From positions 1 through 64,000 of the forward strand of contig SVOH01000010.1 of assembly GCA_015066515.1 (NCBI GenBank): a DNA stretch of 64,000 nucleotides, in the 5' to 3' direction. Source of the stretch: Oscillospiraceae bacterium. GTDB taxonomy: Bacteria; Bacillota; Clostridia; Oscillospirales; Acutalibacteraceae. The notes beneath the pieces were generated by a model. That model worked only from the letters and a program-made list of their open reading frames with translations. It made no database searches and was not told where the DNA came from. The position numbers and the translations under genes are program-made. Shown one piece after another: positions 1 to 64,000 of the stretch (within the stretch, counting starts at the first letter, position 1; each line of letters begins with the position of its first letter).

Positions 1-308
1 GAAATGAAGTGATTGTGCCGGAAAACGAGGATGAATTTACGGTTGACGTGCTTTATAACATTCTCTGCAGACAGATAAGCTCGGATATTCCTCTTCCCCA
101 AAGGGTACAAAATATCGTTTCCAAGTACTTTGTCAGTACGGGGCAGCTCATAACCAACAGCAACAAAGCGAATCATATTATCCCGATGCCGATAAGCACT
201 ACGGGCTTGCTGAGGGATATTTTGATCCGTGCTTTTCACACTGATAATGCAGTATTTGTTGCTTGGATTGTAGAATATCGTCCGGTCATAGACCGCCACA
301 TAACTCAT
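1..308 (-). CDS. RecD2-like SF1B helicase, N-terminal fragment (runs off window)
   Basis: Reverse-strand frame with ATG at 308 and a GAAAGGATG ribosome site just upstream; it stays open to the window edge (about 102 codons). The first 65 residues (starting MSYVAVYDRTIFYNP, then CIISVKS and FVAVGYELPRTD) resemble, from memory, the start of RecD2-like helicases carried by Clostridia mobile elements. After that point the reading no longer resembles the family and becomes basic, so the gene may be frameshifted or may be a recombination junction. It lies 29 bases downstream of the exonuclease gene, consistent with one operon. A competing plus-strand frame covers the same DNA but has no ribosome site. 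Confidence 0.45.
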   Translation of the reverse strand, partial: MSYVAVYDRTIFYNPSNKYCIISVKSTDQNIPQQARSAYRHRDNMIRFVAVGYELPRTDKVLGNDILYPLGKRNIRAYLSAENVIKHVNRKFILVFRHNHFI

Positions 309-337
309 TACCAATCATCATCCTTTCTTCAAAAAAA

Positions 338-1387
338 TTAAGCCGCCTCTTCAAGCGACTTTTTGACATAGAACCGATGGCTTACCACTGGCGTTACATA
401 TTCATTATAAATATCAGGGTGTCGTACCTGTAACCGCAACAAGCCCTCTTTGCTGATAGCAGGGCGTGAGGAAGGTTTGTAGGTAACGGCAAACTTTTCT
501 GCACCAACGGTACACTCGGCAGAACTGCTTTTACCCATTTCCGCAAGAACCATACCTTGCAGGCGGTCCATCTCTTTTTTTAGACGGTTTGCCTCTGCAT
601 CGGCAGCCTTTTTTTGCGCCTGTAATTCCGTAAATCGCAGAATACAGCTCGCCAAAGGCAGACTCAAGGTTACAGTAGGTGCATCGGTATCGACAGCTCC
701 AAAATGTCGCCGGATACTTTCGAGTATCAGTTCGCCATCCTCGGTATAGGGCGGCTCTACTTTTTTCAGCACGTTATTAACCCAAAAATCTTCTTCGACC
801 ATAATCAATTCGTCTTCGTAATCATAGTCGCGTTTCAGACTTCGGATAATGACCTCTTCAAAACTGTTGCCATACAGACAACAATAGAATACTTGGTCTA
901 CGTTCATAACGCACATATAGTGCCGACCTTGTGTTTCATAGTTAATGGGAACGACCTCTTGGCCGTCTCGCCACCAATGGTCTCTGGCATTGTAGTTTGT
1001 GGTTTTAATCTCCAAAATAGCAGTAGTGCCATCGGGGAGCTCCACAAAGTAGTCCACGTCTGCCAGCATAAAGGTATGCTTGGGATGATGAAACATCTTT
1101 TTTACCTGATAGATCTTAAAGCCGGTTTTTTTCGCAAATATTTGAGCGACTAAATCTTCAAGTAAATGTCCGACTTGTTTCTGTACCCAGTTTTCGTCGG
1201 TTTCTTCACACGGAAGGATACCAACCTTGTCGTAGTAAAGATCACGGGCTGTCGCAAATGGGGATATACCGAATATGGCCGCAGCATCACTGCCGCCGAT
1301 ACCTTTTCGGCGCCATTCCAACCATTCCGCTTCGGGAAGGTCAGCGGTATCCACCAATACGCATGGGCTATACGCTTCTCTCGGCAT
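338..1387 (-). CDS. YqaJ-family recombination exonuclease
   Basis: A 349-residue protein of the YqaJ/lambda-exonuclease type. It would resect double-stranded DNA ends to give 3' single strands for annealing during element recombination. The family signature is visible: IGGSDAAAIFGISPF near residues 30-44, a Glu around 77, LADVDYF (Asp110/Asp112) and LEIKTT (Glu126, Lys128), which form the PD-(D/E)xK metal site. A Lys/Glu-rich coiled coil follows near residues 255-285. I chose the ATG at 1387 rather than the GTG at 1393 because AGGAG at 1397-1401 is 9 bases from the ATG and only 3 from the GTG. The upstream gene ends 2 bases before this start, so the pair should be translationally coupled. Confidence 0.85.
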   Translation of the reverse strand: MPREAYSPCVLVDTADLPEAEWLEWRRKGIGGSDAAAIFGISPFATARDLYYDKVGILPCEETDENWVQKQVGHLLEDLVAQIFAKKTGFKIYQVKKMFHHPKHTFMLADVDYFVELPDGTTAILEIKTTNYNARDHWWRDGQEVVPINYETQGRHYMCVMNVDQVFYCCLYGNSFEEVIIRSLKRDYDYEDELIMVEEDFWVNNVLKKVEPPYTEDGELILESIRRHFGAVDTDAPTVTLSLPLASCILRFTELQAQKKAADAEANRLKKEMDRLQGMVLAEMGKSSSAECTVGAEKFAVTYKPSSRPAISKEGLLRLQVRHPDIYNEYVTPVVSHRFYVKKSLEEAA

Positions 1388-1389
1388 TG

Positions 1390-1548
1390 TCACGCACTCC
1401 TTTTATAGTGAATTTGTGAGTGTCGGTACGTTGCCATACGGACGGGGTATTTTGCACGCTTCTGTGCCTCCTTTCTTAAAATCTGCTGCTTTCTCACAGC
1501 AGGCTTGGGCGTTCGTCTTTTGTAACGAACATAGGTCTTTCGCTTCAT
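1390..1548 (-). CDS. Small highly basic protein of the element
   Basis: A 52-residue frame starting MKRKTYVRYKRRTPKPAVRK, with about one third Lys or Arg and no membrane segment. It has a ribosome site (AAAGGCGG) upstream, and its stop falls 2 bases before the exonuclease start, whose ribosome site lies inside this gene. This spacing supports a real coupled gene. The charge suggests nucleic-acid binding, but I recognise no family. It is the first gene after the long structured leader. Confidence 0.55.
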   Translation of the reverse strand: MKRKTYVRYKRRTPKPAVRKQQILRKEAQKRAKYPVRMATYRHSQIHYKRSA

Positions 1549-1604
1549 TCTGGTTTTCCGCCTTTCTTTAATTTATTCCAAACACCTTACGGCATTTTGG
1601 GCAA

Positions 1605-1684
1605 TAAAAAAAGCGAGAACAACATACCTTCCTGAATATCTCAGGTCTGGCGTCTGCAATCAAGCAAACAAATGTCATTCTCGC
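1605..1684 (-). terminator. Leader terminator/attenuator 2
   Basis: Read on the minus strand, GCGAGAA (1684-1678) pairs with TTCTCGC (1619-1613), enclosing a CAT/ATG extension and an inner CCTGA-TCAGG hairpin. A run of seven T follows directly. It sits about 60 bases before the small basic gene, so it can stop transcription from the promoter at 1841-1869 before any coding sequence. Confidence 0.6.
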
Positions 1685-1702
1685 TATAGGGGGATTTCTC
1701 CC

Positions 1703-1756
1703 ATAAAAACAAAAAAGCCAGTAATATACCTGCCAAAAGGCATAGCAATACTACTG
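1703..1756 (-). terminator. Leader terminator/attenuator 1
   Basis: On the minus strand a long stem (CAGTA...TACTG at the base, GCC-TTTT-GGC at the tip) is followed by TTTTTTGTTTTT. It is a canonical intrinsic terminator inside the untranslated leader, upstream of a second one. Two terminators in series before the first gene imply regulated readthrough. Confidence 0.65.
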
Positions 1757-1778
1757 ACAACTTAGAAAAATAACAACG

Positions 1779-1822
1779 TGTGCAATGTGGTAAAACCACG
1801 ATGCCCTTACGGGCGGTGCACA
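1779..1822 (-). promoter_or_regulatory. Compact three-way-junction leader RNA
   Basis: On the minus strand TGTGCA (1822-1817) pairs with TGCACA (1784-1779). Inside are two perfect hairpins: GCCC-GTAA-GGGC (1814-1803), with a GNRA-type loop, and GTGGT-TTT-ACCAC (1799-1787). All three helices are exact. The element begins about 12 bases after the predicted transcription start and precedes the two terminators, so it may be the sensing or ribosome-responsive part of an attenuation leader. I do not recognise a known RNA family. Confidence 0.5.
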
Positions 1823-1840
1823 AAAATCAATTACAAAGGT

Positions 1841-1869
1841 ATTTTACCACAATATATAGTGTTTGTCAA
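1841..1869 (-). promoter_or_regulatory. Strong promoter for the leftward element operon
   Basis: Minus-strand TTGACA (1869-1864) and TAAAAT (1846-1841) are separated by exactly 17 bases. The predicted start is near 1834, giving a leader of about 285 bases before the first gene. Confidence 0.75.
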
Positions 1870-1954
1870 GGTTTTATCCCTACATATCGTTATACGGTGC
1901 TTCTCTGGGGAAACATTTTGAAAAAATTTTTGAGGAAAAAGAGGTGATTTCTGT

Positions 1955-2008
1955 ATGTTTATAAATGAAAGGACAAATATCCTTGTTTGCACCTTGACAA
2001 CTGAATAG
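1955..2008 (+). CDS. Possible 17-residue leader peptide
   Basis: The short frame MFINERTNILVCTLTTE is preceded at 8 bases by GAGGTG, a good ribosome site, and lies about 275 bases upstream of the excisionase. It could be a regulatory leader peptide or chance. The rest of 1870-2180 shows no other convincing gene; apparent reverse-strand frames lack ribosome sites. Confidence 0.25.
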   Translation: MFINERTNILVCTLTTE

Positions 2009-2187
2009 CCCACCATCGGGAGTTATACAGGTTTTGCGGATAGTGTGCCATAACGCCTTGGCCGAGCGCGCCCACAAATGAAATGCTGCATAGCACAGCC
2101 TGCAAATACACGGTTGAATAAGCGTAGGAAATGGCTCGGTGTGTTGGGTGCTTTTACTTTATTATTAGAAATTTTTTATATTACATC

Positions 2188-2267
2188 GGGCAGTTGAAAT
2201 ACAGGGGTGAATTGTAGTAAAATATATATGTCGTGATAGATTCGAACTGTAGATCCAAGGACTGCCC
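2188..2267 (+). promoter_or_regulatory. Promoter region of xis-int with flanking inverted repeat
   Basis: TTGAAA (2194-2199) and TAAAAT (2218-2223), spaced 18 bases, form a plausible promoter for the excisionase. GGGCAGT at 2188-2194 overlaps the -35 box and is repeated inverted as ACTGCCC at 2261-2267, just before the ribosome site. The arms could bind a regulator or pair in RNA around the leader. Confidence 0.4.
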
Positions 2268-2282
2268 AGAAAGGAGTTACTG

Positions 2283-2489
2283 ATGGCAGTTGATTTCAAC
2301 AAAACTGATCACGCCACTGCAGATAAAAGGACTTATTCGGTGCAAGAAATAGCTGACATTTTGCAGATAAGCAAGAGTATGGCTTACGCTTTATGCAAAG
2401 AGGCTCCGTTTAAGACTGTAAAAGTGGGAAAATACGTGAGAGTATCAAAACCTTCCTTTGATGCATGGCTTGACAGCAATAATCAATAG
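2283..2489 (+). CDS. xis: Excisionase-family DNA-binding protein
   Basis: A 68-residue protein with one winged-helix/MerR-like domain: YSVQEIADILQISKSMAYAL is the helix-turn-helix, followed by a wing with VGKYVRVSK and a final FDAWL helix typical of element excisionases. It would bend DNA at the element end and push the integrase toward excision. AAAGGAG lies 8 bases before the ATG. The integrase starts 14 bases after its stop, so the two are co-transcribed. Confidence 0.8.
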   Translation: MAVDFNKTDHATADKRTYSVQEIADILQISKSMAYALCKEAPFKTVKVGKYVRVSKPSFDAWLDSNNQ

Positions 2490-2503
2490 AAGGAGATACA
2501 GTT

Positions 2504-3886
2504 ATGGCATCTATTATAAAAAGAAAAAAAGCATATTCCGTGGTTTACAACTATGTAGATGAAAGGGGTGAAACAAAGCAAAAATGGGAAACCTGTCATT
2601 CACATAAAGAAGCACTGAAAAGAAAAGCAGAAATTGAAAATCAAATGTTTAACGGAACTTTTCTTCCTCCAAGCAAAACAACGGTATCGAGTTTTCTGGA
2701 GGATTTTGTCCGCACCTATGGTGTGAACAAGTGGGGTGTTTCTATGTACGACAGTAACACAGCCATTATTGCTAATTATATTAACCCTATCATCGGTGAT
2801 TTGGAAGTGCAGGCGATTACTACCCGTGTAGTCGATCAATATGTGCAAACACTGAAAAAGACACCGGCAGTATCAAGAGGTACCCGCAAAGCAAGGACCG
2901 AGTATGTAACGGATAAGACCATTATTAAAATCATTAAGGTTCTTCGCTGCGCTTTCAAGCAGGCGGTTCGTTGGGAACTTATCGGTAAAAATCCCTTTGA
3001 CAACGTTGTGCTCCCGAAGGTCGAATATAAAAAGAGAGACATTTGGGATGCAGACACGATCCGCAAGGCTCTTGATGAATGTGAGGACAGCAAACTCTAT
3101 ATTGCGATGAACTTGGCTTTTGCCTGTTCTTTGCGTATCGGTGAGATCCTTGGTCTGACTTGGGACAGAGTGTTTATCAGCGATGAAGATATTGCTAATG
3201 ATAACGCACACGTCTTTATTGATAAAGAGTTAGCCAGAGCAACCAAGGAAGCAATCGAAATGCTGGGTGAAAAGGACATCTATCATATTTTTACTCCGCT
3301 TATGCCGAACACAAGTACCCGCATTATTTTGAAAAAGCCTAAAACCGATTCCAGTATCCGAAAAGTATGGCTACCAAAAACGGTTGCCTACATATTAAGG
3401 GAATGGAAACGAGCCCAGGACGAGCTTAGAGAATTTCTCGGCAGCGAGTATCAAGATTTTAACCTTGTGGTTGCTTTGCCGAACGGCAGACCTTGTGAAA
3501 ACAGGATCATCGAAAAGGAATTCTTGAACTTAAAACAGAAAGCAGGGCTTCCCAACGTAGTGTTCCATTCGTTACGACATTCCAGCACCACTTATAAATT
3601 AAAACTGAACCACGGTGATTTAAAAGCCACCCAAGGTGATACCGGTCATGCGGAAATCGATATGATTACAAAGGTGTACGCACATATTCTTGATGAAGAC
3701 AGAAAGATAAATGCGCAGAAGTTTGAAAGTGCATTTTACGCCAATCCCGATTTAAGAAATGTGAAACCTCCGCAGGAAGAAACACCGGCGCCTACGATTG
3801 ATTTGAACGCTCTTATTGAGCAATTACAGAACTCTCCGGAGCTTGCTAATACTTTGGCTTCGATCATAGCACAAAAGGCTTGCTAA
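2504..3886 (+). CDS. int: Tyrosine-type site-specific integrase
   Basis: A 460-residue phage/ICE-type tyrosine recombinase. It has an N-terminal arm-binding region (about 1-60), a SAM-like core-binding domain (about 60-170) and a catalytic domain with the expected residues: Arg211 in CSLRIGE, His355 and Arg358 in HSLRHS, His382 in TGHAE and nucleophile Tyr392 in VYAH. The last 50 residues are a Pro-rich linker and a helix. It mediates integration and excision. Its 3' end lies about 185 bases from the tRNA-Arg 3' end, which I infer is its target. An AGGAG site precedes the ATG. Confidence 0.9.
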   Translation: MASIIKRKKAYSVVYNYVDERGETKQKWETCHSHKEALKRKAEIENQMFNGTFLPPSKTTVSSFLEDFVRTYGVNKWGVSMYDSNTAIIANYINPIIGDLEVQAITTRVVDQYVQTLKKTPAVSRGTRKARTEYVTDKTIIKIIKVLRCAFKQAVRWELIGKNPFDNVVLPKVEYKKRDIWDADTIRKALDECEDSKLYIAMNLAFACSLRIGEILGLTWDRVFISDEDIANDNAHVFIDKELARATKEAIEMLGEKDIYHIFTPLMPNTSTRIILKKPKTDSSIRKVWLPKTVAYILREWKRAQDELREFLGSEYQDFNLVVALPNGRPCENRIIEKEFLNLKQKAGLPNVVFHSLRHSSTTYKLKLNHGDLKATQGDTGHAEIDMITKVYAHILDEDRKINAQKFESAFYANPDLRNVKPPQEETPAPTIDLNALIEQLQNSPELANTLASIIAQKAC

Positions 3887-3953
3887 TGGAAAATTAGCAA
3901 GAACTCGAAAATTCTTAGCAAACTCGGAAAAATCGTTCGATTCCAATTAGCAA
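3843..3953 (+). repeat. TTAGCAA repeats at the integrase end, possible arm-type sites
   Basis: TTAGCAA occurs at 3894-3900, 3915-3921 and 3947-3953, and inverted as TTGCTAA at 3843-3849, 3880-3886 (over the integrase stop) and 4151-4157 beyond the tRNA. The 3880 and 3894 copies form an 8-bp stem. Clustered heptamers between an integrase gene and its attachment site are what arm-type integrase or excisionase sites look like. This is inference. Confidence 0.4.
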
Positions 3954-4030
3954 ACAAAAAAGAGGCACAGCGAACAGAAAATCCCTGTCAGTACCTTGGA
4001 ACTGACGTGGATTGCCGATAAAGTAAAAAA

Positions 4031-4071
4031 CGCTGTAAACCTCGATAAATCAAGGCTTACAGCGGATTTTT
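4031..4071. terminator. Bidirectional terminator between integrase and tRNA-Arg
   Basis: CGCTGTAA and CCT pair with AGG and TTACAGCG across an AT-rich loop. A T-run follows on the right (GATTTTTT), and a run of A lies on the left, which reads as T on the other strand. It can end both the integrase transcript and the leftward tRNA transcript. Confidence 0.7.
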
Positions 4072-4148
4072 TGGCGTCCCAGAAGGGATTCGAACCCCCG
4101 ACACCCACCTTAGGAGGGTGGTGCTCTATCCAGCTGAGCTACTGGGAC
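4072..4148 (-). tRNA. tRNA-Arg (anticodon CCU), CCA encoded
   Basis: All arms fold: acceptor GTCCCAG/CTGGGAC, D arm GCTC...GAGC, anticodon stem CCACC/GGTGG with loop CTCCTAA (anticodon CCT), and T arm with TTCGAAT. Discriminator G and CCA are encoded (4075-4072). The gene is intact, so integration of the neighbouring element has restored or preserved its 3' end. Confidence 0.92.
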
Positions 4149-4184
4149 ATTTGCTAATAAATATTAAGTTTTTTGCTCTATCCA

Positions 4185-4250
4185 GCCCCCATAGACTCGA
4201 ACGACCTACTTCTTAGGAGGACCTTATTCTATCCGTTGAACTATACGGGC
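4185..4250 (-). pseudogene. Decayed tRNA-Arg (CCU) copy
   Basis: Read on the minus strand it starts GCCCGTATAGTTCAACGG and keeps the CTCCTAA anticodon loop and a GTTCGAGTC T loop. The lower anticodon stem (AGGTC/GAAGT) and T stem do not pair, the acceptor has a G-G mismatch, and the molecule is only about 66 bases with no CCA. It lies about 37 bases upstream of the intact tRNA-Arg with the same anticodon. It looks like an older chromosomal isoacceptor in decay. Confidence 0.6.
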
Positions 4251-4308
4251 AAATATTTATTTTCGCTTGTTAATTTTAGCGTAAAGCAGTCATAAAGTCA
4301 ATATAATC

Positions 4309-4337
4309 TTGCTTTTTTGTTAAGTATTTGTTATACT
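4309..4337 (+). promoter_or_regulatory. Promoter for the GtrA-like gene
   Basis: TTGCTT (4309-4314) and TATACT (4332-4337) are 17 bases apart. The predicted start near 4344 rules out the TTG at 4342 as start codon and leaves a leader of about 10-16 bases. Confidence 0.5.
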
Positions 4338-4353
4338 GAACTTGTATAAACAA

Positions 4354-4770
4354 ATGGGGGTGACCACCATTCGTGAATTGTTTTTTAAACTAAAGAGAAC
4401 TTTCGTGAGCAAGAAATTTATTGAGTTTTGTGTACTTGGGGTTATTAATACCTTTGTTCATGCAAAATTTTCACAGTATTTTAGTTATGTTATGCAACCA
4501 AACGTGGCACATATTGTTGGTTTTTTTTGTTCGAATTTTATTGCTTTCTTTTTAAGTAGTTATATTATATTTAAAAAAACGCCTTCTTTACAAAGATATA
4601 TTCGTTTTGGTATATCATATATACCAAGTTCTATAATCGGATTTTTGGTTACATTTATAACCATAAACACTCTAAAGCTTCCACAATTCTGGGCTACTGC
4701 AATTGCGGCGGCAACAGGCGGTCCGATTACGTTTGTTATAATGAAAATATATACTTTTGGTAAGAAATAA
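4354..4770 (+). CDS. GtrA-like four-helix membrane protein
   Basis: About 138 residues with four predicted membrane helices (roughly residues 25-45, 50-70, 85-105, 110-130) and the GtrA-type opening FIEFCVLGVINT. Family members help move undecaprenyl-linked sugars across the membrane for envelope glycosylation. No glycosyltransferase partner is adjacent, so the substrate is unknown. The start is uncertain: ATG at 4354 or GTG at 4360, both close to the predicted transcript start and with only GGGGG as a possible ribosome site. A weak hairpin with a T-rich tail follows (4771-4800). Confidence 0.65.
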   Translation: MGVTTIRELFFKLKRTFVSKKFIEFCVLGVINTFVHAKFSQYFSYVMQPNVAHIVGFFCSNFIAFFLSSYIIFKKTPSLQRYIRFGISYIPSSIIGFLVTFITINTLKLPQFWATAIAAATGGPITFVIMKIYTFGKK

Positions 4771-4822
4771 TAATCTGTTTCAGATTTTGTTTTATATTTT
4801 ATTTTAAAGGAGTTGCAATGCT

Positions 4823-6658
4823 ATGAGCAAATCAAGATACGTAGGCGGTTACCCCGTAATTGGTATTCGTCCTGTCGTAGACGGTCGTAGAGGACCGATG
4901 CAGTTGCGTGAAAGCCTTGAAGCACAGGTAATGGCTATGGCAAACGCTGCAAAAAAACTTTTTGAGGAAAATCTTTTCTATTCAAACGGTGATCCTGTAA
5001 AGGTTGTTATGGCAGATACTAGCATTGGTCGTGTGCCCGAGGCTGCCGCTTGCGCTGAAAAGTTTAAAAAAGAGGGCGTAGACATTACCCTTTCTGTAAC
5101 ACCTTGTTGGTGCTACGGCTCTGAAACAATGGATATGGATCCCAACACAATAAAGGGTGTTTGGGGCTTTAACGGTACCGAGCGTCCGGGCGCTGTTTAC
5201 CTTGCTGCTGTTTTGGCGGGTCACGCTCAAAAGGGTCTTCCTGCATTTGGTATCTACGGTCACGAGGTACAAGACCGTGACCAAGTATCAGAAATTCCTG
5301 AAGACGTAAAAGAAAAGCTATTGCGCTTTGGTCGCGCTGCTGTTGCAGTTGCTACAATGCGCGGCAAATCATACTTGCAGATTGGCTCACAGTGTATGGG
5401 TATTGCAGGCTCTATTATGGACCAAGATATGATGGAAGCATACTTCGGTATGCGTATTGAGTCGGTTGACGAGGTTGAAATTCTTCGCCGAATGGAAGAA
5501 GGCATTTACAACGAAGAAGAATACCAAAAGGCTCTTGCTTGGACTAAGGAGCACTGCAAAGAGGGTAGAGACGACAACCCTGAATCAGTTGAGTTTTTGG
5601 GCGAAGAACGCCGCATTAAGTTCACCCCCGAAGAAAAAGAAAAGCAGTGGGAATTTACTGTTAAAATGTACTGCATTATAAAGGACCTTATGGCAGGCAA
5701 CCCAAATCTTCCTGAAGCATTTATCGAAGAAAGAGTTGGTCACAACGCTATTGCAGGCGGCTTCCAGGGTCAACGTCAGTGGACTGACCATTGGCCAAAC
5801 TGTGACTACCCAGAGGCATTGCTTTCTTCTACATTTGACTACGAAGGTGCTCGCGAGCCATTTACACTTGCTACCGAAAACGATATTTTAAACGGTATGG
5901 GTATGCTTATGATGCGCTTGCTTACACACCGCGCACAAATTTTTGCCGATGTTCGTACATACTGGTCGGGCGAAGCTACCGAGCGAGTTACCGGTTATAA
6001 GCTCGAGGGTAAGGCTGCCGAATCTAACGGTATTATTCACTTGCTCAACTCAGGCGCTGCTTGTCTTGATGCCTGCGGCGAATGCACTGATGAAAACGGC
6101 AACGCTGTTATGAAAAAGTGGTGGGAAGTTACCGACGAAGATATCAAGAAGATGACCGATGCTACCGTTTGGTGCGAGGCAGGCTTTGATAACTTCCGTG
6201 GCGGCGGTTTCTCAAGCCACTATACCACAAAGGCTGAAATGCCTTGCACAATGATAAGACTAAACCTTGTAAAAGGCTTAGGTCCCGTGCTTCAGATTGC
6301 TGAGGGTTGGACAGTAAAACTCCCTGATGAAGTTTCTGACACACTTATGGAACGCACCAACCCAACATGGCCTTGCACTTGGTTTGCTCCTCGTTGCGAC
6401 GGTAAAGAGGGCTCACCCTTTAAGACCGCTTATGAGGTTATGATGAACTGGGGTGCTAACCACGGCGCAATCAGCTATGGACACATTGGCGCTGACCTTA
6501 TTACAATGTGCTCAATGCTTCGTATCCCTGTTTGTATGCACAACGTACCCGAAGACCAAATTTATCGTCCGGCTGCATGGAATGCATTCGGTATGGATAA
6601 AGAGGGTCAGGACTATCGTGCTTGTCAGGCATACGGCCCACTTTATAAGAAATACTAA
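4823..6658 (+). CDS. fucI: L-fucose isomerase
   Basis: A 611-residue cytoplasmic aldose-ketose isomerase that converts L-fucose to L-fuculose (and can act on D-arabinose). Length and sequence match FucI throughout: start GYPVIGIRPVVDGRRGP, GFQGQRQWTDHWPN, LATENDILNG and NHGAISYGHIGADL. By hand alignment Glu331, Asp354 and His554 are the metal-binding and catalytic residues. AAAGGAG precedes two ATGs; the first (4818) hits a stop after two codons, so 4823 is the start. No fuculokinase, aldolase or fucose transporter lies nearby, so the rest of the pathway must be elsewhere. Confidence 0.95.
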   Translation: MSKSRYVGGYPVIGIRPVVDGRRGPMQLRESLEAQVMAMANAAKKLFEENLFYSNGDPVKVVMADTSIGRVPEAAACAEKFKKEGVDITLSVTPCWCYGSETMDMDPNTIKGVWGFNGTERPGAVYLAAVLAGHAQKGLPAFGIYGHEVQDRDQVSEIPEDVKEKLLRFGRAAVAVATMRGKSYLQIGSQCMGIAGSIMDQDMMEAYFGMRIESVDEVEILRRMEEGIYNEEEYQKALAWTKEHCKEGRDDNPESVEFLGEERRIKFTPEEKEKQWEFTVKMYCIIKDLMAGNPNLPEAFIEERVGHNAIAGGFQGQRQWTDHWPNCDYPEALLSSTFDYEGAREPFTLATENDILNGMGMLMMRLLTHRAQIFADVRTYWSGEATERVTGYKLEGKAAESNGIIHLLNSGAACLDACGECTDENGNAVMKKWWEVTDEDIKKMTDATVWCEAGFDNFRGGGFSSHYTTKAEMPCTMIRLNLVKGLGPVLQIAEGWTVKLPDEVSDTLMERTNPTWPCTWFAPRCDGKEGSPFKTAYEVMMNWGANHGAISYGHIGADLITMCSMLRIPVCMHNVPEDQIYRPAAWNAFGMDKEGQDYRACQAYGPLYKKY

Positions 6659-6672
6659 TATGGTATAAAAAC

Positions 6673-6710
6673 AACCCCGATTGCTAATTTAGCAATCGGG
6701 GTTTAATTTT
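6673..6710. terminator. Bidirectional terminator between fucI and the SDR gene
   Basis: AACCCCGATTGCTAA pairs with TTAGCAATCGGGGTT, followed by TTTAATTTTT on the right and a T-rich tract on the other strand. It separates the two convergent genes. Confidence 0.85.
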
Positions 6711-6716
6711 TAATTG

Positions 6717-7475
6717 TTAGGTTCCACACATTTTCATAACCAATGAATGTGGTAATAACTTTGCAAGTAATCGGTAGAATTTATAAAACACGCGGTTGGT
6801 ATAAACGGCGCGACCTTTGTGCGATGCCTTAAGCGATTTTACCGCCATTGTGCGTGCGTTAACGCGAGGCAGTGTGTCAAAGGTGCGACTTGAGCCTTTT
6901 GCAATATTGGCAACCGATAAAAACTCGGTGTCCATAGGTCCTGGGCAAACAGCCAGCACATTTATCTTTCGCTTTTTAAGTTCAACCCTTAGCGCTCTTG
7001 ACAGGCTCATAACGTACGCCTTTGTCGACGAGTAAACCGCCATACGAGTATTTGGCGCAAATGAAGCTATTGAACAACTGTTTATAATTTCACTTTGTTC
7101 GTTCATAAACGGTAGTGTTGCAGCGGTCATTGCGGTGAGCGCCTCACAGTTAAGTCGCACCATAGCGGTATTTTCTTGTAGTGATAATTCATCAAAATCA
7201 CCAAGCTTACCAAAGCCGGCGTTATTGATAAGTAACTTTACTGTTGCGTTCTTTTCTTTTAAAAGGGAAGCGTAGTTCGATACAGCTTTTGGATCAGTTA
7301 TATCAAAGGCGACGGGTATAATTGTTGAGCCCAGTTCAGACTGTAATTCTTTTAGCCTTTCTTCGCGACGGGCTATTACCCATATTTCATCAAGCTCGAT
7401 GCGTGAAGTGTAAACCTCGCGCGCGTATTCCCATCCCAAACCAGAGGAAGCCCCGGTTATTACTGCTATATTCAT
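6717..7475 (-). CDS. Short-chain dehydrogenase/reductase
   Basis: A 252-residue classical SDR with a Rossmann fold. Visible motifs are the cofactor loop TGASSGLG (7-14), NNAG (84-87), Asn109, Ser135, and catalytic Tyr148 and Lys152 in YSSTK. An Arg pair (36-37) after the second strand suggests NADP(H). The C-terminal tail is basic and hydrophobic (YKFYRLLAKLLPHSL), as in SDRs that touch membranes or lipids. The substrate is not deducible. The start lies 9 bases after the RF3 stop, so both should share a transcript. Confidence 0.85.
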   Translation of the reverse strand: MNIAVITGASSGLGWEYAREVYTSRIELDEIWVIARREERLKELQSELGSTIIPVAFDITDPKAVSNYASLLKEKNATVKLLINNAGFGKLGDFDELSLQENTAMVRLNCEALTAMTAATLPFMNEQSEIINSCSIASFAPNTRMAVYSSTKAYVMSLSRALRVELKKRKINVLAVCPGPMDTEFLSVANIAKGSSRTFDTLPRVNARTMAVKSLKASHKGRAVYTNRVFYKFYRLLAKLLPHSLVMKMCGT

Positions 7476-7484
7476 AATTACACC

Positions 7485-9074
7485 TTAATTTCTACTAAAA
7501 TCTTCAAGAATTAGACCTTCGTTTTTATCGAGCGCCCAGTTAATGTTCCACTCGCTTGTAAATATAAGAAGATTATTCCCCTTAAAGTCTTGTACCCATT
7601 TTGTATCAGAGGTAAGATTAAGCTTTGATACATCAATTTCCTCGTTTTTAATCCAACGGATAAACTGATACGGCATATTAGTACGAATAACGTCTACATT
7701 GTATTCATTTTTTAGTCGATGTTCCAAAACCTCAAACTGAAGCACGCCGACAACGCCTACTATAACGCGTTCCATACCGGTGTTTGGTTCGTGGAAAATC
7801 TGTATAGCGCCTTCTTGGGCTATTTGTTCAACGCCTTTTACAAATTGTTTGCGTTTAAGGCTGTCCTTGTGCTCGATAACGGCAAAATGTTCGGGTGCAA
7901 AGGTGGGTATGCCCTCAAATTCAACCTTGTGCTTTGCCTCGCACACAGTATCGCCGATAGAAAAGATACCCGGGTCAAACACGCCGATTATATCACCTGC
8001 GTATGCCTCGTTGACAATTTGTCGACTGTCTGCCATAAGCTGTTGAGGTTGAGAAAGTCTAAGGCTTTTTTTGCCTTGAACGTGATAATACTCTTTGTCG
8101 CGTTCAAATTTGCCTGAACAAATGCGCATAAAGGTCATACGGTCGCGGTGCGCTTTGTTCATATTTGCTTGTATTTTAAAAACAAAGGCTGAGAAATTTT
8201 CGCTTTCGGGTACAACCTCACCCTCGGTTGTGTTACGAGCGAGTGGGGCAGTGGTCATCTTTAAAAAGTTTTCAAGGAATGGTTCTACGCCAAAGTTTGT
8301 AAGCGCCGAGCCAAAGAAAACAGGTGTAAGCTTACCACAGCGCACCTGGTCAATATCAAAATCAAAGCTTGCGCCGTCAAGTAATTCTATCTGGTCTACA
8401 AGGTCTCGGCGTGAATATTCGCCGATAAGCTCGTCTAGTTTTTCGGTGTCGGTAATATCACATTCTATTGCTTGCAATCTGTCTTGACCACGATGAAATT
8501 CGTTAAAGGTCATAATCTGACGGCGGTCGCGGTCAAACACACCCTTAAAGTCCACACCACAGCCAATAGGCCAGTTAACAGGGTAGGTACCGATACCGAA
8601 TTCTTTTTCGAGTTGGTCGAGAAGTTCAAACGGATCACGGGCATCACGGTCAAGCTTATTAATGAATGTAAAGATTGGTATATGGCGCATAGCCGTAACC
8701 TTAAAAAGCTTTCGTGTTTGCGGCTCAATACCCTTTGCGGCGTCGATAACCATAACCACGCTGTCTGCCGCCATAAGTGTGCGGTATGTGTCTTCTGAGA
8801 AATCTTGATGCCCCGGTGTGTCAAGAATGTTGATGCAATAGCCGTCATATTCAAACTGCATAACAGAAGAGGTAATAGAAATACCACGCTGTTTTTCAAG
8901 CTCCATCCAGTCGGAAACGGCGTGCTTGGCGGTGGCCTTACCTTTTACTGAGCCTGCTGTTTGAATAGCGCCTCCATATAAAAGTAATTTTTCGGTTAAT
9001 GTTGTTTTACCGGCGTCAGGGTGCGAAATAATCGCAAAGGTGCGACGACGGTTTATTTCTTGCTTTAAATCCAC
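7485..9074 (-). CDS. prfC: Peptide chain release factor RF3
   Basis: A 529-residue translational GTPase that recycles RF1/RF2 from the ribosome after termination. The G1 motif SHPDAGKTT (17-25), the effector region with QRGISITSS, DTPGHQDFS, NKLD and the RF3-specific domains after residue 280 are all present at full length. Translation starts at the ATG at 9074; GGGAG lies upstream. It is the first gene of a two-gene leftward operon with the SDR gene. Confidence 0.95.
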   Translation of the reverse strand: MDLKQEINRRRTFAIISHPDAGKTTLTEKLLLYGGAIQTAGSVKGKATAKHAVSDWMELEKQRGISITSSVMQFEYDGYCINILDTPGHQDFSEDTYRTLMAADSVVMVIDAAKGIEPQTRKLFKVTAMRHIPIFTFINKLDRDARDPFELLDQLEKEFGIGTYPVNWPIGCGVDFKGVFDRDRRQIMTFNEFHRGQDRLQAIECDITDTEKLDELIGEYSRRDLVDQIELLDGASFDFDIDQVRCGKLTPVFFGSALTNFGVEPFLENFLKMTTAPLARNTTEGEVVPESENFSAFVFKIQANMNKAHRDRMTFMRICSGKFERDKEYYHVQGKKSLRLSQPQQLMADSRQIVNEAYAGDIIGVFDPGIFSIGDTVCEAKHKVEFEGIPTFAPEHFAVIEHKDSLKRKQFVKGVEQIAQEGAIQIFHEPNTGMERVIVGVVGVLQFEVLEHRLKNEYNVDVIRTNMPYQFIRWIKNEEIDVSKLNLTSDTKWVQDFKGNNLLIFTSEWNINWALDKNEGLILEDFSRN

Positions 9075-9107
9075 AGTATTACTCCCTAAATATAATATAT
9101 CTCATAA

Positions 9108-9136
9108 AGTTTACCACAAAATGTATGATGTATCAA
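9108..9136 (-). promoter_or_regulatory. Promoter for prfC
   Basis: Minus-strand TTGATA (9136-9131) and TAAACT (9113-9108) are spaced 17 bases. It is divergent from the promoter of the surface-protein gene about 30 bases away. Confidence 0.55.
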
Positions 9137-9164
9137 GAAAAATAAAAATTTTTTAAAAAAAGAC

Positions 9165-9193
9165 TTTACTTTTGCGGACTTGTGGTATATAAT
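9165..9193 (+). promoter_or_regulatory. Promoter for the anchored surface protein
   Basis: TTTACT (9165-9170) and TATAAT (9188-9193) have 17-base spacing, with the TGTGG extension seen at several promoters in this window. Confidence 0.6.
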
Positions 9194-9238
9194 AATAACC
9201 GTATAGTTGTATTTTTACTTTTTTGGAGGTATATAGAA

Positions 9239-9826
9239 ATGAAAAAGATTATTGCATTAGTTCTCAGTATTGTTATGATTTGTTGCTTTTCTGTGACAGC
9301 ATTTGCAGCTGATAGCCCAACAGCAACCGAAAAGGTTACTGTAACCGTTAGAAAGGCTGATGTTGTTGATCCTGCAGGTAAGGTTGATGCTGAGTACACA
9401 TTAGACGCAGGCACAACCCTCACAGTAAAGGCAAACTCAAAGTATGGTACATTTAACAGTTGGAGTGTTTATAAGGCAGAGGCTTCTGTAGAAGGCGTTA
9501 ACGCTCCCGTAAGCAACGGTGTTATCACATTAAGCGCTGTTAAAAATCTTGCAGCAACAACCAAGTATGTTGATGCTGTGTCCGGCACCGATTATGAAAT
9601 CGTAAAGGGTAGCCTTACCTCTACTGAGATGACAATCAAGCTTAATACATCAGTTATCGTTTGCGGTAACTACGACAACGCTAAGACCGATCCTAGCGCA
9701 GTAAGTGGCGGCGATGATTCTGATTCTGCTCCACAGACTGGTGATATGACCGCTCTTTATGCAATCGTTGTTATGCTTGGCATTGTAGCATTTGGCTTTG
9801 GCGTTAAAAAGGTTTATTCAAAATAA
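9239..9826 (+). CDS. Small cell-wall-anchored surface protein
   Basis: A 195-residue exported protein. It has a signal peptide (MKKIIALVLSIVMICCFSVTAFA), a Thr/Val/Lys-rich beta domain of about 130 residues, an acidic linker (GGDDSDS) and a C-terminal sorting signal: PQTGD, a hydrophobic stretch of about 20 residues and a basic tail (KKVYSK). PxTGD-type sorting signals mark sortase substrates. The start is the ATG at 9239 because GGAGG lies 9 bases before it. The central domain is not recognised. The gene is monocistronic, between its own promoter and terminator. Confidence 0.75.
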   Translation: MKKIIALVLSIVMICCFSVTAFAADSPTATEKVTVTVRKADVVDPAGKVDAEYTLDAGTTLTVKANSKYGTFNSWSVYKAEASVEGVNAPVSNGVITLSAVKNLAATTKYVDAVSGTDYEIVKGSLTSTEMTIKLNTSVIVCGNYDNAKTDPSAVSGGDDSDSAPQTGDMTALYAIVVMLGIVAFGFGVKKVYSK

Positions 9827-9844
9827 TTTAATTAAATTGTAATT

Positions 9845-9881
9845 AAAACCGCTTTACTGTAATGGTAAGGCGGTTTTTGTT
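9845..9881 (+). terminator. Terminator after the surface-protein gene
   Basis: AAAACCGCCTTAC-type stem (AACCGC/GCGGTT plus TTAC/GTAA) followed by TTTTTG. Confidence 0.75.
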
Positions 9882-9943
9882 ATATAATAGAAAATTTTTT
9901 GTGTTTTTTACACAAAAAGCGAACAAAAAATATAAAAAAACTA

Positions 9944-9972
9944 TTGAAAATATAATTATATTGTAATATAAT
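9944..9972 (+). promoter_or_regulatory. Promoter for the large dockerin protein
   Basis: TTGAAA (9944-9949) and TATAAT (9967-9972) with 17-base spacing. The predicted start near 9979 leaves an untranslated leader of about 127 bases. Confidence 0.65.
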
Positions 9973-9992
9973 ATGACTAGCATTATGTCAAT

Positions 9993-10093
9993 GTGGGTTA
10001 TTGCCTTTAAATTCGTGGGCAGTCACAAAAGAATTTTTTGGTTTTAAACCGCATTATCATACAATGTGTTCTAAATTCGGTGGGGAAACCCAC
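9993..10093 (+). promoter_or_regulatory. Structured leader with competing helices
   Basis: GTGGGTT (9993-9999) can pair with AACCCAC (10087-10093). The same AACCCAC is also the right arm of a local hairpin GTGGG-GAAA-CCCAC (10080-10093) with a GNRA loop, 6 bases before the ribosome site. The two pairings exclude each other. Inner AAATTC/GAATTT and GGTTT/AAACC helices are also possible. I do not recognise a known riboswitch class. Confidence 0.35.
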
Positions 10094-10105
10094 TAAGGAA
10101 AGGAT

Positions 10106-13100
10106 ATGTTTTATATGTTAAAACACACAAAAAAGCTATTAGCAATAATGCTTGCTATGGCAGTTGTTGCAATGTCTATGTTTACAGGCCTTGCAGTAAG
10201 CGCTACATCTACAGGCGCTGTTGACTTGCTTGAATTTGGCGATTACCTTAAAGAAGCAGGTAGCGCAAGCGCATGGTATGACACAGTACTTGCTGACGAA
10301 GGCGAAACAGGTGACTCTTGGGAAAACGCTATTATAATTGATAGCGCAGAAGAGTTTGTTTATCTTTGTAAAGCATCGGGCGACGATACCATAGGTAAGT
10401 ATTATAAGGTTGCTGACGGAATCAAGGGTTTCGACCTTACAAAAGGTGACATTGACCTTGACGGCACCTTAGCAGAAAATATTGACAAAATTAAAGCTGG
10501 TGGTAAAAACCACGCCGGCGGCACACCTGGCTTCCAAGGCAACTTTGACGGTAACGGTGTTACAGTTTACGGTGCTTGGACCAACCATAACGAAGGTAAT
10601 GTTAGTGCCTACGCGGGCCTTTTTGGTTGCACAAAGGGCAATGTAACTATTAAAAACGTTAACGTTAAAATGGCTCACTTTACTGCTAAAAATGCAGCAG
10701 GTGGTATCGTAGGTTATCATACAGGCGATGGTACACAGGTTCTTACTATTGAGAACTGCTCAGTAGTTGACTCTTATCTTGAATCACAGGGTACTGGTTT
10801 TGGTCAAGGCGTAGGTGCTATTATTGGTTATTCGTCTAACCTTTCTTCTTGGAAAGAAGCTGACAAAGGTGTTGACGGCAACGGTGACGGCGATATGGTA
10901 GATACTATCTACGTAAACGGAGCTATTAACATTTCTAACTGCTATGTAAATCTTAATGAAGACAACTTTGTTTCTAAAGCAGAAGATGGTGTAGAGGATT
11001 CCGGCGAACGCAGTTGCCACGGTGGTGTAGCAGGTGCTATAAATACCAATGCATTGATGGTTAGAGATTGCTTAGTAATTGGTATTAAACCTTACGCTAC
11101 AATGGAAGGCACATCAGCTAATGACGTTCAGCACTCAGGTCTTGAATCACACTTTGCAAATGTTTACACAACTTCTGACGTTGCGATTACCGGTGTTAAT
11201 CTTGGCGGTAACGGTGCTTTAAATAACCGCAACTTTACAGGTAAAGTGTTCCCGCTTGCCGACGCTCAGCTTAAAGGTGAAGCTGCACTTAGCAGTATGA
11301 ACCTTGACTGGAGCGTATGGATGGCTGATGACGATGGTTATCCGGAGCTTCGCTCAATGCACAAGGACGTTACCTATGTTGACAATGGTAACGGCACCCA
11401 CGGTGAAACATGCGCATGCGGCTTTGGCGGAGTTGCTTCAAAGCACATCTGGGAAGACGGTAAATGCGCTTGCGGCGCAGAACTTAATTGTGAGGGTCGC
11501 GACACAATTTACTGGGACGGTACTATCGCTACAGGCATTGCTACCGGTACCGGTACCAAGGATGATCCTTATGTAATTAATACCGCAGCTGAATTTGCTT
11601 GGCTGGTTCAAAACGCAAAAATAGAAAACACACAGGGTAAATATTTTGAAATAGCTGAAAATATTGGCGCAATTGTTCTTCAAAATAAAGAATTTGCTCA
11701 AGATATTATTGATCTTGAAAATGCAGATGCAGTAGCAGCATTCTTTGAAAATGAAGACTATATATTTACCGGTTGGCCACATCAAGGCTGGGAAGCAGGT
11801 TGTTTCTGCGGTATCTTTGACGGTAACGGTGCTACCGTTTATGGTCTTTACCAGGTATCTGAAAATAACGCAGGTCTTTTCTCTAACGTTGATGCAGGCG
11901 CAGTAATTAAGAACATCGGTCTTAAAAACTCTTATCTTACATCTACAGCTAGTAACTATCAGGTAGGCGGTCTTGCTGCAGTTACTAACGGTGGCACCTA
12001 TCAGCTTAAGGCTAACGGCGCTATCTGGTTTGATTCTTGTGTAGTTGCTAACAACTATATGTACAATCCTTGTACATCGCACGACCGTACCGGTGTTATC
12101 ATAGGTGCGTCAAGCGATATGATTTACATTGAAAACTGCCTCGTTTACGGTAACAACGCAACATACGGTGATGGTGTTCAGGCTGCTATTTGGAGTAGTG
12201 GTCAAAATAGCCAAATCGTAACAGGTAATGAAATTATTCCTGAAGGTCTTGTTACAAAGAACGATGGTGCTGACACACCACGTTATTATAACGTAGTTCG
12301 CAACAGCATTATCCTTGGTGCAAAACCATACGACCTTGGTCAGCAAATAGGCTCACGCTTTAACGATCCTAAGTGCTATGAGTATTCATATACCGACGCT
12401 GACATAGCTAATGACGTATTCTCAAATGGTGCAGTGCTTAATGTTGCTGAAGATCAACTCAAGCAGGTAACTATAGGTGAGCTTGCAACACTTGCTCTTG
12501 GTGATGTTTGGTACAACACAGCTACCTACCCAGAGCTTAAGGTATTCCACGACGATAACCTTGCAGTAACACCAAATAATGACGGTACTCACGGTTCTGT
12601 ATGCTCTTGCGGCACTGTATTTAAGGCACCTTGTACATTTGTTGATGGCGCTTGCTCAGCTTGTGGCGCTAAGATGACATGTGCTACAAAGCGCACAATC
12701 TATTGGAACGGTGGTATATCAACCGGCTTTGCACAGGGTACAGGTACTAAGGCAGATCCATATATTATCAATTCTGCAGAAGAGCTTGCATATCTTGTTT
12801 CTTGCAAGGCAGACGTAACTGCAGGCAAGTATTTTGAAATAGCCGAAGATATTGGTACAATTGTTCTTCAGCCACAAGAATTCGCAGCTGATATTATAGC
12901 TCTTGACAGCGCAGCAAAAACACAGGCATTCTTTGAAAATGAAGATTATATATTTACCGAATGGGTAGAAAAGGGCTGGGAGCAATCTTGCTTCGCAGGT
13001 AACTTTAACGGTAACGGCGTAAAGATTTATGGCCTTTACATCGAAACAAACTTTAACGCAGGTCTATTCTCTACAGTAGATGCTGGTGCGGCTATCCGCA

Positions 13101-14461
13101 ACGTAGCAGTTCTTAATTCTTATATGTACAGCAACGGTAACTATGATTCTGCTCAGGACAAATGGTCTTACTACCAAGTAGGTGCTATTGCTGCAGTTGC
13201 AAGCAATGGTTCTTATGGTGTTGGTACAAACGGTATAATTTGGTTTGACGGTTGTACAGTAGGTAACTGCTATATGAGAAACGATGGCGCTGACGCAGCC
13301 CGTTCAGGTGTTCTCTTTGGTACAGCATCAAGCGATGGTGTAGTAATTGATAACTGCTTGGTTTACGGTAACGACGCTCGTCATAGCAAAACACAAGGCG
13401 ATCAGTCTCTTGCAATGCCACTCATTAACCTGGCAAACAACAGTGTTATTGCCCCTGCAGTAGTTCCTGAAGGTCTTGATGCTAAGATTCAGGAAGAAGC
13501 TAATGCAAACGGCGATTCTATGTATTATAATTCAGTACGCAATACTATTGCATTCGGTACTGATCTTATGAATGTAAATACAGCATATAGTTATAGAAGA
13601 AATGATCCAAATTGCTTCGAAAACTGCTATACCGACGCTGCGGCAGGTACAGTTACATTTACTAGTGGCGAATGGACCTATGATGAAAGCCAGATTAAGT
13701 CCGTAACACTCCAAACACTTAACGATAACGACCTTGGCGATGCTTGGATTAAGACTTCGGGTTATCCTGAGCTTAAGGCAGCTCATATTGCAGAAGTAAG
13801 CGACAACGGCGACGGTACACACGCTGTATCTTGCCCATGCGGCGCTGTAAGCGGCGAGGCAGAAGAGCATACCTATGTTGATGGTGCTTGCTCGGTTTGT
13901 GGTTCAATATGTGCTCATATTGCAGGTGAAGCAGTAGAAGAAAATCGTGTAGAAGCTACCTGTAAAGCAGAAGGCTCTTACGACGAGGTTGTTTACTGTA
14001 CAGAATGTGGCGTAGAAATGTCTCGCGACACTAAGGTTATCGAGAAAGCTGCTCACACACCTAGCGAAGAAGTAGAAGAAAATTGTATTGATTCTACATG
14101 TAAAACACCGGGTTCATGTGATAAGGTTGTTTATTGTACAGTATGCGACGAAGAAATATCACGTAATACAGTAGATATTCCACTTGCTCCTGATAATCAC
14201 ACATATGATAATGAGGATGACGTTGATTGTAATGAATGCGGTGCAGTTCGTGAGCTTTACGTGCTTGGCGATGCAAACGGCGACGGTGAAGTTGATAATA
14301 AAGACTACGCTGTGCTTATGCAGAGCATAAATGGTTGGGATGTAGAAATTAACGAGGCTGCTGCCGATGTATACAAAGACGGCAAAATCGACAATAAGGA
14401 CTATGCAATACTTATGCAATATCTCAACAATTGGGATGTTACACTTGGTGAACAAGCATAA
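10106..14461 (+). CDS. Large secreted repeat protein with C-terminal dockerin
   Basis: A 1451-residue exported protein. A signal peptide (about 1-33) is followed by three related modules (about 40-430, 465-830 and 861-1235), each opening with a GTGTKDDPYVIN-type motif and containing FDGNGV-YGLY motifs like GLUG/beta-helix surface repeats. Cys-rich CxCG/CxxCG segments that could bind zinc follow each module (about 434-460, 832-857, 1235-1380). The end (about 1385-1448) is a type I dockerin with two Ca-binding repeats, DANGDGEVDNKDYAVLMQ and a DVYKDGKIDNKDYAILMQ-like copy. It should attach to a cohesin-bearing scaffold; no cohesin is seen in the window. No catalytic domain is recognisable. AAGGAAAGG precedes the ATG. 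Confidence 0.75.
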   Translation: MFYMLKHTKKLLAIMLAMAVVAMSMFTGLAVSATSTGAVDLLEFGDYLKEAGSASAWYDTVLADEGETGDSWENAIIIDSAEEFVYLCKASGDDTIGKYYKVADGIKGFDLTKGDIDLDGTLAENIDKIKAGGKNHAGGTPGFQGNFDGNGVTVYGAWTNHNEGNVSAYAGLFGCTKGNVTIKNVNVKMAHFTAKNAAGGIVGYHTGDGTQVLTIENCSVVDSYLESQGTGFGQGVGAIIGYSSNLSSWKEADKGVDGNGDGDMVDTIYVNGAINISNCYVNLNEDNFVSKAEDGVEDSGERSCHGGVAGAINTNALMVRDCLVIGIKPYATMEGTSANDVQHSGLESHFANVYTTSDVAITGVNLGGNGALNNRNFTGKVFPLADAQLKGEAALSSMNLDWSVWMADDDGYPELRSMHKDVTYVDNGNGTHGETCACGFGGVASKHIWEDGKCACGAELNCEGRDTIYWDGTIATGIATGTGTKDDPYVINTAAEFAWLVQNAKIENTQGKYFEIAENIGAIVLQNKEFAQDIIDLENADAVAAFFENEDYIFTGWPHQGWEAGCFCGIFDGNGATVYGLYQVSENNAGLFSNVDAGAVIKNIGLKNSYLTSTASNYQVGGLAAVTNGGTYQLKANGAIWFDSCVVANNYMYNPCTSHDRTGVIIGASSDMIYIENCLVYGNNATYGDGVQAAIWSSGQNSQIVTGNEIIPEGLVTKNDGADTPRYYNVVRNSIILGAKPYDLGQQIGSRFNDPKCYEYSYTDADIANDVFSNGAVLNVAEDQLKQVTIGELATLALGDVWYNTATYPELKVFHDDNLAVTPNNDGTHGSVCSCGTVFKAPCTFVDGACSACGAKMTCATKRTIYWNGGISTGFAQGTGTKADPYIINSAEELAYLVSCKADVTAGKYFEIAEDIGTIVLQPQEFAADIIALDSAAKTQAFFENEDYIFTEWVEKGWEQSCFAGNFNGNGVKIYGLYIETNFNAGLFSTVDAGAAIRNVAVLNSYMYSNGNYDSAQDKWSYYQVGAIAAVASNGSYGVGTNGIIWFDGCTVGNCYMRNDGADAARSGVLFGTASSDGVVIDNCLVYGNDARHSKTQGDQSLAMPLINLANNSVIAPAVVPEGLDAKIQEEANANGDSMYYNSVRNTIAFGTDLMNVNTAYSYRRNDPNCFENCYTDAAAGTVTFTSGEWTYDESQIKSVTLQTLNDNDLGDAWIKTSGYPELKAAHIAEVSDNGDGTHAVSCPCGAVSGEAEEHTYVDGACSVCGSICAHIAGEAVEENRVEATCKAEGSYDEVVYCTECGVEMSRDTKVIEKAAHTPSEEVEENCIDSTCKTPGSCDKVVYCTVCDEEISRNTVDIPLAPDNHTYDNEDDVDCNECGAVRELYVLGDANGDGEVDNKDYAVLMQSINGWDVEINEAAADVYKDGKIDNKDYAILMQYLNNWDVTLGEQA

Positions 14462-14475
14462 TAATTTCTAAAAAC

Positions 14476-14516
14476 AAAAAACCGTCCGCTATAGAAATAT
14501 AGCGGGCGGTTTTTTT
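14476..14516 (+). terminator. Terminator after the dockerin protein
   Basis: ACCG and CCGCTATA pair with TATAGCGG and CGGT around a GAAA loop, followed by seven T. Confidence 0.9.
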
Positions 14517-14642
14517 ATATTCAAACAAATCAAATCCGCATAAAACATAATTCTAATCTATTATTATATGTATGTAAAAAGCTCACTATACTATATATAG
14601 TTGTGTGATAATCAAAGGTATAAAAGGGCAATTTTGGAGGGT

Positions 14643-14711
14643 TTGACAATGTTTTTGACATATTTTGACATAAAATCCCAAAAACAAAAGGTTACAAGTT
14701 TGTAACCTTTT
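14643..14711 (+). repeat. TTGACA tandem copies and a 12-bp-arm palindrome upstream of yabE-like gene
   Basis: TTGACA occurs at 14643-14648, 14655-14660 and 14665-14670 without matching -10 boxes. Then AAAAGGTTACAA (14686-14697) is repeated inverted as TTGTAACCTTTT (14700-14711) with a 2-base gap, about 54 bases upstream of the -35 box of the next gene. A loop of 2 bases is too tight for RNA, so this is more likely a DNA operator. The half-site matches the TGTAAC core of WalR boxes but is inverted rather than direct. Confidence 0.5.
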
Positions 14712-14764
14712 AAAAATTACCTGTTTTTTGTGCAAAATGAACAAAACCGACAACTTTTATATGT

Positions 14765-14793
14765 TTGACATAGTTAAAAAAATGGGGTATACT
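14765..14793 (+). promoter_or_regulatory. Promoter of the YabE-like gene
   Basis: TTGACA (14765-14770) and TATACT (14788-14793) with 17-base spacing. The leader contains a small AGCGC/GCGCT hairpin (about 14809-14822). Confidence 0.75.
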
Positions 14794-14859
14794 ATCATCC
14801 GTCAGCGCAAAAAGCGCTTGGCAAAAAACAGTTAAACATATTAAAAAAGGAGTCGTTCG

Positions 14860-15924
14860 ATGCTTAGATTTAACAAAAGCGGTCTTGGTTTTGTGAAATT
14901 CACAAAAATGCGTATGCCGCTTGTGGCTTTACTTTTAATAGCCTCTATCTGTGCAGCAACCTTGCTTTTTGGTACTGTAAATACATTTGCCGTAACTGAC
15001 GGTGAAAAAACACATAAGGTTCATACTCTTTCTACCAATGTAAGTGACGTACTTACCGTTGCAGGCTTTAACACAAACGAATATAAAGTTTTAAGTGTTG
15101 ATGCTGGTAACGGTGTAACAAACATTGCAGTAGCTTACACATTCCCGGTATATATCACAATGGGTGACAAGACTATTGAAACGAATGCAATTGAGTCTAC
15201 CGTAGGTGAGATTCTTAAGAATGAAGGATTTAATGTTGACCAGTATGATATGGTTGAGCCTTCGCTTGATACTGTGGTTAGCGATACTGCATACATCGAT
15301 TATACTAATATTGATTATATAACAGGTAGCTATACCGAGGCAATTCCAAGCACTATAAAAACGGTATATTCTTCTAAGCTTGATGCCGGCACAACCACTC
15401 TTTCAGAGGGTAAGGATGGCGAGCAACAGGTGAACTACACCGCAAAGGTTGTTAACGGTGTTACAGTTGAAACTGTAGTTAATGAGCGCATAACATTAAG
15501 TGCTGCTGTAGACGGTACCAAAACAATCGGTACAAAAAAGGCGGCAGTTACCACAAGTGAGAGTGTAAAGACCATTTCTACACTTAAAGCACCAACAATA
15601 GAACTTGATGAAAACGGAAATCCGGTCAACTTTAAAAAGCATATTACTGTTCAAGCTACAGCATACACCTATACAGGTAACAAATGTTCAACGGGTGTAG
15701 CGCCACAGCCGGGTTATATTGCAGTTAATCCAAACGTTATACCATATGGTACTAAAATGTATATTAAATCAAGTGATGGCAAGTTTATTTACGGTTATGC
15801 TGTTGCAGCAGATACCGGTGGATTTATAAAGAGTCGTCCTAATAATGTGGACTTATTTATGACAAGCAAGGCCGCATGTACTGCATTTGGTAGACGTAAC
15901 GTTGAAATCTATATTTTAGAGTAA
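14860..15924 (+). CDS. YabE-like cell-wall protein (DUF348, G5, 3D domains)
   Basis: A 354-residue exported protein: N-terminal membrane anchor/signal (about 20-45), two DUF348 repeats (about 48-140), a G5 domain (about 150-228) and a C-terminal 3D domain (about 262-354) starting VQATAYTYTGNKCSTGVAP and containing AADTGG and NNVDLF, the conserved Asp residues of the MltA-like fold. Relatives (YabE, YocH, Rpf-like proteins) act on peptidoglycan. In Bacillus several 3D-domain genes are under WalRK control, which fits the TGTAAC-type palindrome upstream. AAGGAG lies before the ATG. The gene is monocistronic. Confidence 0.85.
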   Translation: MLRFNKSGLGFVKFTKMRMPLVALLLIASICAATLLFGTVNTFAVTDGEKTHKVHTLSTNVSDVLTVAGFNTNEYKVLSVDAGNGVTNIAVAYTFPVYITMGDKTIETNAIESTVGEILKNEGFNVDQYDMVEPSLDTVVSDTAYIDYTNIDYITGSYTEAIPSTIKTVYSSKLDAGTTTLSEGKDGEQQVNYTAKVVNGVTVETVVNERITLSAAVDGTKTIGTKKAAVTTSESVKTISTLKAPTIELDENGNPVNFKKHITVQATAYTYTGNKCSTGVAPQPGYIAVNPNVIPYGTKMYIKSSDGKFIYGYAVAADTGGFIKSRPNNVDLFMTSKAACTAFGRRNVEIYILE

Positions 15925-15927
15925 TAA

Positions 15928-15966
15928 CAAAAACCTCCAAGATTTTCTTGGAGGTTTGTTTTTTTT
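15928..15966. terminator. Bidirectional terminator
   Basis: AAACCTCCAAGA pairs with TCTTGGAGGTTT, followed by TTTTTTTT on the right; it lies between convergent genes. Confidence 0.85.
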
Positions 15967-16543
15967 ATTGTTTCTTAATACAAAACCAAAGTATAGTAAG
16001 TATTTGCACGACAGCTGCGACTATAAAAATAAGTGAAATTTTATGCACGTTAACTGTAAGCATAATACAAAGAGCTATAGACCATATTAGTGTTGAAATG
16101 GCTGTAAATATATGTATCTTTTTCCACCATATACAAGAAAATACAATTCCTACAATAGCGCTTACAGGGATGGCATATATATAAAATAACCACCAAATTT
16201 TAATATTAGGAAAGATAATTTCAAAAAGGAAGAATAGTACGGTTGCTACAAGCCAGGCAAGCCCAATCGACAAAAGAGTAATTACCGTTTTGTTACGAGT
16301 TGTCAAAAGCCGCTTGCGAGGTTTTTCGGCAATCATATCATTTACCGTAAGTCCAAAAATATCAGCAAGCTGTGCGGTTACCGCAAGGTCTGGGAGTCCG
16401 TCACCGCGCTCCCACTTAGAGATTGATTTATCGGAATAATTAAGCTTTTCAGCAAGCTCAGTCTGAGTGAGACCCAATTGCTTACGATAATGACATAAAT
16501 TATTAGCAAAACATTCTTTAAGTTTTTCTTCAGTTAAAGGCAT
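15965..16543 (-). CDS. XRE-family regulator with C-terminal membrane domain
   Basis: A 192-residue protein with an N-terminal helix-turn-helix (about 10-65; LGLTQTELAEKLNYSDKSIS, then KWERGDGLPD) and four predicted membrane helices (about 90-190). Such membrane-tethered XRE regulators are common in Clostridia and may couple envelope state to transcription. The ATG at 16543 is preferred over the GTG at 16561 because AAAGGAAG lies 7 bases before it. The gene has its own promoter (16568-16596) and target genes are unknown. Confidence 0.8.
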   Translation of the reverse strand: MPLTEEKLKECFANNLCHYRKQLGLTQTELAEKLNYSDKSISKWERGDGLPDLAVTAQLADIFGLTVNDMIAEKPRKRLLTTRNKTVITLLSIGLAWLVATVLFFLFEIIFPNIKIWWLFYIYAIPVSAIVGIVFSCIWWKKIHIFTAISTLIWSIALCIMLTVNVHKISLIFIVAAVVQILTILWFCIKKQ

Positions 16544-16567
16544 ACGTTCACTTCCTTTCACAATAGT

Positions 16568-16596
16568 ATTATATAATAATTTTGCTTTTTGTTCAA
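16568..16596 (-). promoter_or_regulatory. Promoter of the XRE membrane regulator
   Basis: Minus-strand TTGAAC (16596-16591) and TATAAT (16573-16568) with 17-base spacing. Confidence 0.65.
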
Positions 16597-16611
16597 CAAT
16601 AAAAATGTAAA

Positions 16612-17502
16612 TTATTTTACCTTTGCAAAGTTTCCGAATGTATTGCCAACGTTCTCAACAAAAGAGAAGGTATTGTCATATTCTTCTAAAATGTTTTGAA
16701 AATCAACAATCTGGTGTTTGTTCACAACGCATATTAAAACATCTTTTTCTTGATTTTTGTATGCGCCAACCGCAGAAAGCTTGGTAGCACCATGATGTAG
16801 TGTATGCAAAATCTCGTCGCTTATCTCGTCGGCGTGGGTAGTTATAACAGTAAATTTATATGCTTGCTTTGAACCTTGAATAATTACATTCCCCAAAAAA
16901 GTAGATATAAAGCAATAAATAATGCAAAGGCACACAGGTTTGTAGTCGTATGACACGGCGCCTGTGGTATCGGGCTTTGCATAAACAAAGAATGATATAA
17001 TCGCAACGATAGCGTTCAATATAAGTGTAATCCAAAAGAAATTTAGATAAGGTTTTTTAATGCTTATATATTTTGATACAATATCTGTGCCGCCTGTTGA
17101 AGCGTTGTGTCGTGCACATATACCGTAAACCAATCCGCCCAAAGTACCGCTGATTATAACGGGATAAATCGTGTCGTGCCCGCCGGCATCGTATTGAAAA
17201 CTTGTAAAATCAATTTTTTGAAGTCCAAGATAAACAAATGAGTACACTATGCAAAACAGTAATGATTTTTTTGCAAAATCACGGTTTACAAAAAAATAGG
17301 CAAGCAAGCACAGTGGTACGTTTATAATAAGTGACATATAACCTATGCTAAAGCCGGTTTTATACTGAATCATAGTAGCAATTCCGTTGATGCCTGCAGG
17401 AGCAAAATTATTTTTTACAATAAAAAGCTGATAAGTAAATGCAAGCAAGACAGCCGCCGCAATTATAAAGAGATATGCATTAATTTTTTTTAGTTTTTTC
17501 AC
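16612..17502 (-). CDS. YitT-family membrane protein
   Basis: A 296-residue protein with six predicted membrane helices (about 10-200) of the DUF161 type, including NFAPAGINGIA, a GYxxLxxNxPL motif and ASTGGTDIVSKY, then a cytosolic DUF2179 domain (about 215-290). The family is widespread in Firmicutes and its transported substrate is not settled. The start is GTG at 17502; the ribosome site is weak. A second family member lies at the right edge of the window. Confidence 0.85.
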   Translation of the reverse strand: MKKLKKINAYLFIIAAAVLLAFTYQLFIVKNNFAPAGINGIATMIQYKTGFSIGYMSLIINVPLCLLAYFFVNRDFAKKSLLFCIVYSFVYLGLQKIDFTSFQYDAGGHDTIYPVIISGTLGGLVYGICARHNASTGGTDIVSKYISIKKPYLNFFWITLILNAIVAIISFFVYAKPDTTGAVSYDYKPVCLCIIYCFISTFLGNVIIQGSKQAYKFTVITTHADEISDEILHTLHHGATKLSAVGAYKNQEKDVLICVVNKHQIVDFQNILEEYDNTFSFVENVGNTFGNFAKVK

Positions 17503-17551
17503 ACATCATCACCCAAAGCTATTTTAACACAATAAAAATTTTTTGCAATAT

Positions 17552-17581
17552 AAAAAAGAGGCGAGAAATTCTCGCCTCTTT
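17552..17581 (-). terminator. Terminator of the EF-G-like gene
   Basis: Minus-strand AAGAGGCGAGAA pairs with TTCTCGCCTCTT, followed by TTTTTTATATTG. Confidence 0.85.
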
Positions 17582-17585
17582 GATA

Positions 17586-19625
17586 CTATTCTTTGTTTGA
17601 TTCTTCAATAACCTTTTGAGCAATATTTGCCGGTACGGTTTCGTATCGTGCAAACTCTAGTGTAAAGGTTGCAGTACCCTGAGTCAGTGAACGCATAGCG
17701 GTTGAGAAATCAGACATTTCTGCGGTTGGTACCTCACCGATAATTTCTTGAATTTTGTTTTCAAGTGGATTCATACCAATTATTCTACCGCGGCGCTTGT
17801 TGATGTCACCGATAACGTCACCGAGCATATCGTCGGGAACAAGAACTTTAAGTGTACTGATTGGTTCAAGCAGTACAGGGCTTGCGTTTGAAATACCTTC
17901 TTTAAACGCAATAGATGCGGCCATTTTAAACGCCATTTCAGAAGAGTCAACAGGGTGGTAAGAACCATCTACAAGTGTTGCCTTAATGCCAACCATCGGG
18001 TAGCCTGCAAGCACACCCTTGAGTGTAGAATCACGTAGTCCCTTTTCAACTGCGGGGAAGAAGTTCTTTGGTACTGCACCACCAAATACCTTTTCTTCAA
18101 ATATAAGTTCGGCGCTATCACATGGTTCAAACTCAATCCATACATCACCAAACTGCCCGTGACCGCCTGATTGTTTCTTGTGTCTACCCTGTGCCTTAAC
18201 CGCTTTTTGAATTGTTTCGCGATAGGCAATCTTTGGCTTTTGAAGAACAATGTCACAGCCAAATTTTGTTTTTAACTTTGATACAACAATATCGGTGTGT
18301 TGTTCGCCGAGTGTACTCATAACGAGCTCACGAGTTTCGGTATCGTTGATAACCTTCAAGGTTGGATCTTCTTCCATTATTCTATTAAGGCCGGCGCTTA
18401 TTTTTTCCTCGTCGCCCTTCTTGGCGGGATAGATAGCGGTTTTAAGATTTGGAAGCGGGAAGTCAATTGCAGCAACCGATACAGTACCGGTAGCCGATAA
18501 TGTGTCGCCTGTAATCGTATCGCCAAGCTTGGAAACAGAGCCTATATCACCGGCTAAGATTTCGGTTGCATCTTCTTGTTTACCGCCCTTAAGCCACATA
18601 ACCTTTGAAAGACGTTCTTCTTCGCCGGTGCGGTTGTTTTTAAGCTTCATATCGCCGGTGATTTTACCGGATATAACCTTAAAGTAAGAGAGCTTGCCAA
18701 CAAATGGGTCGGCAATCGTTTTAAATACAAATAAAGCGTTTTCTTTAGCGGCATCTAATGTTACCTTAACGCCACTATCAAGTGTGTATGTGCTGTCGGC
18801 TGCAGACGGTAAAATGTCGGCAATGCTATCGGTGAACAGACCTATTGCGTCACCTGTGAGCTGTACGCCACAATATACGGGACAAATGTCGCCGCTTGCA
18901 ACACCGGTCTTAAGACCCATGGTAATCTCGTCGGCGGTAAGGTCCTCACCGTCAAAGTATTTTTCCATCAACGTTTCATCGGTAGATGCAACTGCTTCAA
19001 TAAGCATAGAGCGCATATTTGAAACCTCGGTGCTGTCCGGCATATCGGTTTCGGCAAGTGTTATGCCGTCAGCAGTATACGCCTTATTATTTACTAGGTC
19101 AACGTAGCATTTTACAACGTCTTCTTCTATGTAAGGCACAACAACCGGACAAACAACTGCACCGTAATTAGCAACGAGGGCCGATATTACGCGATAGAAG
19201 TGAGCGTGAGTAGAATTTAACTTACCTATAAAGAAGCCAACTGCTTTGCCTGCGGCACGAGCTTTGTCAAATGCTTGCTTGGCACCTACGGTAAGACCTG
19301 ATTTACCCGAAATAGTAACGATAACGCTATCCGCAGCTGCTAATGCTTCGCTAACACCGCCTGCAAAGTCGAAAAGTCCCGGTGCGTCAATAAGATTTAA
19401 TTTAACGTCACCCTTTTCTAATGCATACACGCTGGTAGAAACCGAGCAACCGCGTTTCTTTTCTTCTGCATCAAAATCAAAAACCGAGGTACCTTCTGAA
19501 GTATTACCTATTCGCTCAACTGCTTTTCCGTAATAAAGCACACTACTTGCAAGTGTGGATTTACCGGAGTTGCCATGGCCTAAAAAGGCAATGTTTTTAA
19601 TTTTGTCAGCTGAATAGTTTTTCAT
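17586..19625 (-). CDS. EF-G-like translational GTPase paralogue
   Basis: A 679-residue protein with EF-G architecture (G domain, domains II-V). G1 is GHGNSGKST (16-24) and G3 is DAPG (80-83, normally DTPG). The G4 position reads IGKLN (133-137) instead of NKxD, so guanine recognition may be altered. The domain IV segment QSGGHGQFGDVWIEFEP and the RGRIIGM motif of domain V are present. This pattern matches the divergent FusA2-like group whose role is uncertain; it is probably not the housekeeping EF-G. AAGGAGG lies 8 bases before the ATG. Confidence 0.85.
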   Translation of the reverse strand: MKNYSADKIKNIAFLGHGNSGKSTLASSVLYYGKAVERIGNTSEGTSVFDFDAEEKKRGCSVSTSVYALEKGDVKLNLIDAPGLFDFAGGVSEALAAADSVIVTISGKSGLTVGAKQAFDKARAAGKAVGFFIGKLNSTHAHFYRVISALVANYGAVVCPVVVPYIEEDVVKCYVDLVNNKAYTADGITLAETDMPDSTEVSNMRSMLIEAVASTDETLMEKYFDGEDLTADEITMGLKTGVASGDICPVYCGVQLTGDAIGLFTDSIADILPSAADSTYTLDSGVKVTLDAAKENALFVFKTIADPFVGKLSYFKVISGKITGDMKLKNNRTGEEERLSKVMWLKGGKQEDATEILAGDIGSVSKLGDTITGDTLSATGTVSVAAIDFPLPNLKTAIYPAKKGDEEKISAGLNRIMEEDPTLKVINDTETRELVMSTLGEQHTDIVVSKLKTKFGCDIVLQKPKIAYRETIQKAVKAQGRHKKQSGGHGQFGDVWIEFEPCDSAELIFEEKVFGGAVPKNFFPAVEKGLRDSTLKGVLAGYPMVGIKATLVDGSYHPVDSSEMAFKMAASIAFKEGISNASPVLLEPISTLKVLVPDDMLGDVIGDINKRRGRIIGMNPLENKIQEIIGEVPTAEMSDFSTAMRSLTQGTATFTLEFARYETVPANIAQKVIEESNKE

Positions 19626-19742
19626 AAGTGTATCCTCCTTGTGAACTTTTACTGGAAAGTTCTAATTATTGATTAAGTATAGCATAAAGTTTTGGCAATT
19701 ACAACTAAAATTTTAAAAAGTTTTAATATCTTTTGTTTAAAA

Positions 19743-19810
19743 GTCACAAATTGTAACTTTTTGTAACCTTTAGAGCCTTAAAGGTTACAAAAATGATAAC
19801 ATTTGTAACC
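19743..19810 (+). repeat. GTAACC-type inverted repeats upstream of a secreted-protein gene
   Basis: TTTTTGTAACCTTTA (19758-19772) is repeated inverted as TAAAGGTTACAAAAA (19779-19793) with a 6-base gap. Further copies TTGTAAC (19751-19757) and TTGTAACC (19803-19810) flank it. The first TTGTAAC and the left arm are direct repeats at 10-base period. The half-site is the same as in the palindrome at 14686-14711, so a common regulator is likely. Confidence 0.5.
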
Positions 19811-19883
19811 AAATTGTTGCTTAAAATTTTTTTAATTAGGCTATATAATATAATACATCAAGTAACGAAGGGAGTTTTATGCG

Positions 19884-20471
19884 ATGAAAAAGATATTAAG
19901 CTTAAGTTTATGTGTAATTATGTTCGTAGTGTGCGCATCGCTTATTGCTCCTATGGTTAATAAGGGTACAAAGGTGTCGGCTATTGCTGCTGAGGATACT
20001 TCAGCAAATGTAAACGAAGCACGTTTTTTAAATATGCTTAACCACAACTATGTTTACAACAGCGACTTTGATAATGCGGATACCATAATAAACAATGCTT
20101 CGCTTGCTCTTCTTGATTTACGTGACAGCGCTAATGAGGATTATATTGCTGATACATTTGTTAAAGGCTTTGTTAAGGATATGTACGGTATTGAAATTGC
20201 CGATATGTCAGGTATAAATGCCGATTATCCACAGCTTGACGGTTTTCTTTATGTTATTCCTAGAGGCTATACAAGTTATACTCATACTATAGTTTCTGTT
20301 GAAGAAAACGCCGACGGCAGTTACACTGTAGTAAGTGATGTTATGGTGAAAGAGCACGACGCTGCAGGCAAGCCTCAAAAGGCGGTATCGCTTTTTGTAA
20401 AGAACAGTGATTCGGCATTTGGCTATAATATGATTTATTGCAATATAGTTGCAAACAGCACAGATATTTAA
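19884..20471 (+). CDS. Secreted protein of unknown function
   Basis: A 195-residue exported protein with a signal peptide or N-terminal anchor (about 1-35, MKKILSLSLCVIMFVVCASL) and an acidic Asn/Asp-rich domain of about 150 residues without Cys pairs or catalytic motifs that I recognise. AGGGAG precedes two ATGs; the first (19879) hits a stop at once, so 19884 is the start. Its upstream region carries GTAACC repeats shared with the YabE-like gene, which suggests a role in the cell envelope. It ends at its own terminator. Confidence 0.65.
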   Translation: MKKILSLSLCVIMFVVCASLIAPMVNKGTKVSAIAAEDTSANVNEARFLNMLNHNYVYNSDFDNADTIINNASLALLDLRDSANEDYIADTFVKGFVKDMYGIEIADMSGINADYPQLDGFLYVIPRGYTSYTHTIVSVEENADGSYTVVSDVMVKEHDAAGKPQKAVSLFVKNSDSAFGYNMIYCNIVANSTDI

Positions 20472-20478
20472 TAAATTT

Positions 20479-20508
20479 ACGGGCAAATTAAATTTGTCCG
20501 TATTTTTT
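20479..20508 (+). terminator. Terminator after the secreted unknown
   Basis: ACGGGCAAATT pairs with AATTTGTCCGT, followed by ATTTTTTT. Confidence 0.8.
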
Positions 20509-20519
20509 TAAAATTTTTC

Positions 20520-20548
20520 TTGACAAATTGCAATATAGAATATATAAT
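20520..20548 (+). promoter_or_regulatory. Promoter of the tRNA-Met/tRNA-Glu unit
   Basis: TTGACA (20520-20525) and TATAAT (20543-20548), both consensus, with 17-base spacing; the first tRNA begins about 33 bases downstream. Confidence 0.85.
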
Positions 20549-20580
20549 GTTTTGGCACGGCAAAAAAAAGAATGAAAAAC

Positions 20581-20657
20581 GGCTGTATAGCTCAGTTGGC
20601 TAGAGCATGCGGTTCATACCCGCAGTGTCATTGGTTCGAATCCAATTACAGCCACCA
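20581..20657 (+). tRNA. tRNA-Met (CAU), elongator type
   Basis: Acceptor GGCTGTA/TACAGCC, D arm GCTC/GAGC, anticodon arm GCGGT-TCATAC-CCGC region with CAT anticodon, T arm TTGG-TTCGAAT-CCAA, CCA encoded. The G1-C72 pair excludes an initiator tRNA. An Ile2 tRNA (CAU) is less likely from the anticodon stem. Confidence 0.88.
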
Positions 20658-20661
20658 ATTC

Positions 20662-20737
20662 GGCCCGTTGGTCAAGAGGCCTAAGACACCGCCCTTTCAC
20701 GGCGGTAACACGAGTTCGAATCTCGTACGGGTCACCA
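20662..20737 (+). tRNA. tRNA-Glu (UUC)
   Basis: Acceptor GGCCCGT/ACGGGTC (one G-U), anticodon stem CCGCC/GGCGG with loop CTTTCAC (anticodon TTC), T arm CGAG-TTCGAAT-CTCG, CCA encoded. It follows tRNA-Met by 4 bases. Confidence 0.93.
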
Positions 20738-20741
20738 AAAC

Positions 20742-20770
20742 AAAAAAGCATCCCATAGGGGTGCTTTTTT
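20742..20770. terminator. Terminator after the tRNA pair
   Basis: AAAAAAGCA and CCC pair with GGG and TGCTTTTTT; the stem continues through A/T tracts, so it can act in both directions. Confidence 0.85.
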
Positions 20771-20920
20771 TGTTTTGCCGTACGAGATTCGAAAAGTACG
20801 GTCGACGTTAGTCGATTCTAAATGTCCAGTGGACATTTAGAAAGTACGGGTGCGTGTCGGCGACGTGGGAGCCGAGCGAATCGGGTTGTGGTAGAGATGA
20901 AACCAAATAAAAGGTAAGAA

Positions 20921-20943
20921 CACCCATAGGGGTGCTTTTTTTG
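20921..20943. terminator. Terminator between repeat units
   Basis: AACACCC-AT-AGGGGTGCT stem followed by seven T; second copy of the unit-opening hairpin. Confidence 0.75.
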
Positions 20944-21083
20944 TTTTGCCGTACGAGATTCGAAAAGAACGGTCGGCGACAGCCGATTTTAAATGTCCGG
21001 TGGACATTTAAAAAGTTCGGGTGCTTGGTCGGCGGCATAGTCCGCCGAGCGAATCGACTTATGTGATGATAAAAAATAAAATA

Positions 21084-21113
21084 AAGAACACCTATAATGG
21101 TGTTCTTTTTCCT
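21084..21113. terminator. Terminator closing the repeat array, also after bofA
   Basis: AAAGAACACC pairs with GGTGTTCTTT around a TATAAT loop, followed by TTCC. It also reads as a terminator for the leftward bofA gene. Confidence 0.8.
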
Positions 21114-21373
21114 TATGTGAGTATCTGCAACAACACAACTCCGCAAACACACGGCAAACCAAATATTCCGCTTCCGACAACAGTCCACCAATTAACAGGT
21201 ACAAAAACACCGGTGAAATTTTGCGTTAGATTTATTATGGCTATGGCAGCAAAGCCCAATAATGCATTTAGCATTATAGATTTTATTAATTTATGACTTT
21301 TTATATGTAGTATAAGCAATGCAAATGCACACATTGATAACCATATAATTGCTATAATTCCAAGGGTTTTCAA
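21113..21373 (-). CDS. bofA: BofA-family pro-sigma-K processing regulator
   Basis: An 86-residue protein with two to three membrane helices and the BofA end motif: LLGFAAIAIINLT, PVNWWTVVGSGIFGLPCV. In Bacillus, BofA sits in the forespore outer membrane and restrains SpoIVFB, the protease that activates sigma-K. Its presence supports a spore-forming host. The start is TTG at 21373, with AGAGGTG about 5-6 bases upstream; no in-frame ATG fits. It is a single gene on the minus strand. Confidence 0.75.
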   Translation of the reverse strand: MKTLGIIAIIWLSMCAFALLILHIKSHKLIKSIMLNALLGFAAIAIINLTQNFTGVFVPVNWWTVVGSGIFGLPCVCGVVLLQILT

Positions 21374-21443
21374 GATATCACCTCTTAGTAAATGTATATG
21401 ATGTTAAATAAATAAAAATTCTTTGTTAATTTTTTGATTTTTG

Positions 21444-21472
21444 TAGACTTATTATGTAAATTGTGGTAAAAT
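21444..21472 (+). promoter_or_regulatory. Possible promoter of the ATP synthase operon
   Basis: TAAAAT (21467-21472) follows the TTGTGG extension seen at other promoters here. The -35 match is weak (TAGACT at 17 bases). The predicted transcript starts about 27 bases before the first gene. Confidence 0.4.
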
Positions 21473-21505
21473 AACATAAAATGGGTGGAAGTTGGTTCAT
21501 CATTA

Positions 21506-21892
21506 ATGAAAATTGATAAAACAGTAATAAAAGAAACTAAATATATAGCATCATTTGTGATAATATTCAGTGTTTTGATGCAGGCAGTATTTTTAATAAT
21601 CGGCAAATGGGATTATACCGTGCTGATAGGCAATCTTTGGGGCATTATAATCGCAGTGGGCAACTTTTTTGTGATGGGGCTTTTTGTGCAAAAAGCCGTA
21701 ACACAGGACGAAAAAGAAGCTCGTCAAACCGTAAGAGCATCGCAAAGCTTGCGAATGGCTGCAATATTTGTTTTGGCTGCAGTGGGTTTAATTATATTTA
21801 AACAGACCCCCACGCGTGTAGCAATAGTGCTTCCGCTCATTTTTCCACGCATCGCAATAATGTTAAGGCCTATAATATATAGGAATATATAA
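21506..21892 (+). CDS. atpI: ATP synthase subunit I (AtpI-like)
   Basis: A 128-residue protein with four membrane helices, first in an F-type ATP synthase operon, as AtpI usually is. AtpI assists assembly of the c ring or Mg2+ uptake in relatives. The basic end (FPRIAIMLRPIIYRNI) is typical. Start choice is uncertain: ATG at 21506 gives the usual length, GTG at 21485 adds 7 residues, and neither has a clear ribosome site. Confidence 0.65.
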   Translation: MKIDKTVIKETKYIASFVIIFSVLMQAVFLIIGKWDYTVLIGNLWGIIIAVGNFFVMGLFVQKAVTQDEKEARQTVRASQSLRMAAIFVLAAVGLIIFKQTPTRVAIVLPLIFPRIAIMLRPIIYRNI

Positions 21893-21922
21893 TTTTCAAA
21901 ATGATCGAGGAGGTGCTGCTTT

Positions 21923-22837
21923 ACGAAAGTACAAAGGAGACTTTGGTTTAAAATTGTTGATATACTGCTCCTTATGGGTGCTGTTTTACCATTGATTTTT
22001 GGTATGGTTTTAAAAATTCTTTTTAATCCCGCAAGCGAAGGTATAAGTATTTCGGGTGCGTTGATTTATTTTACAATCCCTATGCCGTTGCAAAATTTAC
22101 CTATAACCGAGTCACAGGTTAATTCGGCATTGGTTGTAATAACAATATTCTTTTTGTGCCTTTATTTTACTCATGGGCTTTCTGTTAAGGCGAATTTAAA
22201 GCGTCAGATAATTGCCGAATGGATAGTAAAACAGACACAGTCTTTAGTTAAAACAAATATGAGCGATTATTTCGCCGGCTTCGCACCATTTGTAGCGGCA
22301 ATAATGGGCCTTTCGGCGTTTTCAAGTCTTTTGGCGCTGTTAGGGCTTTATGCACCCACCTCAGACATAAATATAGTGGGTGGTTGGGCAATACTTGTGT
22401 TTGTGCTTATAACATATTATAAGATGAAATGCGGACCGCTTCATTATGTAAAAAGTTTTGGGGATCCGGTACCGTTTCTTTCACCGCTTAATATTATTAG
22501 TGAGGTTGCAACTCCTATTTCTATGGCGTTTCGTCATTATGGTAATGTACTTTCAGGCGCGGTTATTTCGGTGCTTGTAGCTACGGGACTGCAGGGGCTT
22601 TCAAATATAATTTATAGCCTTTTACCAAAGGCTTTGGAAAGAGTTTTGAGTAATGTGCCGATATTACAGATTGGTTTGCCTGCGATACTTTCGATTTATT
22701 TTGATGTATTCAGTGGCTGTTTACAGGCATTTATATTTGCAATGCTTACCATGCTTTATGTAGCAAGTGGCTTTCCTGAGGAAGATTATTTTGCGCGCAA
22801 AGCCAAAAAGTTAGCAAAGTCAAAAAATATAAAATAA
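21923..22837 (+). CDS. atpB: ATP synthase subunit a, apparent ACG start
   Basis: The membrane stator subunit a, forming the ion half-channels against the c ring. The key Arg is in MAFRHYGNVLSG and the C-terminal half shows the usual helices. The first in-frame ATG (21974) has no ribosome site and would cut off part of the conserved N-terminal segment. A perfect GAGGAGG lies at 21907-21913, and 9 bases after it is an in-frame ACG (21923) followed by a basic, amphipathic TKVQRRLWFKIVDILLL stretch. I therefore place the start at ACG (304 residues). A sequencing error for ATG is the alternative. A stop at 21902-21904 limits any further extension. Confidence 0.8.
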   Translation, partial: TKVQRRLWFKIVDILLLMGAVLPLIFGMVLKILFNPASEGISISGALIYFTIPMPLQNLPITESQVNSALVVITIFFLCLYFTHGLSVKANLKRQIIAEWIVKQTQSLVKTNMSDYFAGFAPFVAAIMGLSAFSSLLALLGLYAPTSDINIVGGWAILVFVLITYYKMKCGPLHYVKSFGDPVPFLSPLNIISEVATPISMAFRHYGNVLSGAVISVLVATGLQGLSNIIYSLLPKALERVLSNVPILQIGLPAILSIYFDVFSGCLQAFIFAMLTMLYVASGFPEEDYFARKAKKLAKSKNIK

Positions 22838-22866
22838 AAAATATATAATAAAATGGAGGAAAATTT

Positions 22867-23148
22867 ATGGAACTCGCAATTGGTATTATTTTAGGTTGTT
22901 GTGCATTAGGTGCAGGTGCTGCAATGATAGCTGGTATAGGACCGGGTATTGGTGAAGGTAACGCCGTAGCAAGCGCTTGTGAAGCAATAGGACGTCAACC
23001 GGAATGCAAAGGTTCTGTTACAACAACAATGTTGATGGGTTGTGCTATTGCAGAAACCACAGGTCTTTATGCACTTGTTATTGCTATTTTGCTTATTTTT
23101 GTTGCCCCTAATATGCTTGTTAACATTTTGCTTAATGCAGTAAAATAA
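22867..23148 (+). CDS. atpE: ATP synthase subunit c, two-carboxylate type
   Basis: A 93-residue hairpin of two membrane helices that forms the rotor ring. The loop has RQPE as expected. In the ion site Glu30 lies in helix 1 (GPGIGEGNA) and Glu63, Thr64 and Tyr68 lie in helix 2 (AIAETTGLYAL). Na+-binding c subunits use Gln or Glu in helix 1 with Glu-Ser/Thr and Tyr in helix 2; the Glu/Glu version is known from Fusobacterium. This suggests Na+ coupling, by inference. AGGAG precedes the ATG. Confidence 0.93.
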   Translation: MELAIGIILGCCALGAGAAMIAGIGPGIGEGNAVASACEAIGRQPECKGSVTTTMLMGCAIAETTGLYALVIAILLIFVAPNMLVNILLNAVK

Positions 23149-23165
23149 TTTCGGGGGATCTTTAA

Positions 23166-23666
23166 ATGCAGAATTTGGATATCATATCCGTAAATTTATG
23201 GCAGATACTCATTTCTCTTGCTAACCTTACAATATTGTTTTTTCTTCTAAAAAAATTCTTATACAAGCCGGTTACAAAAATGCTTGAAGAGCGTCGTACT
23301 CAGATAGATAAGGATTATAGCGATGCCGCAAGCGCTAAACAAAGTGCCGAAGCGAAAGATGCCGAGCTCACCGAGCGTTTGGCAGGTGCAAAGGCAGAGG
23401 CTGAAGGCATTGTAAAAGAGGCGGCCGATATTGCAAAGGCACGTGGCGACAAAATTGTTGAGGAAGCAAGGGCTACTGCTGACGGTATTATTCGTCAAGC
23501 AGAGGAGGATGCCGAACTTGAGCGCAAGCGCGTGGGCGAAACCATAAAGGAACAGATTGTAGATGTTTCTACCGCTTTGGCAGAAAAAATGCTTGAGCGT
23601 GAGGTTAATGCCGATGATCACAAGGCGCTAATTGACGATTTTATTAGTAAAATAGGTGACGAATAA
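23166..23666 (+). CDS. atpF: ATP synthase subunit b
   Basis: A 166-residue peripheral stalk subunit with one N-terminal membrane helix (about 10-28, LWQILISLANLTILFFLL) followed by a long charged, Ala-rich helix (about 35-150) that dimerises and binds subunit delta. FLYKPVTKMLEERR is the typical post-membrane motif. Its stop overlaps the start of atpH (TAATG). Confidence 0.93.
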   Translation: MQNLDIISVNLWQILISLANLTILFFLLKKFLYKPVTKMLEERRTQIDKDYSDAASAKQSAEAKDAELTERLAGAKAEAEGIVKEAADIAKARGDKIVEEARATADGIIRQAEEDAELERKRVGETIKEQIVDVSTALAEKMLEREVNADDHKALIDDFISKIGDE

Positions 23667-24196
23667 TGGCAGCGACAGGTAACAACTATGCCGAGGCGCT
23701 GTTTATGTTGGCGCGCGAAGAAAATTTAATAGATGAATTTTATAAAGATTTAAAATTTGTAGAAGATATTTTCAAAGATAGTCCTGAATATCTACAATTT
23801 TTAGCTACACCAAGCATTCCAAAGAGCGAGCGCACAACGGCACTGGCCGCTGCATTTGAGGGTAGGGTTAATATGCATATTTTATCCTTTTTGCAGTTAA
23901 TGTGTGAGCAGTCAAAGGCCGAGCAGTTTTTTGAAAGTGCAAGTGAGTTTTACCGACTTCGAGAGTGGGCAAGCGGTACAGCCGTAGCCGTTGTAAAAAC
24001 TGCGGTCGAGCTTACCGACACTCAAAAAACAGAGCTTACCAAAGCGCTCGAAAAGCGCACGGGTAAAAGGATTACTCTTAATTGCGTTATTGACAGTACG
24101 GTAATTGGCGGTATAGCGGTCGAGATTGATGGACAACTGCTTGATGGTAGCGTTAAATCCAACTTAAAACGCGCAAGGGAAGTGATTAGCGTATGA
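23666..24196 (+). CDS. atpH: ATP synthase subunit delta
   Basis: A 176-residue stator subunit linking the alpha/beta hexamer to subunit b. It has an N-terminal helical bundle (YAEALFMLA opening, about 5-105) and a C-terminal domain ending with [20 protein letters not shown], the family signature. It overlaps atpF by one base and atpA by four (ATGA), so translation is coupled. Confidence 0.92.
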
Positions 24197-25686
24197 GCGA
24201 AAAGCAACAAGAAATTAGTTATATTATAAAAGAGCAGATAAAAAATTATCGCTCACAAATAGAAATGAAAGAAACCGGCAGAGTAATTCTTGTTGGTGAT
24301 GGTATTGCACGCGTTTATGGCCTTACAAACTGTATGGCAAACGAGCTATTAGAATTTGAAGATGGCTCGGCGGGTCTTGCCCAAAACCTTGAGGAAGATA
24401 CCGTATCGGTTGCAGTTCTTTCAGATGATAACAACATACGTGAGGGTACGGTTGTTCGCCGTACAGGCAAGGTTTTATCGGTGCCTGTTGGCGAAAAAAT
24501 GCTCGGTCGTGTTGTAAATGCACTTGGTGAGCCTATCGACGGAAAAGGTCCTATTGAGTATAGCGGATGGTGTCCAATCGAGGCCGAGGCTCCCGGTATT
24601 ATTGAGCGCAAGAGCGTATCGGTACCACTACAAACAGGTATTAAGGCTATCGACAGTATGATACCTATTGGTCGTGGTCAGCGTGAGCTTATAATTGGCG
24701 ACCGTCAGACAGGTAAAACCGAAATTGCTATTGATACAATTATAAATCAAAAGAACACCGATGTTATATGTATTTACGTTGCAATCGGTCAAAAGAACAC
24801 CTCGGTTGTAAGTCTTGTTAATAACCTTACAAAAGCAGGTGCTATGGATTATACAATTGTAGTATCGGCATCGGCTTCCGAAAGCGCCCCCTTGCAGTAT
24901 ATTGCACCATATTCGGGTTGCGCTATGGCAGAATATTTCAGAGCGCAGGGTAAGGATGTTCTTATAATATATGACGATTTAAGTAAGCACGCAGTGGCAT
25001 ATCGTGCGCTGTCGCTTCTTATTCGCCGTCCGCCCGGCCGTGAGGCATACCCCGGTGACGTATTCTATTTACATTCGCGTTTGCTAGAGCGTGCTGCTTG
25101 TGTGGCGCCCGAATACGGCGGCGGTTCAATTACGGCACTGCCTATAATTGAAACACAAGCGGGTGATGTTTCAGCATATATTCCGACAAACGTTATCTCA
25201 ATTACCGACGGACAAATATTCCTTGAAACCGAGCTTTTCCACGCAGGTGTTATGCCGGCTATAAACCCCGGTATTTCGGTAAGCCGTGTTGGTGGTTCTG
25301 CTCAGAAAAAGAGTATGAAAAAGGTTTCAGGTGAGCTTAAGCTTTTATATTCACAGTATCGTGAGCTTCAGGCGTTTGCACAGTTTGGTAGTGACCTTGA
25401 CAGTGATACAAAGGCGCGTCTTGCGCTTGGTGAGCGTATAGTTGAGGTACTAAAGCAAAGCCGCAACAACCCAATCTCAGTTGGTTGTCAGGTTGCAATA
25501 ATTTACGCCGTTACAAAGGGTTGGCTTGATACAATCCCTGTTAATAAGGTAAAGGATTTCGAAGAGCGTTTGTACGAAAAATTACAAAACCAGAAACCAG
25601 AGTTGCTAAAGCGTTTTGAAGAGGGTTATTTTGAGGATGAAGATATAGCATCACTCGAAGAAACCCTTAGTGAAATGACGAGGTGA
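24193..25686 (+). CDS. atpA: ATP synthase subunit alpha
   Basis: A 497-residue non-catalytic nucleotide-binding subunit of F1. The P-loop GDRQTGKT (about 170-177), the [11 protein letters not shown] segment and the alpha-specific SRVGGSAQ motif are present at full length. It overlaps atpH by four bases and is followed by atpG after 6 bases. Confidence 0.97.
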
Positions 25687-25692
25687 CGATAG

Positions 25693-26499
25693 ATGTCAGG
25701 AAACACCAAAACGCTCAAACTGCGTATAAAAAGTGTTGACTCAACGCTACATTTGACAAAGGCGATGGGTCTTGTGGCATCTTCGAAAATGCGCAAGGCG
25801 AATCTTGCAATGGCGGCCGGTCGCCAGTATGAAAAAGCTGTGCAAAACGTTGTTGATTTGCTAACTGCTGTTCCCGAATGTCAAAGCAGCCCATTTATGC
25901 GTGAGCATAAAGACGGTGGTAAGACCAGACTTATAGTGATTGCGGGAGACAGAGGCTTGGCGGGTGGCTATAACGCTAACATTTTCCGTACTGTTTGCGA
26001 TTTTAATGAAGCCGAAATTATACCTATTGGTAAGCGTGCTTGCGAACGATATGGTCAGCCGATAGTATCCAGCGAAAAGTTTTATGCTGCTGATGCTTTC
26101 CGTCTTGCTAAAGAGCTTTGCCAACAGTTTGCAAACGGCGAATTTGACCGCCTTGGTATAGTTACTACAAACTATATTTCAATGATGACGCAAACACCCG
26201 ATATTAAATGGGTTTTACCGCTCACAAAAAGTGAGAGTACGCAAAATACTGCCGCGATTTTTGAGCCGGATGAACGCACAATACTTGATATAGCAGTGCC
26301 TGAATACCTTTCGGGTATGATTGTAGCCTGTGTTCGTGAAAGCTTTGCAAGTGAGGTTGCCGCGCGTCGTATGGCAATGGATTCTGCGGGTAAAAACGCA
26401 CAACAAATGATCGACGAACTACAGCTTGAATATAACCGCGCACGTCAGGGTGCGATTACACAAGAAATTACTGAAATTGTTGCCGGTGCAGGCAACTGA
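25693..26499 (+). CDS. atpG: ATP synthase subunit gamma
   Basis: A 268-residue central rotor shaft. The N-terminal helix with LTKAMGLVASSKMRKA, the GDRGLAGGYN motif and the C-terminal helix with NRARQGAITQEITEIVAGA are all conserved. The ATG is 6 bases after atpA; GAGGTGACGATAG supplies the ribosome site. It is slightly shorter than many homologues (about 285), within normal range. Confidence 0.95.
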   Translation: MSGNTKTLKLRIKSVDSTLHLTKAMGLVASSKMRKANLAMAAGRQYEKAVQNVVDLLTAVPECQSSPFMREHKDGGKTRLIVIAGDRGLAGGYNANIFRTVCDFNEAEIIPIGKRACERYGQPIVSSEKFYAADAFRLAKELCQQFANGEFDRLGIVTTNYISMMTQTPDIKWVLPLTKSESTQNTAAIFEPDERTILDIAVPEYLSGMIVACVRESFASEVAARRMAMDSAGKNAQQMIDELQLEYNRARQGAITQEITEIVAGAGN

Positions 26500-26502
26500 T
26501 AA

Positions 26503-27923
<1,421 letters not shown>

Positions 27924-27924
<1 letters not shown>

Positions 27925-28184
27925 TGAGTACCTATAAGCTTATAATCTCTACACCCGACGGTAGTGTGTTTGATGACAAAGCCGAGATTTTGATTGTTCG
28001 TGGCACCGAGGGTGAGCTTGCTGTAATGGCGGGTCACATACCTTTTATCACCGCGGTAAAACCCGGCGAGTGTAAAATAGTTTTGCCTGATGACGGTGAA
28101 AAGACAGCTACTATCGGCGGCGGAATTCTTACCGTTCAAAACGATAAAACCACACTGCTTTGCAGTGATTTCAAATGGAATTAA
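27924..28184 (+). CDS. atpC: ATP synthase subunit epsilon, lacking the C-terminal helices
   Basis: An 86-residue protein that covers only the N-terminal beta-sandwich (YKLIISTPDGSVFDDKAE, GHIPFITAVKPGE, GGGILTVQNDKTTLLCSD) and stops where the two C-terminal helices would begin. Usual length is 130-140. The missing part is the ATP-sensing, autoinhibitory domain. The stop is followed within 10 bases by a strong terminator, with no remnant helix-coding sequence in any frame, so this is a settled short form rather than a recent break. Confidence 0.93.
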
Positions 28185-28187
28185 AAA

Positions 28188-28222
28188 AGTAACCCCACGG
28201 TTTATTAAAACCGTGGGGTTTA
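28188..28222. terminator. Terminator after the ATP synthase operon
   Basis: AACCCCACGGTTT pairs with AAACCGTGGGGTT; T-rich on the right and A6 on the left, so it serves convergent genes. Confidence 0.88.
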
Positions 28223-28224
28223 AA

Positions 28225-28773
28225 TTATATAAATCTTTTAATGGTTTTATCAAGCATTGATCTGAGCTTGCTTTTGGTTGAGAAGACAAGTAAAAGTATA
28301 ATGAGTTCAATAGCTGCAGAAATAGCCGTGCCCAAAAGCCTTGGTATCAGCACCACAAAAAAGGCATCTACACCGCCACGATACATAATTGAAATCCATA
28401 GAGTATTTAGTATTAACGAACAGGTGATTTTATTTATAATTACACAAGCAACTATTTTAAGCGGTGTGGCCTTTTTGTGTAAAAATTCAGCAAGAATTAA
28501 TCCGTAAACACAGTTAGTAAGTGTAAAACCCGGAAAATATGCGCCAAACGGAAACAGCAGCGATCCAACAAGATCACCTACACCTGCAACGGCTACAGCG
28601 TATGGAGTACCCAAAAATGCGGCGGCAAAGGCAACTGCTACAAAGCCAAAGCTAATATCCTGATTCCATATTTTATAACTTGGTATAATACGCTCTAAAA
28701 CCAAGTTAAGCGCAATTAGTAATGCTGTTAAAATAATTTTTACGAGTTCTGTTTGTTTTTTGCCTTTTGTCAA
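28225..28773 (-). CDS. folT: ECF transporter S component for folate
   Basis: A 182-residue membrane protein with six helices. Opening helix TALLIALNLVLERIIP, then SFGFVAVAFAAAFLG and GVGDLVGSLLFPFGAYFPGFTL are typical of FolT-type S components, which bind folate and dock to a shared ECF energising module (not in this window). The start is TTG at 28773; AGGAGG is 8 bases upstream, inside a hairpin. A THF riboswitch in the leader independently supports the folate assignment. Confidence 0.85.
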   Translation of the reverse strand: MTKGKKQTELVKIILTALLIALNLVLERIIPSYKIWNQDISFGFVAVAFAAAFLGTPYAVAVAGVGDLVGSLLFPFGAYFPGFTLTNCVYGLILAEFLHKKATPLKIVACVIINKITCSLILNTLWISIMYRGGVDAFFVVLIPRLLGTAISAAIELIILLLVFSTKSKLRSMLDKTIKRFI

Positions 28774-28781
28774 AATAAAAA

Positions 28782-28815
28782 CCTCCTATCATCCATACTA
28801 ACTGATAATAGGAGG
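28782..28815 (-). promoter_or_regulatory. Expression-platform hairpin masking the folT ribosome site
   Basis: Minus-strand CCTCCTAT (28815-28808) pairs with ATAGGAGG (28789-28782). The right arm contains the AGGAGG ribosome site and is followed by TTTTTATTTT, so the stem could block translation, terminate transcription, or both. Confidence 0.65.
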
Positions 28816-28841
28816 TACTTTTTATAATACGGCTATTATTT

Positions 28842-28943
28842 GTCAGCGGGATGCGACAGCAAAACCGCAGATTTTGAAAAATCCTTCGTTTGTGTGACAA
28901 CTCCCCGTTCACACAACACTTAACGCTATGCCGTCTACTCTGA
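28842..28943 (-). promoter_or_regulatory. THF riboswitch
   Basis: The minus-strand sequence carries the tetrahydrofolate aptamer pattern: AGAGTAGAC near the 5' end, GCGTTAAGTG, a GTGTGTGAA...TCACACA helix, AACGAAGG, a short variable hairpin and CGCATCCCGCT at the 3' end. It lies directly upstream of folT with the expression hairpin after it. Folate compounds should repress FolT production. Confidence 0.85.
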
Positions 28944-28957
28944 AATATTTTGATTAT

Positions 28958-28985
28958 ATTATATAACTTTTTATGCGAATGTCAA
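28958..28985 (-). promoter_or_regulatory. Promoter of the THF riboswitch-folT unit
   Basis: Minus-strand TTGACA (28985-28980) and TATAAT (28963-28958) with 16-base spacing; the start is about 8 bases before the aptamer. The -35 box touches the end of the Nudix gene. Confidence 0.7.
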
Positions 28986-29534
28986 CTAAATCTTTCCCGA
29001 GTCACGCAAAACCTTTACTTTAAGTACGGCAATCTGCGTTTTTGCGTCCTTAATTTCACCCGAAAGCACCATTTCTACCGCTTTTTCGAGTGGAATGCGA
29101 AGCACGTCTAAAAACTCGTCTTCATCGGGGTTTTGCTCGCCAAAGGTAAGACCTGTTGCAAGATAACAATAAATAACCTCGTTTATATATCCGGGTGTGG
29201 GGTACATAGGCTGCAAATCAATGTAGCTTTCAGCTGTTGCTCCCGTTTCTTCTCGCAACTCGCGTTTGCCGCACTCAAGCGGATCTTCGTCTTGTCGGTC
29301 ACGCTTGCCTGCAGGAATTTCAAGTGTTTCTTCCATATACGGATAGCGCCACTGACGTACGAATAACAGCTCGTCATTATCGGTAAGCGCCGCCACGCAC
29401 ACGCCGCCTGGGTGCTCTATAACCTCACGTGTGGCGGTGTTTCCGTTAGGAAGCAGGGCAGTATCTTGACGCAGATTAATGATTCTACCCTTAAAAAGAT
29501 AATTACTGCTTAATTGTTTTTCTTCTAAAATCAT
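28986..29534 (-). CDS. Nudix hydrolase, ADP-ribose pyrophosphatase type
   Basis: A 182-residue Nudix protein close to ADP-ribose pyrophosphatases (LPNGNTATREVIEHPGGVCVA opening, EIPAGK). The Nudix box holds RELREETGA, with the catalytic Glu cluster. Between the first Gly and the first box Glu there are six residues (KRDRQD) instead of the usual five, a one-residue insertion. It would hydrolyse ADP-ribose or related sugar nucleotides. AGGTGG precedes the ATG. It lies upstream of folT on the same strand but folT has its own promoter. Confidence 0.85.
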   Translation of the reverse strand: MILEEKQLSSNYLFKGRIINLRQDTALLPNGNTATREVIEHPGGVCVAALTDNDELLFVRQWRYPYMEETLEIPAGKRDRQDEDPLECGKRELREETGATAESYIDLQPMYPTPGYINEVIYCYLATGLTFGEQNPDEDEFLDVLRIPLEKAVEMVLSGEIKDAKTQIAVLKVKVLRDSGKI

Positions 29535-29589
29535 TATTTTATACCACCTTTAATATATTTTAATAGAATATGTTTAGAGGGTGTTTGTT

Positions 29590-30492
29590 TTGAAAAGAAT
29601 AGTAAAATCGGTTAATTACGATTATCAAAAAATGAAAAAATATATTGATGCACTGTGTTGTCGTATTCCGTCGTTGCAAAGTTTTTGTATTGGTAAAAGC
29701 TGTGCCGGACGTGACATAACAGCACTTAAAATAAATTCTGCCGATGAATATGTTTTGTTTGCTGCTGCATTTCATGGAAGCGAGCACATAACCAGCAATA
29801 TTTTGCTTATGTTTATTGAGGATTTTTGCACTGCATTTGCACAAAATCATTCGTTGTGTGGCATAAACATTCGAAAAGCATTGGGTAATCGAGGAGTAAT
29901 TTTTGTGCCAAGAATTAACCCTGACGGATGTGAAATTTCAATCAATGGTGCTCTTGGATGTGGTAAGGAGGCCGGTAAAATATATAAACTGTGTAATGGC
30001 GATTTTGCGCATTATAATGCAAATTTGCGCGGGGTAGATATAAATCATAATTTTGATGCCGGTTGGAAAAAGCTTCACGCACTAGAAAGAAAAGCGGGAA
30101 TAATGGGTCCGGCTTCTACACGGTTTGGCGGTGTTCACCCTCACAGTGAGCCCGAAACAATAGCACTTGTAAAGTTGTGTAAAGAGTACACTATACACCA
30201 TGCTTTAGCCCTTCATTCACAGGGCGAGGTGATTTATTGGGACTATAACGGACTTGAGGGTAAAACTGCTCGGCGTATGGCCGAGATTATGGCGACTGTC
30301 AGCGGATACGCACTGGATGTGCCTGTAGGTCTTGCTACAGGCGGCGGATTTAAGGACTGGTTTATCAGTGAGTATTTGCGACCCGCATTTACTATAGAGG
30401 TAGGCAAGGGTCAAAATCCTTTGCCAGTAAACGATGCCGAAAGAATATACAACGGCATTTGCGAAATGCTTACCATTTCGGCTATAATGTAA
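29590..30492 (+). CDS. M14-family zinc carboxypeptidase/endopeptidase
   Basis: About 300 residues with the M14 fold. Zinc ligands are His62 and Glu65 (HGSEH) and His209 (LHSQG), with catalytic Glu270 (FTIEVG). NPDG, GVDINHNF and the cluster around residue 150 match gamma-D-glutamyl-diamino acid peptidases, which cut peptidoglycan stem peptides. No signal peptide is seen, as in cytoplasmic recycling enzymes of this type. TTG at 29590 is preferred over GTG at 29581 because AGAGGG ends 9 bases before it. Confidence 0.8.
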   Translation: MKRIVKSVNYDYQKMKKYIDALCCRIPSLQSFCIGKSCAGRDITALKINSADEYVLFAAAFHGSEHITSNILLMFIEDFCTAFAQNHSLCGINIRKALGNRGVIFVPRINPDGCEISINGALGCGKEAGKIYKLCNGDFAHYNANLRGVDINHNFDAGWKKLHALERKAGIMGPASTRFGGVHPHSEPETIALVKLCKEYTIHHALALHSQGEVIYWDYNGLEGKTARRMAEIMATVSGYALDVPVGLATGGGFKDWFISEYLRPAFTIEVGKGQNPLPVNDAERIYNGICEMLTISAIM

Positions 30493-30576
30493 TATTACCA
30501 TCATATTATTGCTATTTCAATAAAAACTTAAATGTTACGTGTTAAAATTTTTTATATTATAACATATAAAAAAATC

Positions 30577-30605
30577 TTGAAAATAGCCATACGGTAGAGT
30601 ATAAT
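30577..30605 (+). promoter_or_regulatory. Promoter for the CofE-like gene
   Basis: TTGAAA (30577-30582) and TATAAT (30600-30605) with 17-base spacing; leader about 100 bases. Confidence 0.65.
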
Positions 30606-30621
30606 TACTCTGTTAAGGATA

Positions 30622-30681
30622 TTATACATTGCTTTGCTTAGTAATGTATAAAAAAGGGCTGTTTTTTGCGTGATTCAGCCC
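30622..30681 (+). promoter_or_regulatory. Two hairpins in the CofE-like leader
   Basis: TTATACATT (30622-30630) pairs with AATGTATAA (30643-30651). GGGCTG (30656-30661) pairs with CAGCCC (30676-30681). Six A and then CCCACG follow rather than a T-run, so these are not simple terminators. They match no riboswitch I know. Confidence 0.35.
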
Positions 30682-30711
30682 CCACGTCCAAAAAGAAAGG
30701 ATATGTTGAAA

Positions 30712-31911
30712 ATGAAAAAAGAACGCAGAGTAGGAACTGTATCAAGAGGTATTCGTTGCCCCATTATTCGTGAGGGTGACAACCTTGCTCAAATCGTAGC
30801 AGACAGCGTTATAGAAGCGGCTGAAATTGAAGGCTTTGAGCTTCACGACCGTGACGTTATTGCTATGACCGAGTCGATTGTTGCTCGTTCACAGGGTAAT
30901 TATGCGACTGTAGACAATATCGCAGCCGATGTAAAGGCAAAGCTTGGCGGCGAAACCATCGGTGTTATTTTCCCGATTTTGTCAAGAAACCGTTTTGCAA
31001 TATGCCTTAAGGGTATTGCAAAGGGCGCTAAAAAGATAGTTCTTATGCTAAGCTACCCCTCGGACGAGGTTGGTAACTCACTTGCAACCTATGATTTAAT
31101 TGACGCCGCAGGCATTAACCCATATAGCGACGTTTTAACACTTGAGCGTTATCGTGAAGTATTTGGCGTTCAAAAGCTTGAATTTACAGGTGTTGACTAC
31201 GTTCAGTATTACAGCGACCTTATCAAAGAAATGGGCGCTGAGGTAGAAATTATATTTGCTAATCAGCCAAAGTCAATACTCGATTATACCGATTGCGTAC
31301 TCACTTGCGACATTCACACCCGCGCTCGCACCAAGCGTCTTCTTAAAGCGGCAGGTGCTAAGATTGTTTGCGGTCTTGATGATATTTTAAATGCATCTGT
31401 TGACGGCAGTGGCTATAATGAAAAGTACGGTCTTTTGGGCTCTAACAAGTCTACCGAAGAAACAATTAAATTGTTCCCAAAAGAGTGCAAGGATTTAGTT
31501 CTTGATGTGCAATCTCGCGTTCTTTCCGCTACCGGTAAGCACGTTGAGGTTATGGTTTACGGTGACGGTGCTTTTAAAGACCCACAGGGCAAAATTTGGG
31601 AGCTTGCTGACCCGGTTGTATCTCCTGCGTTTACCGATGGCCTTATCGGCACACCTAACGAATTAAAATTAAAATACTTGGCAGATAACGACTTTAAAGA
31701 TTTAAGCGGTGAAGAGCTTAAAGCGGCTATTTCTGCCAGCATTAAGGCAAAAGACGGAAGCAGCCTTGTAGGTAATATGGCGGCTCAGGGTACTACCCCT
31801 CGTCAGCTTACCGACCTTATAGGCTCATTATGCGATTTAACCAGCGGCTCAGGTGACAAGGGTACACCTGTTGTTTTGGTGCAAGGTTATTTCGACAACT
31901 ATACAAATTAA
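30712..31911 (+). CDS. CofE-like (F420-0:glutamate ligase family) protein
   Basis: A 399-residue protein resembling the coenzyme F420-0:L-glutamate ligase family: early GTVSRGIRCPIIREGDN, then DVIAMTESIVARSQG and a Cys/Asp-containing core with GDGAFKDP. Clostridia of this kind are not known to make F420, so the actual acceptor may be another molecule that is glutamylated. ATG at 30712 is chosen because AAAGGA lies 9-10 bases upstream; the in-frame ATG at 30703 is too close. It precedes the GMP synthase half by 88 bases that contain a 10-bp hairpin. Confidence 0.65.
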   Translation: MKKERRVGTVSRGIRCPIIREGDNLAQIVADSVIEAAEIEGFELHDRDVIAMTESIVARSQGNYATVDNIAADVKAKLGGETIGVIFPILSRNRFAICLKGIAKGAKKIVLMLSYPSDEVGNSLATYDLIDAAGINPYSDVLTLERYREVFGVQKLEFTGVDYVQYYSDLIKEMGAEVEIIFANQPKSILDYTDCVLTCDIHTRARTKRLLKAAGAKIVCGLDDILNASVDGSGYNEKYGLLGSNKSTEETIKLFPKECKDLVLDVQSRVLSATGKHVEVMVYGDGAFKDPQGKIWELADPVVSPAFTDGLIGTPNELKLKYLADNDFKDLSGEELKAAISASIKAKDGSSLVGNMAAQGTTPRQLTDLIGSLCDLTSGSGDKGTPVVLVQGYFDNYTN

Positions 31912-31925
31912 GACTATATAAGAAA

Positions 31926-31957
31926 GCCCACAGCATCTATTTTTAGGTGCTGTGGGC
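31926..31957 (+). other. Perfect 10-bp hairpin between CofE-like gene and guaA
   Basis: GCCCACAGCA pairs exactly with TGCTGTGGGC across a 12-base T-rich loop. No T-run follows, so it may be an mRNA stability or processing element or a weak terminator. Confidence 0.5.
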
Positions 31958-31999
31958 GGCATTTAATTGGCTTTTATAAAAAGAAAGGAAGAAGAATAT

Positions 32000-33001
32000 A
32001 TGAGTTCAAACGTAAGACCGGAATCAATGGAAAGAATAACCACTATAGAGCTTGCTAATGCATATATAGAAGAACAAATTGCCGAGGTAAGAGCACAAGT
32101 TGGTGACAAAAAGGTACTGTTAGCCCTTTCGGGCGGTGTAGACAGCTCGGTTGTAGCGGCACTGCTTATAAAGGCTATTGGCAAACAGCTTGTTTGCGTG
32201 CACGTAAATCATGGACTTATGCGTAAGGGCGAAAGCGAAGCTGTTATAGATATGTTTGGTAAAGAGCTTGATGCAAATCTTATTTACGTTGACGCTACCG
32301 ACCGTTTCCTCGATTTGCTTGCAGGTGTTAGCGAGCCCGAACGCAAAAGAAAGATTATAGGCGCCGAGTTTATAAACGTTTTTGCCGACGAGGCACGTAA
32401 GCTTGAGGGAGTTTCATATTTGGCGCAGGGCACAATTTACCCCGATATACTTGAAAGCATTAAAGCGGCCGAAGGTAAAAAGGCAGTAAAATCCCACCAC
32501 AATGTTGGTGGCTTACCGGAAGATTTACAGTTTGAACTTGTAGAGCCAATTAAGCTTCTCTTTAAAGACGAGGTTCGTGTTGTGGGCGAAGCATTAGGGT
32601 TACCACACGCAATGGTTTACCGTCAACCGTTCCCGGGACCGGGTCTTGGTGTAAGGTGTCTTGGCGCTATTACACGCGACCGACTTCACGCTTTACGCGA
32701 AGCCGACGCAATTTTGCGTGAAGAGTTCGACAACTGCGGTCTTGCCGAAAAGGTATGGCAGTATTTTATTGCAGTGCCCGATATAAAGAGCGTTGGTGTT
32801 AAAGACGAAAGCCGTTATGAAGGCTGGCCGGCAATAATCCGCGCAGTAAACACAAAAGACGCTATGACCGCAACTATTGAAGAAATTCCTTACGAAATCC
32901 TTCATAAGATTACCTACCGCATCACACATGAGGTAGAGGGTATAAACCGAGTATTGCTCGACCTTACACCAAAGCCAATTGGCACTATTGAGTGGGAATA
33001 A
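32000..33001 (+). CDS. guaA: GMP synthase ATP-pyrophosphatase subunit (no glutaminase domain)
   Basis: A 333-residue protein equal to the C-terminal half of GuaA. The PP-loop SGGVDSS (44-50), HVNHGLMRKGE, QGTIYPDILES and KSHHNVGGLPED are present, and the C-terminal dimerisation domain ends with KPIGTIEWE. It adenylates XMP and aminates it to GMP. The N-terminal GATase domain (about 190 residues) is missing; AAAGAAAGGAAGAAG and the ATG at 32000 show this is the real start. Ammonia must come from a separate GATase, as in archaeal two-subunit enzymes, or be used free. Confidence 0.9.
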   Translation: MSSNVRPESMERITTIELANAYIEEQIAEVRAQVGDKKVLLALSGGVDSSVVAALLIKAIGKQLVCVHVNHGLMRKGESEAVIDMFGKELDANLIYVDATDRFLDLLAGVSEPERKRKIIGAEFINVFADEARKLEGVSYLAQGTIYPDILESIKAAEGKKAVKSHHNVGGLPEDLQFELVEPIKLLFKDEVRVVGEALGLPHAMVYRQPFPGPGLGVRCLGAITRDRLHALREADAILREEFDNCGLAEKVWQYFIAVPDIKSVGVKDESRYEGWPAIIRAVNTKDAMTATIEEIPYEILHKITYRITHEVEGINRVLLDLTPKPIGTIEWE

Positions 33002-33080
33002 TACCAAATGTTGTGGGGTAAAGTGAAATATCCTCAAAATAGATAAAAGGGTAAAATCCCGTATTATAATAAAATAAGAA

Positions 33081-33122
33081 TAAATGCCCTTTGCATTGTT
33101 TTGCAAAGGGCATTCTCTTTTT
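33081..33122 (+). terminator. Terminator after guaA
   Basis: AATGCCCTTTGCA pairs with TGCAAAGGGCATT, followed by CTCTTTTTT. Confidence 0.85.
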
Positions 33123-33190
33123 AAAGTATATAGATTAAACTATAAACAAATGTTGCACTGTACTATAGAAGTTATAAAGTGGTAAATATT

Positions 33191-33528
33191 ATGAGTTATG
33201 AATTATACCGACAAAGATTGGCGGTATACGTTCCTGTTTTGTTGTTTTCACTGGTCATCACTATTTTAGCATATGGTGCATTTCCATTTATTTTGCAAAA
33301 CAAGAAAAGCTACAACAACCGAGAAAAAGCACAAAAGACTCTGTTATGAAATCAATGTTGAGGTAATGTTTGTCTTATTTGTGTTGAGTGGCGGTGTTCC
33401 GAACGGCGTGACTTACTTGTTATGGACTTGCGATTGCGAAAGCTATCGTAGAAGCGCGTCACGGTAAAATAGAAGTATCTTGTTATGATGGAAAGGTGTG
33501 CTTTACTGTTCAAGTCCCTAAAATGTAA
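33191..33528 (+). pseudogene. Remnant of a sensor histidine kinase
   Basis: The 5' part (33191-33349) encodes 52 residues with one membrane helix (VYVPVLLFSLVITILAY) and then stops. The 3' part, in another frame (33424-33528), reads GLAIAKAIVEARHGKIEVSC and ends FTVQVPKM, which is the G2-box end of a HATPase domain. Nothing of the HisKA or the rest of the ATPase domain is left in about 75 bases between, so the gene has lost most of its body. It sits just upstream of the VTC cluster, where a two-component system is often found. Confidence 0.7.
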
Positions 33529-33541
33529 AAATAAAATAATT

Positions 33542-33574
33542 TTCAATCTAACTTCAATCTTCTTCCTGTATAAT
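33542..33574 (+). promoter_or_regulatory. Promoter with direct repeats, response-regulator type
   Basis: TTCAATCT occurs at 33542-33549 and 33553-33560, an 11-base period, occupying the -35 region of TATAAT at 33569-33574. This layout is typical of OmpR/PhoB-type activation. The cognate kinase is probably the remnant just upstream. Confidence 0.55.
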
Positions 33575-33606
33575 AATTTTATAAAGATACAGGAGGATTT
33601 GTTTTT

Positions 33607-34350
33607 ATGGCATTTCAAACGGTGTTCAAACGCTATGAAATAAAATATATGATATCTCTCGAACAAAAGTCTAAAGTGCTGGATGCAATGAAGCCGTATA
33701 TGAAGCTGGATAAGTATGGACGTACCACAATTCGCAATATTTATTACGATACTGACACATATCTTCTGATTCGTAGGTCGATAGAGAAACCGACATACAA
33801 AGAAAAACTCCGTGTACGCAGCTACGGCAGAGCTGAGTCGGACAGTACGGTGTTTGTAGAACTGAAGAAAAAATATAAGCACGTGGTATATAAGCGCCGC
33901 ATTTCTCTTTCCGAAACGGAAGCAATGGGATGGCTGTCGGGAGAAGGGTACCCAAAAAAGCAAACGCAGATTTCTAACGAAATTGATTATTTTATGGATT
34001 ACTACGGCACGCTTCATCCTACGGTATTTCTTTCCTATGAACGAGAAGCTTTTTATACAAATGACGGTTCGGATTTTCGTGTGACCTTTGACGATAATAT
34101 ACTTTGCAGACAAGAGGAGTTATCTTTGAAATCCGAAGTATACGGAACGTCGATTCTTCCCGAAGGAATGGTTTTAATGGAAATCAAGTGTTCGGGTGGT
34201 ATTCCCCTTTGGATGACTCGGGTACTTTCAAAAGAACATATCTATAAAATATCGTTTTCAAAATACGGAACGGCGTATAGAAAGCTGATTTTCCCTCAAA
34301 CCCATACAATTAACGAACATAATATGTTGGAGGTAGCTATAAATGCTTGA
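33607..34350 (+). CDS. Polyphosphate polymerase (VTC) domain protein
   Basis: A 247-residue protein of the VTC/CYTH-like tunnel fold. Basic and acidic pairs line the opening (RYEIKYMIS, Lys/Arg pairs in KEKLRVRSYGR, VFVELKKKYKHVVYKRR) and MEIKCSGGIPLWM lies near the end. Eukaryotic VTC4 makes polyphosphate with such a domain; bacterial members are usually next to DUF4956 and CotH or carbohydrate-binding proteins, as here. AGGAGG precedes the ATG. It overlaps the next gene by 8 bases. Confidence 0.8.
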   Translation: MAFQTVFKRYEIKYMISLEQKSKVLDAMKPYMKLDKYGRTTIRNIYYDTDTYLLIRRSIEKPTYKEKLRVRSYGRAESDSTVFVELKKKYKHVVYKRRISLSETEAMGWLSGEGYPKKQTQISNEIDYFMDYYGTLHPTVFLSYEREAFYTNDGSDFRVTFDDNILCRQEELSLKSEVYGTSILPEGMVLMEIKCSGGIPLWMTRVLSKEHIYKISFSKYGTAYRKLIFPQTHTINEHNMLEVAINA

Positions 34351-35038
34351 AAATTTATTTAAAGGACTATTTGATACAGATTTAACTACGGTCATCAGTG
34401 TTACCGATTTTCTGCTCTGCTTGGGGTGCTCTCTTGTATTAGGACTTGTAATGGCATTTGCCTATATGTACCGCACCCGTTATACAAAGAGCTTTGTTGT
34501 TACACTTGCTCTGCTCCCTGCGGTCGTTTGTATCGTTATTATGATGGTCAACGGTAATGTAGGCGCTGGTGTTGCGGTTGCCGGAGCTTTCAGCCTTGTG
34601 CGTTTCCGTTCTGTTCCCGGTACTGCAAAAGAAATCTGCACACTGTTTCTCGCAATGGGCGCAGGACTTATTGCAGGTATGGGATATCTCAGCTTTGCAG
34701 CATTGTTCACCCTTGTTATGTGCATTATATTTTTGCTATACAACCATTTGGATTTTGGCTCAAAAAAGAACGCTGCCACCTACAAAACATTTACTATCGT
34801 TATCCCCGAAGATTTAGATTACACAGGTGTGTTTGATGATATTTTCAAAGCATATACCACATCCTTCGACCTCACCCGTGTAAAAAGCACCAATATGGGC
34901 AGTATGTTTAAGCTGACATACAATGTGGTTTTGCGTGATATAACTAAGGAAAAAGAAATGATCGATAAGCTTCGTTGTCGAAACGGTAATCTTGAAATCA
35001 CCGTATCTAAGCAAGAAACTACAGTGACAGAGCTTTAA
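34343..35038 (+). CDS. DUF4956 membrane protein
   Basis: A 231-residue protein with four to five membrane helices (about 20-130), the conserved GNVGAGVAVAGAFSLVRFRS segment and a cytosolic C-terminal domain of about 90 residues (FDDIFKAYT, LTRVKSTNMGS). It is the standard partner of bacterial VTC-domain proteins. Function is unknown; a polyphosphate or anion channel role is a guess. It overlaps the VTC gene, and the next gene begins 15 bases downstream. Confidence 0.8.
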   Translation: MLENLFKGLFDTDLTTVISVTDFLLCLGCSLVLGLVMAFAYMYRTRYTKSFVVTLALLPAVVCIVIMMVNGNVGAGVAVAGAFSLVRFRSVPGTAKEICTLFLAMGAGLIAGMGYLSFAALFTLVMCIIFLLYNHLDFGSKKNAATYKTFTIVIPEDLDYTGVFDDIFKAYTTSFDLTRVKSTNMGSMFKLTYNVVLRDITKEKEMIDKLRCRNGNLEITVSKQETTVTEL

Positions 35039-35053
35039 TTTGAGGGGTGCTTT

Positions 35054-36895
35054 ATGAAGAAAACTTTATCCATATTATTGATTTTCGCCTTGGTATGTTT
35101 CTTGTTCGCAGGTTGCGGAAAGCCCAGTGATAACGATGGAACAATCGATAATAATAGCGAATCAAGCGTTTCAGATACATCAGACACAACTTCCGATCCC
35201 GTAGATGTGGACTTTTCTCAAACGGATGACGATATGTTTACTGACCGTGATGGTAAAACGGAGTATGATGAAAGCAAGGCCGTGTCCATTCAACTGAAAG
35301 GAGACTCAGCAACATCAAGCTCCAACAGTGTAAAAATTTCCGACAGCACGGTAACAATAACAGAAGAAGCAACCTATATAATTTCAGGAACACTTACAGA
35401 CGGTATGATTATCATCAATGCTGAGGATACCGCTAAATTGCAGCTCGTACTGAACGGCGTGGATATTACCAGTAAGACCTCTGCTGCACTGTATATTCTT
35501 GAAGCTGATAAAGTGTTTGTAACACTTGCAGATGGAACGGAAAACACCCTTGCCAACGGCGGATCTTTCACCGCAATTGATGAAAATAACATTGATGCCG
35601 CAGTATTCTCCAAACAAGACTTGACCTTCAACGGATCGGGCAGTTTAACAGTAACCTCTCCTGCGGCGCACGGTATTGTCTGCAAAGATGAACTTGTGTT
35701 CACAGGCGGAACTTACACAGTAAATTCTGCATCTCACGGTTTGGATGCTAACGACAGCGTTAGGATCTCAAGTTCAACAAAACTCACTATTGATGCAGGC
35801 AAGGACGGCATTCACTGCGAAAATACCGATGATGCCTCACTTGGCTTTATTTATATCTCTGACGGCACGATGAATATTGAAGCCGAAGGCGATGGTATCT
35901 CCGCAGGTGCTTATGTGCAGATTGAAAACGGTACTTTTGATCTTCTTATCGGCGGTGGCAGCGAAAACGGAAGTAAGGAACACTCAGATAACTTTGGCGG
36001 CTTTATGGGCGGCGGTGGTCACGGTGGAATGCGACCAGGCAGCTCACAAAGCTCAACCACCTCGACCGATGAAAGCAGCACGAGTATGAAGGGCATTAAA
36101 GCAGCAAACAGTCTTCTGATCAGTGGCGGTACTTTTAAGATCGACTCTGCCGATGACTCTGTTCATTCAGATGTATCGGTTACAATAAACGGTGGCACAT
36201 TTGAAATCGCATCCGGTGACGATGCCATCCACGCAGAAGAAAATCTCACCATTACAGCAGGAACTTTCAATATTACTGAAAGTTATGAAGGCTTGGAAGC
36301 TCTCAACATTGATGTTAAGGGTGGAGAATTTAAGATAGTCGCCAGTGATGACGGTCTCAATGCCGCAGGCGGAACGGATTCCAGTGGTACTACTGGTGGC
36401 AGAGATGGAATGTTCGGCGGAGGTCACGGAGGCGGCCCCGGTGGTATGGGCGGTGGAATGTCTTCGGGTAACGGCAGTATTGTTATCTCTGGCGGAAAAC
36501 TTTACGTGAAAGCATCCGGCGACGGCATTGATGCAAACGGTACGCTTACGATATCGGGTGGATACACCATTGTTACAGGTCCTACACAAGGCGATACAGC
36601 AACACTTGATTATGATAAGAGTGCAACAATTACGGGTGGCACATTTATCGGTACAGGTGCATCCGGTATGGCACAGACATTTAGTGATTCCAAGCAAGGT
36701 GTTGTAGCGGTGAGTGTAGGTAATCAAAGTGCAGGGACTAATATTACACTGAAAGATAAAAGCGGTAATACAATTATCGAGTATGCTCCCGAATTATCTT
36801 TTGCAGTTGTGATCCTAAGCAGTCCCGATATTGTATCCGGTGAGATCTATACAATCACTGTGGGTTTGGAATCGGGAGAATTTGAAGCGAATTGA
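35054..36895 (+). CDS. Secreted lipoprotein with beta-helix carbohydrate-binding-like repeats
   Basis: A 613-residue lipoprotein: lipobox LFAGCGK (Cys about 22), a Ser/Asp/Thr-rich spacer (about 25-70), then repeats such as ISGGTF-KI-AS-DD-IHA through about residue 580 that form a parallel beta-helix, broken by two Gly-rich loops (GGFMGGGGHGGM and GGGHGGGPGGMGGGM). This is the carbohydrate-binding domain protein (DUF4353 type) commonly found with VTC and DUF4956 proteins. Its ligand is unknown. It closes the three-gene operon. Confidence 0.75.
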   Translation: MKKTLSILLIFALVCFLFAGCGKPSDNDGTIDNNSESSVSDTSDTTSDPVDVDFSQTDDDMFTDRDGKTEYDESKAVSIQLKGDSATSSSNSVKISDSTVTITEEATYIISGTLTDGMIIINAEDTAKLQLVLNGVDITSKTSAALYILEADKVFVTLADGTENTLANGGSFTAIDENNIDAAVFSKQDLTFNGSGSLTVTSPAAHGIVCKDELVFTGGTYTVNSASHGLDANDSVRISSSTKLTIDAGKDGIHCENTDDASLGFIYISDGTMNIEAEGDGISAGAYVQIENGTFDLLIGGGSENGSKEHSDNFGGFMGGGGHGGMRPGSSQSSTTSTDESSTSMKGIKAANSLLISGGTFKIDSADDSVHSDVSVTINGGTFEIASGDDAIHAEENLTITAGTFNITESYEGLEALNIDVKGGEFKIVASDDGLNAAGGTDSSGTTGGRDGMFGGGHGGGPGGMGGGMSSGNGSIVISGGKLYVKASGDGIDANGTLTISGGYTIVTGPTQGDTATLDYDKSATITGGTFIGTGASGMAQTFSDSKQGVVAVSVGNQSAGTNITLKDKSGNTIIEYAPELSFAVVILSSPDIVSGEIYTITVGLESGEFEAN

Positions 36896-36905
36896 TAAGG
36901 TTATA

Positions 36906-36942
36906 TTAACGGCATAGTGCAAAATCTTTGCCGTTAATTTTA
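36906..36942 (+). terminator. Terminator after the VTC cluster
   Basis: TTAACGGCA pairs with TGCCGTTAA, followed by TTTTATA. Confidence 0.7.
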
Positions 36943-37140
36943 TAAATAGCTTGAATTTTCGCATTAAATTGCTTATAATATTTTTGTCAGCGTGACAACA
37001 CAGTGACAACAAAAATCTTGATAGTCCATATTTTGTGGATAATCTGAACACTCTCGATAATGTGAGTAAAAATACCCATACAAAATTGTTTAAGTCACAG
37101 TTTTCGGGAGCGAGTGGGAATGATACTATATGGTTTTCGA
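36943..37140. other. Intergenic stretch without a recognised gene
   Basis: About 200 bases with GTGACAAC-type direct repeats near 36988-37015 (GCGTGACAAC and CAGTGACAAC) and no credible frame or ribosome site. A terminator follows at 37141, so something upstream may once have been transcribed here; it may mark the edge of the VTC island. Confidence 0.3.
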
Positions 37141-37174
37141 GTGGCTTGAAACATAAGTTTTAAGCCGCTTTTTT
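37141..37174 (+). terminator. Orphan terminator before the radical SAM gene
   Basis: GTGGCTT and AAC pair with GTT and AAGCCGC, followed by TTTTTT. No intact gene precedes it within 240 bases. Confidence 0.65.
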
Positions 37175-37195
37175 ACAACGAATAAGGGGGCGGCT

Positions 37196-38023
37196 ATGTA
37201 CAACAAGGTTTATATAGAAATCACAAATATATGCAATATGAACTGTTCTTTTTGCCACGGTCACTCTCGCGCGCCGCGGCAAATGAGTATGGACGAGTTT
37301 GCGCTTATTCTTGAAAGGCTAAAAGAGCAGACGAAATACATATATTATCATCTTATGGGCGAGCCGACAACACATCCTCTACTTCCTGAGTTTATAAAAT
37401 TAGCAAGCAAGTATGGTTACAAATCAATCGTTACTACCAACGGCACGCTTTTAAATAAATGCGGCGACAGCCTTTTAAATGCGGGCGTGCACAAGGTTAA
37501 CATTTCCCTACATAGCTTTGAAAATGGTACAGACTGCGAGCACGCACAGTATATGCACCATCTTATAGATTTTGCAAAAAAAGCAGCAGACAATGGTGTT
37601 ATTGCGGTCTTTCGAATGTGGAATAACGGTTTTGATGATGGCAAAAATGAAAAGGCAATTACCATTTTAAAAGAAAATATATCGGGCGAGTGGGTAAAGA
37701 ATACCCGAGGGATAAGAATACGTGATAAAATACACATTGAATGGGGCGAGCGTTTTGAGTGGCCCGATTTGGCGGCTCAAATTAAAGGCGATAAATTTTA
37801 TTGTTATGCCCTAAAAGACCAGTTTGGTATTCTTGTCGACGGTACTGTGGTGCCGTGCTGCCTTGATAGCGATGGCGTTATAAATCTTGGCAATATATAT
37901 AAAAGTGATATCGCTACCATTTTAAATTCTGTAAGAGCCAATAAGATAGCAGATGGCTTTAAGTGCGGTGTGGCTAATGAAAACCTATGTAAAAAGTGCG
38001 GCTACGCACAAAGATTTGTATAG
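37196..38023 (+). CDS. Radical SAM/SPASM-type protein
   Basis: A 275-residue radical SAM enzyme. The [4Fe-4S] motif is CNMNCSFC (Cys13, Cys17, Cys20), followed by the LMGEPTTHP and TTNGTLLN segments. The C-terminal part has Cys pairs CC and C-x(n)-CKKC that fit a SPASM/Twitch auxiliary cluster. Such proteins modify peptides or act in cofactor and sugar metabolism. No precursor peptide is visible next to it, so the substrate is unknown. AAGGGGG precedes the ATG. It is monocistronic. Confidence 0.8.
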   Translation: MYNKVYIEITNICNMNCSFCHGHSRAPRQMSMDEFALILERLKEQTKYIYYHLMGEPTTHPLLPEFIKLASKYGYKSIVTTNGTLLNKCGDSLLNAGVHKVNISLHSFENGTDCEHAQYMHHLIDFAKKAADNGVIAVFRMWNNGFDDGKNEKAITILKENISGEWVKNTRGIRIRDKIHIEWGERFEWPDLAAQIKGDKFYCYALKDQFGILVDGTVVPCCLDSDGVINLGNIYKSDIATILNSVRANKIADGFKCGVANENLCKKCGYAQRFV

Positions 38024-38037
38024 TAAAATTTTTAATA

Positions 38038-38071
38038 AACAAGCTTTGCAAAACCATGCAAAGCTTGTTTT
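38038..38071 (+). terminator. Terminator after the radical SAM gene
   Basis: AACAAGCTTTGCA pairs with TGCAAAGCTTGTT, followed by TT. Confidence 0.75.
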
Positions 38072-38178
38072 GGTATATTATGCATATAAAATATAAAAAA
38101 TTTTTAGTCAACATTTTAAAATTTAGTAAAAAATAGTAAGTTTTAATATATTTTTTCATAAAATACAGGCATTTTTTG

Positions 38179-38207
38179 TTGATTTTTGTCAAGTTTTGTT
38201 ATATAAT
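38179..38207 (+). promoter_or_regulatory. Promoter for the lipoprotein and probably the VWA-tubulin operon
   Basis: TTGATT (38179-38184) and TATAAT (38202-38207) with 17-base spacing. No terminator or second clear promoter lies between the lipoprotein and the VWA gene. Confidence 0.6.
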
Positions 38208-38279
38208 TGCTCTATATATAAGTGTAATTATATCCTTTTGTTGCGCTTTATATGTAAAAACCATTTTGGAGGAGATTTT

Positions 38280-38618
38280 ATGTTTAAAAAAGGGTTAAAG
38301 AGCATCGCAATTGTGCTTTTAGTATTTGTGATGTTGTTCTCAATGGTAGCGTGCGGTAACAAGCTAAGCGGCACATACACCAACTCGGAAGGGCTTGTTA
38401 AATTAAGCTACACATTTAAGGAAGACAATATTGTAGAGACCAACGCATTGGGTATTGATCTTAATTGGGATGGTCTAAAAATTGAGTACGAAATTGAAAA
38501 GGGTAAAATTACATTTACTTATAGCGTAGCAGGACTCAGCTACGATAAAGAATGCGACTTCGAAAAGAAGGGTAACTCTATATTTATTGACGGCAAAGAA
38601 TTTATTAAAGAAAAGTAA
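38280..38618 (+). CDS. Small lipoprotein
   Basis: A 112-residue lipoprotein: signal peptide with lipobox FSMVACGN (Cys about 23) and a beta-rich domain of about 85 residues (KLSGTYTNSEG, LSYTF, KITFTYSV, FIDGKEF). The pattern of GTY-start and paired strands is common to small Clostridia lipoproteins of unknown role. GGAGGAG precedes the ATG. It ends 36 bases before the VWA gene, so it may be the first gene of that operon. Confidence 0.7.
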   Translation: MFKKGLKSIAIVLLVFVMLFSMVACGNKLSGTYTNSEGLVKLSYTFKEDNIVETNALGIDLNWDGLKIEYEIEKGKITFTYSVAGLSYDKECDFEKKGNSIFIDGKEFIKEK

Positions 38619-38654
38619 TATATATTCTTTTGAATGTAGAGAGGAGATGATGGT

Positions 38655-41204
38655 GTGAAAAAATGTATGAGTGTGCTCCTCGCGGTTTGCTTGCTGGTAT
38701 CGTGCGTATTGGTTGGTGCCCCTGTGGTGCACGCTGCAAAAAAGGAAGCACCTAAAAGAGCGATAGCAATAGTATTTGATAACTCGGGTTCAATGTATCT
38801 TGACAAAAAGCAAGACTGGTGCCGAGCAACCTACGCTATGGAGGTTTTTGCCTCAATGCTCAACAAGGGTGACACCCTTACCATTTACCCGATGTGGCCA
38901 ATTGAGGTTGAGGGTAAAACCTATACAATGGACAGTCCGTTCCAAATAACCGACGCATCGCAATCGGTAAAAATTCGTGAGATATATTCACCAGAGGCAA
39001 AGGGAACTCCGATAGATACCATTGATTGCGCATCAAACGGCTTAAAGGCTGCAACAGCAGACGAAAAGTATATGATTGTACTTACCGACGGTGATTCTTT
39101 TTACTTGAACGGCGCCGATCTAAAGGGTAAGACAAAGGGGGAACTTGACAAACGCTTTAAGGCGTTGGCGGGCCCCGATATGACGGTAATGTATTTGGGT
39201 GTTGGTAAACAGACTGTAATGCCCGACACTGCTGAGTCAGATTATTTTGTTAAAAAGCACGCAAAAGACAGTGCAAATGTTTTATCATCACTGACCGAGA
39301 TGTGTAATAAAATATTTGGCCGTGATTCACTGCCCCAAAAACGCATCAACGGTAATACCATTGACTTTGATATTTCAATGAGCAAGGTAATCGTTTTTGT
39401 TCAGGGTGAAAACATCGCAGATCTAAAGGTTACCGGTGCTAAAGGTGAAATGGGCACTAAGGCGGGTTCTACTGCAACCAAGTACAGCACGAAAGGTACA
39501 GGTCGATGTGAATCGGTACCTGACACTTCTTTACAGGGTATGATGGTTACTTATACCGATTGTGCGTCAGGGCAGTATACAATCAATCACTCGGGTAAAG
39601 CAACCAGTATAGAGGTTTATTACGAGCCCGATGCCGATCTTGATTTTGTATTTACCGATGCCGACGACAATGACGTAGACCCCAAAGAGCTTTATGAAGG
39701 TGACTATAAGGTTGCTTTTGGTATGAAGGACGCTAAAACAGGTCAGCTTATTGAATCAGACCTGCTTGGCAAACCGAAATATGAGGGCAGTTACTTTATA
39801 AATGGTGAAGAACATAAAATAAATGCCGAGGGCTTTAGCGGTGAGGTACCGATAAGTCTTAAGATGGACGATACCTTTGAAGCAAAGCTTACAGCCACCT
39901 ATCTTAGTGACTACACCATCTCAAAGGATTCTACCGATTTTGGTTGGCCCGAGGGCGGTATCAAGGTAGCGGCAATGCCTGCAGGTTTGTTAAAGCTTGA
40001 AATTACAGGCGGCGAAAGAGTGTATTCGCTTCAGACCCTCGAACAAGGACAGCCCTACATTGCCAAGGTTTATTATCAAGGCGCACAGCTTACCGGTAAA
40101 GAGCTTGAAAAGGTAAAGCTGTCTTGGGACGATAACACAACCCACGCCAAGATAGAATCAACCTTTAAAGACGACCATTACGAATTAAAGCTTGGTTATA
40201 AAAATCCGGAATCTAAAAAAGATACCGTGTGCGGCAAATGTAAGGTTGCAATAAATGCGGCTTACGCGGCCCCCGGTAGTGATGAGGCAACTGCAAAGAG
40301 AACGCTTACCTATCACATCGATAGCGACGAAGCCACCTTTAAGATGGATCTTACCGCTCAACAGGATTACATCGTAATCAAAGAACTCGATAGTAGCGAG
40401 CCAATTATTGCTAAGCTTAAGGTAAACGGTAATCCGCTCACACCAGAAGAATTTGCAAGAGTGAAGCTTGAAGTAAAGTGTGACAAAATTAAATACACAC
40501 TTACACCAAACGAAAGCGATTCCTCTTATTCTATAAAGCTTGGTGCTACTAAGGGTATTGCCGAAGGTAAATATCCAATCGAGGTAAAAGCGATTTACAC
40601 TGATGCCGTAGGCCGACCAAGCGAGGTAAATGGCGGAGTGGTTGTAACACTTAGCAACACACCACTATGGCTTAAGTGGTTAATAGTGATTAGCTTACTT
40701 ATCATACTGTTTGTTATCATTTGGATGATACTTCATATTAGAGTGTTGCCAAAGAAAATCAAACCAATAGATGCAAGCATGAATTTCTATGGTGAAGATG
40801 TAACTCAAGACACCAAATTTAATATAAACGCAAGCAGAGGAACACGAACAGGCACGATGACTGTAAGTAGCGAATATGGCGGAACTAAGGCAAGCGTTAC
40901 AATGGTGATCAAGCCCGGTAAAGAAAGTTACCTATATAAGCCTCAGAAAAAACGCAGCATAGAGGTTGTTAAAGATTCTGTTAGAAAAATCGGATTGGCA
41001 ACAGTACAAAATGCTGATATAGGTACGACAGGATATGTATTTGATGAGGATAAGGACAATTTGATTCCTGCAATGGAGTCCAATAATAATTTTGTTTTAA
41101 GGCAGGGTAATGAAATAAGTTTTTCGGGACTTATGCCTGACGAACTTACCGGTAGAGATAGAGATTTTTCTACGAGCATAAAATTAAATTTTGTTAAAAG
41201 ATAA
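38655..41204 (+). CDS. Membrane-anchored VWA-domain protein
   Basis: An 849-residue protein. Signal peptide (about 1-27), extracellular VWA domain (about 35-225) with an intact MIDAS: DNSGSM (42-47), Thr in GTPID and Asp in LTDGD. Then several beta-sandwich domains (about 230-665), one membrane helix (about 671-698) and a cytoplasmic domain of about 150 residues rich in Thr/Lys. It is suited to bind a ligand outside and pass a signal or force inside. The start is GTG at 38655; GAGGAG lies 8 bases upstream and ATGs inside it lead to a stop. The tubulin-like gene follows after 23 bases. Confidence 0.8.
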   Translation: MKKCMSVLLAVCLLVSCVLVGAPVVHAAKKEAPKRAIAIVFDNSGSMYLDKKQDWCRATYAMEVFASMLNKGDTLTIYPMWPIEVEGKTYTMDSPFQITDASQSVKIREIYSPEAKGTPIDTIDCASNGLKAATADEKYMIVLTDGDSFYLNGADLKGKTKGELDKRFKALAGPDMTVMYLGVGKQTVMPDTAESDYFVKKHAKDSANVLSSLTEMCNKIFGRDSLPQKRINGNTIDFDISMSKVIVFVQGENIADLKVTGAKGEMGTKAGSTATKYSTKGTGRCESVPDTSLQGMMVTYTDCASGQYTINHSGKATSIEVYYEPDADLDFVFTDADDNDVDPKELYEGDYKVAFGMKDAKTGQLIESDLLGKPKYEGSYFINGEEHKINAEGFSGEVPISLKMDDTFEAKLTATYLSDYTISKDSTDFGWPEGGIKVAAMPAGLLKLEITGGERVYSLQTLEQGQPYIAKVYYQGAQLTGKELEKVKLSWDDNTTHAKIESTFKDDHYELKLGYKNPESKKDTVCGKCKVAINAAYAAPGSDEATAKRTLTYHIDSDEATFKMDLTAQQDYIVIKELDSSEPIIAKLKVNGNPLTPEEFARVKLEVKCDKIKYTLTPNESDSSYSIKLGATKGIAEGKYPIEVKAIYTDAVGRPSEVNGGVVVTLSNTPLWLKWLIVISLLIILFVIIWMILHIRVLPKKIKPIDASMNFYGEDVTQDTKFNINASRGTRTGTMTVSSEYGGTKASVTMVIKPGKESYLYKPQKKRSIEVVKDSVRKIGLATVQNADIGTTGYVFDEDKDNLIPAMESNNNFVLRQGNEISFSGLMPDELTGRDRDFSTSIKLNFVKR

Positions 41205-41227
41205 TTTAAAAGAGGAGATATAAAATT

Positions 41228-44200
41228 ATGAGCAACAATTCAGAAAAATTAAAGCCAAATGAAGTCGTAGCCCCAACCCTATTTATAGGCGTAGGTGGTA
41301 CAGGTTGTAAAATCGTTAAAAAGGTAGCCGATAAATGCTTGCCACAGGAAAAAGAGAACATAAATTTCTTGTGTCTTGATACCAACGTAAACGACCTTTC
41401 TGACATTGCAAACGGCAAGTCAAAGATTTACTGGGTTCAGACCTCTAACACTCAGACAGTAGGTAGTTACCTCGATTACGACGAGGAAGCTCGTAAAAAG
41501 TGGTTCCCAAAGAACGCAGTTATGTATGATAAAACCGTATCTGAGGGTGCAGGTCAGGTTCGTGCTATTTCTCGTTTGGCACTTAACGCTACTATCAAAA
41601 CCGGTAAAATTCGTCCGCTTTACGATGCAATTGATGATCTCTTCCGCAAGACTGGTAAAGAGATGAAGCAGGCAATGCGTGTCGTAATTGCATCTACTGC
41701 ATCTGGCGGTACAGGTTCTGGTATTATCTTGCCACTTACCATGTTTATCCGTGATTACGTTAAAGAAAAATATCCCAACACAAGCTTGATTGTTCGTTCA
41801 CTTATATTGCTCCCTGAAGTGCTTGATAGCGTTATCGACTCTCAGACTGAACGTGATAGCCAGGCTCGTAATGCGTATGCAACAATCAAAGAGATCAACG
41901 CATTCATGATGAAGGGTTCAGGCTTTATTGACCTTGACGAAGACCTTAAGCAGTTTAGCGATATGCACGTTAACGTATCTATCGCTGGTTCTGATAATCA
42001 AAAATCATTAGCATTGCTTCCTATGGACTTCTGCTTCCTTATGGACGGACAGGACGCTGAAGACAGCACAATGATTAGTATTGGTCAGTATGTTGAACAG
42101 GCTGCTCAGGCACTTTATGAGCAGAATATTGGTCCTATGCAGAAAAAGGCGTTTTCTGTAGAGGATAACATTATTAAAGAAATGACCAAGCCCGGCAATT
42201 ATGGTCGTAACCGTTTTGGTGGTATTGGTGCAGGCGTTATTAGATATCCTTATGAGAATGTTGTAGACTACGTATCTTATGACCTTGCTATGGATAGTAT
42301 TGGCGGCGAGGGCGATGCAACCAAGTGGACCAAGTATGATAACGCAATAAAGAAATACAAAGCTGAGCAGAAAAAGCTTGGTGTTCCTATGTCTACATGG
42401 GATTCTGACGGCAAGGTTTATTGCGATACTATGATCGCTGCAAAGGATCCGTTCTCGAAAGACCTTATTAACACATATGAACTCGAAGATCTTGATTCAA
42501 GAATTAAATTATTTAAAAACAGCTTTGAGGAAGAGGCATACAGAGTTGTAACAAAAGATCCTCAATTCACTTCTGCTTATAACGCAGCAAAACGTTGGTC
42601 CGGCAATCCTGGCTTTGGCGAGGGCGAGAATAAGATCTCTGACGCGGTTAACGCTTTGAACAGATATAGCAAGAGCGTATTGGCAAAGAGCAAAGACGGC
42701 AACCCAATTGTAGAAAATATTGTGGGCCGTTGGGCAGAAGCTTTGTTTACAAACGAACAAAAGACAATTTCTATAAAGGATAAGTATAGTATTGAAAGCT
42801 TGCTTAGAAACGCACAGGGCGAAATTTTACATCCTTGCGCAGTTCGTTATGTTCTTTACAAACTTATAGAAACATTCGAAGCTGGTGCAACATCAAAAGC
42901 ACACTTGCAGGCAGCAGAGCGTATAAATAATTTTAAGGCAAGAGAATATTCATTCAAGTTTAAGAAAGGTCCTGTTATTGGTATTGATGCTTTGGGCGAA
43001 CTTGCCGATAGAGAGCCAACCTTTATGGACAAACTTAAGGGATATAGCAAGCTTAACGACGAGGCTAACAATGATGTTCCTGCATACTTTAAAGCACTGG
43101 AAAACTATTGCAAGATGCTTGCAGCACACGCGGCTTATGCTAAGGCACTTGAGTATACAAGGGCGTTTGCTGAGCAGTTTGAAAACTTCTTTAGCACCTT
43201 CGTATATAAGGTTAAAGATCTTAGCCGCAAAAAGATTGATTTGATTGATGCATTGAAGTATAAGAAGGGCGATTCTTTTGTAAATATTTGTGCAACAGAA
43301 GAACTTTTGAACGAGCTCAGTAAGTTCTCATTACAAAAGGCGCAAAAAGAAACTACATTGCTTAATTCTACAATTAACGGCAATATCTTTGATGCAGTTA
43401 AAAACAACGCTATCTTTAAAATCGAGGTTGATAATGCGGGCGGCGGATATATTGAAGAAGATCGTCGTAAGGATATCTTTGATGATATTCTTATGGGTTA
43501 CTTCCGCGATAGCGTTAAGGAAAGATGCGACGATATAGATAAGGATATTATCGGTGCTATTGAGCTTGAGCAGCGTCTTAAAGAACGTATTCGTTTGCGC
43601 AGTGAAAACAATGGAGATACTCAGGTATTCGAAAGCGTATCTACCGAAGATGCCAAGAGACATATTCTTGAAGTTGTTGCAATGGGTGAGCGTATTGCGG
43701 CTCCTTCGGTACAACGTGTAACCAATGAAGAACCACGTGAAATCAAGGTTTGTGCATATAATAAGATTCTTCTTGACAACCGTAAGTTCCGCGTTAAAGA
43801 CCTTATGCCAAACGGTGAGGCTGTAGATACTGTTTCTAAGTATGAGATTCACTTCTACAATGCGCTTTACAACCTTACACCAAACAAGCTTAAGAAGTTT
43901 GCTGCCGCATTTGAAACCGAGACCGGTAAGAAGCAGGCAGGTACATACCATAAGGCATATACCGAGTATTCACGTCTTATCGGACCTGACTCTACCAAGA
44001 ACGCAGCTATTTCTACCCACATTGACAAGAGCTGGGATTCTATCAAGAGCATGCCAGAGCTTGACTTTAACTATCAGGATCTTGTTATCAAAAAGATTCA
44101 CAAGTCGTTTATCTACGGACTTATCCACAACGCTATTCAGCAGCGTCCGCTTTCTGCAGTTGCAAACGGCAAGAAGGTATTCTTGTATCGTGACTCTGAC

Positions 44201-44956
44201 AACCGCGACGTTGAGTTGCAGGTTCCAAACGGTACCTTGTGTGATGAATTCTACGAAATTCTTGATGCTTTGTATGTAAACTCCAAGGTTGTTGAAGATA
44301 TTAGTCTTATCAAGAACCGCAAGAGAGCTCTTAGTGAATCTAAAAACTGCAACTATGAAAGCACCGAGTTCTTTAAGGATATGGCAAACTTCAATCTCTT
44401 GAAGATTATCGGCGGTGTAAATGCAGCAGATGTAGAAGAACACAATACCTATGACGGCACACAAAAAGGCCTCGAAAATTTAAGAGACGAGTTGCGTGAA
44501 AATAAGTTAGAACGTAGCAAAAACCATGACGGAAATTGGGAAGAGCTTGCTTCGGCATCTGACAGCAGCAAAAAGTACGTAGAGAATGCAACCAGCTTGT
44601 TTGCTATTCCACTTATGTACTACTGCACATTGCCAAATTCCGGTCGTTATGTGTCTGAAATTACCGCTATGGTTGAGGCTGTTATCGATGTATTCCGTGA
44701 AGAATATACCAAGTGGGAAAAACCAGAGGACGTTAAATTTGTGCTTTGCACACGTTTGACCGATGAGCTTAACCTACTTAAAAAGAACTATAGCTTCTAT
44801 GAAAAACACCTACGTGCTCCTGCAGCAAGTGAAAATATGGTAATTGATATTATCCAGAGAAAGATAAGAGACGTTATTCTTTCTGCTCCGGAGCCAGAAG
44901 ATTACGAAGCATTGCTTGATAAGGTTGCAAAAGAATTTAAAGACAGCGAAAACTAA
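41228..44956 (+). CDS. Tubulin/FtsZ-like GTPase (Tubulin_2 type)
   Basis: A 1242-residue protein with an N-terminal tubulin-fold GTPase domain. GVGGTGCKIV (21-30) is the first nucleotide loop and SGGTGSG (159-165) is the tubulin signature, with the LILLPEVLDS segment after it. The remaining 800 residues are mostly helical and not recognised. Similar large tubulin-like proteins (FtsZ-like families noted by Makarova and Koonin) occur next to VWA proteins and membrane proteins and were proposed to remodel membranes. No signal peptide or membrane helix, so cytoplasmic. It is flanked by a VWA gene (23 bases) and a membrane-protein gene (27 bases). AGAGGAG precedes the ATG. Confidence 0.8.
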   Translation: MSNNSEKLKPNEVVAPTLFIGVGGTGCKIVKKVADKCLPQEKENINFLCLDTNVNDLSDIANGKSKIYWVQTSNTQTVGSYLDYDEEARKKWFPKNAVMYDKTVSEGAGQVRAISRLALNATIKTGKIRPLYDAIDDLFRKTGKEMKQAMRVVIASTASGGTGSGIILPLTMFIRDYVKEKYPNTSLIVRSLILLPEVLDSVIDSQTERDSQARNAYATIKEINAFMMKGSGFIDLDEDLKQFSDMHVNVSIAGSDNQKSLALLPMDFCFLMDGQDAEDSTMISIGQYVEQAAQALYEQNIGPMQKKAFSVEDNIIKEMTKPGNYGRNRFGGIGAGVIRYPYENVVDYVSYDLAMDSIGGEGDATKWTKYDNAIKKYKAEQKKLGVPMSTWDSDGKVYCDTMIAAKDPFSKDLINTYELEDLDSRIKLFKNSFEEEAYRVVTKDPQFTSAYNAAKRWSGNPGFGEGENKISDAVNALNRYSKSVLAKSKDGNPIVENIVGRWAEALFTNEQKTISIKDKYSIESLLRNAQGEILHPCAVRYVLYKLIETFEAGATSKAHLQAAERINNFKAREYSFKFKKGPVIGIDALGELADREPTFMDKLKGYSKLNDEANNDVPAYFKALENYCKMLAAHAAYAKALEYTRAFAEQFENFFSTFVYKVKDLSRKKIDLIDALKYKKGDSFVNICATEELLNELSKFSLQKAQKETTLLNSTINGNIFDAVKNNAIFKIEVDNAGGGYIEEDRRKDIFDDILMGYFRDSVKERCDDIDKDIIGAIELEQRLKERIRLRSENNGDTQVFESVSTEDAKRHILEVVAMGERIAAPSVQRVTNEEPREIKVCAYNKILLDNRKFRVKDLMPNGEAVDTVSKYEIHFYNALYNLTPNKLKKFAAAFETETGKKQAGTYHKAYTEYSRLIGPDSTKNAAISTHIDKSWDSIKSMPELDFNYQDLVIKKIHKSFIYGLIHNAIQQRPLSAVANGKKVFLYRDSDNRDVELQVPNGTLCDEFYEILDALYVNSKVVEDISLIKNRKRALSESKNCNYESTEFFKDMANFNLLKIIGGVNAADVEEHNTYDGTQKGLENLRDELRENKLERSKNHDGNWEELASASDSSKKYVENATSLFAIPLMYYCTLPNSGRYVSEITAMVEAVIDVFREEYTKWEKPEDVKFVLCTRLTDELNLLKKNYSFYEKHLRAPAASENMVIDIIQRKIRDVILSAPEPEDYEALLDKVAKEFKDSEN

Positions 44957-44983
44957 TACTAAACAGAAACGGAGATGAGTGGT

Positions 44984-47077
44984 TTGTTCACAGTTTTAAT
45001 AGCTGAAAAAGAACATATTGATGCCATACGCAAGGAAAACAAATTGTTTTTTGAACCGTTTCTAAAAAGCAAAGAACTAGCATTTTGTTATTGGAATCCT
45101 TCGGGACGGACTCTAGCCGATGCCGTCCCGGAGCTTCTGGACACAGTTGGTAGAAAAAAGCCATGGCGCGCGGTAATTATTAACAACGATTCAAAGGAGT
45201 TTATGAAGACGCGAAACCCCTTTGATACTGTGGATTATAGTGCTGTTAAGGCCTTAGTAGTACCAAATCAGAGGCTAAATAAGGATGAAAAAACCGAAGA
45301 ATGGATATCTAAGTGGAAGGATTACTTTGAATCACTTGCCGTAGCAAAGGAACAGGTGTATAGAAATGCATTAGAGCTTCCCTTGCAAAAGTTGGCAACA
45401 TGGTTGTGCTTTAGACCGGAGGATTTTATACTTAATGAATCGGCTGATAAGCAGACTGTGTTTGATTGGACAAGTGAAATCATTGGTGACAATGAGGTAA
45501 AGCCCAGCACTAGACTTGAGATGTTAGAACGCGAGCAGTACAGGCGTGAGCTACGTATGAAGGAAAATATCCGCAGGGAATTTATGAATGATAAATACCT
45601 CAATATTGCCTATCCTTCAGAGGTTCACTGTATTTCTACAAGAACAACAGAGCACACATTCTTTGATCCGGAGGTTTATTGGAAAATACCTTCAGACAGT
45701 GAATATTCTGCTTTTGCTGACCGCAATATGTATTTTGACAAAATGCGTTTTATGGTGTTTGATCTGCTTTCAGAAACTCACCGTGATTATCGCACAGATT
45801 ACATCAGGTTTTTAGCATCTGTTCTGATTTTTGTCACAAATCCAACACCTATTAGTGCTATGCAGGCAAGACGCTTGTATTTGTTAGAAACCGAAACAGA
45901 CGATACGCCACTATGCACGTTGGTTACCTCTTATGACAAAAAACTATCATCCACCTCAGAAGTTATTGAAAACGAGATGGAAAAAATTCGCAACGACATA
46001 CCGAGTGAATTAACCGATAAGGTTGCCGAAGCGCTCTTTTGCACACCAAAGGACGTAGCGGTTATGCTTGATGAGTCTTGCGATACCGAAAAGGTCTTTG
46101 CTAAGAATAATTTTGGACTGTCTTCTGACTGTCCTGAAGATGAGCATCACAAATGGAATCGTGAATATAACGAATCACAAAAAGAACTGGCTTATATAGT
46201 TAAGCAACAGTCACGCGCGGTAAAGAAAAGTGTTAACCAGACCCATAATGCAAGCGAGGTAATCGATGTTAATATTAATCGTTTAACTCCTTTGCAAATT
46301 GATGATGTAAAGGATTACACCAACAATTCCGAAAATGAAATGGTTGCAGCTATACCGCCCGACTTAACAGACATATCTAAATATACAAAGCGTATGGCAG
46401 AACAGTCTGAAGAAGTTAAAAAGGTAATTTCTCGTCGAATGACCAGAAAAACCACAATCGTATTGTCTGCGGTTTGCTTGGTATTATATTTGATATGTTA
46501 TTTACCGTTTTTCTTTACAAACAACAGTACTCCTACAACGGTATCAACAGCGATAGTATTTACTGCGGCTATGCTCGGCTTGTTAGCGGTGATTATGTTT
46601 GTTACGCTCTTCTTCTTGCGAACAACCATTAAAAAAGCTGTTAAGTCATTTAATGATACTGCAAGAGAAGTTGTTAATGAGATAAATGCTTCATTAAAGC
46701 GTGTGTCAAAATACCTTAGTGCTTTGTGTAATGTTCGCCGTGGTTATTCGGTTCAAAATCATGCCAATGATAATATTGATGAATTTACCAAGGGCTTACA
46801 AATCAGAAAAAAGCATCTTGAAGATATTCGCAGAAGACGCGCACAGCTACGTGAAGATTACGAGGATTATTTTGCCGACAGCACCTATTGTGACGAGACA
46901 ATGTCAAGACCATATGACTATGATTTTGACCAGCAGGTAGAGTACGAATATCCTGCACCGTTCCTCGCAGGTGATATGCGACAAATTGAGTTTATGAATA
47001 ACGGTAATTTTGTAACGGTGCCTTCAAGCTACGTTACAAGAATTTCTGCTAGAATGGAGGGAATATATGAAAAGTGA
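44984..47077 (+). CDS. Two-helix membrane protein of the VWA-tubulin operon
   Basis: About 697 residues. The N-terminal segment (FTVLIAEKEHIDAI..., then WRAVIINND) looks like an alpha/beta domain, possibly receiver- or Rossmann-like, without a clear catalytic residue. A charged helical region follows, then two close membrane helices (about 489-512 and 520-546) and a cytoplasmic coiled-coil tail (IRKKHLEDIRRRRAQLREDY). Function unknown. TTG at 44984 is preferred because GGAG ends 9 bases before it; ATG at 44975 touches the ribosome site. It overlaps the next gene by 11 bases. Confidence 0.65.
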   Translation: MFTVLIAEKEHIDAIRKENKLFFEPFLKSKELAFCYWNPSGRTLADAVPELLDTVGRKKPWRAVIINNDSKEFMKTRNPFDTVDYSAVKALVVPNQRLNKDEKTEEWISKWKDYFESLAVAKEQVYRNALELPLQKLATWLCFRPEDFILNESADKQTVFDWTSEIIGDNEVKPSTRLEMLEREQYRRELRMKENIRREFMNDKYLNIAYPSEVHCISTRTTEHTFFDPEVYWKIPSDSEYSAFADRNMYFDKMRFMVFDLLSETHRDYRTDYIRFLASVLIFVTNPTPISAMQARRLYLLETETDDTPLCTLVTSYDKKLSSTSEVIENEMEKIRNDIPSELTDKVAEALFCTPKDVAVMLDESCDTEKVFAKNNFGLSSDCPEDEHHKWNREYNESQKELAYIVKQQSRAVKKSVNQTHNASEVIDVNINRLTPLQIDDVKDYTNNSENEMVAAIPPDLTDISKYTKRMAEQSEEVKKVISRRMTRKTTIVLSAVCLVLYLICYLPFFFTNNSTPTTVSTAIVFTAAMLGLLAVIMFVTLFFLRTTIKKAVKSFNDTAREVVNEINASLKRVSKYLSALCNVRRGYSVQNHANDNIDEFTKGLQIRKKHLEDIRRRRAQLREDYEDYFADSTYCDETMSRPYDYDFDQQVEYEYPAPFLAGDMRQIEFMNNGNFVTVPSSYVTRISARMEGIYEK

Positions 47078-50000
47078 TATTTTGTTTTTCATAGAGTTAA
47101 TAGTAGCTTTCCTTCCGTTTGTGCTTTTTGCTTTTTTAAATGCTAAAGCAAACGTTAAAAAAGAAATCCGCAACAGGCAATATCCAATGCCTGTTATTGC
47201 GGTTATCTATAGCGCAGTATTGCTTATATTTTTAGATAAATTGGCAGATTTGTTTTTGAATTTGTTCTTAAAGCTTGCCGATTTATTCGAAAAAATTAAT
47301 CTGTCCGTTGTAGGAGATTTCATACTTGATCTATATACCAGTTGGGGCATATTCTTGGTTATGGTTGTTTTTAACACTGCCGCATTACTTATATATATAA
47401 CGGTCAAGAGAATATTAACTGCAATATTTGGTGCAATAAAAATTAAAAAAGATTCTTTTATAGGCTCTGTTGTCGAAGTCTTTTACACATATGATGAAGA
47501 AGACGAGGCGTGGTATATAAAAGAGCATTATGGACAAGCCCGCACGTTTATTAAAACGGCCTATTATGGTAGCTGCTTTGTTTCGGGATTAGCACTTTTA
47601 ATTTCTTGCGCGCTGTGCACCAATTATATGATTAGCGCACCGTTTTATCCGGTTTTTGCGGTAATTATTATTGGTGAAACGGCCTTCCTTATTGACGGTC
47701 TTCGAAAGGATGAAAAGAAATCAAACGTTACGGTGCATACCGATAAATCAAAGCATATAGCTATGTATCCGCTTTTGAGAAAGCCTTTAAAAGCTTTGTT
47801 TGGGGACAAGCTATCTGCAGATGGTACAACTGTAAATAATGGTGTTTTGTCGGGAGGAGCAATTGAGGATATACTTGTTGCTTTAGAACAAACCGGCGAG
47901 CACGTTGGCAAAAACTACGCTGCGTTTATCAGAAAAAAGATGCATAACGGATTAAAACCAAACGTTGACTATGTTCGTTGTGGCTATGATTTGGCGATGG
48001 GCAAGAGCCTACTGTTTAATACACCTTTTTATGATAAGCTTAATCCATACGTTTTTTATGCAATGAACCGTGAGCTTTTAACAGGCGGTAAAGTGCTTAT
48101 TGTTTTGGGCCGCCACGGAGCAGAACAGGATCTACTGCAGTGGTCAGAAAAAGGAATGCAAGAGGTATCTAATATACCGGGCTTATGGAATATTTCGGTT
48201 TTAAACAACGAGAAATGCGATGAGGAAAATCTACCGGATATTGGTATTATCTCTCGTTCGGGTGTTCACAATCTTGATATTCACAAAAAAAATCTTTCTT
48301 TCCTTCGCAAAGTATCTTTTGTGGTGGTCGTAGAACCCTCAAGACTTATTACCACCGCTCAGATCGGTCTTAATCTTTTGATTAAATACTGCGGTAACGA
48401 TCGAGCTATTACATTCTGTTCGGTAGACCGCAACTGCGACGGTCTTGTTGATGCGTTGTCGCACATATTAATGACCAATATTACCGAGGTTTCTGCAACA
48501 GAGTATCCACACGGTATGAGTTCATATATGTACTGGACCGCAGATGAAGATTATTTGCAACATCGTATTTTACCGGGTGTTTCAAGATGCTTGGGTATGG
48601 GTACAGAGCTATCTATGGTCGCTCTTAAAAACCAGGTAAAAAACACCGTGTGGTACGGTGGAGAGGTATTTCCTGTATTGGATGCGCGCTGGATTGCAAA
48701 GCAGTATTACTATGATTTGCTTGAATATGCGCAGCTTCCCACCAATCAGGAAACCTTTGACAGAAGCTTTAAAACATCTTTTAATATGTGTGATGAGCGT
48801 GTAAAGGATTATTCTTACGTTACGGTTGAAGACGACCGAAACAACCTGTTCGAAACACGAAGAAACTTTGCAACCATTGCAGAAAAGCAGGGCTTTGTCA
48901 ATGTAATATCTTCAGAGTATATGCTGCGCGAATATATGGCAAGTAACACCGAATTGTTCACTGTCGATGCAAAGGCAATACCATATATTACAGCCGATTA
49001 TGCACGCACAAAAAGAAATGCAATTTTATCATTGTGCTTGCTGTTATGTGCAGATTCTGTGCTTGAAGAAGCGTTGCACAGACAAATGGTGATGTTAAAC
49101 ATAGACACCAAGGATCCTGTTGCTAAAATATGGGAAGAGATTTGTTTGATTTTTGGTGAGGAATCACACACAGACAAAAAAGGAAATCCAATACTTACCG
49201 TAAAAAATCGCGATGGCGAGACAATTTCTTTTGAAAAAGATGATACAATCATATTTAAAAGAGAATATTACGTTGAAAGCGGTAGATTTGAAAACATTTA
49301 TACAATTGACAACGAGGCCTTTTCTCGTATTATTTTAGACGACCTGCAAAATGCAAGCTATATCGCTGAGCAAGAAAGCAAAGATTTCTACATAGGTACA
49401 GAGCTTAAGGGCCACGTATATCAAAAATATATGCCAGGTCAGTTCTTTACGCTTAACGGTAAGTACTATGAGATGATCTCTACGACCACCAACAATCGTA
49501 TTTTGGTGCGCCGAGCATCTGAGCATATTGGCGGTAGATTGGCATATCGACAGGTTCGAAATTATAAGATTCATCATATAGAAGACGTATCTTCTATGGG
49601 TGCGCTTAAAACTGTTAATAATATTGATATTCATTATCAATTGGCTGATTTTAGTGTAGACACACCGGGCTATTGGAAATTACATGCCTACAACAATTTT
49701 GATGGCGGAGAATTGGTTCATATCAACGGTGTTCCTACAAGAGAGTATCACAAAAAGCACATTCTAAAGTTTGATTTTTCAAAGCTTGGCGATGCATTTA
49801 CTGATTCGGTTAGAATGACATTAACCAATTTGTTAAACGAAACTTTCGTAACGCTTTTTGCCGAGAATCAAGCGTTTATTTCAGCAATTACCCCCGGAAA
49901 TTATGATGCTCCAATCACATATAGTCTCGAACTTGAAGAAAATTCAGAAGCTTCAGAAAAATGTATCTATATCATAGAAGACAGCCAGTTAGATATAGGT

Positions 50001-50933
50001 TTGTTGATTGCTGTAGAGCGAAACATAAATCGTATATTCCAAATTATTTCTGATTATCTTGCATGGAATGAAGAAATGATTGCTGAAAGTTTGCGCGAAC
50101 CCGAGCCGGAAGAACCGGTTAAGGAAGAAACCGAACAACCTACCGAAGAAGCTAAGCCCGAAAAGAAAAATATCTTTAAGAAGGCTTGGGAGTGGGTTAA
50201 GGGACTATTCAAGCGCAAAAAGAAAAAGGGACAGGAAGAACTCGATGTTCCCGATTGCGACTATATGATGATTTATGGCAAACCGCATAAATTGGTAAAA
50301 GGCAAATGGGTTGCATGTTCTCAGGAAGAATTCGATAAAAAGATGAATAAACGTCATCAAATTATTGACGAAAACAAGCAAATTGCTAAAGAAGAACGAG
50401 AAAGAGAGCGTGCAGAAGCTGCAGCAGAAAAAGAGGCGGAAAACAATCCCGAAACCGAAGAACCTGAGGTGCAGGTCGAAGTCGGTGACGAGATGGTAGA
50501 TGATATTACCGAAGAAACTTCAGAAGATGTTACAGAGGATTCTACCAATGACGGTGTCGAAGAAGCTACAGCCGAAGAGGTTGAAGAAGCTCCTGCTAAA
50601 ATGAGTTGGTTTGGGCGTATGCGTGCAAATGGCGCTAAGCGCAAGGCTGAAAAAGAAGACAAAAAGAGGGCTAAAAAAGAGGAAAAAGCTGCTCGAAAAG
50701 CCAAAAAGTCAAAACAAGAGCCTGTAGCCGACGAGGAACAAATTCCGGAGTATGTTGAAGAAAACGTAGAACAAGAGGTTTCAGATATTGAACAAGAAAC
50801 TATAGAACAAGAAATCTCTGTTGAGGAATTGACCGATGAAGAACAGCAATCTGAAGCAGGCGTTTCGGAAACTCAAGAAGAGCAAGTCGAGGAAGAGGTG
50901 AATGATGATGAACAAAGCGGACTCCATAGTTGA
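47067..50933 (+). CDS. Giant membrane protein of the VWA-tubulin operon
   Basis: A 1288-residue protein with four to five N-terminal membrane helices (about 5-25, 42-58, 90-118, 165-205), a soluble core (about 215-1010) and a low-complexity tail (about 1010-1288) of alternating basic (FKRKKKKG, AKKEEKAARKAKKSK) and Glu-rich blocks. Within the core, GGKVLIVLGRHG, VSFVVVVEPSRL and AITFCSVDRNCDGLVDAL are spaced like the RecA-fold strands of a DEAD-type helicase, but the Lys and DExx residues are not intact. This is a weak resemblance. AATGGAGGG precedes the ATG. It overlaps genes on both sides. Confidence 0.6.
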   Translation: MKSDILFFIELIVAFLPFVLFAFLNAKANVKKEIRNRQYPMPVIAVIYSAVLLIFLDKLADLFLNLFLKLADLFEKINLSVVGDFILDLYTSWGIFLVMVVFNTAALLIYITVKRILTAIFGAIKIKKDSFIGSVVEVFYTYDEEDEAWYIKEHYGQARTFIKTAYYGSCFVSGLALLISCALCTNYMISAPFYPVFAVIIIGETAFLIDGLRKDEKKSNVTVHTDKSKHIAMYPLLRKPLKALFGDKLSADGTTVNNGVLSGGAIEDILVALEQTGEHVGKNYAAFIRKKMHNGLKPNVDYVRCGYDLAMGKSLLFNTPFYDKLNPYVFYAMNRELLTGGKVLIVLGRHGAEQDLLQWSEKGMQEVSNIPGLWNISVLNNEKCDEENLPDIGIISRSGVHNLDIHKKNLSFLRKVSFVVVVEPSRLITTAQIGLNLLIKYCGNDRAITFCSVDRNCDGLVDALSHILMTNITEVSATEYPHGMSSYMYWTADEDYLQHRILPGVSRCLGMGTELSMVALKNQVKNTVWYGGEVFPVLDARWIAKQYYYDLLEYAQLPTNQETFDRSFKTSFNMCDERVKDYSYVTVEDDRNNLFETRRNFATIAEKQGFVNVISSEYMLREYMASNTELFTVDAKAIPYITADYARTKRNAILSLCLLLCADSVLEEALHRQMVMLNIDTKDPVAKIWEEICLIFGEESHTDKKGNPILTVKNRDGETISFEKDDTIIFKREYYVESGRFENIYTIDNEAFSRIILDDLQNASYIAEQESKDFYIGTELKGHVYQKYMPGQFFTLNGKYYEMISTTTNNRILVRRASEHIGGRLAYRQVRNYKIHHIEDVSSMGALKTVNNIDIHYQLADFSVDTPGYWKLHAYNNFDGGELVHINGVPTREYHKKHILKFDFSKLGDAFTDSVRMTLTNLLNETFVTLFAENQAFISAITPGNYDAPITYSLELEENSEASEKCIYIIEDSQLDIGLLIAVERNINRIFQIISDYLAWNEEMIAESLREPEPEEPVKEETEQPTEEAKPEKKNIFKKAWEWVKGLFKRKKKKGQEELDVPDCDYMMIYGKPHKLVKGKWVACSQEEFDKKMNKRHQIIDENKQIAKEERERERAEAAAEKEAENNPETEEPEVQVEVGDEMVDDITEETSEDVTEDSTNDGVEEATAEEVEEAPAKMSWFGRMRANGAKRKAEKEDKKRAKKEEKAARKAKKSKQEPVADEEQIPEYVEENVEQEVSDIEQETIEQEISVEELTDEEQQSEAGVSETQEEQVEEEVNDDEQSGLHS

Positions 50934-52071
50934 GGAAAACACCGTACAAGAAGAAGTTATTCCTGATGAAGAATTGGCGCAAGAACCAACACAAGAAACT
51001 ACTGTGGAAGAAACTGTTGCATCTGATGAGCCTAATTCAAGCGAAATAGAGACATCAGAATCTGATATACCACAAGAATCAGATTCTGATGCATCTAAAA
51101 CAACAGACTCCGAACATACCGACGACTCTACGCCCGAAACAATCGATGGCGAACCTGATTCTGACGGCGACGAGCCAGCCCAAAATGTCGAGGCCGAGCA
51201 ACCAACAGAGGAAGCTCCTTTTGTGTTGGAAAAGGCTCCGTATCACGAAAGATATTACTTGAAATATCAGGGTGGAAATCGAATAACCGAGCTTGATCTA
51301 ACAGGCACTAGAGCTTTTTTGCAAAGCATTGGTTTTGATGGTGGCGAGCTTAAACAAGCACGCGAAGGCAAGGATTGTGCAGAAAATCTTCGCAATATGG
51401 AGCAAAACAAAGGTAGTCAAACAGTTTGTTCTTATTGCGGTAAAGAAATTTCTGGCATAGACTTTTATAAGCTGCCTGACGGTAGGGTTCGCTGTACAAC
51501 TTGCAGCAACACAATTATCAAAACTAAGGCAGAAATAGAAGAGTTGTTTGAACGAGTTATTGACAATCTTGAAACCTTCTTTGGCGCTACTATCGATGTT
51601 CCAATTTCTATTGAGGTTACAGATGAACGAAAGTTAAAGAAAAAGGTGGGCGTTCCCTTAGGTACTAAAGATGATCAAAGTATATTGATTCTTGGAGTTG
51701 CTATAAGTAAAAAGAAAAAATATAGTATCATTTTAGAAAACGGAGCCCCACGCATTTCGTTAATCGCAACCTTTGCACACGAATTGACTCACATATGGCA
51801 GTACACACACTGGGATAACAACAAGAAATTTAAAGATTGTCCAAAAGATAAGCGCCTTCTAATCTATGAAGGAATGGCAAAGTGGGCAGAAATTCAGTAT
51901 TTATATCTTGTGGGTGAAACAGCAGTAGCAAAGCGTGAAGAGTATATAACAAGAAATCGTGAAGATGAGTATGGCGTTGGATTTTGTATGTATGAGGATG
52001 TATATCCTCTTTCTAGGGAAACCATGACCTGTGAAGAAACTCCTTTCACACCGGATAAGTATCCGATCTAA
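50908..52071 (+). CDS. Zinc-ribbon plus HExxH metallopeptidase
   Basis: About 387 residues. An acidic, disordered N-terminus (about 1-105) precedes a Cys4 zinc ribbon (CSYC at 174-177, CTTC at 196-199) and a gluzincin domain with HELTH (291-295) and EGMAKWAE (Glu321 as third zinc ligand). A LIM-like ribbon joined to an HExxH domain resembles the DA1-like peptidases. Its target may be a protein of the same system. ATG at 50908 is chosen among three consecutive ATGs by spacing to GAGGTG. It overlaps the preceding gene by 26 bases and ends the operon. Confidence 0.7.
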   Translation: MNKADSIVEENTVQEEVIPDEELAQEPTQETTVEETVASDEPNSSEIETSESDIPQESDSDASKTTDSEHTDDSTPETIDGEPDSDGDEPAQNVEAEQPTEEAPFVLEKAPYHERYYLKYQGGNRITELDLTGTRAFLQSIGFDGGELKQAREGKDCAENLRNMEQNKGSQTVCSYCGKEISGIDFYKLPDGRVRCTTCSNTIIKTKAEIEELFERVIDNLETFFGATIDVPISIEVTDERKLKKKVGVPLGTKDDQSILILGVAISKKKKYSIILENGAPRISLIATFAHELTHIWQYTHWDNNKKFKDCPKDKRLLIYEGMAKWAEIQYLYLVGETAVAKREEYITRNREDEYGVGFCMYEDVYPLSRETMTCEETPFTPDKYPI

Positions 52072-52100
52072 GAATTTATAATTAGTTTATATACTATTAA

Positions 52101-52146
52101 CTCCCCGTGATAGAACCTAGGGTTTTACCACGGGGAGCAATTTTTT
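52101..52146 (+). terminator. Terminator of the VWA-tubulin operon
   Basis: CTCCCCGTG pairs with CACGGGGAG, followed by CAATTTTTT. Confidence 0.9.
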
Positions 52147-52192
52147 ATGTGCGTTAAATGTAATTATATGTCGAAAACGGTGAAAATAATTG

Positions 52193-52220
52193 TTGACTTT
52201 TTGTTTACTATCAGTATAAT
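52193..52220 (+). promoter_or_regulatory. Promoter of the polyamine-transport operon
   Basis: TTGACT (52193-52198) and TATAAT (52215-52220) with 16-base spacing. Confidence 0.7.
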
Positions 52221-52246
52221 TAGATGAGTGGGATAGTTAATAAAAA

Positions 52247-52263
52247 GTTTAGTAAAACTAAAC
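52247..52263 (+). promoter_or_regulatory. Palindromic operator, likely autoregulatory
   Basis: GTTTAGT-AAA-ACTAAAC, a perfect 7-bp-arm palindrome about 20 bases after the predicted start and 15 bases before the regulator ATG. GTTTACT near 52203 upstream of the -10 box is a near-copy of the half-site. Binding by the XRE regulator encoded next is the simplest reading. Confidence 0.6.
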
Positions 52264-52277
52264 AAGAGGATGAGATT

Positions 52278-52823
52278 ATGCTTATAGAAGAACAAATTGG
52301 TGCTAAAATCAGAAATTTGCGAAACCAAAACGGATTAACACAGGAAGAACTCGCCGACAGAACGGAACTAACCAAGGGATTTATCTCTCAATTAGAGCGT
52401 GGCCTTACCGCACCGTCAGTGTCTACGCTTTCTGATATTGTTGAATGTCTAGGCACAAATCTGTCAGACTTTTTTTATGAAGAGGATGATATTCAGATTG
52501 TGTTTCCAAAAGAAGACTGCTTTGAAAAAGAGGATGAAAATGCCAACATTAAATGGTTGGTAGTAACTGCCCAAAGCAGAAGTATAGAGCCAATTTTGGT
52601 AGAATTAAAGCCAAGGCAGTCTTTGCCTGAGGACAAGCCACATGATGGTGAAGAATTTGGCTATGTTTTAGAGGGCAAAATCAAGATACACTATGGTGAT
52701 AAAGCATATGTAGCAGAGGCAGGGGACTCTTTCATATATCCTGCAAACAGAAGACACCGTATTAGTTCTATGAGCAAAACGGTATCTAAATTTGTGTGGA
52801 TTAGTACACCGCCAAGTTTTTAA
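52278..52823 (+). CDS. XRE-cupin transcriptional regulator
   Basis: A 181-residue regulator with a helix-turn-helix (about 8-62, LRNQNGLTQEELADRTELTK, then ISQLERG) and a cupin domain (about 110-178, HDGEEFGYVLEGK and DSFIYPANRRHR). Regulators of this class precede potABCD operons and respond to polyamines or related small molecules. The ATG at 52278 is used, with AGAGGATGAG upstream; the longer frame would start in the operator region. potA starts 10 bases after its stop. Confidence 0.88.
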   Translation: MLIEEQIGAKIRNLRNQNGLTQEELADRTELTKGFISQLERGLTAPSVSTLSDIVECLGTNLSDFFYEEDDIQIVFPKEDCFEKEDENANIKWLVVTAQSRSIEPILVELKPRQSLPEDKPHDGEEFGYVLEGKIKIHYGDKAYVAEAGDSFIYPANRRHRISSMSKTVSKFVWISTPPSF

Positions 52824-52833
52824 GGAGGACATT

Positions 52834-53907
52834 ATGAAGGATGTAATTTTACAGCTTGATTCTATAAGCAAGTCTTTTGATGAAAAACCGATTTTAGAAA
52901 AATTGAATTTAGAGATAGGAAGAAACGAATTTGTAACTTTGCTTGGTCCTTCGGGCTGCGGCAAATCTACCACTTTACGTATTATTGGTGGATTTGAAAA
53001 ACCTGACGAGGGCAGGGTAATATTTGAAGGAAAAGATATTACAAATCTTTCTCCGGACAAACGCAATGTTAATACTGTTTTCCAAAAGTATTCATTGTTT
53101 CCTAATATGAATGTAGAAGAAAATATTGCCTTTGGTCTAAAGCTTAAGAAAAAAAGCCAGCAATATATAAAAGACAAGATAAATTATGCGTTGAAGCTTG
53201 TAAATATGGATGGTTATGGCCACAGAAAGCCAATGTCGCTTAGCGGTGGCCAGCAGCAGCGTGTTGCTATTGCCAGAGCAATCGTAAACGAGCCGCAGAT
53301 TCTTCTTCTTGATGAGCCGTTGGGCGCATTAGATTTAAAACTTCGTCACGAAATGCAGCGCGAGCTTATTAAAATTAAAAAAGAGGTTGGTATTACCTTT
53401 ATATATGTTACTCACGATCAGGAAGAAGCGCTTACTATGTCAGATCGTATTGTTGTTATGAATAAAGGTATTGTTCAGCAAATAGGAACCTCGAAAAGTA
53501 TTTACGACGAGCCACAAAATGCCTTTGTTGCTGACTTTATAGGCGATAGCAATATCATTGACGGCATTATGAAAGAGGATCGATTGGTACAAATTCAAAA
53601 CGTTTCTATTTCTTGTGTAGATGAGGGCTTTGGTAAAGATGAGTTGGTTGACGTTGTAATAAGGCCCGAGGATTTGGTTATTGTAAAGGAAGAAAAGGGC
53701 TTCCTTAAGGGTATGGTAATAAGCGTTATTTTTAAGGGTGCTTATTATGAAATTAAGGTGCGTGTGGGTAATTATGAGTGGAAGGTGCAAAGTGTAAATC
53801 CTGCACAACCGGGATCGATTGTTGGATTGACCATTTTGCCTGAAAATATCCAAATTATGCACAAGCCTCATTCAGAGGATGCGGAGGTTGCAAAGGAAGA
53901 TGAATAA
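52834..53907 (+). CDS. potA: Spermidine/putrescine ABC transporter ATPase
   Basis: A 357-residue ATPase with Walker A GPSGCGKST (38-46), Q-loop VFQKYSLFP, signature LSGGQQQR (about 135-142), Walker B ILLLDEP, the switch His in THDQ and a C-terminal TOBE domain (about 240-350). It energises polyamine import with PotB and PotC. AAGGAGG lies 5-6 bases before the ATG at 52834. Its last codons overlap the potB start. Confidence 0.92.
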   Translation: MKDVILQLDSISKSFDEKPILEKLNLEIGRNEFVTLLGPSGCGKSTTLRIIGGFEKPDEGRVIFEGKDITNLSPDKRNVNTVFQKYSLFPNMNVEENIAFGLKLKKKSQQYIKDKINYALKLVNMDGYGHRKPMSLSGGQQQRVAIARAIVNEPQILLLDEPLGALDLKLRHEMQRELIKIKKEVGITFIYVTHDQEEALTMSDRIVVMNKGIVQQIGTSKSIYDEPQNAFVADFIGDSNIIDGIMKEDRLVQIQNVSISCVDEGFGKDELVDVVIRPEDLVIVKEEKGFLKGMVISVIFKGAYYEIKVRVGNYEWKVQSVNPAQPGSIVGLTILPENIQIMHKPHSEDAEVAKEDE

Positions 53908-54736
53908 AAAAGAAAGGGCAAACAAGCAAAGTCTGATTTCGTCACCATATATTATATGGGTGATTGGTTTTACTGTATTGCCGCTTTTGGTAATCTTCCG
54001 CTATGCTTTTACCGATTCAAATGGTAATTTTACCTTTAAAAATGTATTTGCCACATTTGATATGATTCATATGAAAGCAATTATCTATTCGCTAGGTATT
54101 GCATTAGGCTGCACGGTTATTTGTGTTTTGCTGTCATATCCTCTTGTTATGGCATTGAGATGTCTTAATTTAAAGAAGCAAAAGTTTACGTTGTTTATAT
54201 TTATTTTACCTATGTGGATGAACTTTATTTTGCGCGTTTTGGCTTGGCAAATGATTTTATCCAACAACGGTATATTAAATTTTGTTCTTACCGGCATCGG
54301 TTTAGAGCCGCTTCGTATTGCAAATACGGGCACTGCACTTATGATAGGTGTTGTGTACGATTATCTTCCGTATATGGTGCTTCCAATATATAATGCTATA
54401 TCAGAGATAGACGAAGATATAATTGAAGCGGCCAAGGACTTGGGCGCAGATGGGTTTACAGTATTTTGTAAAATTATTTTTCCTATGTCACTACCGGGAC
54501 TATTAAGCGGAATAGTTATGGTTTTTGTTCCAACTATGACTTCATTTGTAATATCCGATATTTTAGGTGGCGGCAAGGTGCAATTGATAGGCAATGTTAT
54601 AGAGCAAGAATTTACTAAAGCGGCCAACTGGAATCTTGGTTCCGGACTGTCTGTATCGTTAATGATTTTTGTGCTTATAAGTATGGCATTTACAACCAAA
54701 AATGATAACGAAGGAAAGGGGACTGCTATATGGTAG
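53900..54736 (+). CDS. potB: Spermidine/putrescine ABC transporter permease B
   Basis: A 278-residue permease with six membrane helices and the EAA motif EAAKDLGADGFTVFCKIIFP for contact with PotA. The ATG at 53900 overlaps the potA stop and has AAAGGAAG upstream. It overlaps potC by 7 bases. Confidence 0.9.
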   Translation: MNKKERANKQSLISSPYIIWVIGFTVLPLLVIFRYAFTDSNGNFTFKNVFATFDMIHMKAIIYSLGIALGCTVICVLLSYPLVMALRCLNLKKQKFTLFIFILPMWMNFILRVLAWQMILSNNGILNFVLTGIGLEPLRIANTGTALMIGVVYDYLPYMVLPIYNAISEIDEDIIEAAKDLGADGFTVFCKIIFPMSLPGLLSGIVMVFVPTMTSFVISDILGGGKVQLIGNVIEQEFTKAANWNLGSGLSVSLMIFVLISMAFTTKNDNEGKGTAIW

Positions 54737-55527
54737 AGAAAATCAAACGAATTATAAGCGGCGGTTACCTTGGACTTATTGTGTTGTTTTTGTATGCACC
54801 TATTTTGGTGCTTATGGTGCTATCATTTAACAATTCGCGTTCACGTGTTGTGTGGGGCGGCTTTACATTTAAATGGTACCAAAGTTTGTTTGAAAATGAA
54901 CAAATTATGGAAGCGTTGGTTACGACCTTGCTTTTGGCACTTGTGGCGGCTGTAGTCGCTACAATTATTGGAGTTACCGCGGCGATTGGTATGAACGCCA
55001 TGCAACAAAAGAGCTATAAACTTATGATGATGTTTACTAATATTCCTATGCTTAATGCCGATGTCGTTACGGGTATAGCTCTTATGCTGTGGATGGTAAA
55101 TTTTATACCACTAGGATTTGGTAGTGTGCTTATTTCGCATATTACATTTTGTATTCCATATGTTATTTTAAGTGTAATGCCAAAAATTCGGCAGATGAAT
55201 ATGAGTATTTACGAAGCCGCAAGAGACTTGGGAGCAAATACGGTTTACGCATTTGCAAAGGTAATTTTGCCTCAAATTATAGGTGGAATTATCTCGGGAT
55301 TTTTTATGGCATTTACTATGTCGATGGATGATTTTGTCATCACGTATTTTACAAAGGGCGCGGGCGTAAACACGCTGTCTACAATGATATACGGCGAAAT
55401 AAGAAAAGGCATTAAGCCTGAAATGTACGCGCTTTCAACAATTATTTTTGTAATTATTTTTTTAATATTGTTGGTAGTTAATTGTCTACCGGAAAAGAAT
55501 AAAAAAGTAGAGGAGAAAAAGTTTTAG
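54730..55527 (+). CDS. potC: Spermidine/putrescine ABC transporter permease C
   Basis: A 265-residue permease with six membrane helices. The opening LFLYAPILVLMVLSFNNS, the cytoplasmic EAARDLGANTVYAFAKVILP loop and the MSMDDFVITYF segment are PotC signatures. It starts inside the potB end; potD follows immediately. Confidence 0.92.
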   Translation: MVEKIKRIISGGYLGLIVLFLYAPILVLMVLSFNNSRSRVVWGGFTFKWYQSLFENEQIMEALVTTLLLALVAAVVATIIGVTAAIGMNAMQQKSYKLMMMFTNIPMLNADVVTGIALMLWMVNFIPLGFGSVLISHITFCIPYVILSVMPKIRQMNMSIYEAARDLGANTVYAFAKVILPQIIGGIISGFFMAFTMSMDDFVITYFTKGAGVNTLSTMIYGEIRKGIKPEMYALSTIIFVIIFLILLVVNCLPEKNKKVEEKKF

Positions 55528-55528
55528 A

Positions 55529-56578
55529 ATGAAAAAGGTTGGTATTTTTCTTATTGTAATTTGTATGCTATTATCAAGCGTTGGTTGTGGAAACAAGCGC
55601 GAGATCGTAGGCACGCTTACGGTGTTTAATTACGGCGATTATATTGATCAGGATATGCTTGATTTGTTTACTGAAGAAACAGGTATTGAAGTAAAGTACG
55701 AAGAAGCCTTGACTCCAGAAGAAATGTACACCAAATACAAGGCAGGGGCAATTAACTATGATTTGGTTTGCAGTACCGACTATATGATTCAAAAACTTAT
55801 TTCAGAAGGTGAGCTTAAAGAGCTTGATATGTCCTTGATTACCAATAAAGATAACATTGGTGAGCGTTATTGGGAATTCTCAAAGTCGTTTGACCCCGAA
55901 AACAAATACACCGTTCCGTATTTTTGGGGAACATTGGGAATATTATATGATAAAACCCGTGTAAAAGCACCCGTTGATAGCTGGGGAGTATTGTTTAACG
56001 GTGACTATGCCGGTGAAATAATTATGCAGAACAGTATGCGTGATACCTTTATGTTAGCGCTTAAGTATTTGGGATATTCTTTGAATTCTAATGATGAGAA
56101 TGAAGTTCGTCAAGCGCAACAGCTTTTGCTTGAGCAAAAGCCCGATGTTCAAGCATATCTTGTTGACGAAGCAAGAGACGAGGTTGTAGCAGGCAACGCT
56201 GTTATGGCGGTTGTTTATTCGGGAGAAGCATATCTTGGCAAAACCTACAATGAAAATTTAGAGTATGTTGTTCCAAAAGAAGGCTCAAACGTGTGGCTTG
56301 ATTCTTGGGGAATTACCCAAAAGTGCAAAAACGTTGAAGCTGCACATAAGTTTTTAGATTTTCTATGCAGAGAAGATGTTGCCAAGACAAATTTTGAATA
56401 TATCTATTTTTCAACTCCAAATGACGCAGTAATAAACAGCCTTTCAGAAGAGGAGCGCAACGATGAAACAATAGTTCCTTCTGAAAAATCAACCGAAAAT
56501 TGCGAGGTTTGCGTTCAGACCAACGCAGATATCACCGAGCTTATGAACGAATTGTGGAAAGAATTAAAATCGGAATAG
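55529..56578 (+). CDS. potD: Spermidine/putrescine-binding lipoprotein
   Basis: A 349-residue substrate-binding lipoprotein with lipobox LSSVGCGN (Cys about 20) and a type II periplasmic-binding fold. TVFNYGDYID, YEEALTPEEMYTKY, VPYFWGTLGILYDK and WLDSWGITQKCKN match PotD, including acidic and aromatic residues that hold the polyamine. It begins 2 bases after potC and closes the transporter set. Confidence 0.9.
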   Translation: MKKVGIFLIVICMLLSSVGCGNKREIVGTLTVFNYGDYIDQDMLDLFTEETGIEVKYEEALTPEEMYTKYKAGAINYDLVCSTDYMIQKLISEGELKELDMSLITNKDNIGERYWEFSKSFDPENKYTVPYFWGTLGILYDKTRVKAPVDSWGVLFNGDYAGEIIMQNSMRDTFMLALKYLGYSLNSNDENEVRQAQQLLLEQKPDVQAYLVDEARDEVVAGNAVMAVVYSGEAYLGKTYNENLEYVVPKEGSNVWLDSWGITQKCKNVEAAHKFLDFLCREDVAKTNFEYIYFSTPNDAVINSLSEEERNDETIVPSEKSTENCEVCVQTNADITELMNELWKELKSE

Positions 56579-56601
56579 TTTTAACCTAAAGGGGTAAGAA
56601 C

Positions 56602-58575
56602 ATGGAATATAAGATATTGACCGGCGAAAACATAAACGAAGATTTTCTTGAAAAAATAATGGAAGTTGATCGCGAATGTTATGCCAAAGAATATGTTGGC
56701 GAGCTTGCCAATATGCAGGTGCGCTACCGCAAGAACAAGCAGTCGTTTGTGTGCGTAATGGATGGAGATCTTGTTGCAGGATACATCAACTTTTTTCCGG
56801 TTGTTGATAGTTTGTGGGAAGATATTGTTGATACCGGTATGCATATCCGTGACGATGATATTACTGCAGATGAAGTTGCAGATTTTTGCAAGGGAGAAGA
56901 TCACAACCTGTACATTCTTTCGGTAGTAATTAGAGAGCAGTACAGAGGTAAAAAGCAGGGCCAAAAACCAGTTGTAAAGATACTTACAGATGCTTTTATC
57001 GATTATCTTAACAAACTTCAAAGCGATGGATATGCCATAAATGCCATTGCGGCAACTGCCGTTTCAGATGGTGGAAAAAAATTTCTCAGAAACTGTATGT
57101 TCGGTGAGCGTAGAAAATTGACTGACGGCAATATCGTTTATGTTTGTGAGGATGAATATTTAGAGAAGCTGTTGAGTAACAAGCTATATTTTAAGACTTT
57201 TCAAGATGACGTGTATTTGTTTATACCATACGTAGATAACGTATCAAATCCAAAAATGCCGACCTTTTTGGCAAACAAGGCAACAGGCGAGCACGATGCG
57301 GTTCTTCCCGAAATAGTGCAAAAAATGTTAGAGGAGCTTGATGATTGTCTAAAATATGAATATAAGAGCGACGTTGTGGATGAAGTACAACGAGTATCAT
57401 TAGGCGAATTCAAATTAATGCACACCTTGGACTTATATCCTGAATCACCGGATGAAATACCTCATATAGTTGGCGAAGAAACCGTATATGCATCACTATT
57501 GGCTCATCAGCGCTCTCATATGTATGTGGTTATGCTCTTTATTCCAAATTGCGCATATTCGACCTCTCAGCTTGAGGATCAGGTATCGCAGAAGTATTTG
57601 ATGATTCGTAACCAAGATGACGTAGATCAAAGAGGTTATTATGTTTATAAAAATTTAAACGAATATTTATTTGACGAGTATGGTCTTATTCAATGCGGTA
57701 ACGGAAAATCTATTTTGTGTATGTCTAAAAAACCTGAAACCGATCAAGAATTTTTAAATATTCTTGCAGGTGAGAGCTACAACAGTATGCGACAGGATTT
57801 CTTTATCCGTTACAAAAAATTAGAGGATAGCGCTAAAGATAACAAGGCAATTTATGATTACTACGAAGCGTATATGACGGAATCGGTTGTGGCGATTATA
57901 TTTGGCGAAGATGTTTTCAAGATAGATAAAAACAGCCTTAACAAAAACCGAGCAGAAATAGAAAAGGGCAAGGAACGTGTTTCTTTGACAGCGACATACG
58001 TATTTATTGTTGAAATGATTATGTTTCAAAATATTGCTCTTAACCGTGTTATAAACAAGGTATCTAAGGCTTTGTCACACGATGGCGATATCGATTATGA
58101 TTATGTAATGCAGTTGAATGAAGACTATGCAAAAACTGTAAAATTCTGGCAAAGCAATAACTTTAAATATTTTGGAACACAACGCGAGGCGGAGCAAATC
58201 CGCCGAGCATTTGATAACGACGAGCTTTTAGCAAACTATCGTTCACAGCAAGACTTTCTTGAGCACATGGTTGAGGTTAAGACAGCAAGAAACGAACACA
58301 GAAGTGACCTTGCTATGAACATTATTCTTTTTATGCTGGCAATTGTGGAAGCAAGGGATTATATTACGCAAATTATCAGCGGAATCTATAGCACAATAGG
58401 CGGAGATATTTCAATAGCGGAATCAGCAAGCGGCACATTTGATACCCTTCTTTTAGGCATAGGTCCGTTGATTTTGGTTATTGTTTTGACTCTTAGAAAA
58501 AAACGCTACCGCGAAAACAATCAAAGATTGAGAAAAAACAAGGCGGGGAAAAAACAAAATGAAAATAAAAATTAG
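56602..58575 (+). CDS. GNAT-like domain fused to a large domain with C-terminal membrane helices
   Basis: A 657-residue protein. Residues about 1-190 look like a GNAT acetyltransferase: VAGYINFFPV, then LYILSVVIREQYRGKKQG, which fits the acetyl-CoA loop (R/Q-x-x-G-x-G/A), and a late strand with FGERRKL. Residues about 190-560 are an unrecognised mixed domain. Two membrane helices lie near 575-600 and 620-640, with a very basic tail (RKKRYRENNQRLRKNKAGKK). In a polyamine-uptake operon it could acetylate polyamines at the membrane, but the substrate is inference. AAGGGG precedes the ATG; it overlaps the next gene by 17 bases. Confidence 0.55.
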   Translation: MEYKILTGENINEDFLEKIMEVDRECYAKEYVGELANMQVRYRKNKQSFVCVMDGDLVAGYINFFPVVDSLWEDIVDTGMHIRDDDITADEVADFCKGEDHNLYILSVVIREQYRGKKQGQKPVVKILTDAFIDYLNKLQSDGYAINAIAATAVSDGGKKFLRNCMFGERRKLTDGNIVYVCEDEYLEKLLSNKLYFKTFQDDVYLFIPYVDNVSNPKMPTFLANKATGEHDAVLPEIVQKMLEELDDCLKYEYKSDVVDEVQRVSLGEFKLMHTLDLYPESPDEIPHIVGEETVYASLLAHQRSHMYVVMLFIPNCAYSTSQLEDQVSQKYLMIRNQDDVDQRGYYVYKNLNEYLFDEYGLIQCGNGKSILCMSKKPETDQEFLNILAGESYNSMRQDFFIRYKKLEDSAKDNKAIYDYYEAYMTESVVAIIFGEDVFKIDKNSLNKNRAEIEKGKERVSLTATYVFIVEMIMFQNIALNRVINKVSKALSHDGDIDYDYVMQLNEDYAKTVKFWQSNNFKYFGTQREAEQIRRAFDNDELLANYRSQQDFLEHMVEVKTARNEHRSDLAMNIILFMLAIVEARDYITQIISGIYSTIGGDISIAESASGTFDTLLLGIGPLILVIVLTLRKKRYRENNQRLRKNKAGKKQNENKN

Positions 58576-59137
58576 TTTTTGGAATAACAAATGGTTGTGG
58601 ACGGCAATTTTGTTTTGTGTGGCGGTATTATTTTCTTGCTTGCAACCATTACAGTTTGTAGAAGGTGGAGAATTTACCTTTTTTAGTATGCTGGCTCTTG
58701 TTTTGATTGGGTATTTCTTTGGCTGGAAGCAAATGTTTGTTTCTACCGTGGCATTTATTGCTGTAAAAATTTGGATAGACTGGCCGTTTCCAAACCTAAA
58801 GCCTGACGCCGAAATCTCGGACTATATTTTTGGCTATGGCGTGCTTATAATAGGCGGCATAATAGCACATAAAAAAGACAATCTTAAATTGGGGTACATT
58901 GTTGCAGTAACCTTAAGGTATATAGAAAGTATTATAAATTGTTTGATTTTTCACTATATTGCAACCGATTCGGTGTGGGCTAATGTTAAAGAGGCGTTTG
59001 GTTATAGTGCGTTGTACGTAATAAGCGAGGCGGTAGTTACGTTGGTGATTTTGTTTATCCCTAAAGTTATAGAGGCAATTGAGTACTGGAAATACGTTTC
59101 AAACAATGATATGCCGATAGATTTAGATACATATTAA
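58559..59137 (+). CDS. ThiT-like ECF S component or related membrane protein
   Basis: A 192-residue membrane protein with about six helices. LALVLIGYFFGWKQMFVSTV followed by KIWIDWPFPN and DYIFGYGVLIIGGII resembles the ThiT thiamine-binding S component (GYxxG then a Pro-rich loop and a DY-xxG segment). It starts inside the previous gene, so it belongs to the polyamine operon. The thiamine specificity is not certain because no TPP riboswitch is present. Confidence 0.5.
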   Translation: MKIKISFWNNKWLWTAILFCVAVLFSCLQPLQFVEGGEFTFFSMLALVLIGYFFGWKQMFVSTVAFIAVKIWIDWPFPNLKPDAEISDYIFGYGVLIIGGIIAHKKDNLKLGYIVAVTLRYIESIINCLIFHYIATDSVWANVKEAFGYSALYVISEAVVTLVILFIPKVIEAIEYWKYVSNNDMPIDLDTY

Positions 59138-59142
59138 AAAAC

Positions 59143-59178
59143 AAAAAGAACTTATGCTTTAACATAAGTTCTTTTTTG
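59143..59178 (+). terminator. Terminator of the polyamine operon
   Basis: AAGAACTTATG pairs with CATAAGTTCTT, followed by TTTTG. Confidence 0.85.
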
Positions 59179-59207
59179 TTGCCATATCTATGATTTTGTG
59201 TTATTAT
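59179..59207 (+). promoter_or_regulatory. Promoter of the GH16-type gene
   Basis: TTGCCA (59179-59184) and TATTAT (59202-59207) with 17-base spacing; a TATAAT just downstream is an alternative -10 box. Confidence 0.5.
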
Positions 59208-59257
59208 ATATAATGAAAAAATATAGTTTTGAGCACATTAATTGAAGGAGCATATTG

Positions 59258-62200
59258 ATGAAATTTTGCAAAAGAGTTTTAAGTTGTTTTTTGATACTAA
59301 CAATGATTGTAAGCACCATAAATTTTTTGGGCGGTAGTATCAATACAACTGTATCAGCAGCGACTGACATTTTGGTAGATAAGATATCAATTTGGAGTGG
59401 CAGTGCGGCATCTGACTTTGCGGGTGGAGATGGCACTAAAGAAAACCCGTATATAATAGCAACCGCAGATCAGCTTTATCTTGCGCTTAGTAAAATCACA
59501 GGACAAACTACGGGCGTAGAAACCATAGAATCTGTTACGGGCGGCTATCAGTCTGACAAGATTTTAAAACAAGGGGCAACCGATGTTTACGTTCCGGTTT
59601 ATACACCCCACTATTATAAGGTGGCCGACGGACTCGAGTCTATTTATCTCAATAATATAGTTGGTAATGAAACACTAAACGATATCAAGGCCATGGTGTC
59701 GAGCGGCATTGCAAAAGCGTGGAAAATCAATAATAGCTTTGTTGGTCATCTTGACGGTAACGGCGTAACCATTTACGGCATGTATTCTTCTACCGGTCAG
59801 GGCTTTGTAAGTAAACTTGACGGTTCTTCTGCAGTTAAAAACTTTAACTTTGATTCTTGTTATGTTAGTGGTGCAGGCTCTGCGGCAATGGTTACAACCT
59901 CTTTAGGCAGCTATCTAAACGATAGTACTATTATTGCTATTTCAAATATTTCGGTTCGCAACTCGCTTATAAAAACAAGCCGCAACATTATGCTTACTCC
60001 AAGAACCGATAACGCATATTATAATCATAGTCCGGGCGCTGCGGGTGTTGTTGCTACCACCGCTACTTGTGAAAATCTAACTGTAGCAAACTGCCTTTTT
60101 GACGGTTTTTCTTGTGAAAGAGAAATAGGAATTGCCTCTGAAGCTACGGTGGATATGATTGGCGGTATTGCAAGTGGCGGTAATACCTGGAATAACGTTA
60201 CAATAGTCGGCTGCGTTGCTTTAGGCGCACCGTTGGTTGACCAAATTTATAAAAGCGATAAAGAAGTATTTTATGTTCGCTACGATACTAATGTTGGTTA
60301 TCCTGTAAACTTTAAAAACTCTTATTCAAATGTAACTACTGTTATCCCTGAAAAGTATCCTAATAAATATGACAAACTCAAAAACATTGGTATGATAGAT
60401 ACAAAAGCGGTTTACGAAATGATGGATATGCCGGGCCTTAACTGGAGTGATAACTGGCAGTTAGCTGTTGTTAGTGGTGGCGAGGACAAGTTTAACGGTG
60501 AAACGCGTATAATACCTACGGTGAAAGTGAACTCGGATGTCGACGCTGTATTTTCTGATTACGCTTCAAAAATAACAGAACAAAACAATAATGGCGGCGC
60601 ATATAGTGTGTTTGGCGGCGCATATTATAGTGGAACGTACGGTATGTATCATACGCTTATGGGCTCCGGTACCGAAGAAGACCCATATATGATTCACAAC
60701 GCTTTTGAGTTAGCGCGCGCAATTGCGTCGGGTGGTATGAATGTGTATAACCGACTTTATTATAAGCTTGCTTGCGATATTGACGCTTCGGGCGCTACCT
60801 GGATTACACAGGACCCTATATCTATATCAGGAACCGAAAGGTATAAATATATAGAATTTGGCGGTCAATTAGACGGCGATGGTCACGTTGTGACGGGTGT
60901 TATTGTTGGTGACGACCAATCGGTAGGACTTATACCAATACTTGCAAAAACCGGCGTGGTCAAAAATCTTCACATAAGAAATAGCTGCTTTATATCCGGA
61001 AGCGAATATGCAGGCGCTATTGTAGGTGATACGCAGATAGGCGCGCAAATAATTGGTTGCTCGGTAGAAGATAGCGTAGTTGCAAGCTGTAGAACCGACA
61101 ATCATATTGCCGGAAGACTTAAAGGCACCGTGCTTAAAGACAGTTATTATATAGCCAACGAAGAATCGACTGTTACTGCTAAAACCAGATATTACAAGCA
61201 AAACGGTGCAATAGGCAGCATTGATGTTGAGAACAACCAAGACACTTGGTATAGAGGCGGTAAAGACGGCAGTGTTGTAAGACTTAAAAACTTTGCCGAG
61301 GCAAAAACCTTTACCGATGTTGACGGCGACGGTGTTGCCAATGAGTATACAGCGCGGGATTTAGCGGCTTTGCGTCAAAAACTGCTCCTTGATAAAAGTT
61401 ATAGATATTTATATGCAGACGTTGACCGCAATGGCGAAACCGACATACTTGACCTTGTTATTTTATGCAATGAAATGATAGGTGATTTTAGCAATCCAAA
61501 CAATGACTTTTGGCGTAATGTTAAACTCGGTAGGATTAATATTTATTACGGTGAAAATGACAGCTACGACGCCGCACGTAAACTAGAACTTTATCTTGAA
61601 GCGGCAGTACCTGATATTGATATAAAAAAGGTTGTATCGGCCGAAAAAACCGTCTCTGGCACCTTTAGCGATGCAAATGCGGTTTATGTTCATTCAAACG
61701 ATTTGATTGGCAAGCCAAAGGGAACAATTGAAATTATTGTTGGCGATATTGCAAATTATAGCGATTATGCTAAAAACACACTTGATGTTAATGACTACTC
61801 TATTACGTATGATACACAAAAGGGTGTGCTATGGTTTAAAGGTGGCTCATTTACAGGCGTAGAGCAGGCAGTACTTGATTTTATAGGCAATTCAGGGGTC
61901 GAAACAGGCAAGATTTATACTGTTGATAAAGCAACCTTGCCGATTGAAAAGCAGGCAAAAACCGTACTTGTTGACACCGATTACGATGGCGAAGCAGACA
62001 CTGAAAAAGTGATGTATTATGCTTGGGGCGACGAGTTTGCCGGTATTAAGGATGTTGAAACAGGTGAAAACTCTCAGATTTCAGTAGACACTTGGAATCA
62101 CGCTCGTATGCGCACCGAAACAGAGGTTGGCAAGGGTGGAAACTACAATAACGTAGAAACTGCAAACGAACAAGAATTACCAAAGCTTTACGCCATAAAA

Positions 62201-63394
62201 GACGGTAAGCTTTGTATCACTCGCGGTGTAAAGGCCGAGCATGCTACCGATGTTACCGATAGATTAGGCTATGTAAGACTTGAAAATCAGACAGGCTCTA
62301 CGGCCTTGAATGACTCTATTGATGACGATGACGTCATTGCAAATCCCGGTCTTATCAAAACCAATCATTCAATGCTTTGGAAACAAGGTTATGCTGAAAT
62401 GTATGGCAGTTTACCTTCAGATGGACATGTGTTTGCTTCTTGGTGGATGTTGGGCCATGGTTCATTTAATAATGCAGCGGCCGATGAAACACTTTTCTCT
62501 AAAATATATAAGCTTAACAATACGGGAGAATACGCTTACGACGGTAAAACCACATGGCCTATTTCAACCGATCCGAAAACTTATAAATATCAAATACCGA
62601 CAAACTATTTTGAAATAGACATTTGGGAACTTATGCAAAATCCAAGTCTTACACATTCTACTCTTAGAAAAAATAAGACTACGGGTACGTATGATTATCG
62701 TTTGTATCTTAACGTGCATAAATTTTATTCGGTTGGAACAAGAGATAATCCGGCAACGGTTAATGTTATAGATTGGGATAACCCCGGTACACCGCGCGCA
62801 GTAATGAAAAAGGAATGGTTTGGCACCAAGAGTTATTACTTTAGCACAAGTGCTCGCTATCTTGATTTTACCGATGGTACAACCACTCGTTTAACAAAAG
62901 ACTGGCTTGGTAGAATTACCGGAAATTATGCCGAAGCGCTTCAAAAACAGCTTACAGCTCCGCGTAGATATGGTTTTTATTGGAGTACAAACGGCGTTGA
63001 TAAATTCAATTTTACGCTTTACATTTATGATATCAACGGCGACGGTGTAGAGGGTGACGATGCAATACTTGGTACAAGTGATATGACCTACAACAAAGAT
63101 GGTGGTATGACGCCAAGCGATTATGACATTGTAAATGATGCCGAGGTTGCTAACCAGTATATGTATTTCTTGATAGATAATATACTTTACACCTCAAATC
63201 CGGGTCATCAAAATTCAACTGCCGATGAGGCAGTTATGCATACTGATATGCTTACCGATAACGGTACCACGGCAAACCCTGATAAAGTATCTCTTGATAT
63301 GGATTATCTAAGAGTATATCAATTTGACGGCAGACGTGATATAGTTACACGCGAAACCGAGGACTTTAATAACGGAAACCATTTTGGCTATTAA
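59258..63394 (+). CDS. Modular secreted GH16-type glycanase with internal dockerin
   Basis: A 1378-residue exported protein. Signal peptide (about 1-36); two beta-helix/GLUG-like regions (about 50-420 and 450-680) with GTKENPYIIATA, LDGNGVTIYGMY and GTEEDPYMIHNA motifs; a dockerin-like pair of Ca-binding repeats at about 685-745 (DVDGDGVANEYTARDLAAL and DVDRNGETDILDLVILC); a linker domain (about 755-900); and a C-terminal GH16-like domain (about 930-1370) with WGDEF, the catalytic EIDIWE motif (Glu1119, Asp1121, Glu1124) and MDYLRVYQ. It should hydrolyse a beta-glucan or galactan. GAAGGAG precedes the ATG at 59258. Confidence 0.75.
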   Translation: MKFCKRVLSCFLILTMIVSTINFLGGSINTTVSAATDILVDKISIWSGSAASDFAGGDGTKENPYIIATADQLYLALSKITGQTTGVETIESVTGGYQSDKILKQGATDVYVPVYTPHYYKVADGLESIYLNNIVGNETLNDIKAMVSSGIAKAWKINNSFVGHLDGNGVTIYGMYSSTGQGFVSKLDGSSAVKNFNFDSCYVSGAGSAAMVTTSLGSYLNDSTIIAISNISVRNSLIKTSRNIMLTPRTDNAYYNHSPGAAGVVATTATCENLTVANCLFDGFSCEREIGIASEATVDMIGGIASGGNTWNNVTIVGCVALGAPLVDQIYKSDKEVFYVRYDTNVGYPVNFKNSYSNVTTVIPEKYPNKYDKLKNIGMIDTKAVYEMMDMPGLNWSDNWQLAVVSGGEDKFNGETRIIPTVKVNSDVDAVFSDYASKITEQNNNGGAYSVFGGAYYSGTYGMYHTLMGSGTEEDPYMIHNAFELARAIASGGMNVYNRLYYKLACDIDASGATWITQDPISISGTERYKYIEFGGQLDGDGHVVTGVIVGDDQSVGLIPILAKTGVVKNLHIRNSCFISGSEYAGAIVGDTQIGAQIIGCSVEDSVVASCRTDNHIAGRLKGTVLKDSYYIANEESTVTAKTRYYKQNGAIGSIDVENNQDTWYRGGKDGSVVRLKNFAEAKTFTDVDGDGVANEYTARDLAALRQKLLLDKSYRYLYADVDRNGETDILDLVILCNEMIGDFSNPNNDFWRNVKLGRINIYYGENDSYDAARKLELYLEAAVPDIDIKKVVSAEKTVSGTFSDANAVYVHSNDLIGKPKGTIEIIVGDIANYSDYAKNTLDVNDYSITYDTQKGVLWFKGGSFTGVEQAVLDFIGNSGVETGKIYTVDKATLPIEKQAKTVLVDTDYDGEADTEKVMYYAWGDEFAGIKDVETGENSQISVDTWNHARMRTETEVGKGGNYNNVETANEQELPKLYAIKDGKLCITRGVKAEHATDVTDRLGYVRLENQTGSTALNDSIDDDDVIANPGLIKTNHSMLWKQGYAEMYGSLPSDGHVFASWWMLGHGSFNNAAADETLFSKIYKLNNTGEYAYDGKTTWPISTDPKTYKYQIPTNYFEIDIWELMQNPSLTHSTLRKNKTTGTYDYRLYLNVHKFYSVGTRDNPATVNVIDWDNPGTPRAVMKKEWFGTKSYYFSTSARYLDFTDGTTTRLTKDWLGRITGNYAEALQKQLTAPRRYGFYWSTNGVDKFNFTLYIYDINGDGVEGDDAILGTSDMTYNKDGGMTPSDYDIVNDAEVANQYMYFLIDNILYTSNPGHQNSTADEAVMHTDMLTDNGTTANPDKVSLDMDYLRVYQFDGRRDIVTRETEDFNNGNHFGY

Positions 63395-63398
63395 AACA

Positions 63399-63432
63399 AT
63401 AAATCAGCAGTCAATCGACTGCTGATTTATTT
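63399..63432. terminator. Terminator after the GH16-type gene
   Basis: AATAAATCAGCAGT pairs with ACTGCTGATTTATT, followed by TTAATT. Confidence 0.75.
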
Positions 63433-63439
63433 AATTATT

Positions 63440-63475
63440 AAAGCCATCACATTTATGTGATGGCTTTGTTTTAGT
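63440..63475. terminator. Second terminator, serves the convergent YitT gene as well
   Basis: AAAGCCATCACA pairs with TGTGATGGCTTT, followed by GTTTT on the right and T-rich sequence on the left of the other strand. Confidence 0.75.
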
Positions 63476-64000
63476 CGTTTTTATTATTGTTAGAAAACAC
63501 ATCGGCGACCTCGCTGATAGTAATATATGCCAATGGGTCGATTTCGTGAACAATGTCACGCATACGAATAACTTGATATCGGTTTACAACAAAGTAAATC
63601 ATTGATTTCTCGCGGTTAGAATATCCACCTTTTGCTTCAAGATAGGTCATTCCGCTACCAAATGTTTCACTAAGAGTTTTACATATTTCGTCGGGCATTT
63701 CGGTTATTATGATAGCACATTTGGCCCTGTCTACACCTTCAACGATAAAGTCTATGGTTTTTAGTGCAGCGGCATAGGTGACGATAGAGTATAACGGCAG
63801 TATCCAGCTTTCAAGCATTATACCGCAAATTACATAAAGCAAAACGTTATATACCATTACAAAGGTGCCAACGGTAACTCCCAGCTTTTTTGCAAATATA
63901 ACCGCCATAACCTCGATACCGTCCATTGCACCGCCGTAGCGAATGGCGAGTCCGCTACCTATACCGGATATAACGCCGCCAAACAAAGCACAAAGCAAAA
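63471..64000 (-). CDS. YitT-family membrane protein, partial (start beyond window)
   Basis: The visible 175 residues hold the second half of the membrane domain (GGVISGIGSGLAIRYGGAMD, GIEVMAV) and the DUF2179 domain ending VVNRYQVIRMRDIVHEIDP. The frame stays open to the window edge, so the true start lies outside. It is a paralogue of the gene at 16612-17502 but clearly diverged. The Asn-rich end (NNNKND) is unusual but short. Confidence 0.8.
   Translation of the reverse strand, partial: LLCALFGGVISGIGSGLAIRYGGAMDGIEVMAVIFAKKLGVTVGTFVMVYNVLLYVICGIMLESWILPLYSIVTYAAALKTIDFIVEGVDRAKCAIIITEMPDEICKTLSETFGSGMTYLEAKGGYSNREKSMIYFVVNRYQVIRMRDIVHEIDPLAYITISEVADVFSNNNKND

What the first reader, a model, noticed from the sequence alone, without database searches (positions are those of the whole stretch)
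38280..52071. Six-gene VWA-tubulin-membrane-peptidase operon: candidate membrane-associated GTPase machine
One strand carries, nearly without gaps, a lipoprotein, a VWA protein that spans the membrane, a 1242-residue tubulin-like GTPase with both nucleotide loops intact, two large unknown membrane proteins, and a zinc-ribbon HExxH peptidase, closed by one strong terminator. Large tubulin-like proteins next to VWA proteins have been described before as a theme, but the two membrane proteins and the peptidase are not ones I can name. The topology suggests an external VWA sensor linked through membrane proteins to a cytoplasmic polymerising GTPase, with a peptidase as processor or effector.
Basis: partly seen in the sequence, partly recalled or inferred. 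Interest (0 to 1): 0.85.

Follow-up and report, generated by a model that had tools for sequence, protein, structure and literature searches.

The report
Clostridial tubulin–VWA–peptidase membrane operon
Gut clostridia carry a strongly conserved gene set that joins a tubulin-like protein, an outward-facing sensor-like protein, two unknown membrane proteins and a zinc peptidase; it is a new variant of a tubulin gene cluster known since 2010 whose job is still unknown, and its neighbours in related bacteria hint at cell signalling or defence.

Summary
Five of the six genes (VWA, Tubulin_2 GTPase, membrane proteins M4 and M5, zinc-ribbon HExxH peptidase) form a conserved unit: of 54 named loci with enough upstream sequence, M4 is present in 54, tubulin and VWA in 53. 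The lipoprotein is not core. M5 and peptidase are one protein in 39 of 56 decidable loci; the window shows a split with overlapping genes that recurs in relatives. The tubulin belongs to Tubulin_2/FtsZl1, whose vWA operons Makarova and Koonin described in 2010. M4 and M5 match no named family. The DO-GTPase of three other clostridial Tubulin_2 operons is absent. The module is patchy. In relatives, not in the window, its flanks are enriched for Castor-like, RyR-like and TIR genes (11, 8, 9 found; 0.10, 0.21, 0.46 expected); the first two names rest on weak Pfam matches. Best reading: a membrane-spanning signalling or conflict device in which a VWA ectodomain and a tubulin-like switch control a cytoplasmic peptidase. 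Function is inferred; no structure could be predicted.

The parts
38280..38618 (+). small lipoprotein (112 aa, signal peptide with lipobox-like VACG); first gene, not part of the conserved core
   Evidence: homologues upstream of VWA in L062 and L017 by phmmer and also L021 by a loose iterated profile
38655..41204 (+). VWA protein: signal-peptide-like start, VWA domain with MIDAS residues, one TM near residue 675-693, C-terminal tail
   Evidence: (E 0.038, below cut-off)
41228..44956 (+). Tubulin_2 (FtsZl1) GTPase, 1242 aa
   Evidence: Pfam PF13809 E 2.1e-52; only PF13809 match in this genome
41288..41305 (+). first glycine loop GVGGTG (residues 21-26)
   Evidence: G21, G23, G24, G26 in 52 of 52
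41705..41722 (+). second glycine loop GGTGSG (residues 160-165)
   Evidence: all six residues in 52 of 52
44975..47077 (+). M4: unknown protein with a TM hairpin (residues 490-545) and large parts on both sides
   Evidence: 2 predicted TM in 59 of 65 rows, a few rows being the same contig twice; upstream of M5 in 66 of 66 loci with room; only sub-threshold Pfam matches
47067..50933 (+). M5: five or six N-terminal TM, conserved core of about 780 residues (47754-50081), then a lysine- and acid-rich linker
   Evidence: no Pfam match over cut-off and no PDB relative
50902..50933 (+). 32-base overlap of the M5 and peptidase genes; peptidase start shortly after GAGGAAGAGG
   Evidence: overlap in the same relative frame in 12 of 13 other split loci that the script printed
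50902..52071 (+). PEP: acidic linker, four-cysteine zinc ribbon (51427-51504), peptidase motif HELTH (51778-51792)
52101..52146 (+). intrinsic terminator
   Evidence: -25.2 kcal/mol, z -6.37

Best explanation
The five core genes make one membrane-spanning complex. The VWA ectodomain faces outside and senses or binds something through its metal site. M4 and M5 anchor and organise the complex on the cytoplasmic face, and the tubulin-like GTPase assembles there as a switchable scaffold. The output is the zinc peptidase carried on a flexible linker behind M5, helped in some relatives by a transglutaminase-like domain or by nearby co-directional Castor-like and RyR-like membrane proteins and TIR proteins. 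The likely purpose is signalling in biological conflict or stress. Shown by sequence: conserved unit, intact motifs, M5-peptidase fusion, linkage to these neighbour genes in relatives; predicted: topology. Inferred: complex formation, polymerisation, peptidase activity, sensing, and the defence role.
For: Gene set kept: M4 54 of 54, TUB 53 of 54, VWA 53 of 54 loci with more than 7.2 kb upstream of M5; TUB found in 8 of the 10 genomes whose M5 locus showed no TUB (nine cut by contig ends, one not). M4-M5 overlap 8 bp at the median, 61 of 61 pairs within 100 bp. M5 and PEP fused in 39, separate in 17 of 56 decidable loci. Transglutaminase-like domain in the peptidase reading frame in 10 of 69 loci, behind the peptidase in the one located. 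Motifs of VWA, TUB, PEP conserved. Flanks of 40 loci (333 kb; genomes 91.8 Mb): Castor-like 11 against 0.10 expected, RyR-like 8 against 0.21, TIR 9 against 0.46. The 14 Castor-like and 11 RyR-like genes in the flanks of the 69 loci all run in the operon's direction. Castor-like matches in 26 of 40 module genomes against 7 of 391 class genomes. Patchy: 5 of 150 family genomes, the window's own included. Phage RyR-domain proteins bind or cleave cADPR signals made by TIR enzymes (PMC13232231, abstract and passages seen), and the contact spacing H..W is present in the 9 neighbours whose C-terminus is complete (read by eye).
Against: The window has no such neighbour and its genome no Castor-like match. 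Among nine split loci nearest the window within the 40 (L015, L020, L021, L022, L025, L027, L028, L062, L073), Castor-like is absent from 7 genomes and only a fragment in one; RyR-like and TIR matches exist in 6 and 7 of the 9 genomes, but in the flank only in L028 and L027. The names are weak: of two Castor-like proteins tested one matched PF06241 below cut-off (E 0.0069) and one nothing; of two RyR-like, one matched PF02026 below cut-off (E 3.9e-5) and one nothing. My pattern for all four RyR contact residues matched 3 of 11, one at another place; its spacing was set too narrow. No defence model matched the six proteins except LeoBC to M4 (E 8.8e-5). The 40 genomes are related and mostly gut MAGs, the class sample is drawn differently, and the Castor-like and RyR-like models were seeded from these flanks, so P values are nominal. 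No assay, no structure.
Confidence: 0.4

Rival explanations
1. Membrane remodelling or vesicle biogenesis, as Makarova and Koonin proposed for FtsZl1 operons: the tubulin-like protein makes filaments that deform the membrane, with VWA, M4 and M5 as anchors and the peptidase as a processing factor.
For: Same tubulin family next to a vWA gene (PMC2875224, Findings section seen); three of the five core proteins have predicted TM segments.
Against: Does not explain the enrichment of Castor-like, RyR-like and TIR genes in the flanks, nor the patchy spread. No known membrane-bending domain appeared in the Pfam scans.
Confidence: 0.25
2. Cell-surface adhesion or colonisation device: the VWA protein is an adhesin held by a cytoplasmic scaffold and trimmed by the peptidase.
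For: VWA with conserved MIDAS residues and a signal-peptide-like start; many of the record titles name gut samples.
Against: The peptidase has no predicted TM or signal and follows the M5 linker, so it is probably inside; an adhesin does not need a GTPase.
Confidence: 0.15
3. A secretion apparatus related to type VII secretion.
For: One locus (L075, the same contig as L011) has an FtsK/SpoIIIE ATPase gene and small helical-looking ORFs downstream.
Against: Noted in one of 69 loci; no secretion ATPase in the core; the one small ORF scanned gave no Pfam match.
Confidence: 0.06

Closest known systems
FtsZl1 (Tubulin_2)-vWA operons, Makarova and Koonin 2010 (PMC2875224; abstract and the whole Findings section seen)
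   Same: N-terminal Tubulin_2 domain with both glycine loops, long C-terminal part, vWA gene beside it, unknown membrane proteins, patchy distribution
   Different: No OmpA-like, kinase or P-loop GTPase match among the six proteins; M4 and M5-PEP are fixed partners here. Their Additional file 6 of lineage-specific families could not be read, so M4 or M5 may be listed there without a function
GAP1-N2 / DO-GTPase conflict systems with tubulin genes, Kaur et al. 2020 (PMC7159879; section 29 and passages seen)
   Same: Firmicute tubulin-domain protein with a membrane-bound, extracellular vWA protein; membrane location
   Different: DO-GTPase in three other clostridial Tubulin_2 operons (L105, L107, L109), none here; one tubulin gene in the genome, not two; in a quick tree of 33 tubulin domains the two kinds separate with SH-aLRT 100, long branches noted
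Thoeris (TIR plus cADPR-responsive effector; recalled, and as told in PMC13232231)
   Same: TIR and RyR-like genes lie in the flanks of some relatives
   Different: No Thoeris model matches the six window proteins; the link is by neighbourhood in relatives only

Membership tests
FtsZl1 / Tubulin_2 | Tubulin_2 domain (PF13809) | tested here: met
   E 2.1e-52, 179 bits against cut-off 27
FtsZl1 / Tubulin_2 | glycine-rich nucleotide loops intact | tested here: met
   kept in 52 of 52 aligned proteins
FtsZl1 / Tubulin_2 | extended coiled coil and helical C-terminal domain | not tested
   the part behind residue 357 has no Pfam match over cut-off; coiled coil not computed
FtsZl1 / Tubulin_2 | vWA gene in the operon | tested here: met
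   53 of 54 loci with enough upstream sequence
FtsZl1 / Tubulin_2 | tubulin fold in three dimensions, GTPase and polymerisation | not testable with these tools
GAP1-N2 / DO-GTPase system | DO-GTPase gene | tested here: not met
   none of the six proteins matches; three other clostridial Tubulin_2 operons do
GAP1-N2 / DO-GTPase system | GAP1 protein | tested here: inconclusive
   no GAP1-type match among the six proteins, but none either in the nine proteins scanned from the DO-GTPase operons, where some ORFs were not scanned
GAP1-N2 / DO-GTPase system | two tubulin genes in Firmicutes | tested here: not met
   one PF13809 match in the genome
Zinc metallopeptidase of the HExxH...E type | HExxH with a downstream acidic residue | tested here: met
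   HExxH 51 of 53, E323 49 of 53 and D in 2 more
Zinc metallopeptidase of the HExxH...E type | peptidase fold and activity | not testable with these tools
   best Pfam match DUF6782 E 0.00024, below cut-off; no structure
Thoeris | TIR signal maker and its effector in the operon | tested here: not met
   no PADLOC match to Thoeris models in the six proteins

The most novel reading that the evidence does not exclude
A tubulin-based membrane sensor that feeds a cyclic ADP-ribose and ion-channel pathway in gut bacteria: the VWA/tubulin/M4/M5-peptidase core detects a surface event and switches TIR enzymes, RyR-domain sensors and Castor/Pollux-like channels, so that tubulin, cADPR-type signals and calcium-type channels, familiar from animals and plants, would work together in one bacterial immune or stress device.
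Probability: 0.15. Interest if true: 0.9.

Novelty: new variant of a known kind. Interest (0 to 1): 0.6.

Why it matters
Tubulin_2 proteins have been in print since 2010, and my searches listed no paper with a tested function. This set gives a nearly fixed partner list with two unnamed protein families, a fused peptidase as a candidate output, and a counted link to Castor-like, RyR-like and TIR genes in relatives. That turns a broad membrane remodelling idea into a few direct experiments, one of them possible in a carrier whose record is not labelled as a MAG (Pseudoflavonifractor sp. An44, L045).

Tried and rejected
Helicase idea: by eye (a recalled likeness) M5 resembled an inactive SF2 helicase with a DUF1998-like end. 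hhalign of the M5 profile against seven local helicase ORFs and one two-row profile gave probabilities of 0.1-0.3%, against 0.1-0.8% for four unrelated proteins. Pfam with 48 members and with a consensus gave no helicase, PDB none. Low power, but the idea has no support and is dropped.

M4 as a SLATT or Leo-type pore: Pfam and NCBIfam matches are below cut-off and lie mostly over the TM hairpin; LeoBC in PADLOC E 8.8e-5. Not claimed.

Sequencing error as cause of the M5/PEP split: judged unlikely, because 12 of the 13 other split loci printed by the script have overlapping genes in the same relative frame; L046 has a gap instead. Four further split loci (L022, L024, L028, L062) were not printed.

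Phage, plasmid or viral carriage: no M5 relative found at those sensitivities.

The 69 loci include near-identical ones (L044, L045). Two of the seven genomes matching M5 (70 positions at 2.8e-5; 62 positions with a stop) I treat as chance. Of 11 genomes over the Tubulin_2 cut-off, G410 is taken as ftsZ from its neighbours. The divergent L013 lies outside the 69.

Full report
Observation. Six ORFs lie on the + strand from 38280 to 52071, with short gaps and two overlaps. The run ends at a strong terminator. A promoter-like match lies upstream (38179-38207), but such matches are as common as in shuffles. The third protein carries Tubulin_2 and is the only such protein found in the genome.

Is it a unit? 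The M5 core, not the tubulin, was used to scan a collection of one genome per species; two short patterns gave 69 confirmed, named loci, so the scan is not exhaustive. With profiles built from the loci and six-frame ORFs, 54 loci have more than 7.2 kb upstream of M5: M4 in 54, TUB in 53, VWA in 53. In the one exception, L071, the genome has the tubulin on contig C6, while the locus shows none beside M5. M4 is upstream in 66 of 66 loci with room. The peptidase is present in the 56 loci where the M5 frame is not cut at the contig end (39 fused, 17 separate); the other 13 are cut within 2 bases of the end. Median gaps are 27 bp VWA-TUB (52 pairs) and 33 bp TUB-M4 (53 pairs), and M4-M5 overlap by 8 bp (61 pairs). 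In the class sample of 391 genomes, 14 match Tubulin_2, 11 over the cut-off, one of them ftsZ by context. Of the remaining ten, five carry M5: the window, G184, G469, G220 (VWA-TUB and M4-M5 on two short contigs) and G215 (divergent M5, no M4 or PEP match); three carry a DO-GTPase operon; G236 has another setting; in G278 the contig ends in the tubulin, after VWA.

The split. In the window, M5 and the peptidase overlap by 32 bases in another frame, with GAGGAAGAGG in front. Of the 13 other split loci printed by the script, 12 overlap by 8-95 bases in the same relative frame (starts are mechanical first start codons). In the M5 tree of 48 rows the splits need four changes: a clade around the window and separate cases elsewhere. 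A gene fission is the simplest account, and the fused form suggests that the two parts act together.

Spread. The module is patchy: tubulin relatives in 5 of 150 family genomes, the window's included, M5 in 5 clear of 391 class genomes. Record titles name Lachnospiraceae, Oscillospiraceae, Erysipelotrichaceae, Peptococcaceae and two Treponema MAGs; the Treponema copies group with Peptococcaceae MAGs. Transfer between phyla is likely; misbinned contigs are not excluded.

Neighbours. Two membrane protein families recur in the flanks: one of about 700 residues that I call Castor-like and one of about 600 that I call RyR-like. The names are weak: one of two Castor-like proteins matched PF06241 (E 0.0069) and one of two RyR-like matched PF02026 (E 3.9e-5), both below cut-off. 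Across 69 loci there are 14 Castor-like and 11 RyR-like genes, in 21 loci, all in the operon's direction; TIR genes in 10 loci, 8 in that direction. For 40 of the 69 loci the whole genomes were searched: 28 Castor-like, 58 RyR-like (several are pieces of one gene) and 127 TIR matches in 91.8 Mb (the script used 126 for TIR). In 333 kb of flank 0.10, 0.21 and 0.46 were expected; 11, 8 and 9 were found. The nine flank TIR genes were found with my own model; I checked that each is also in the PF13676 list. Castor-like matches occur in 26 of 40 module genomes (two by short fragments) against 7 of 391 class genomes, three of them full length and none in a genome where one search found M5. RyR-like background in the class was not searched. 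The samples differ and rows are related, so P values are nominal.

The window itself has no such neighbour, and its genome no Castor-like match. Among nine split loci near it within the 40, Castor-like is missing from seven genomes and a fragment in one, whereas RyR-like and TIR matches exist somewhere in six and seven of the nine. So these partners are optional at best, and for the window's own kind only the five-gene core is supported.

Mechanism. By hydropathy VWA has a signal-peptide-like start and one C-terminal TM; M4 a TM hairpin; M5 five or six TM and a large core; the peptidase with its zinc ribbon follows on a charged linker. This fits a sensor outside, a GTPase scaffold inside, and a tethered peptidase as output. 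RyR-domain phage proteins bind or cut cADPR signals made by TIR enzymes (PMC13232231, a preprint; abstract and passages seen). The H..W spacing of two contact residues is present in the nine RyR-like neighbours with a complete C-terminus, read by eye; a scripted pattern for all four contacts matched three of eleven, one at another place. That is a concrete but untested idea for the relatives that carry these genes.

Comparison with print. The tubulin family and its vWA operons are known (PMC2875224, Findings section seen). The GTPase-centred relatives are known (PMC7159879, section 29 and passages seen). Later work treats Tubulin_2 as a sparse, divergent group (PMC9871819, passages seen). Searches listed no paper on the M4-M5-peptidase set; several listings were capped (one search showed 15 of 121, 10 of 92, 12 of 5,692), the library holds open-licence papers only, and supplements were not readable.

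Verdict. A well-supported, five-gene new variant of a known kind, with function inferred.

Noticed in passing
window 28842-28944, - strand: THF riboswitch, 86.1 bits
   Followed up: no
window 52224-56578, + strand: HTH-cupin regulator followed by ORFs that look like a polyamine-type ABC transporter (read by eye from translations); behind the terminator, with a promoter-like site at 52193-52220
   Followed up: no
window 33607-36895, + strand: VTC domain, DUF4956 and Cthe_2159 proteins in a row
   Followed up: no
window 10106-14461, + strand: 1451-residue protein with a C-terminal dockerin, no other Pfam match at 1e-5; may point to cellulosome-type assembly
   Followed up: no
window 59255-63394, + strand: 1379-residue ORF without a Pfam match at 1e-5
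   Followed up: no
L039 14147-21927: Castor-like, RyR-like, TIR and transglutaminase-like genes in one co-directional run behind the tubulin module
   Followed up: partly
G567 contig C41 38799-43135: RyR-like, Castor-like and TIR matches side by side on one strand, apparently on another contig than the module of that genome (L072); the three may form a unit of their own
   Followed up: no
L013 3-4460 (minus strand): Divergent module whose peptidase region reads RQLTQ in place of HELTH (by eye); a TIR gene lies upstream of VWA
   Followed up: partly
L075 12171-17979: FtsK/SpoIIIE ATPase gene and small ORFs between the module and the Castor-like gene
   Followed up: partly
L012 1-5728: ORFs that read like a type III CRISPR set upstream of the module; judged by eye, not tested
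   Followed up: no
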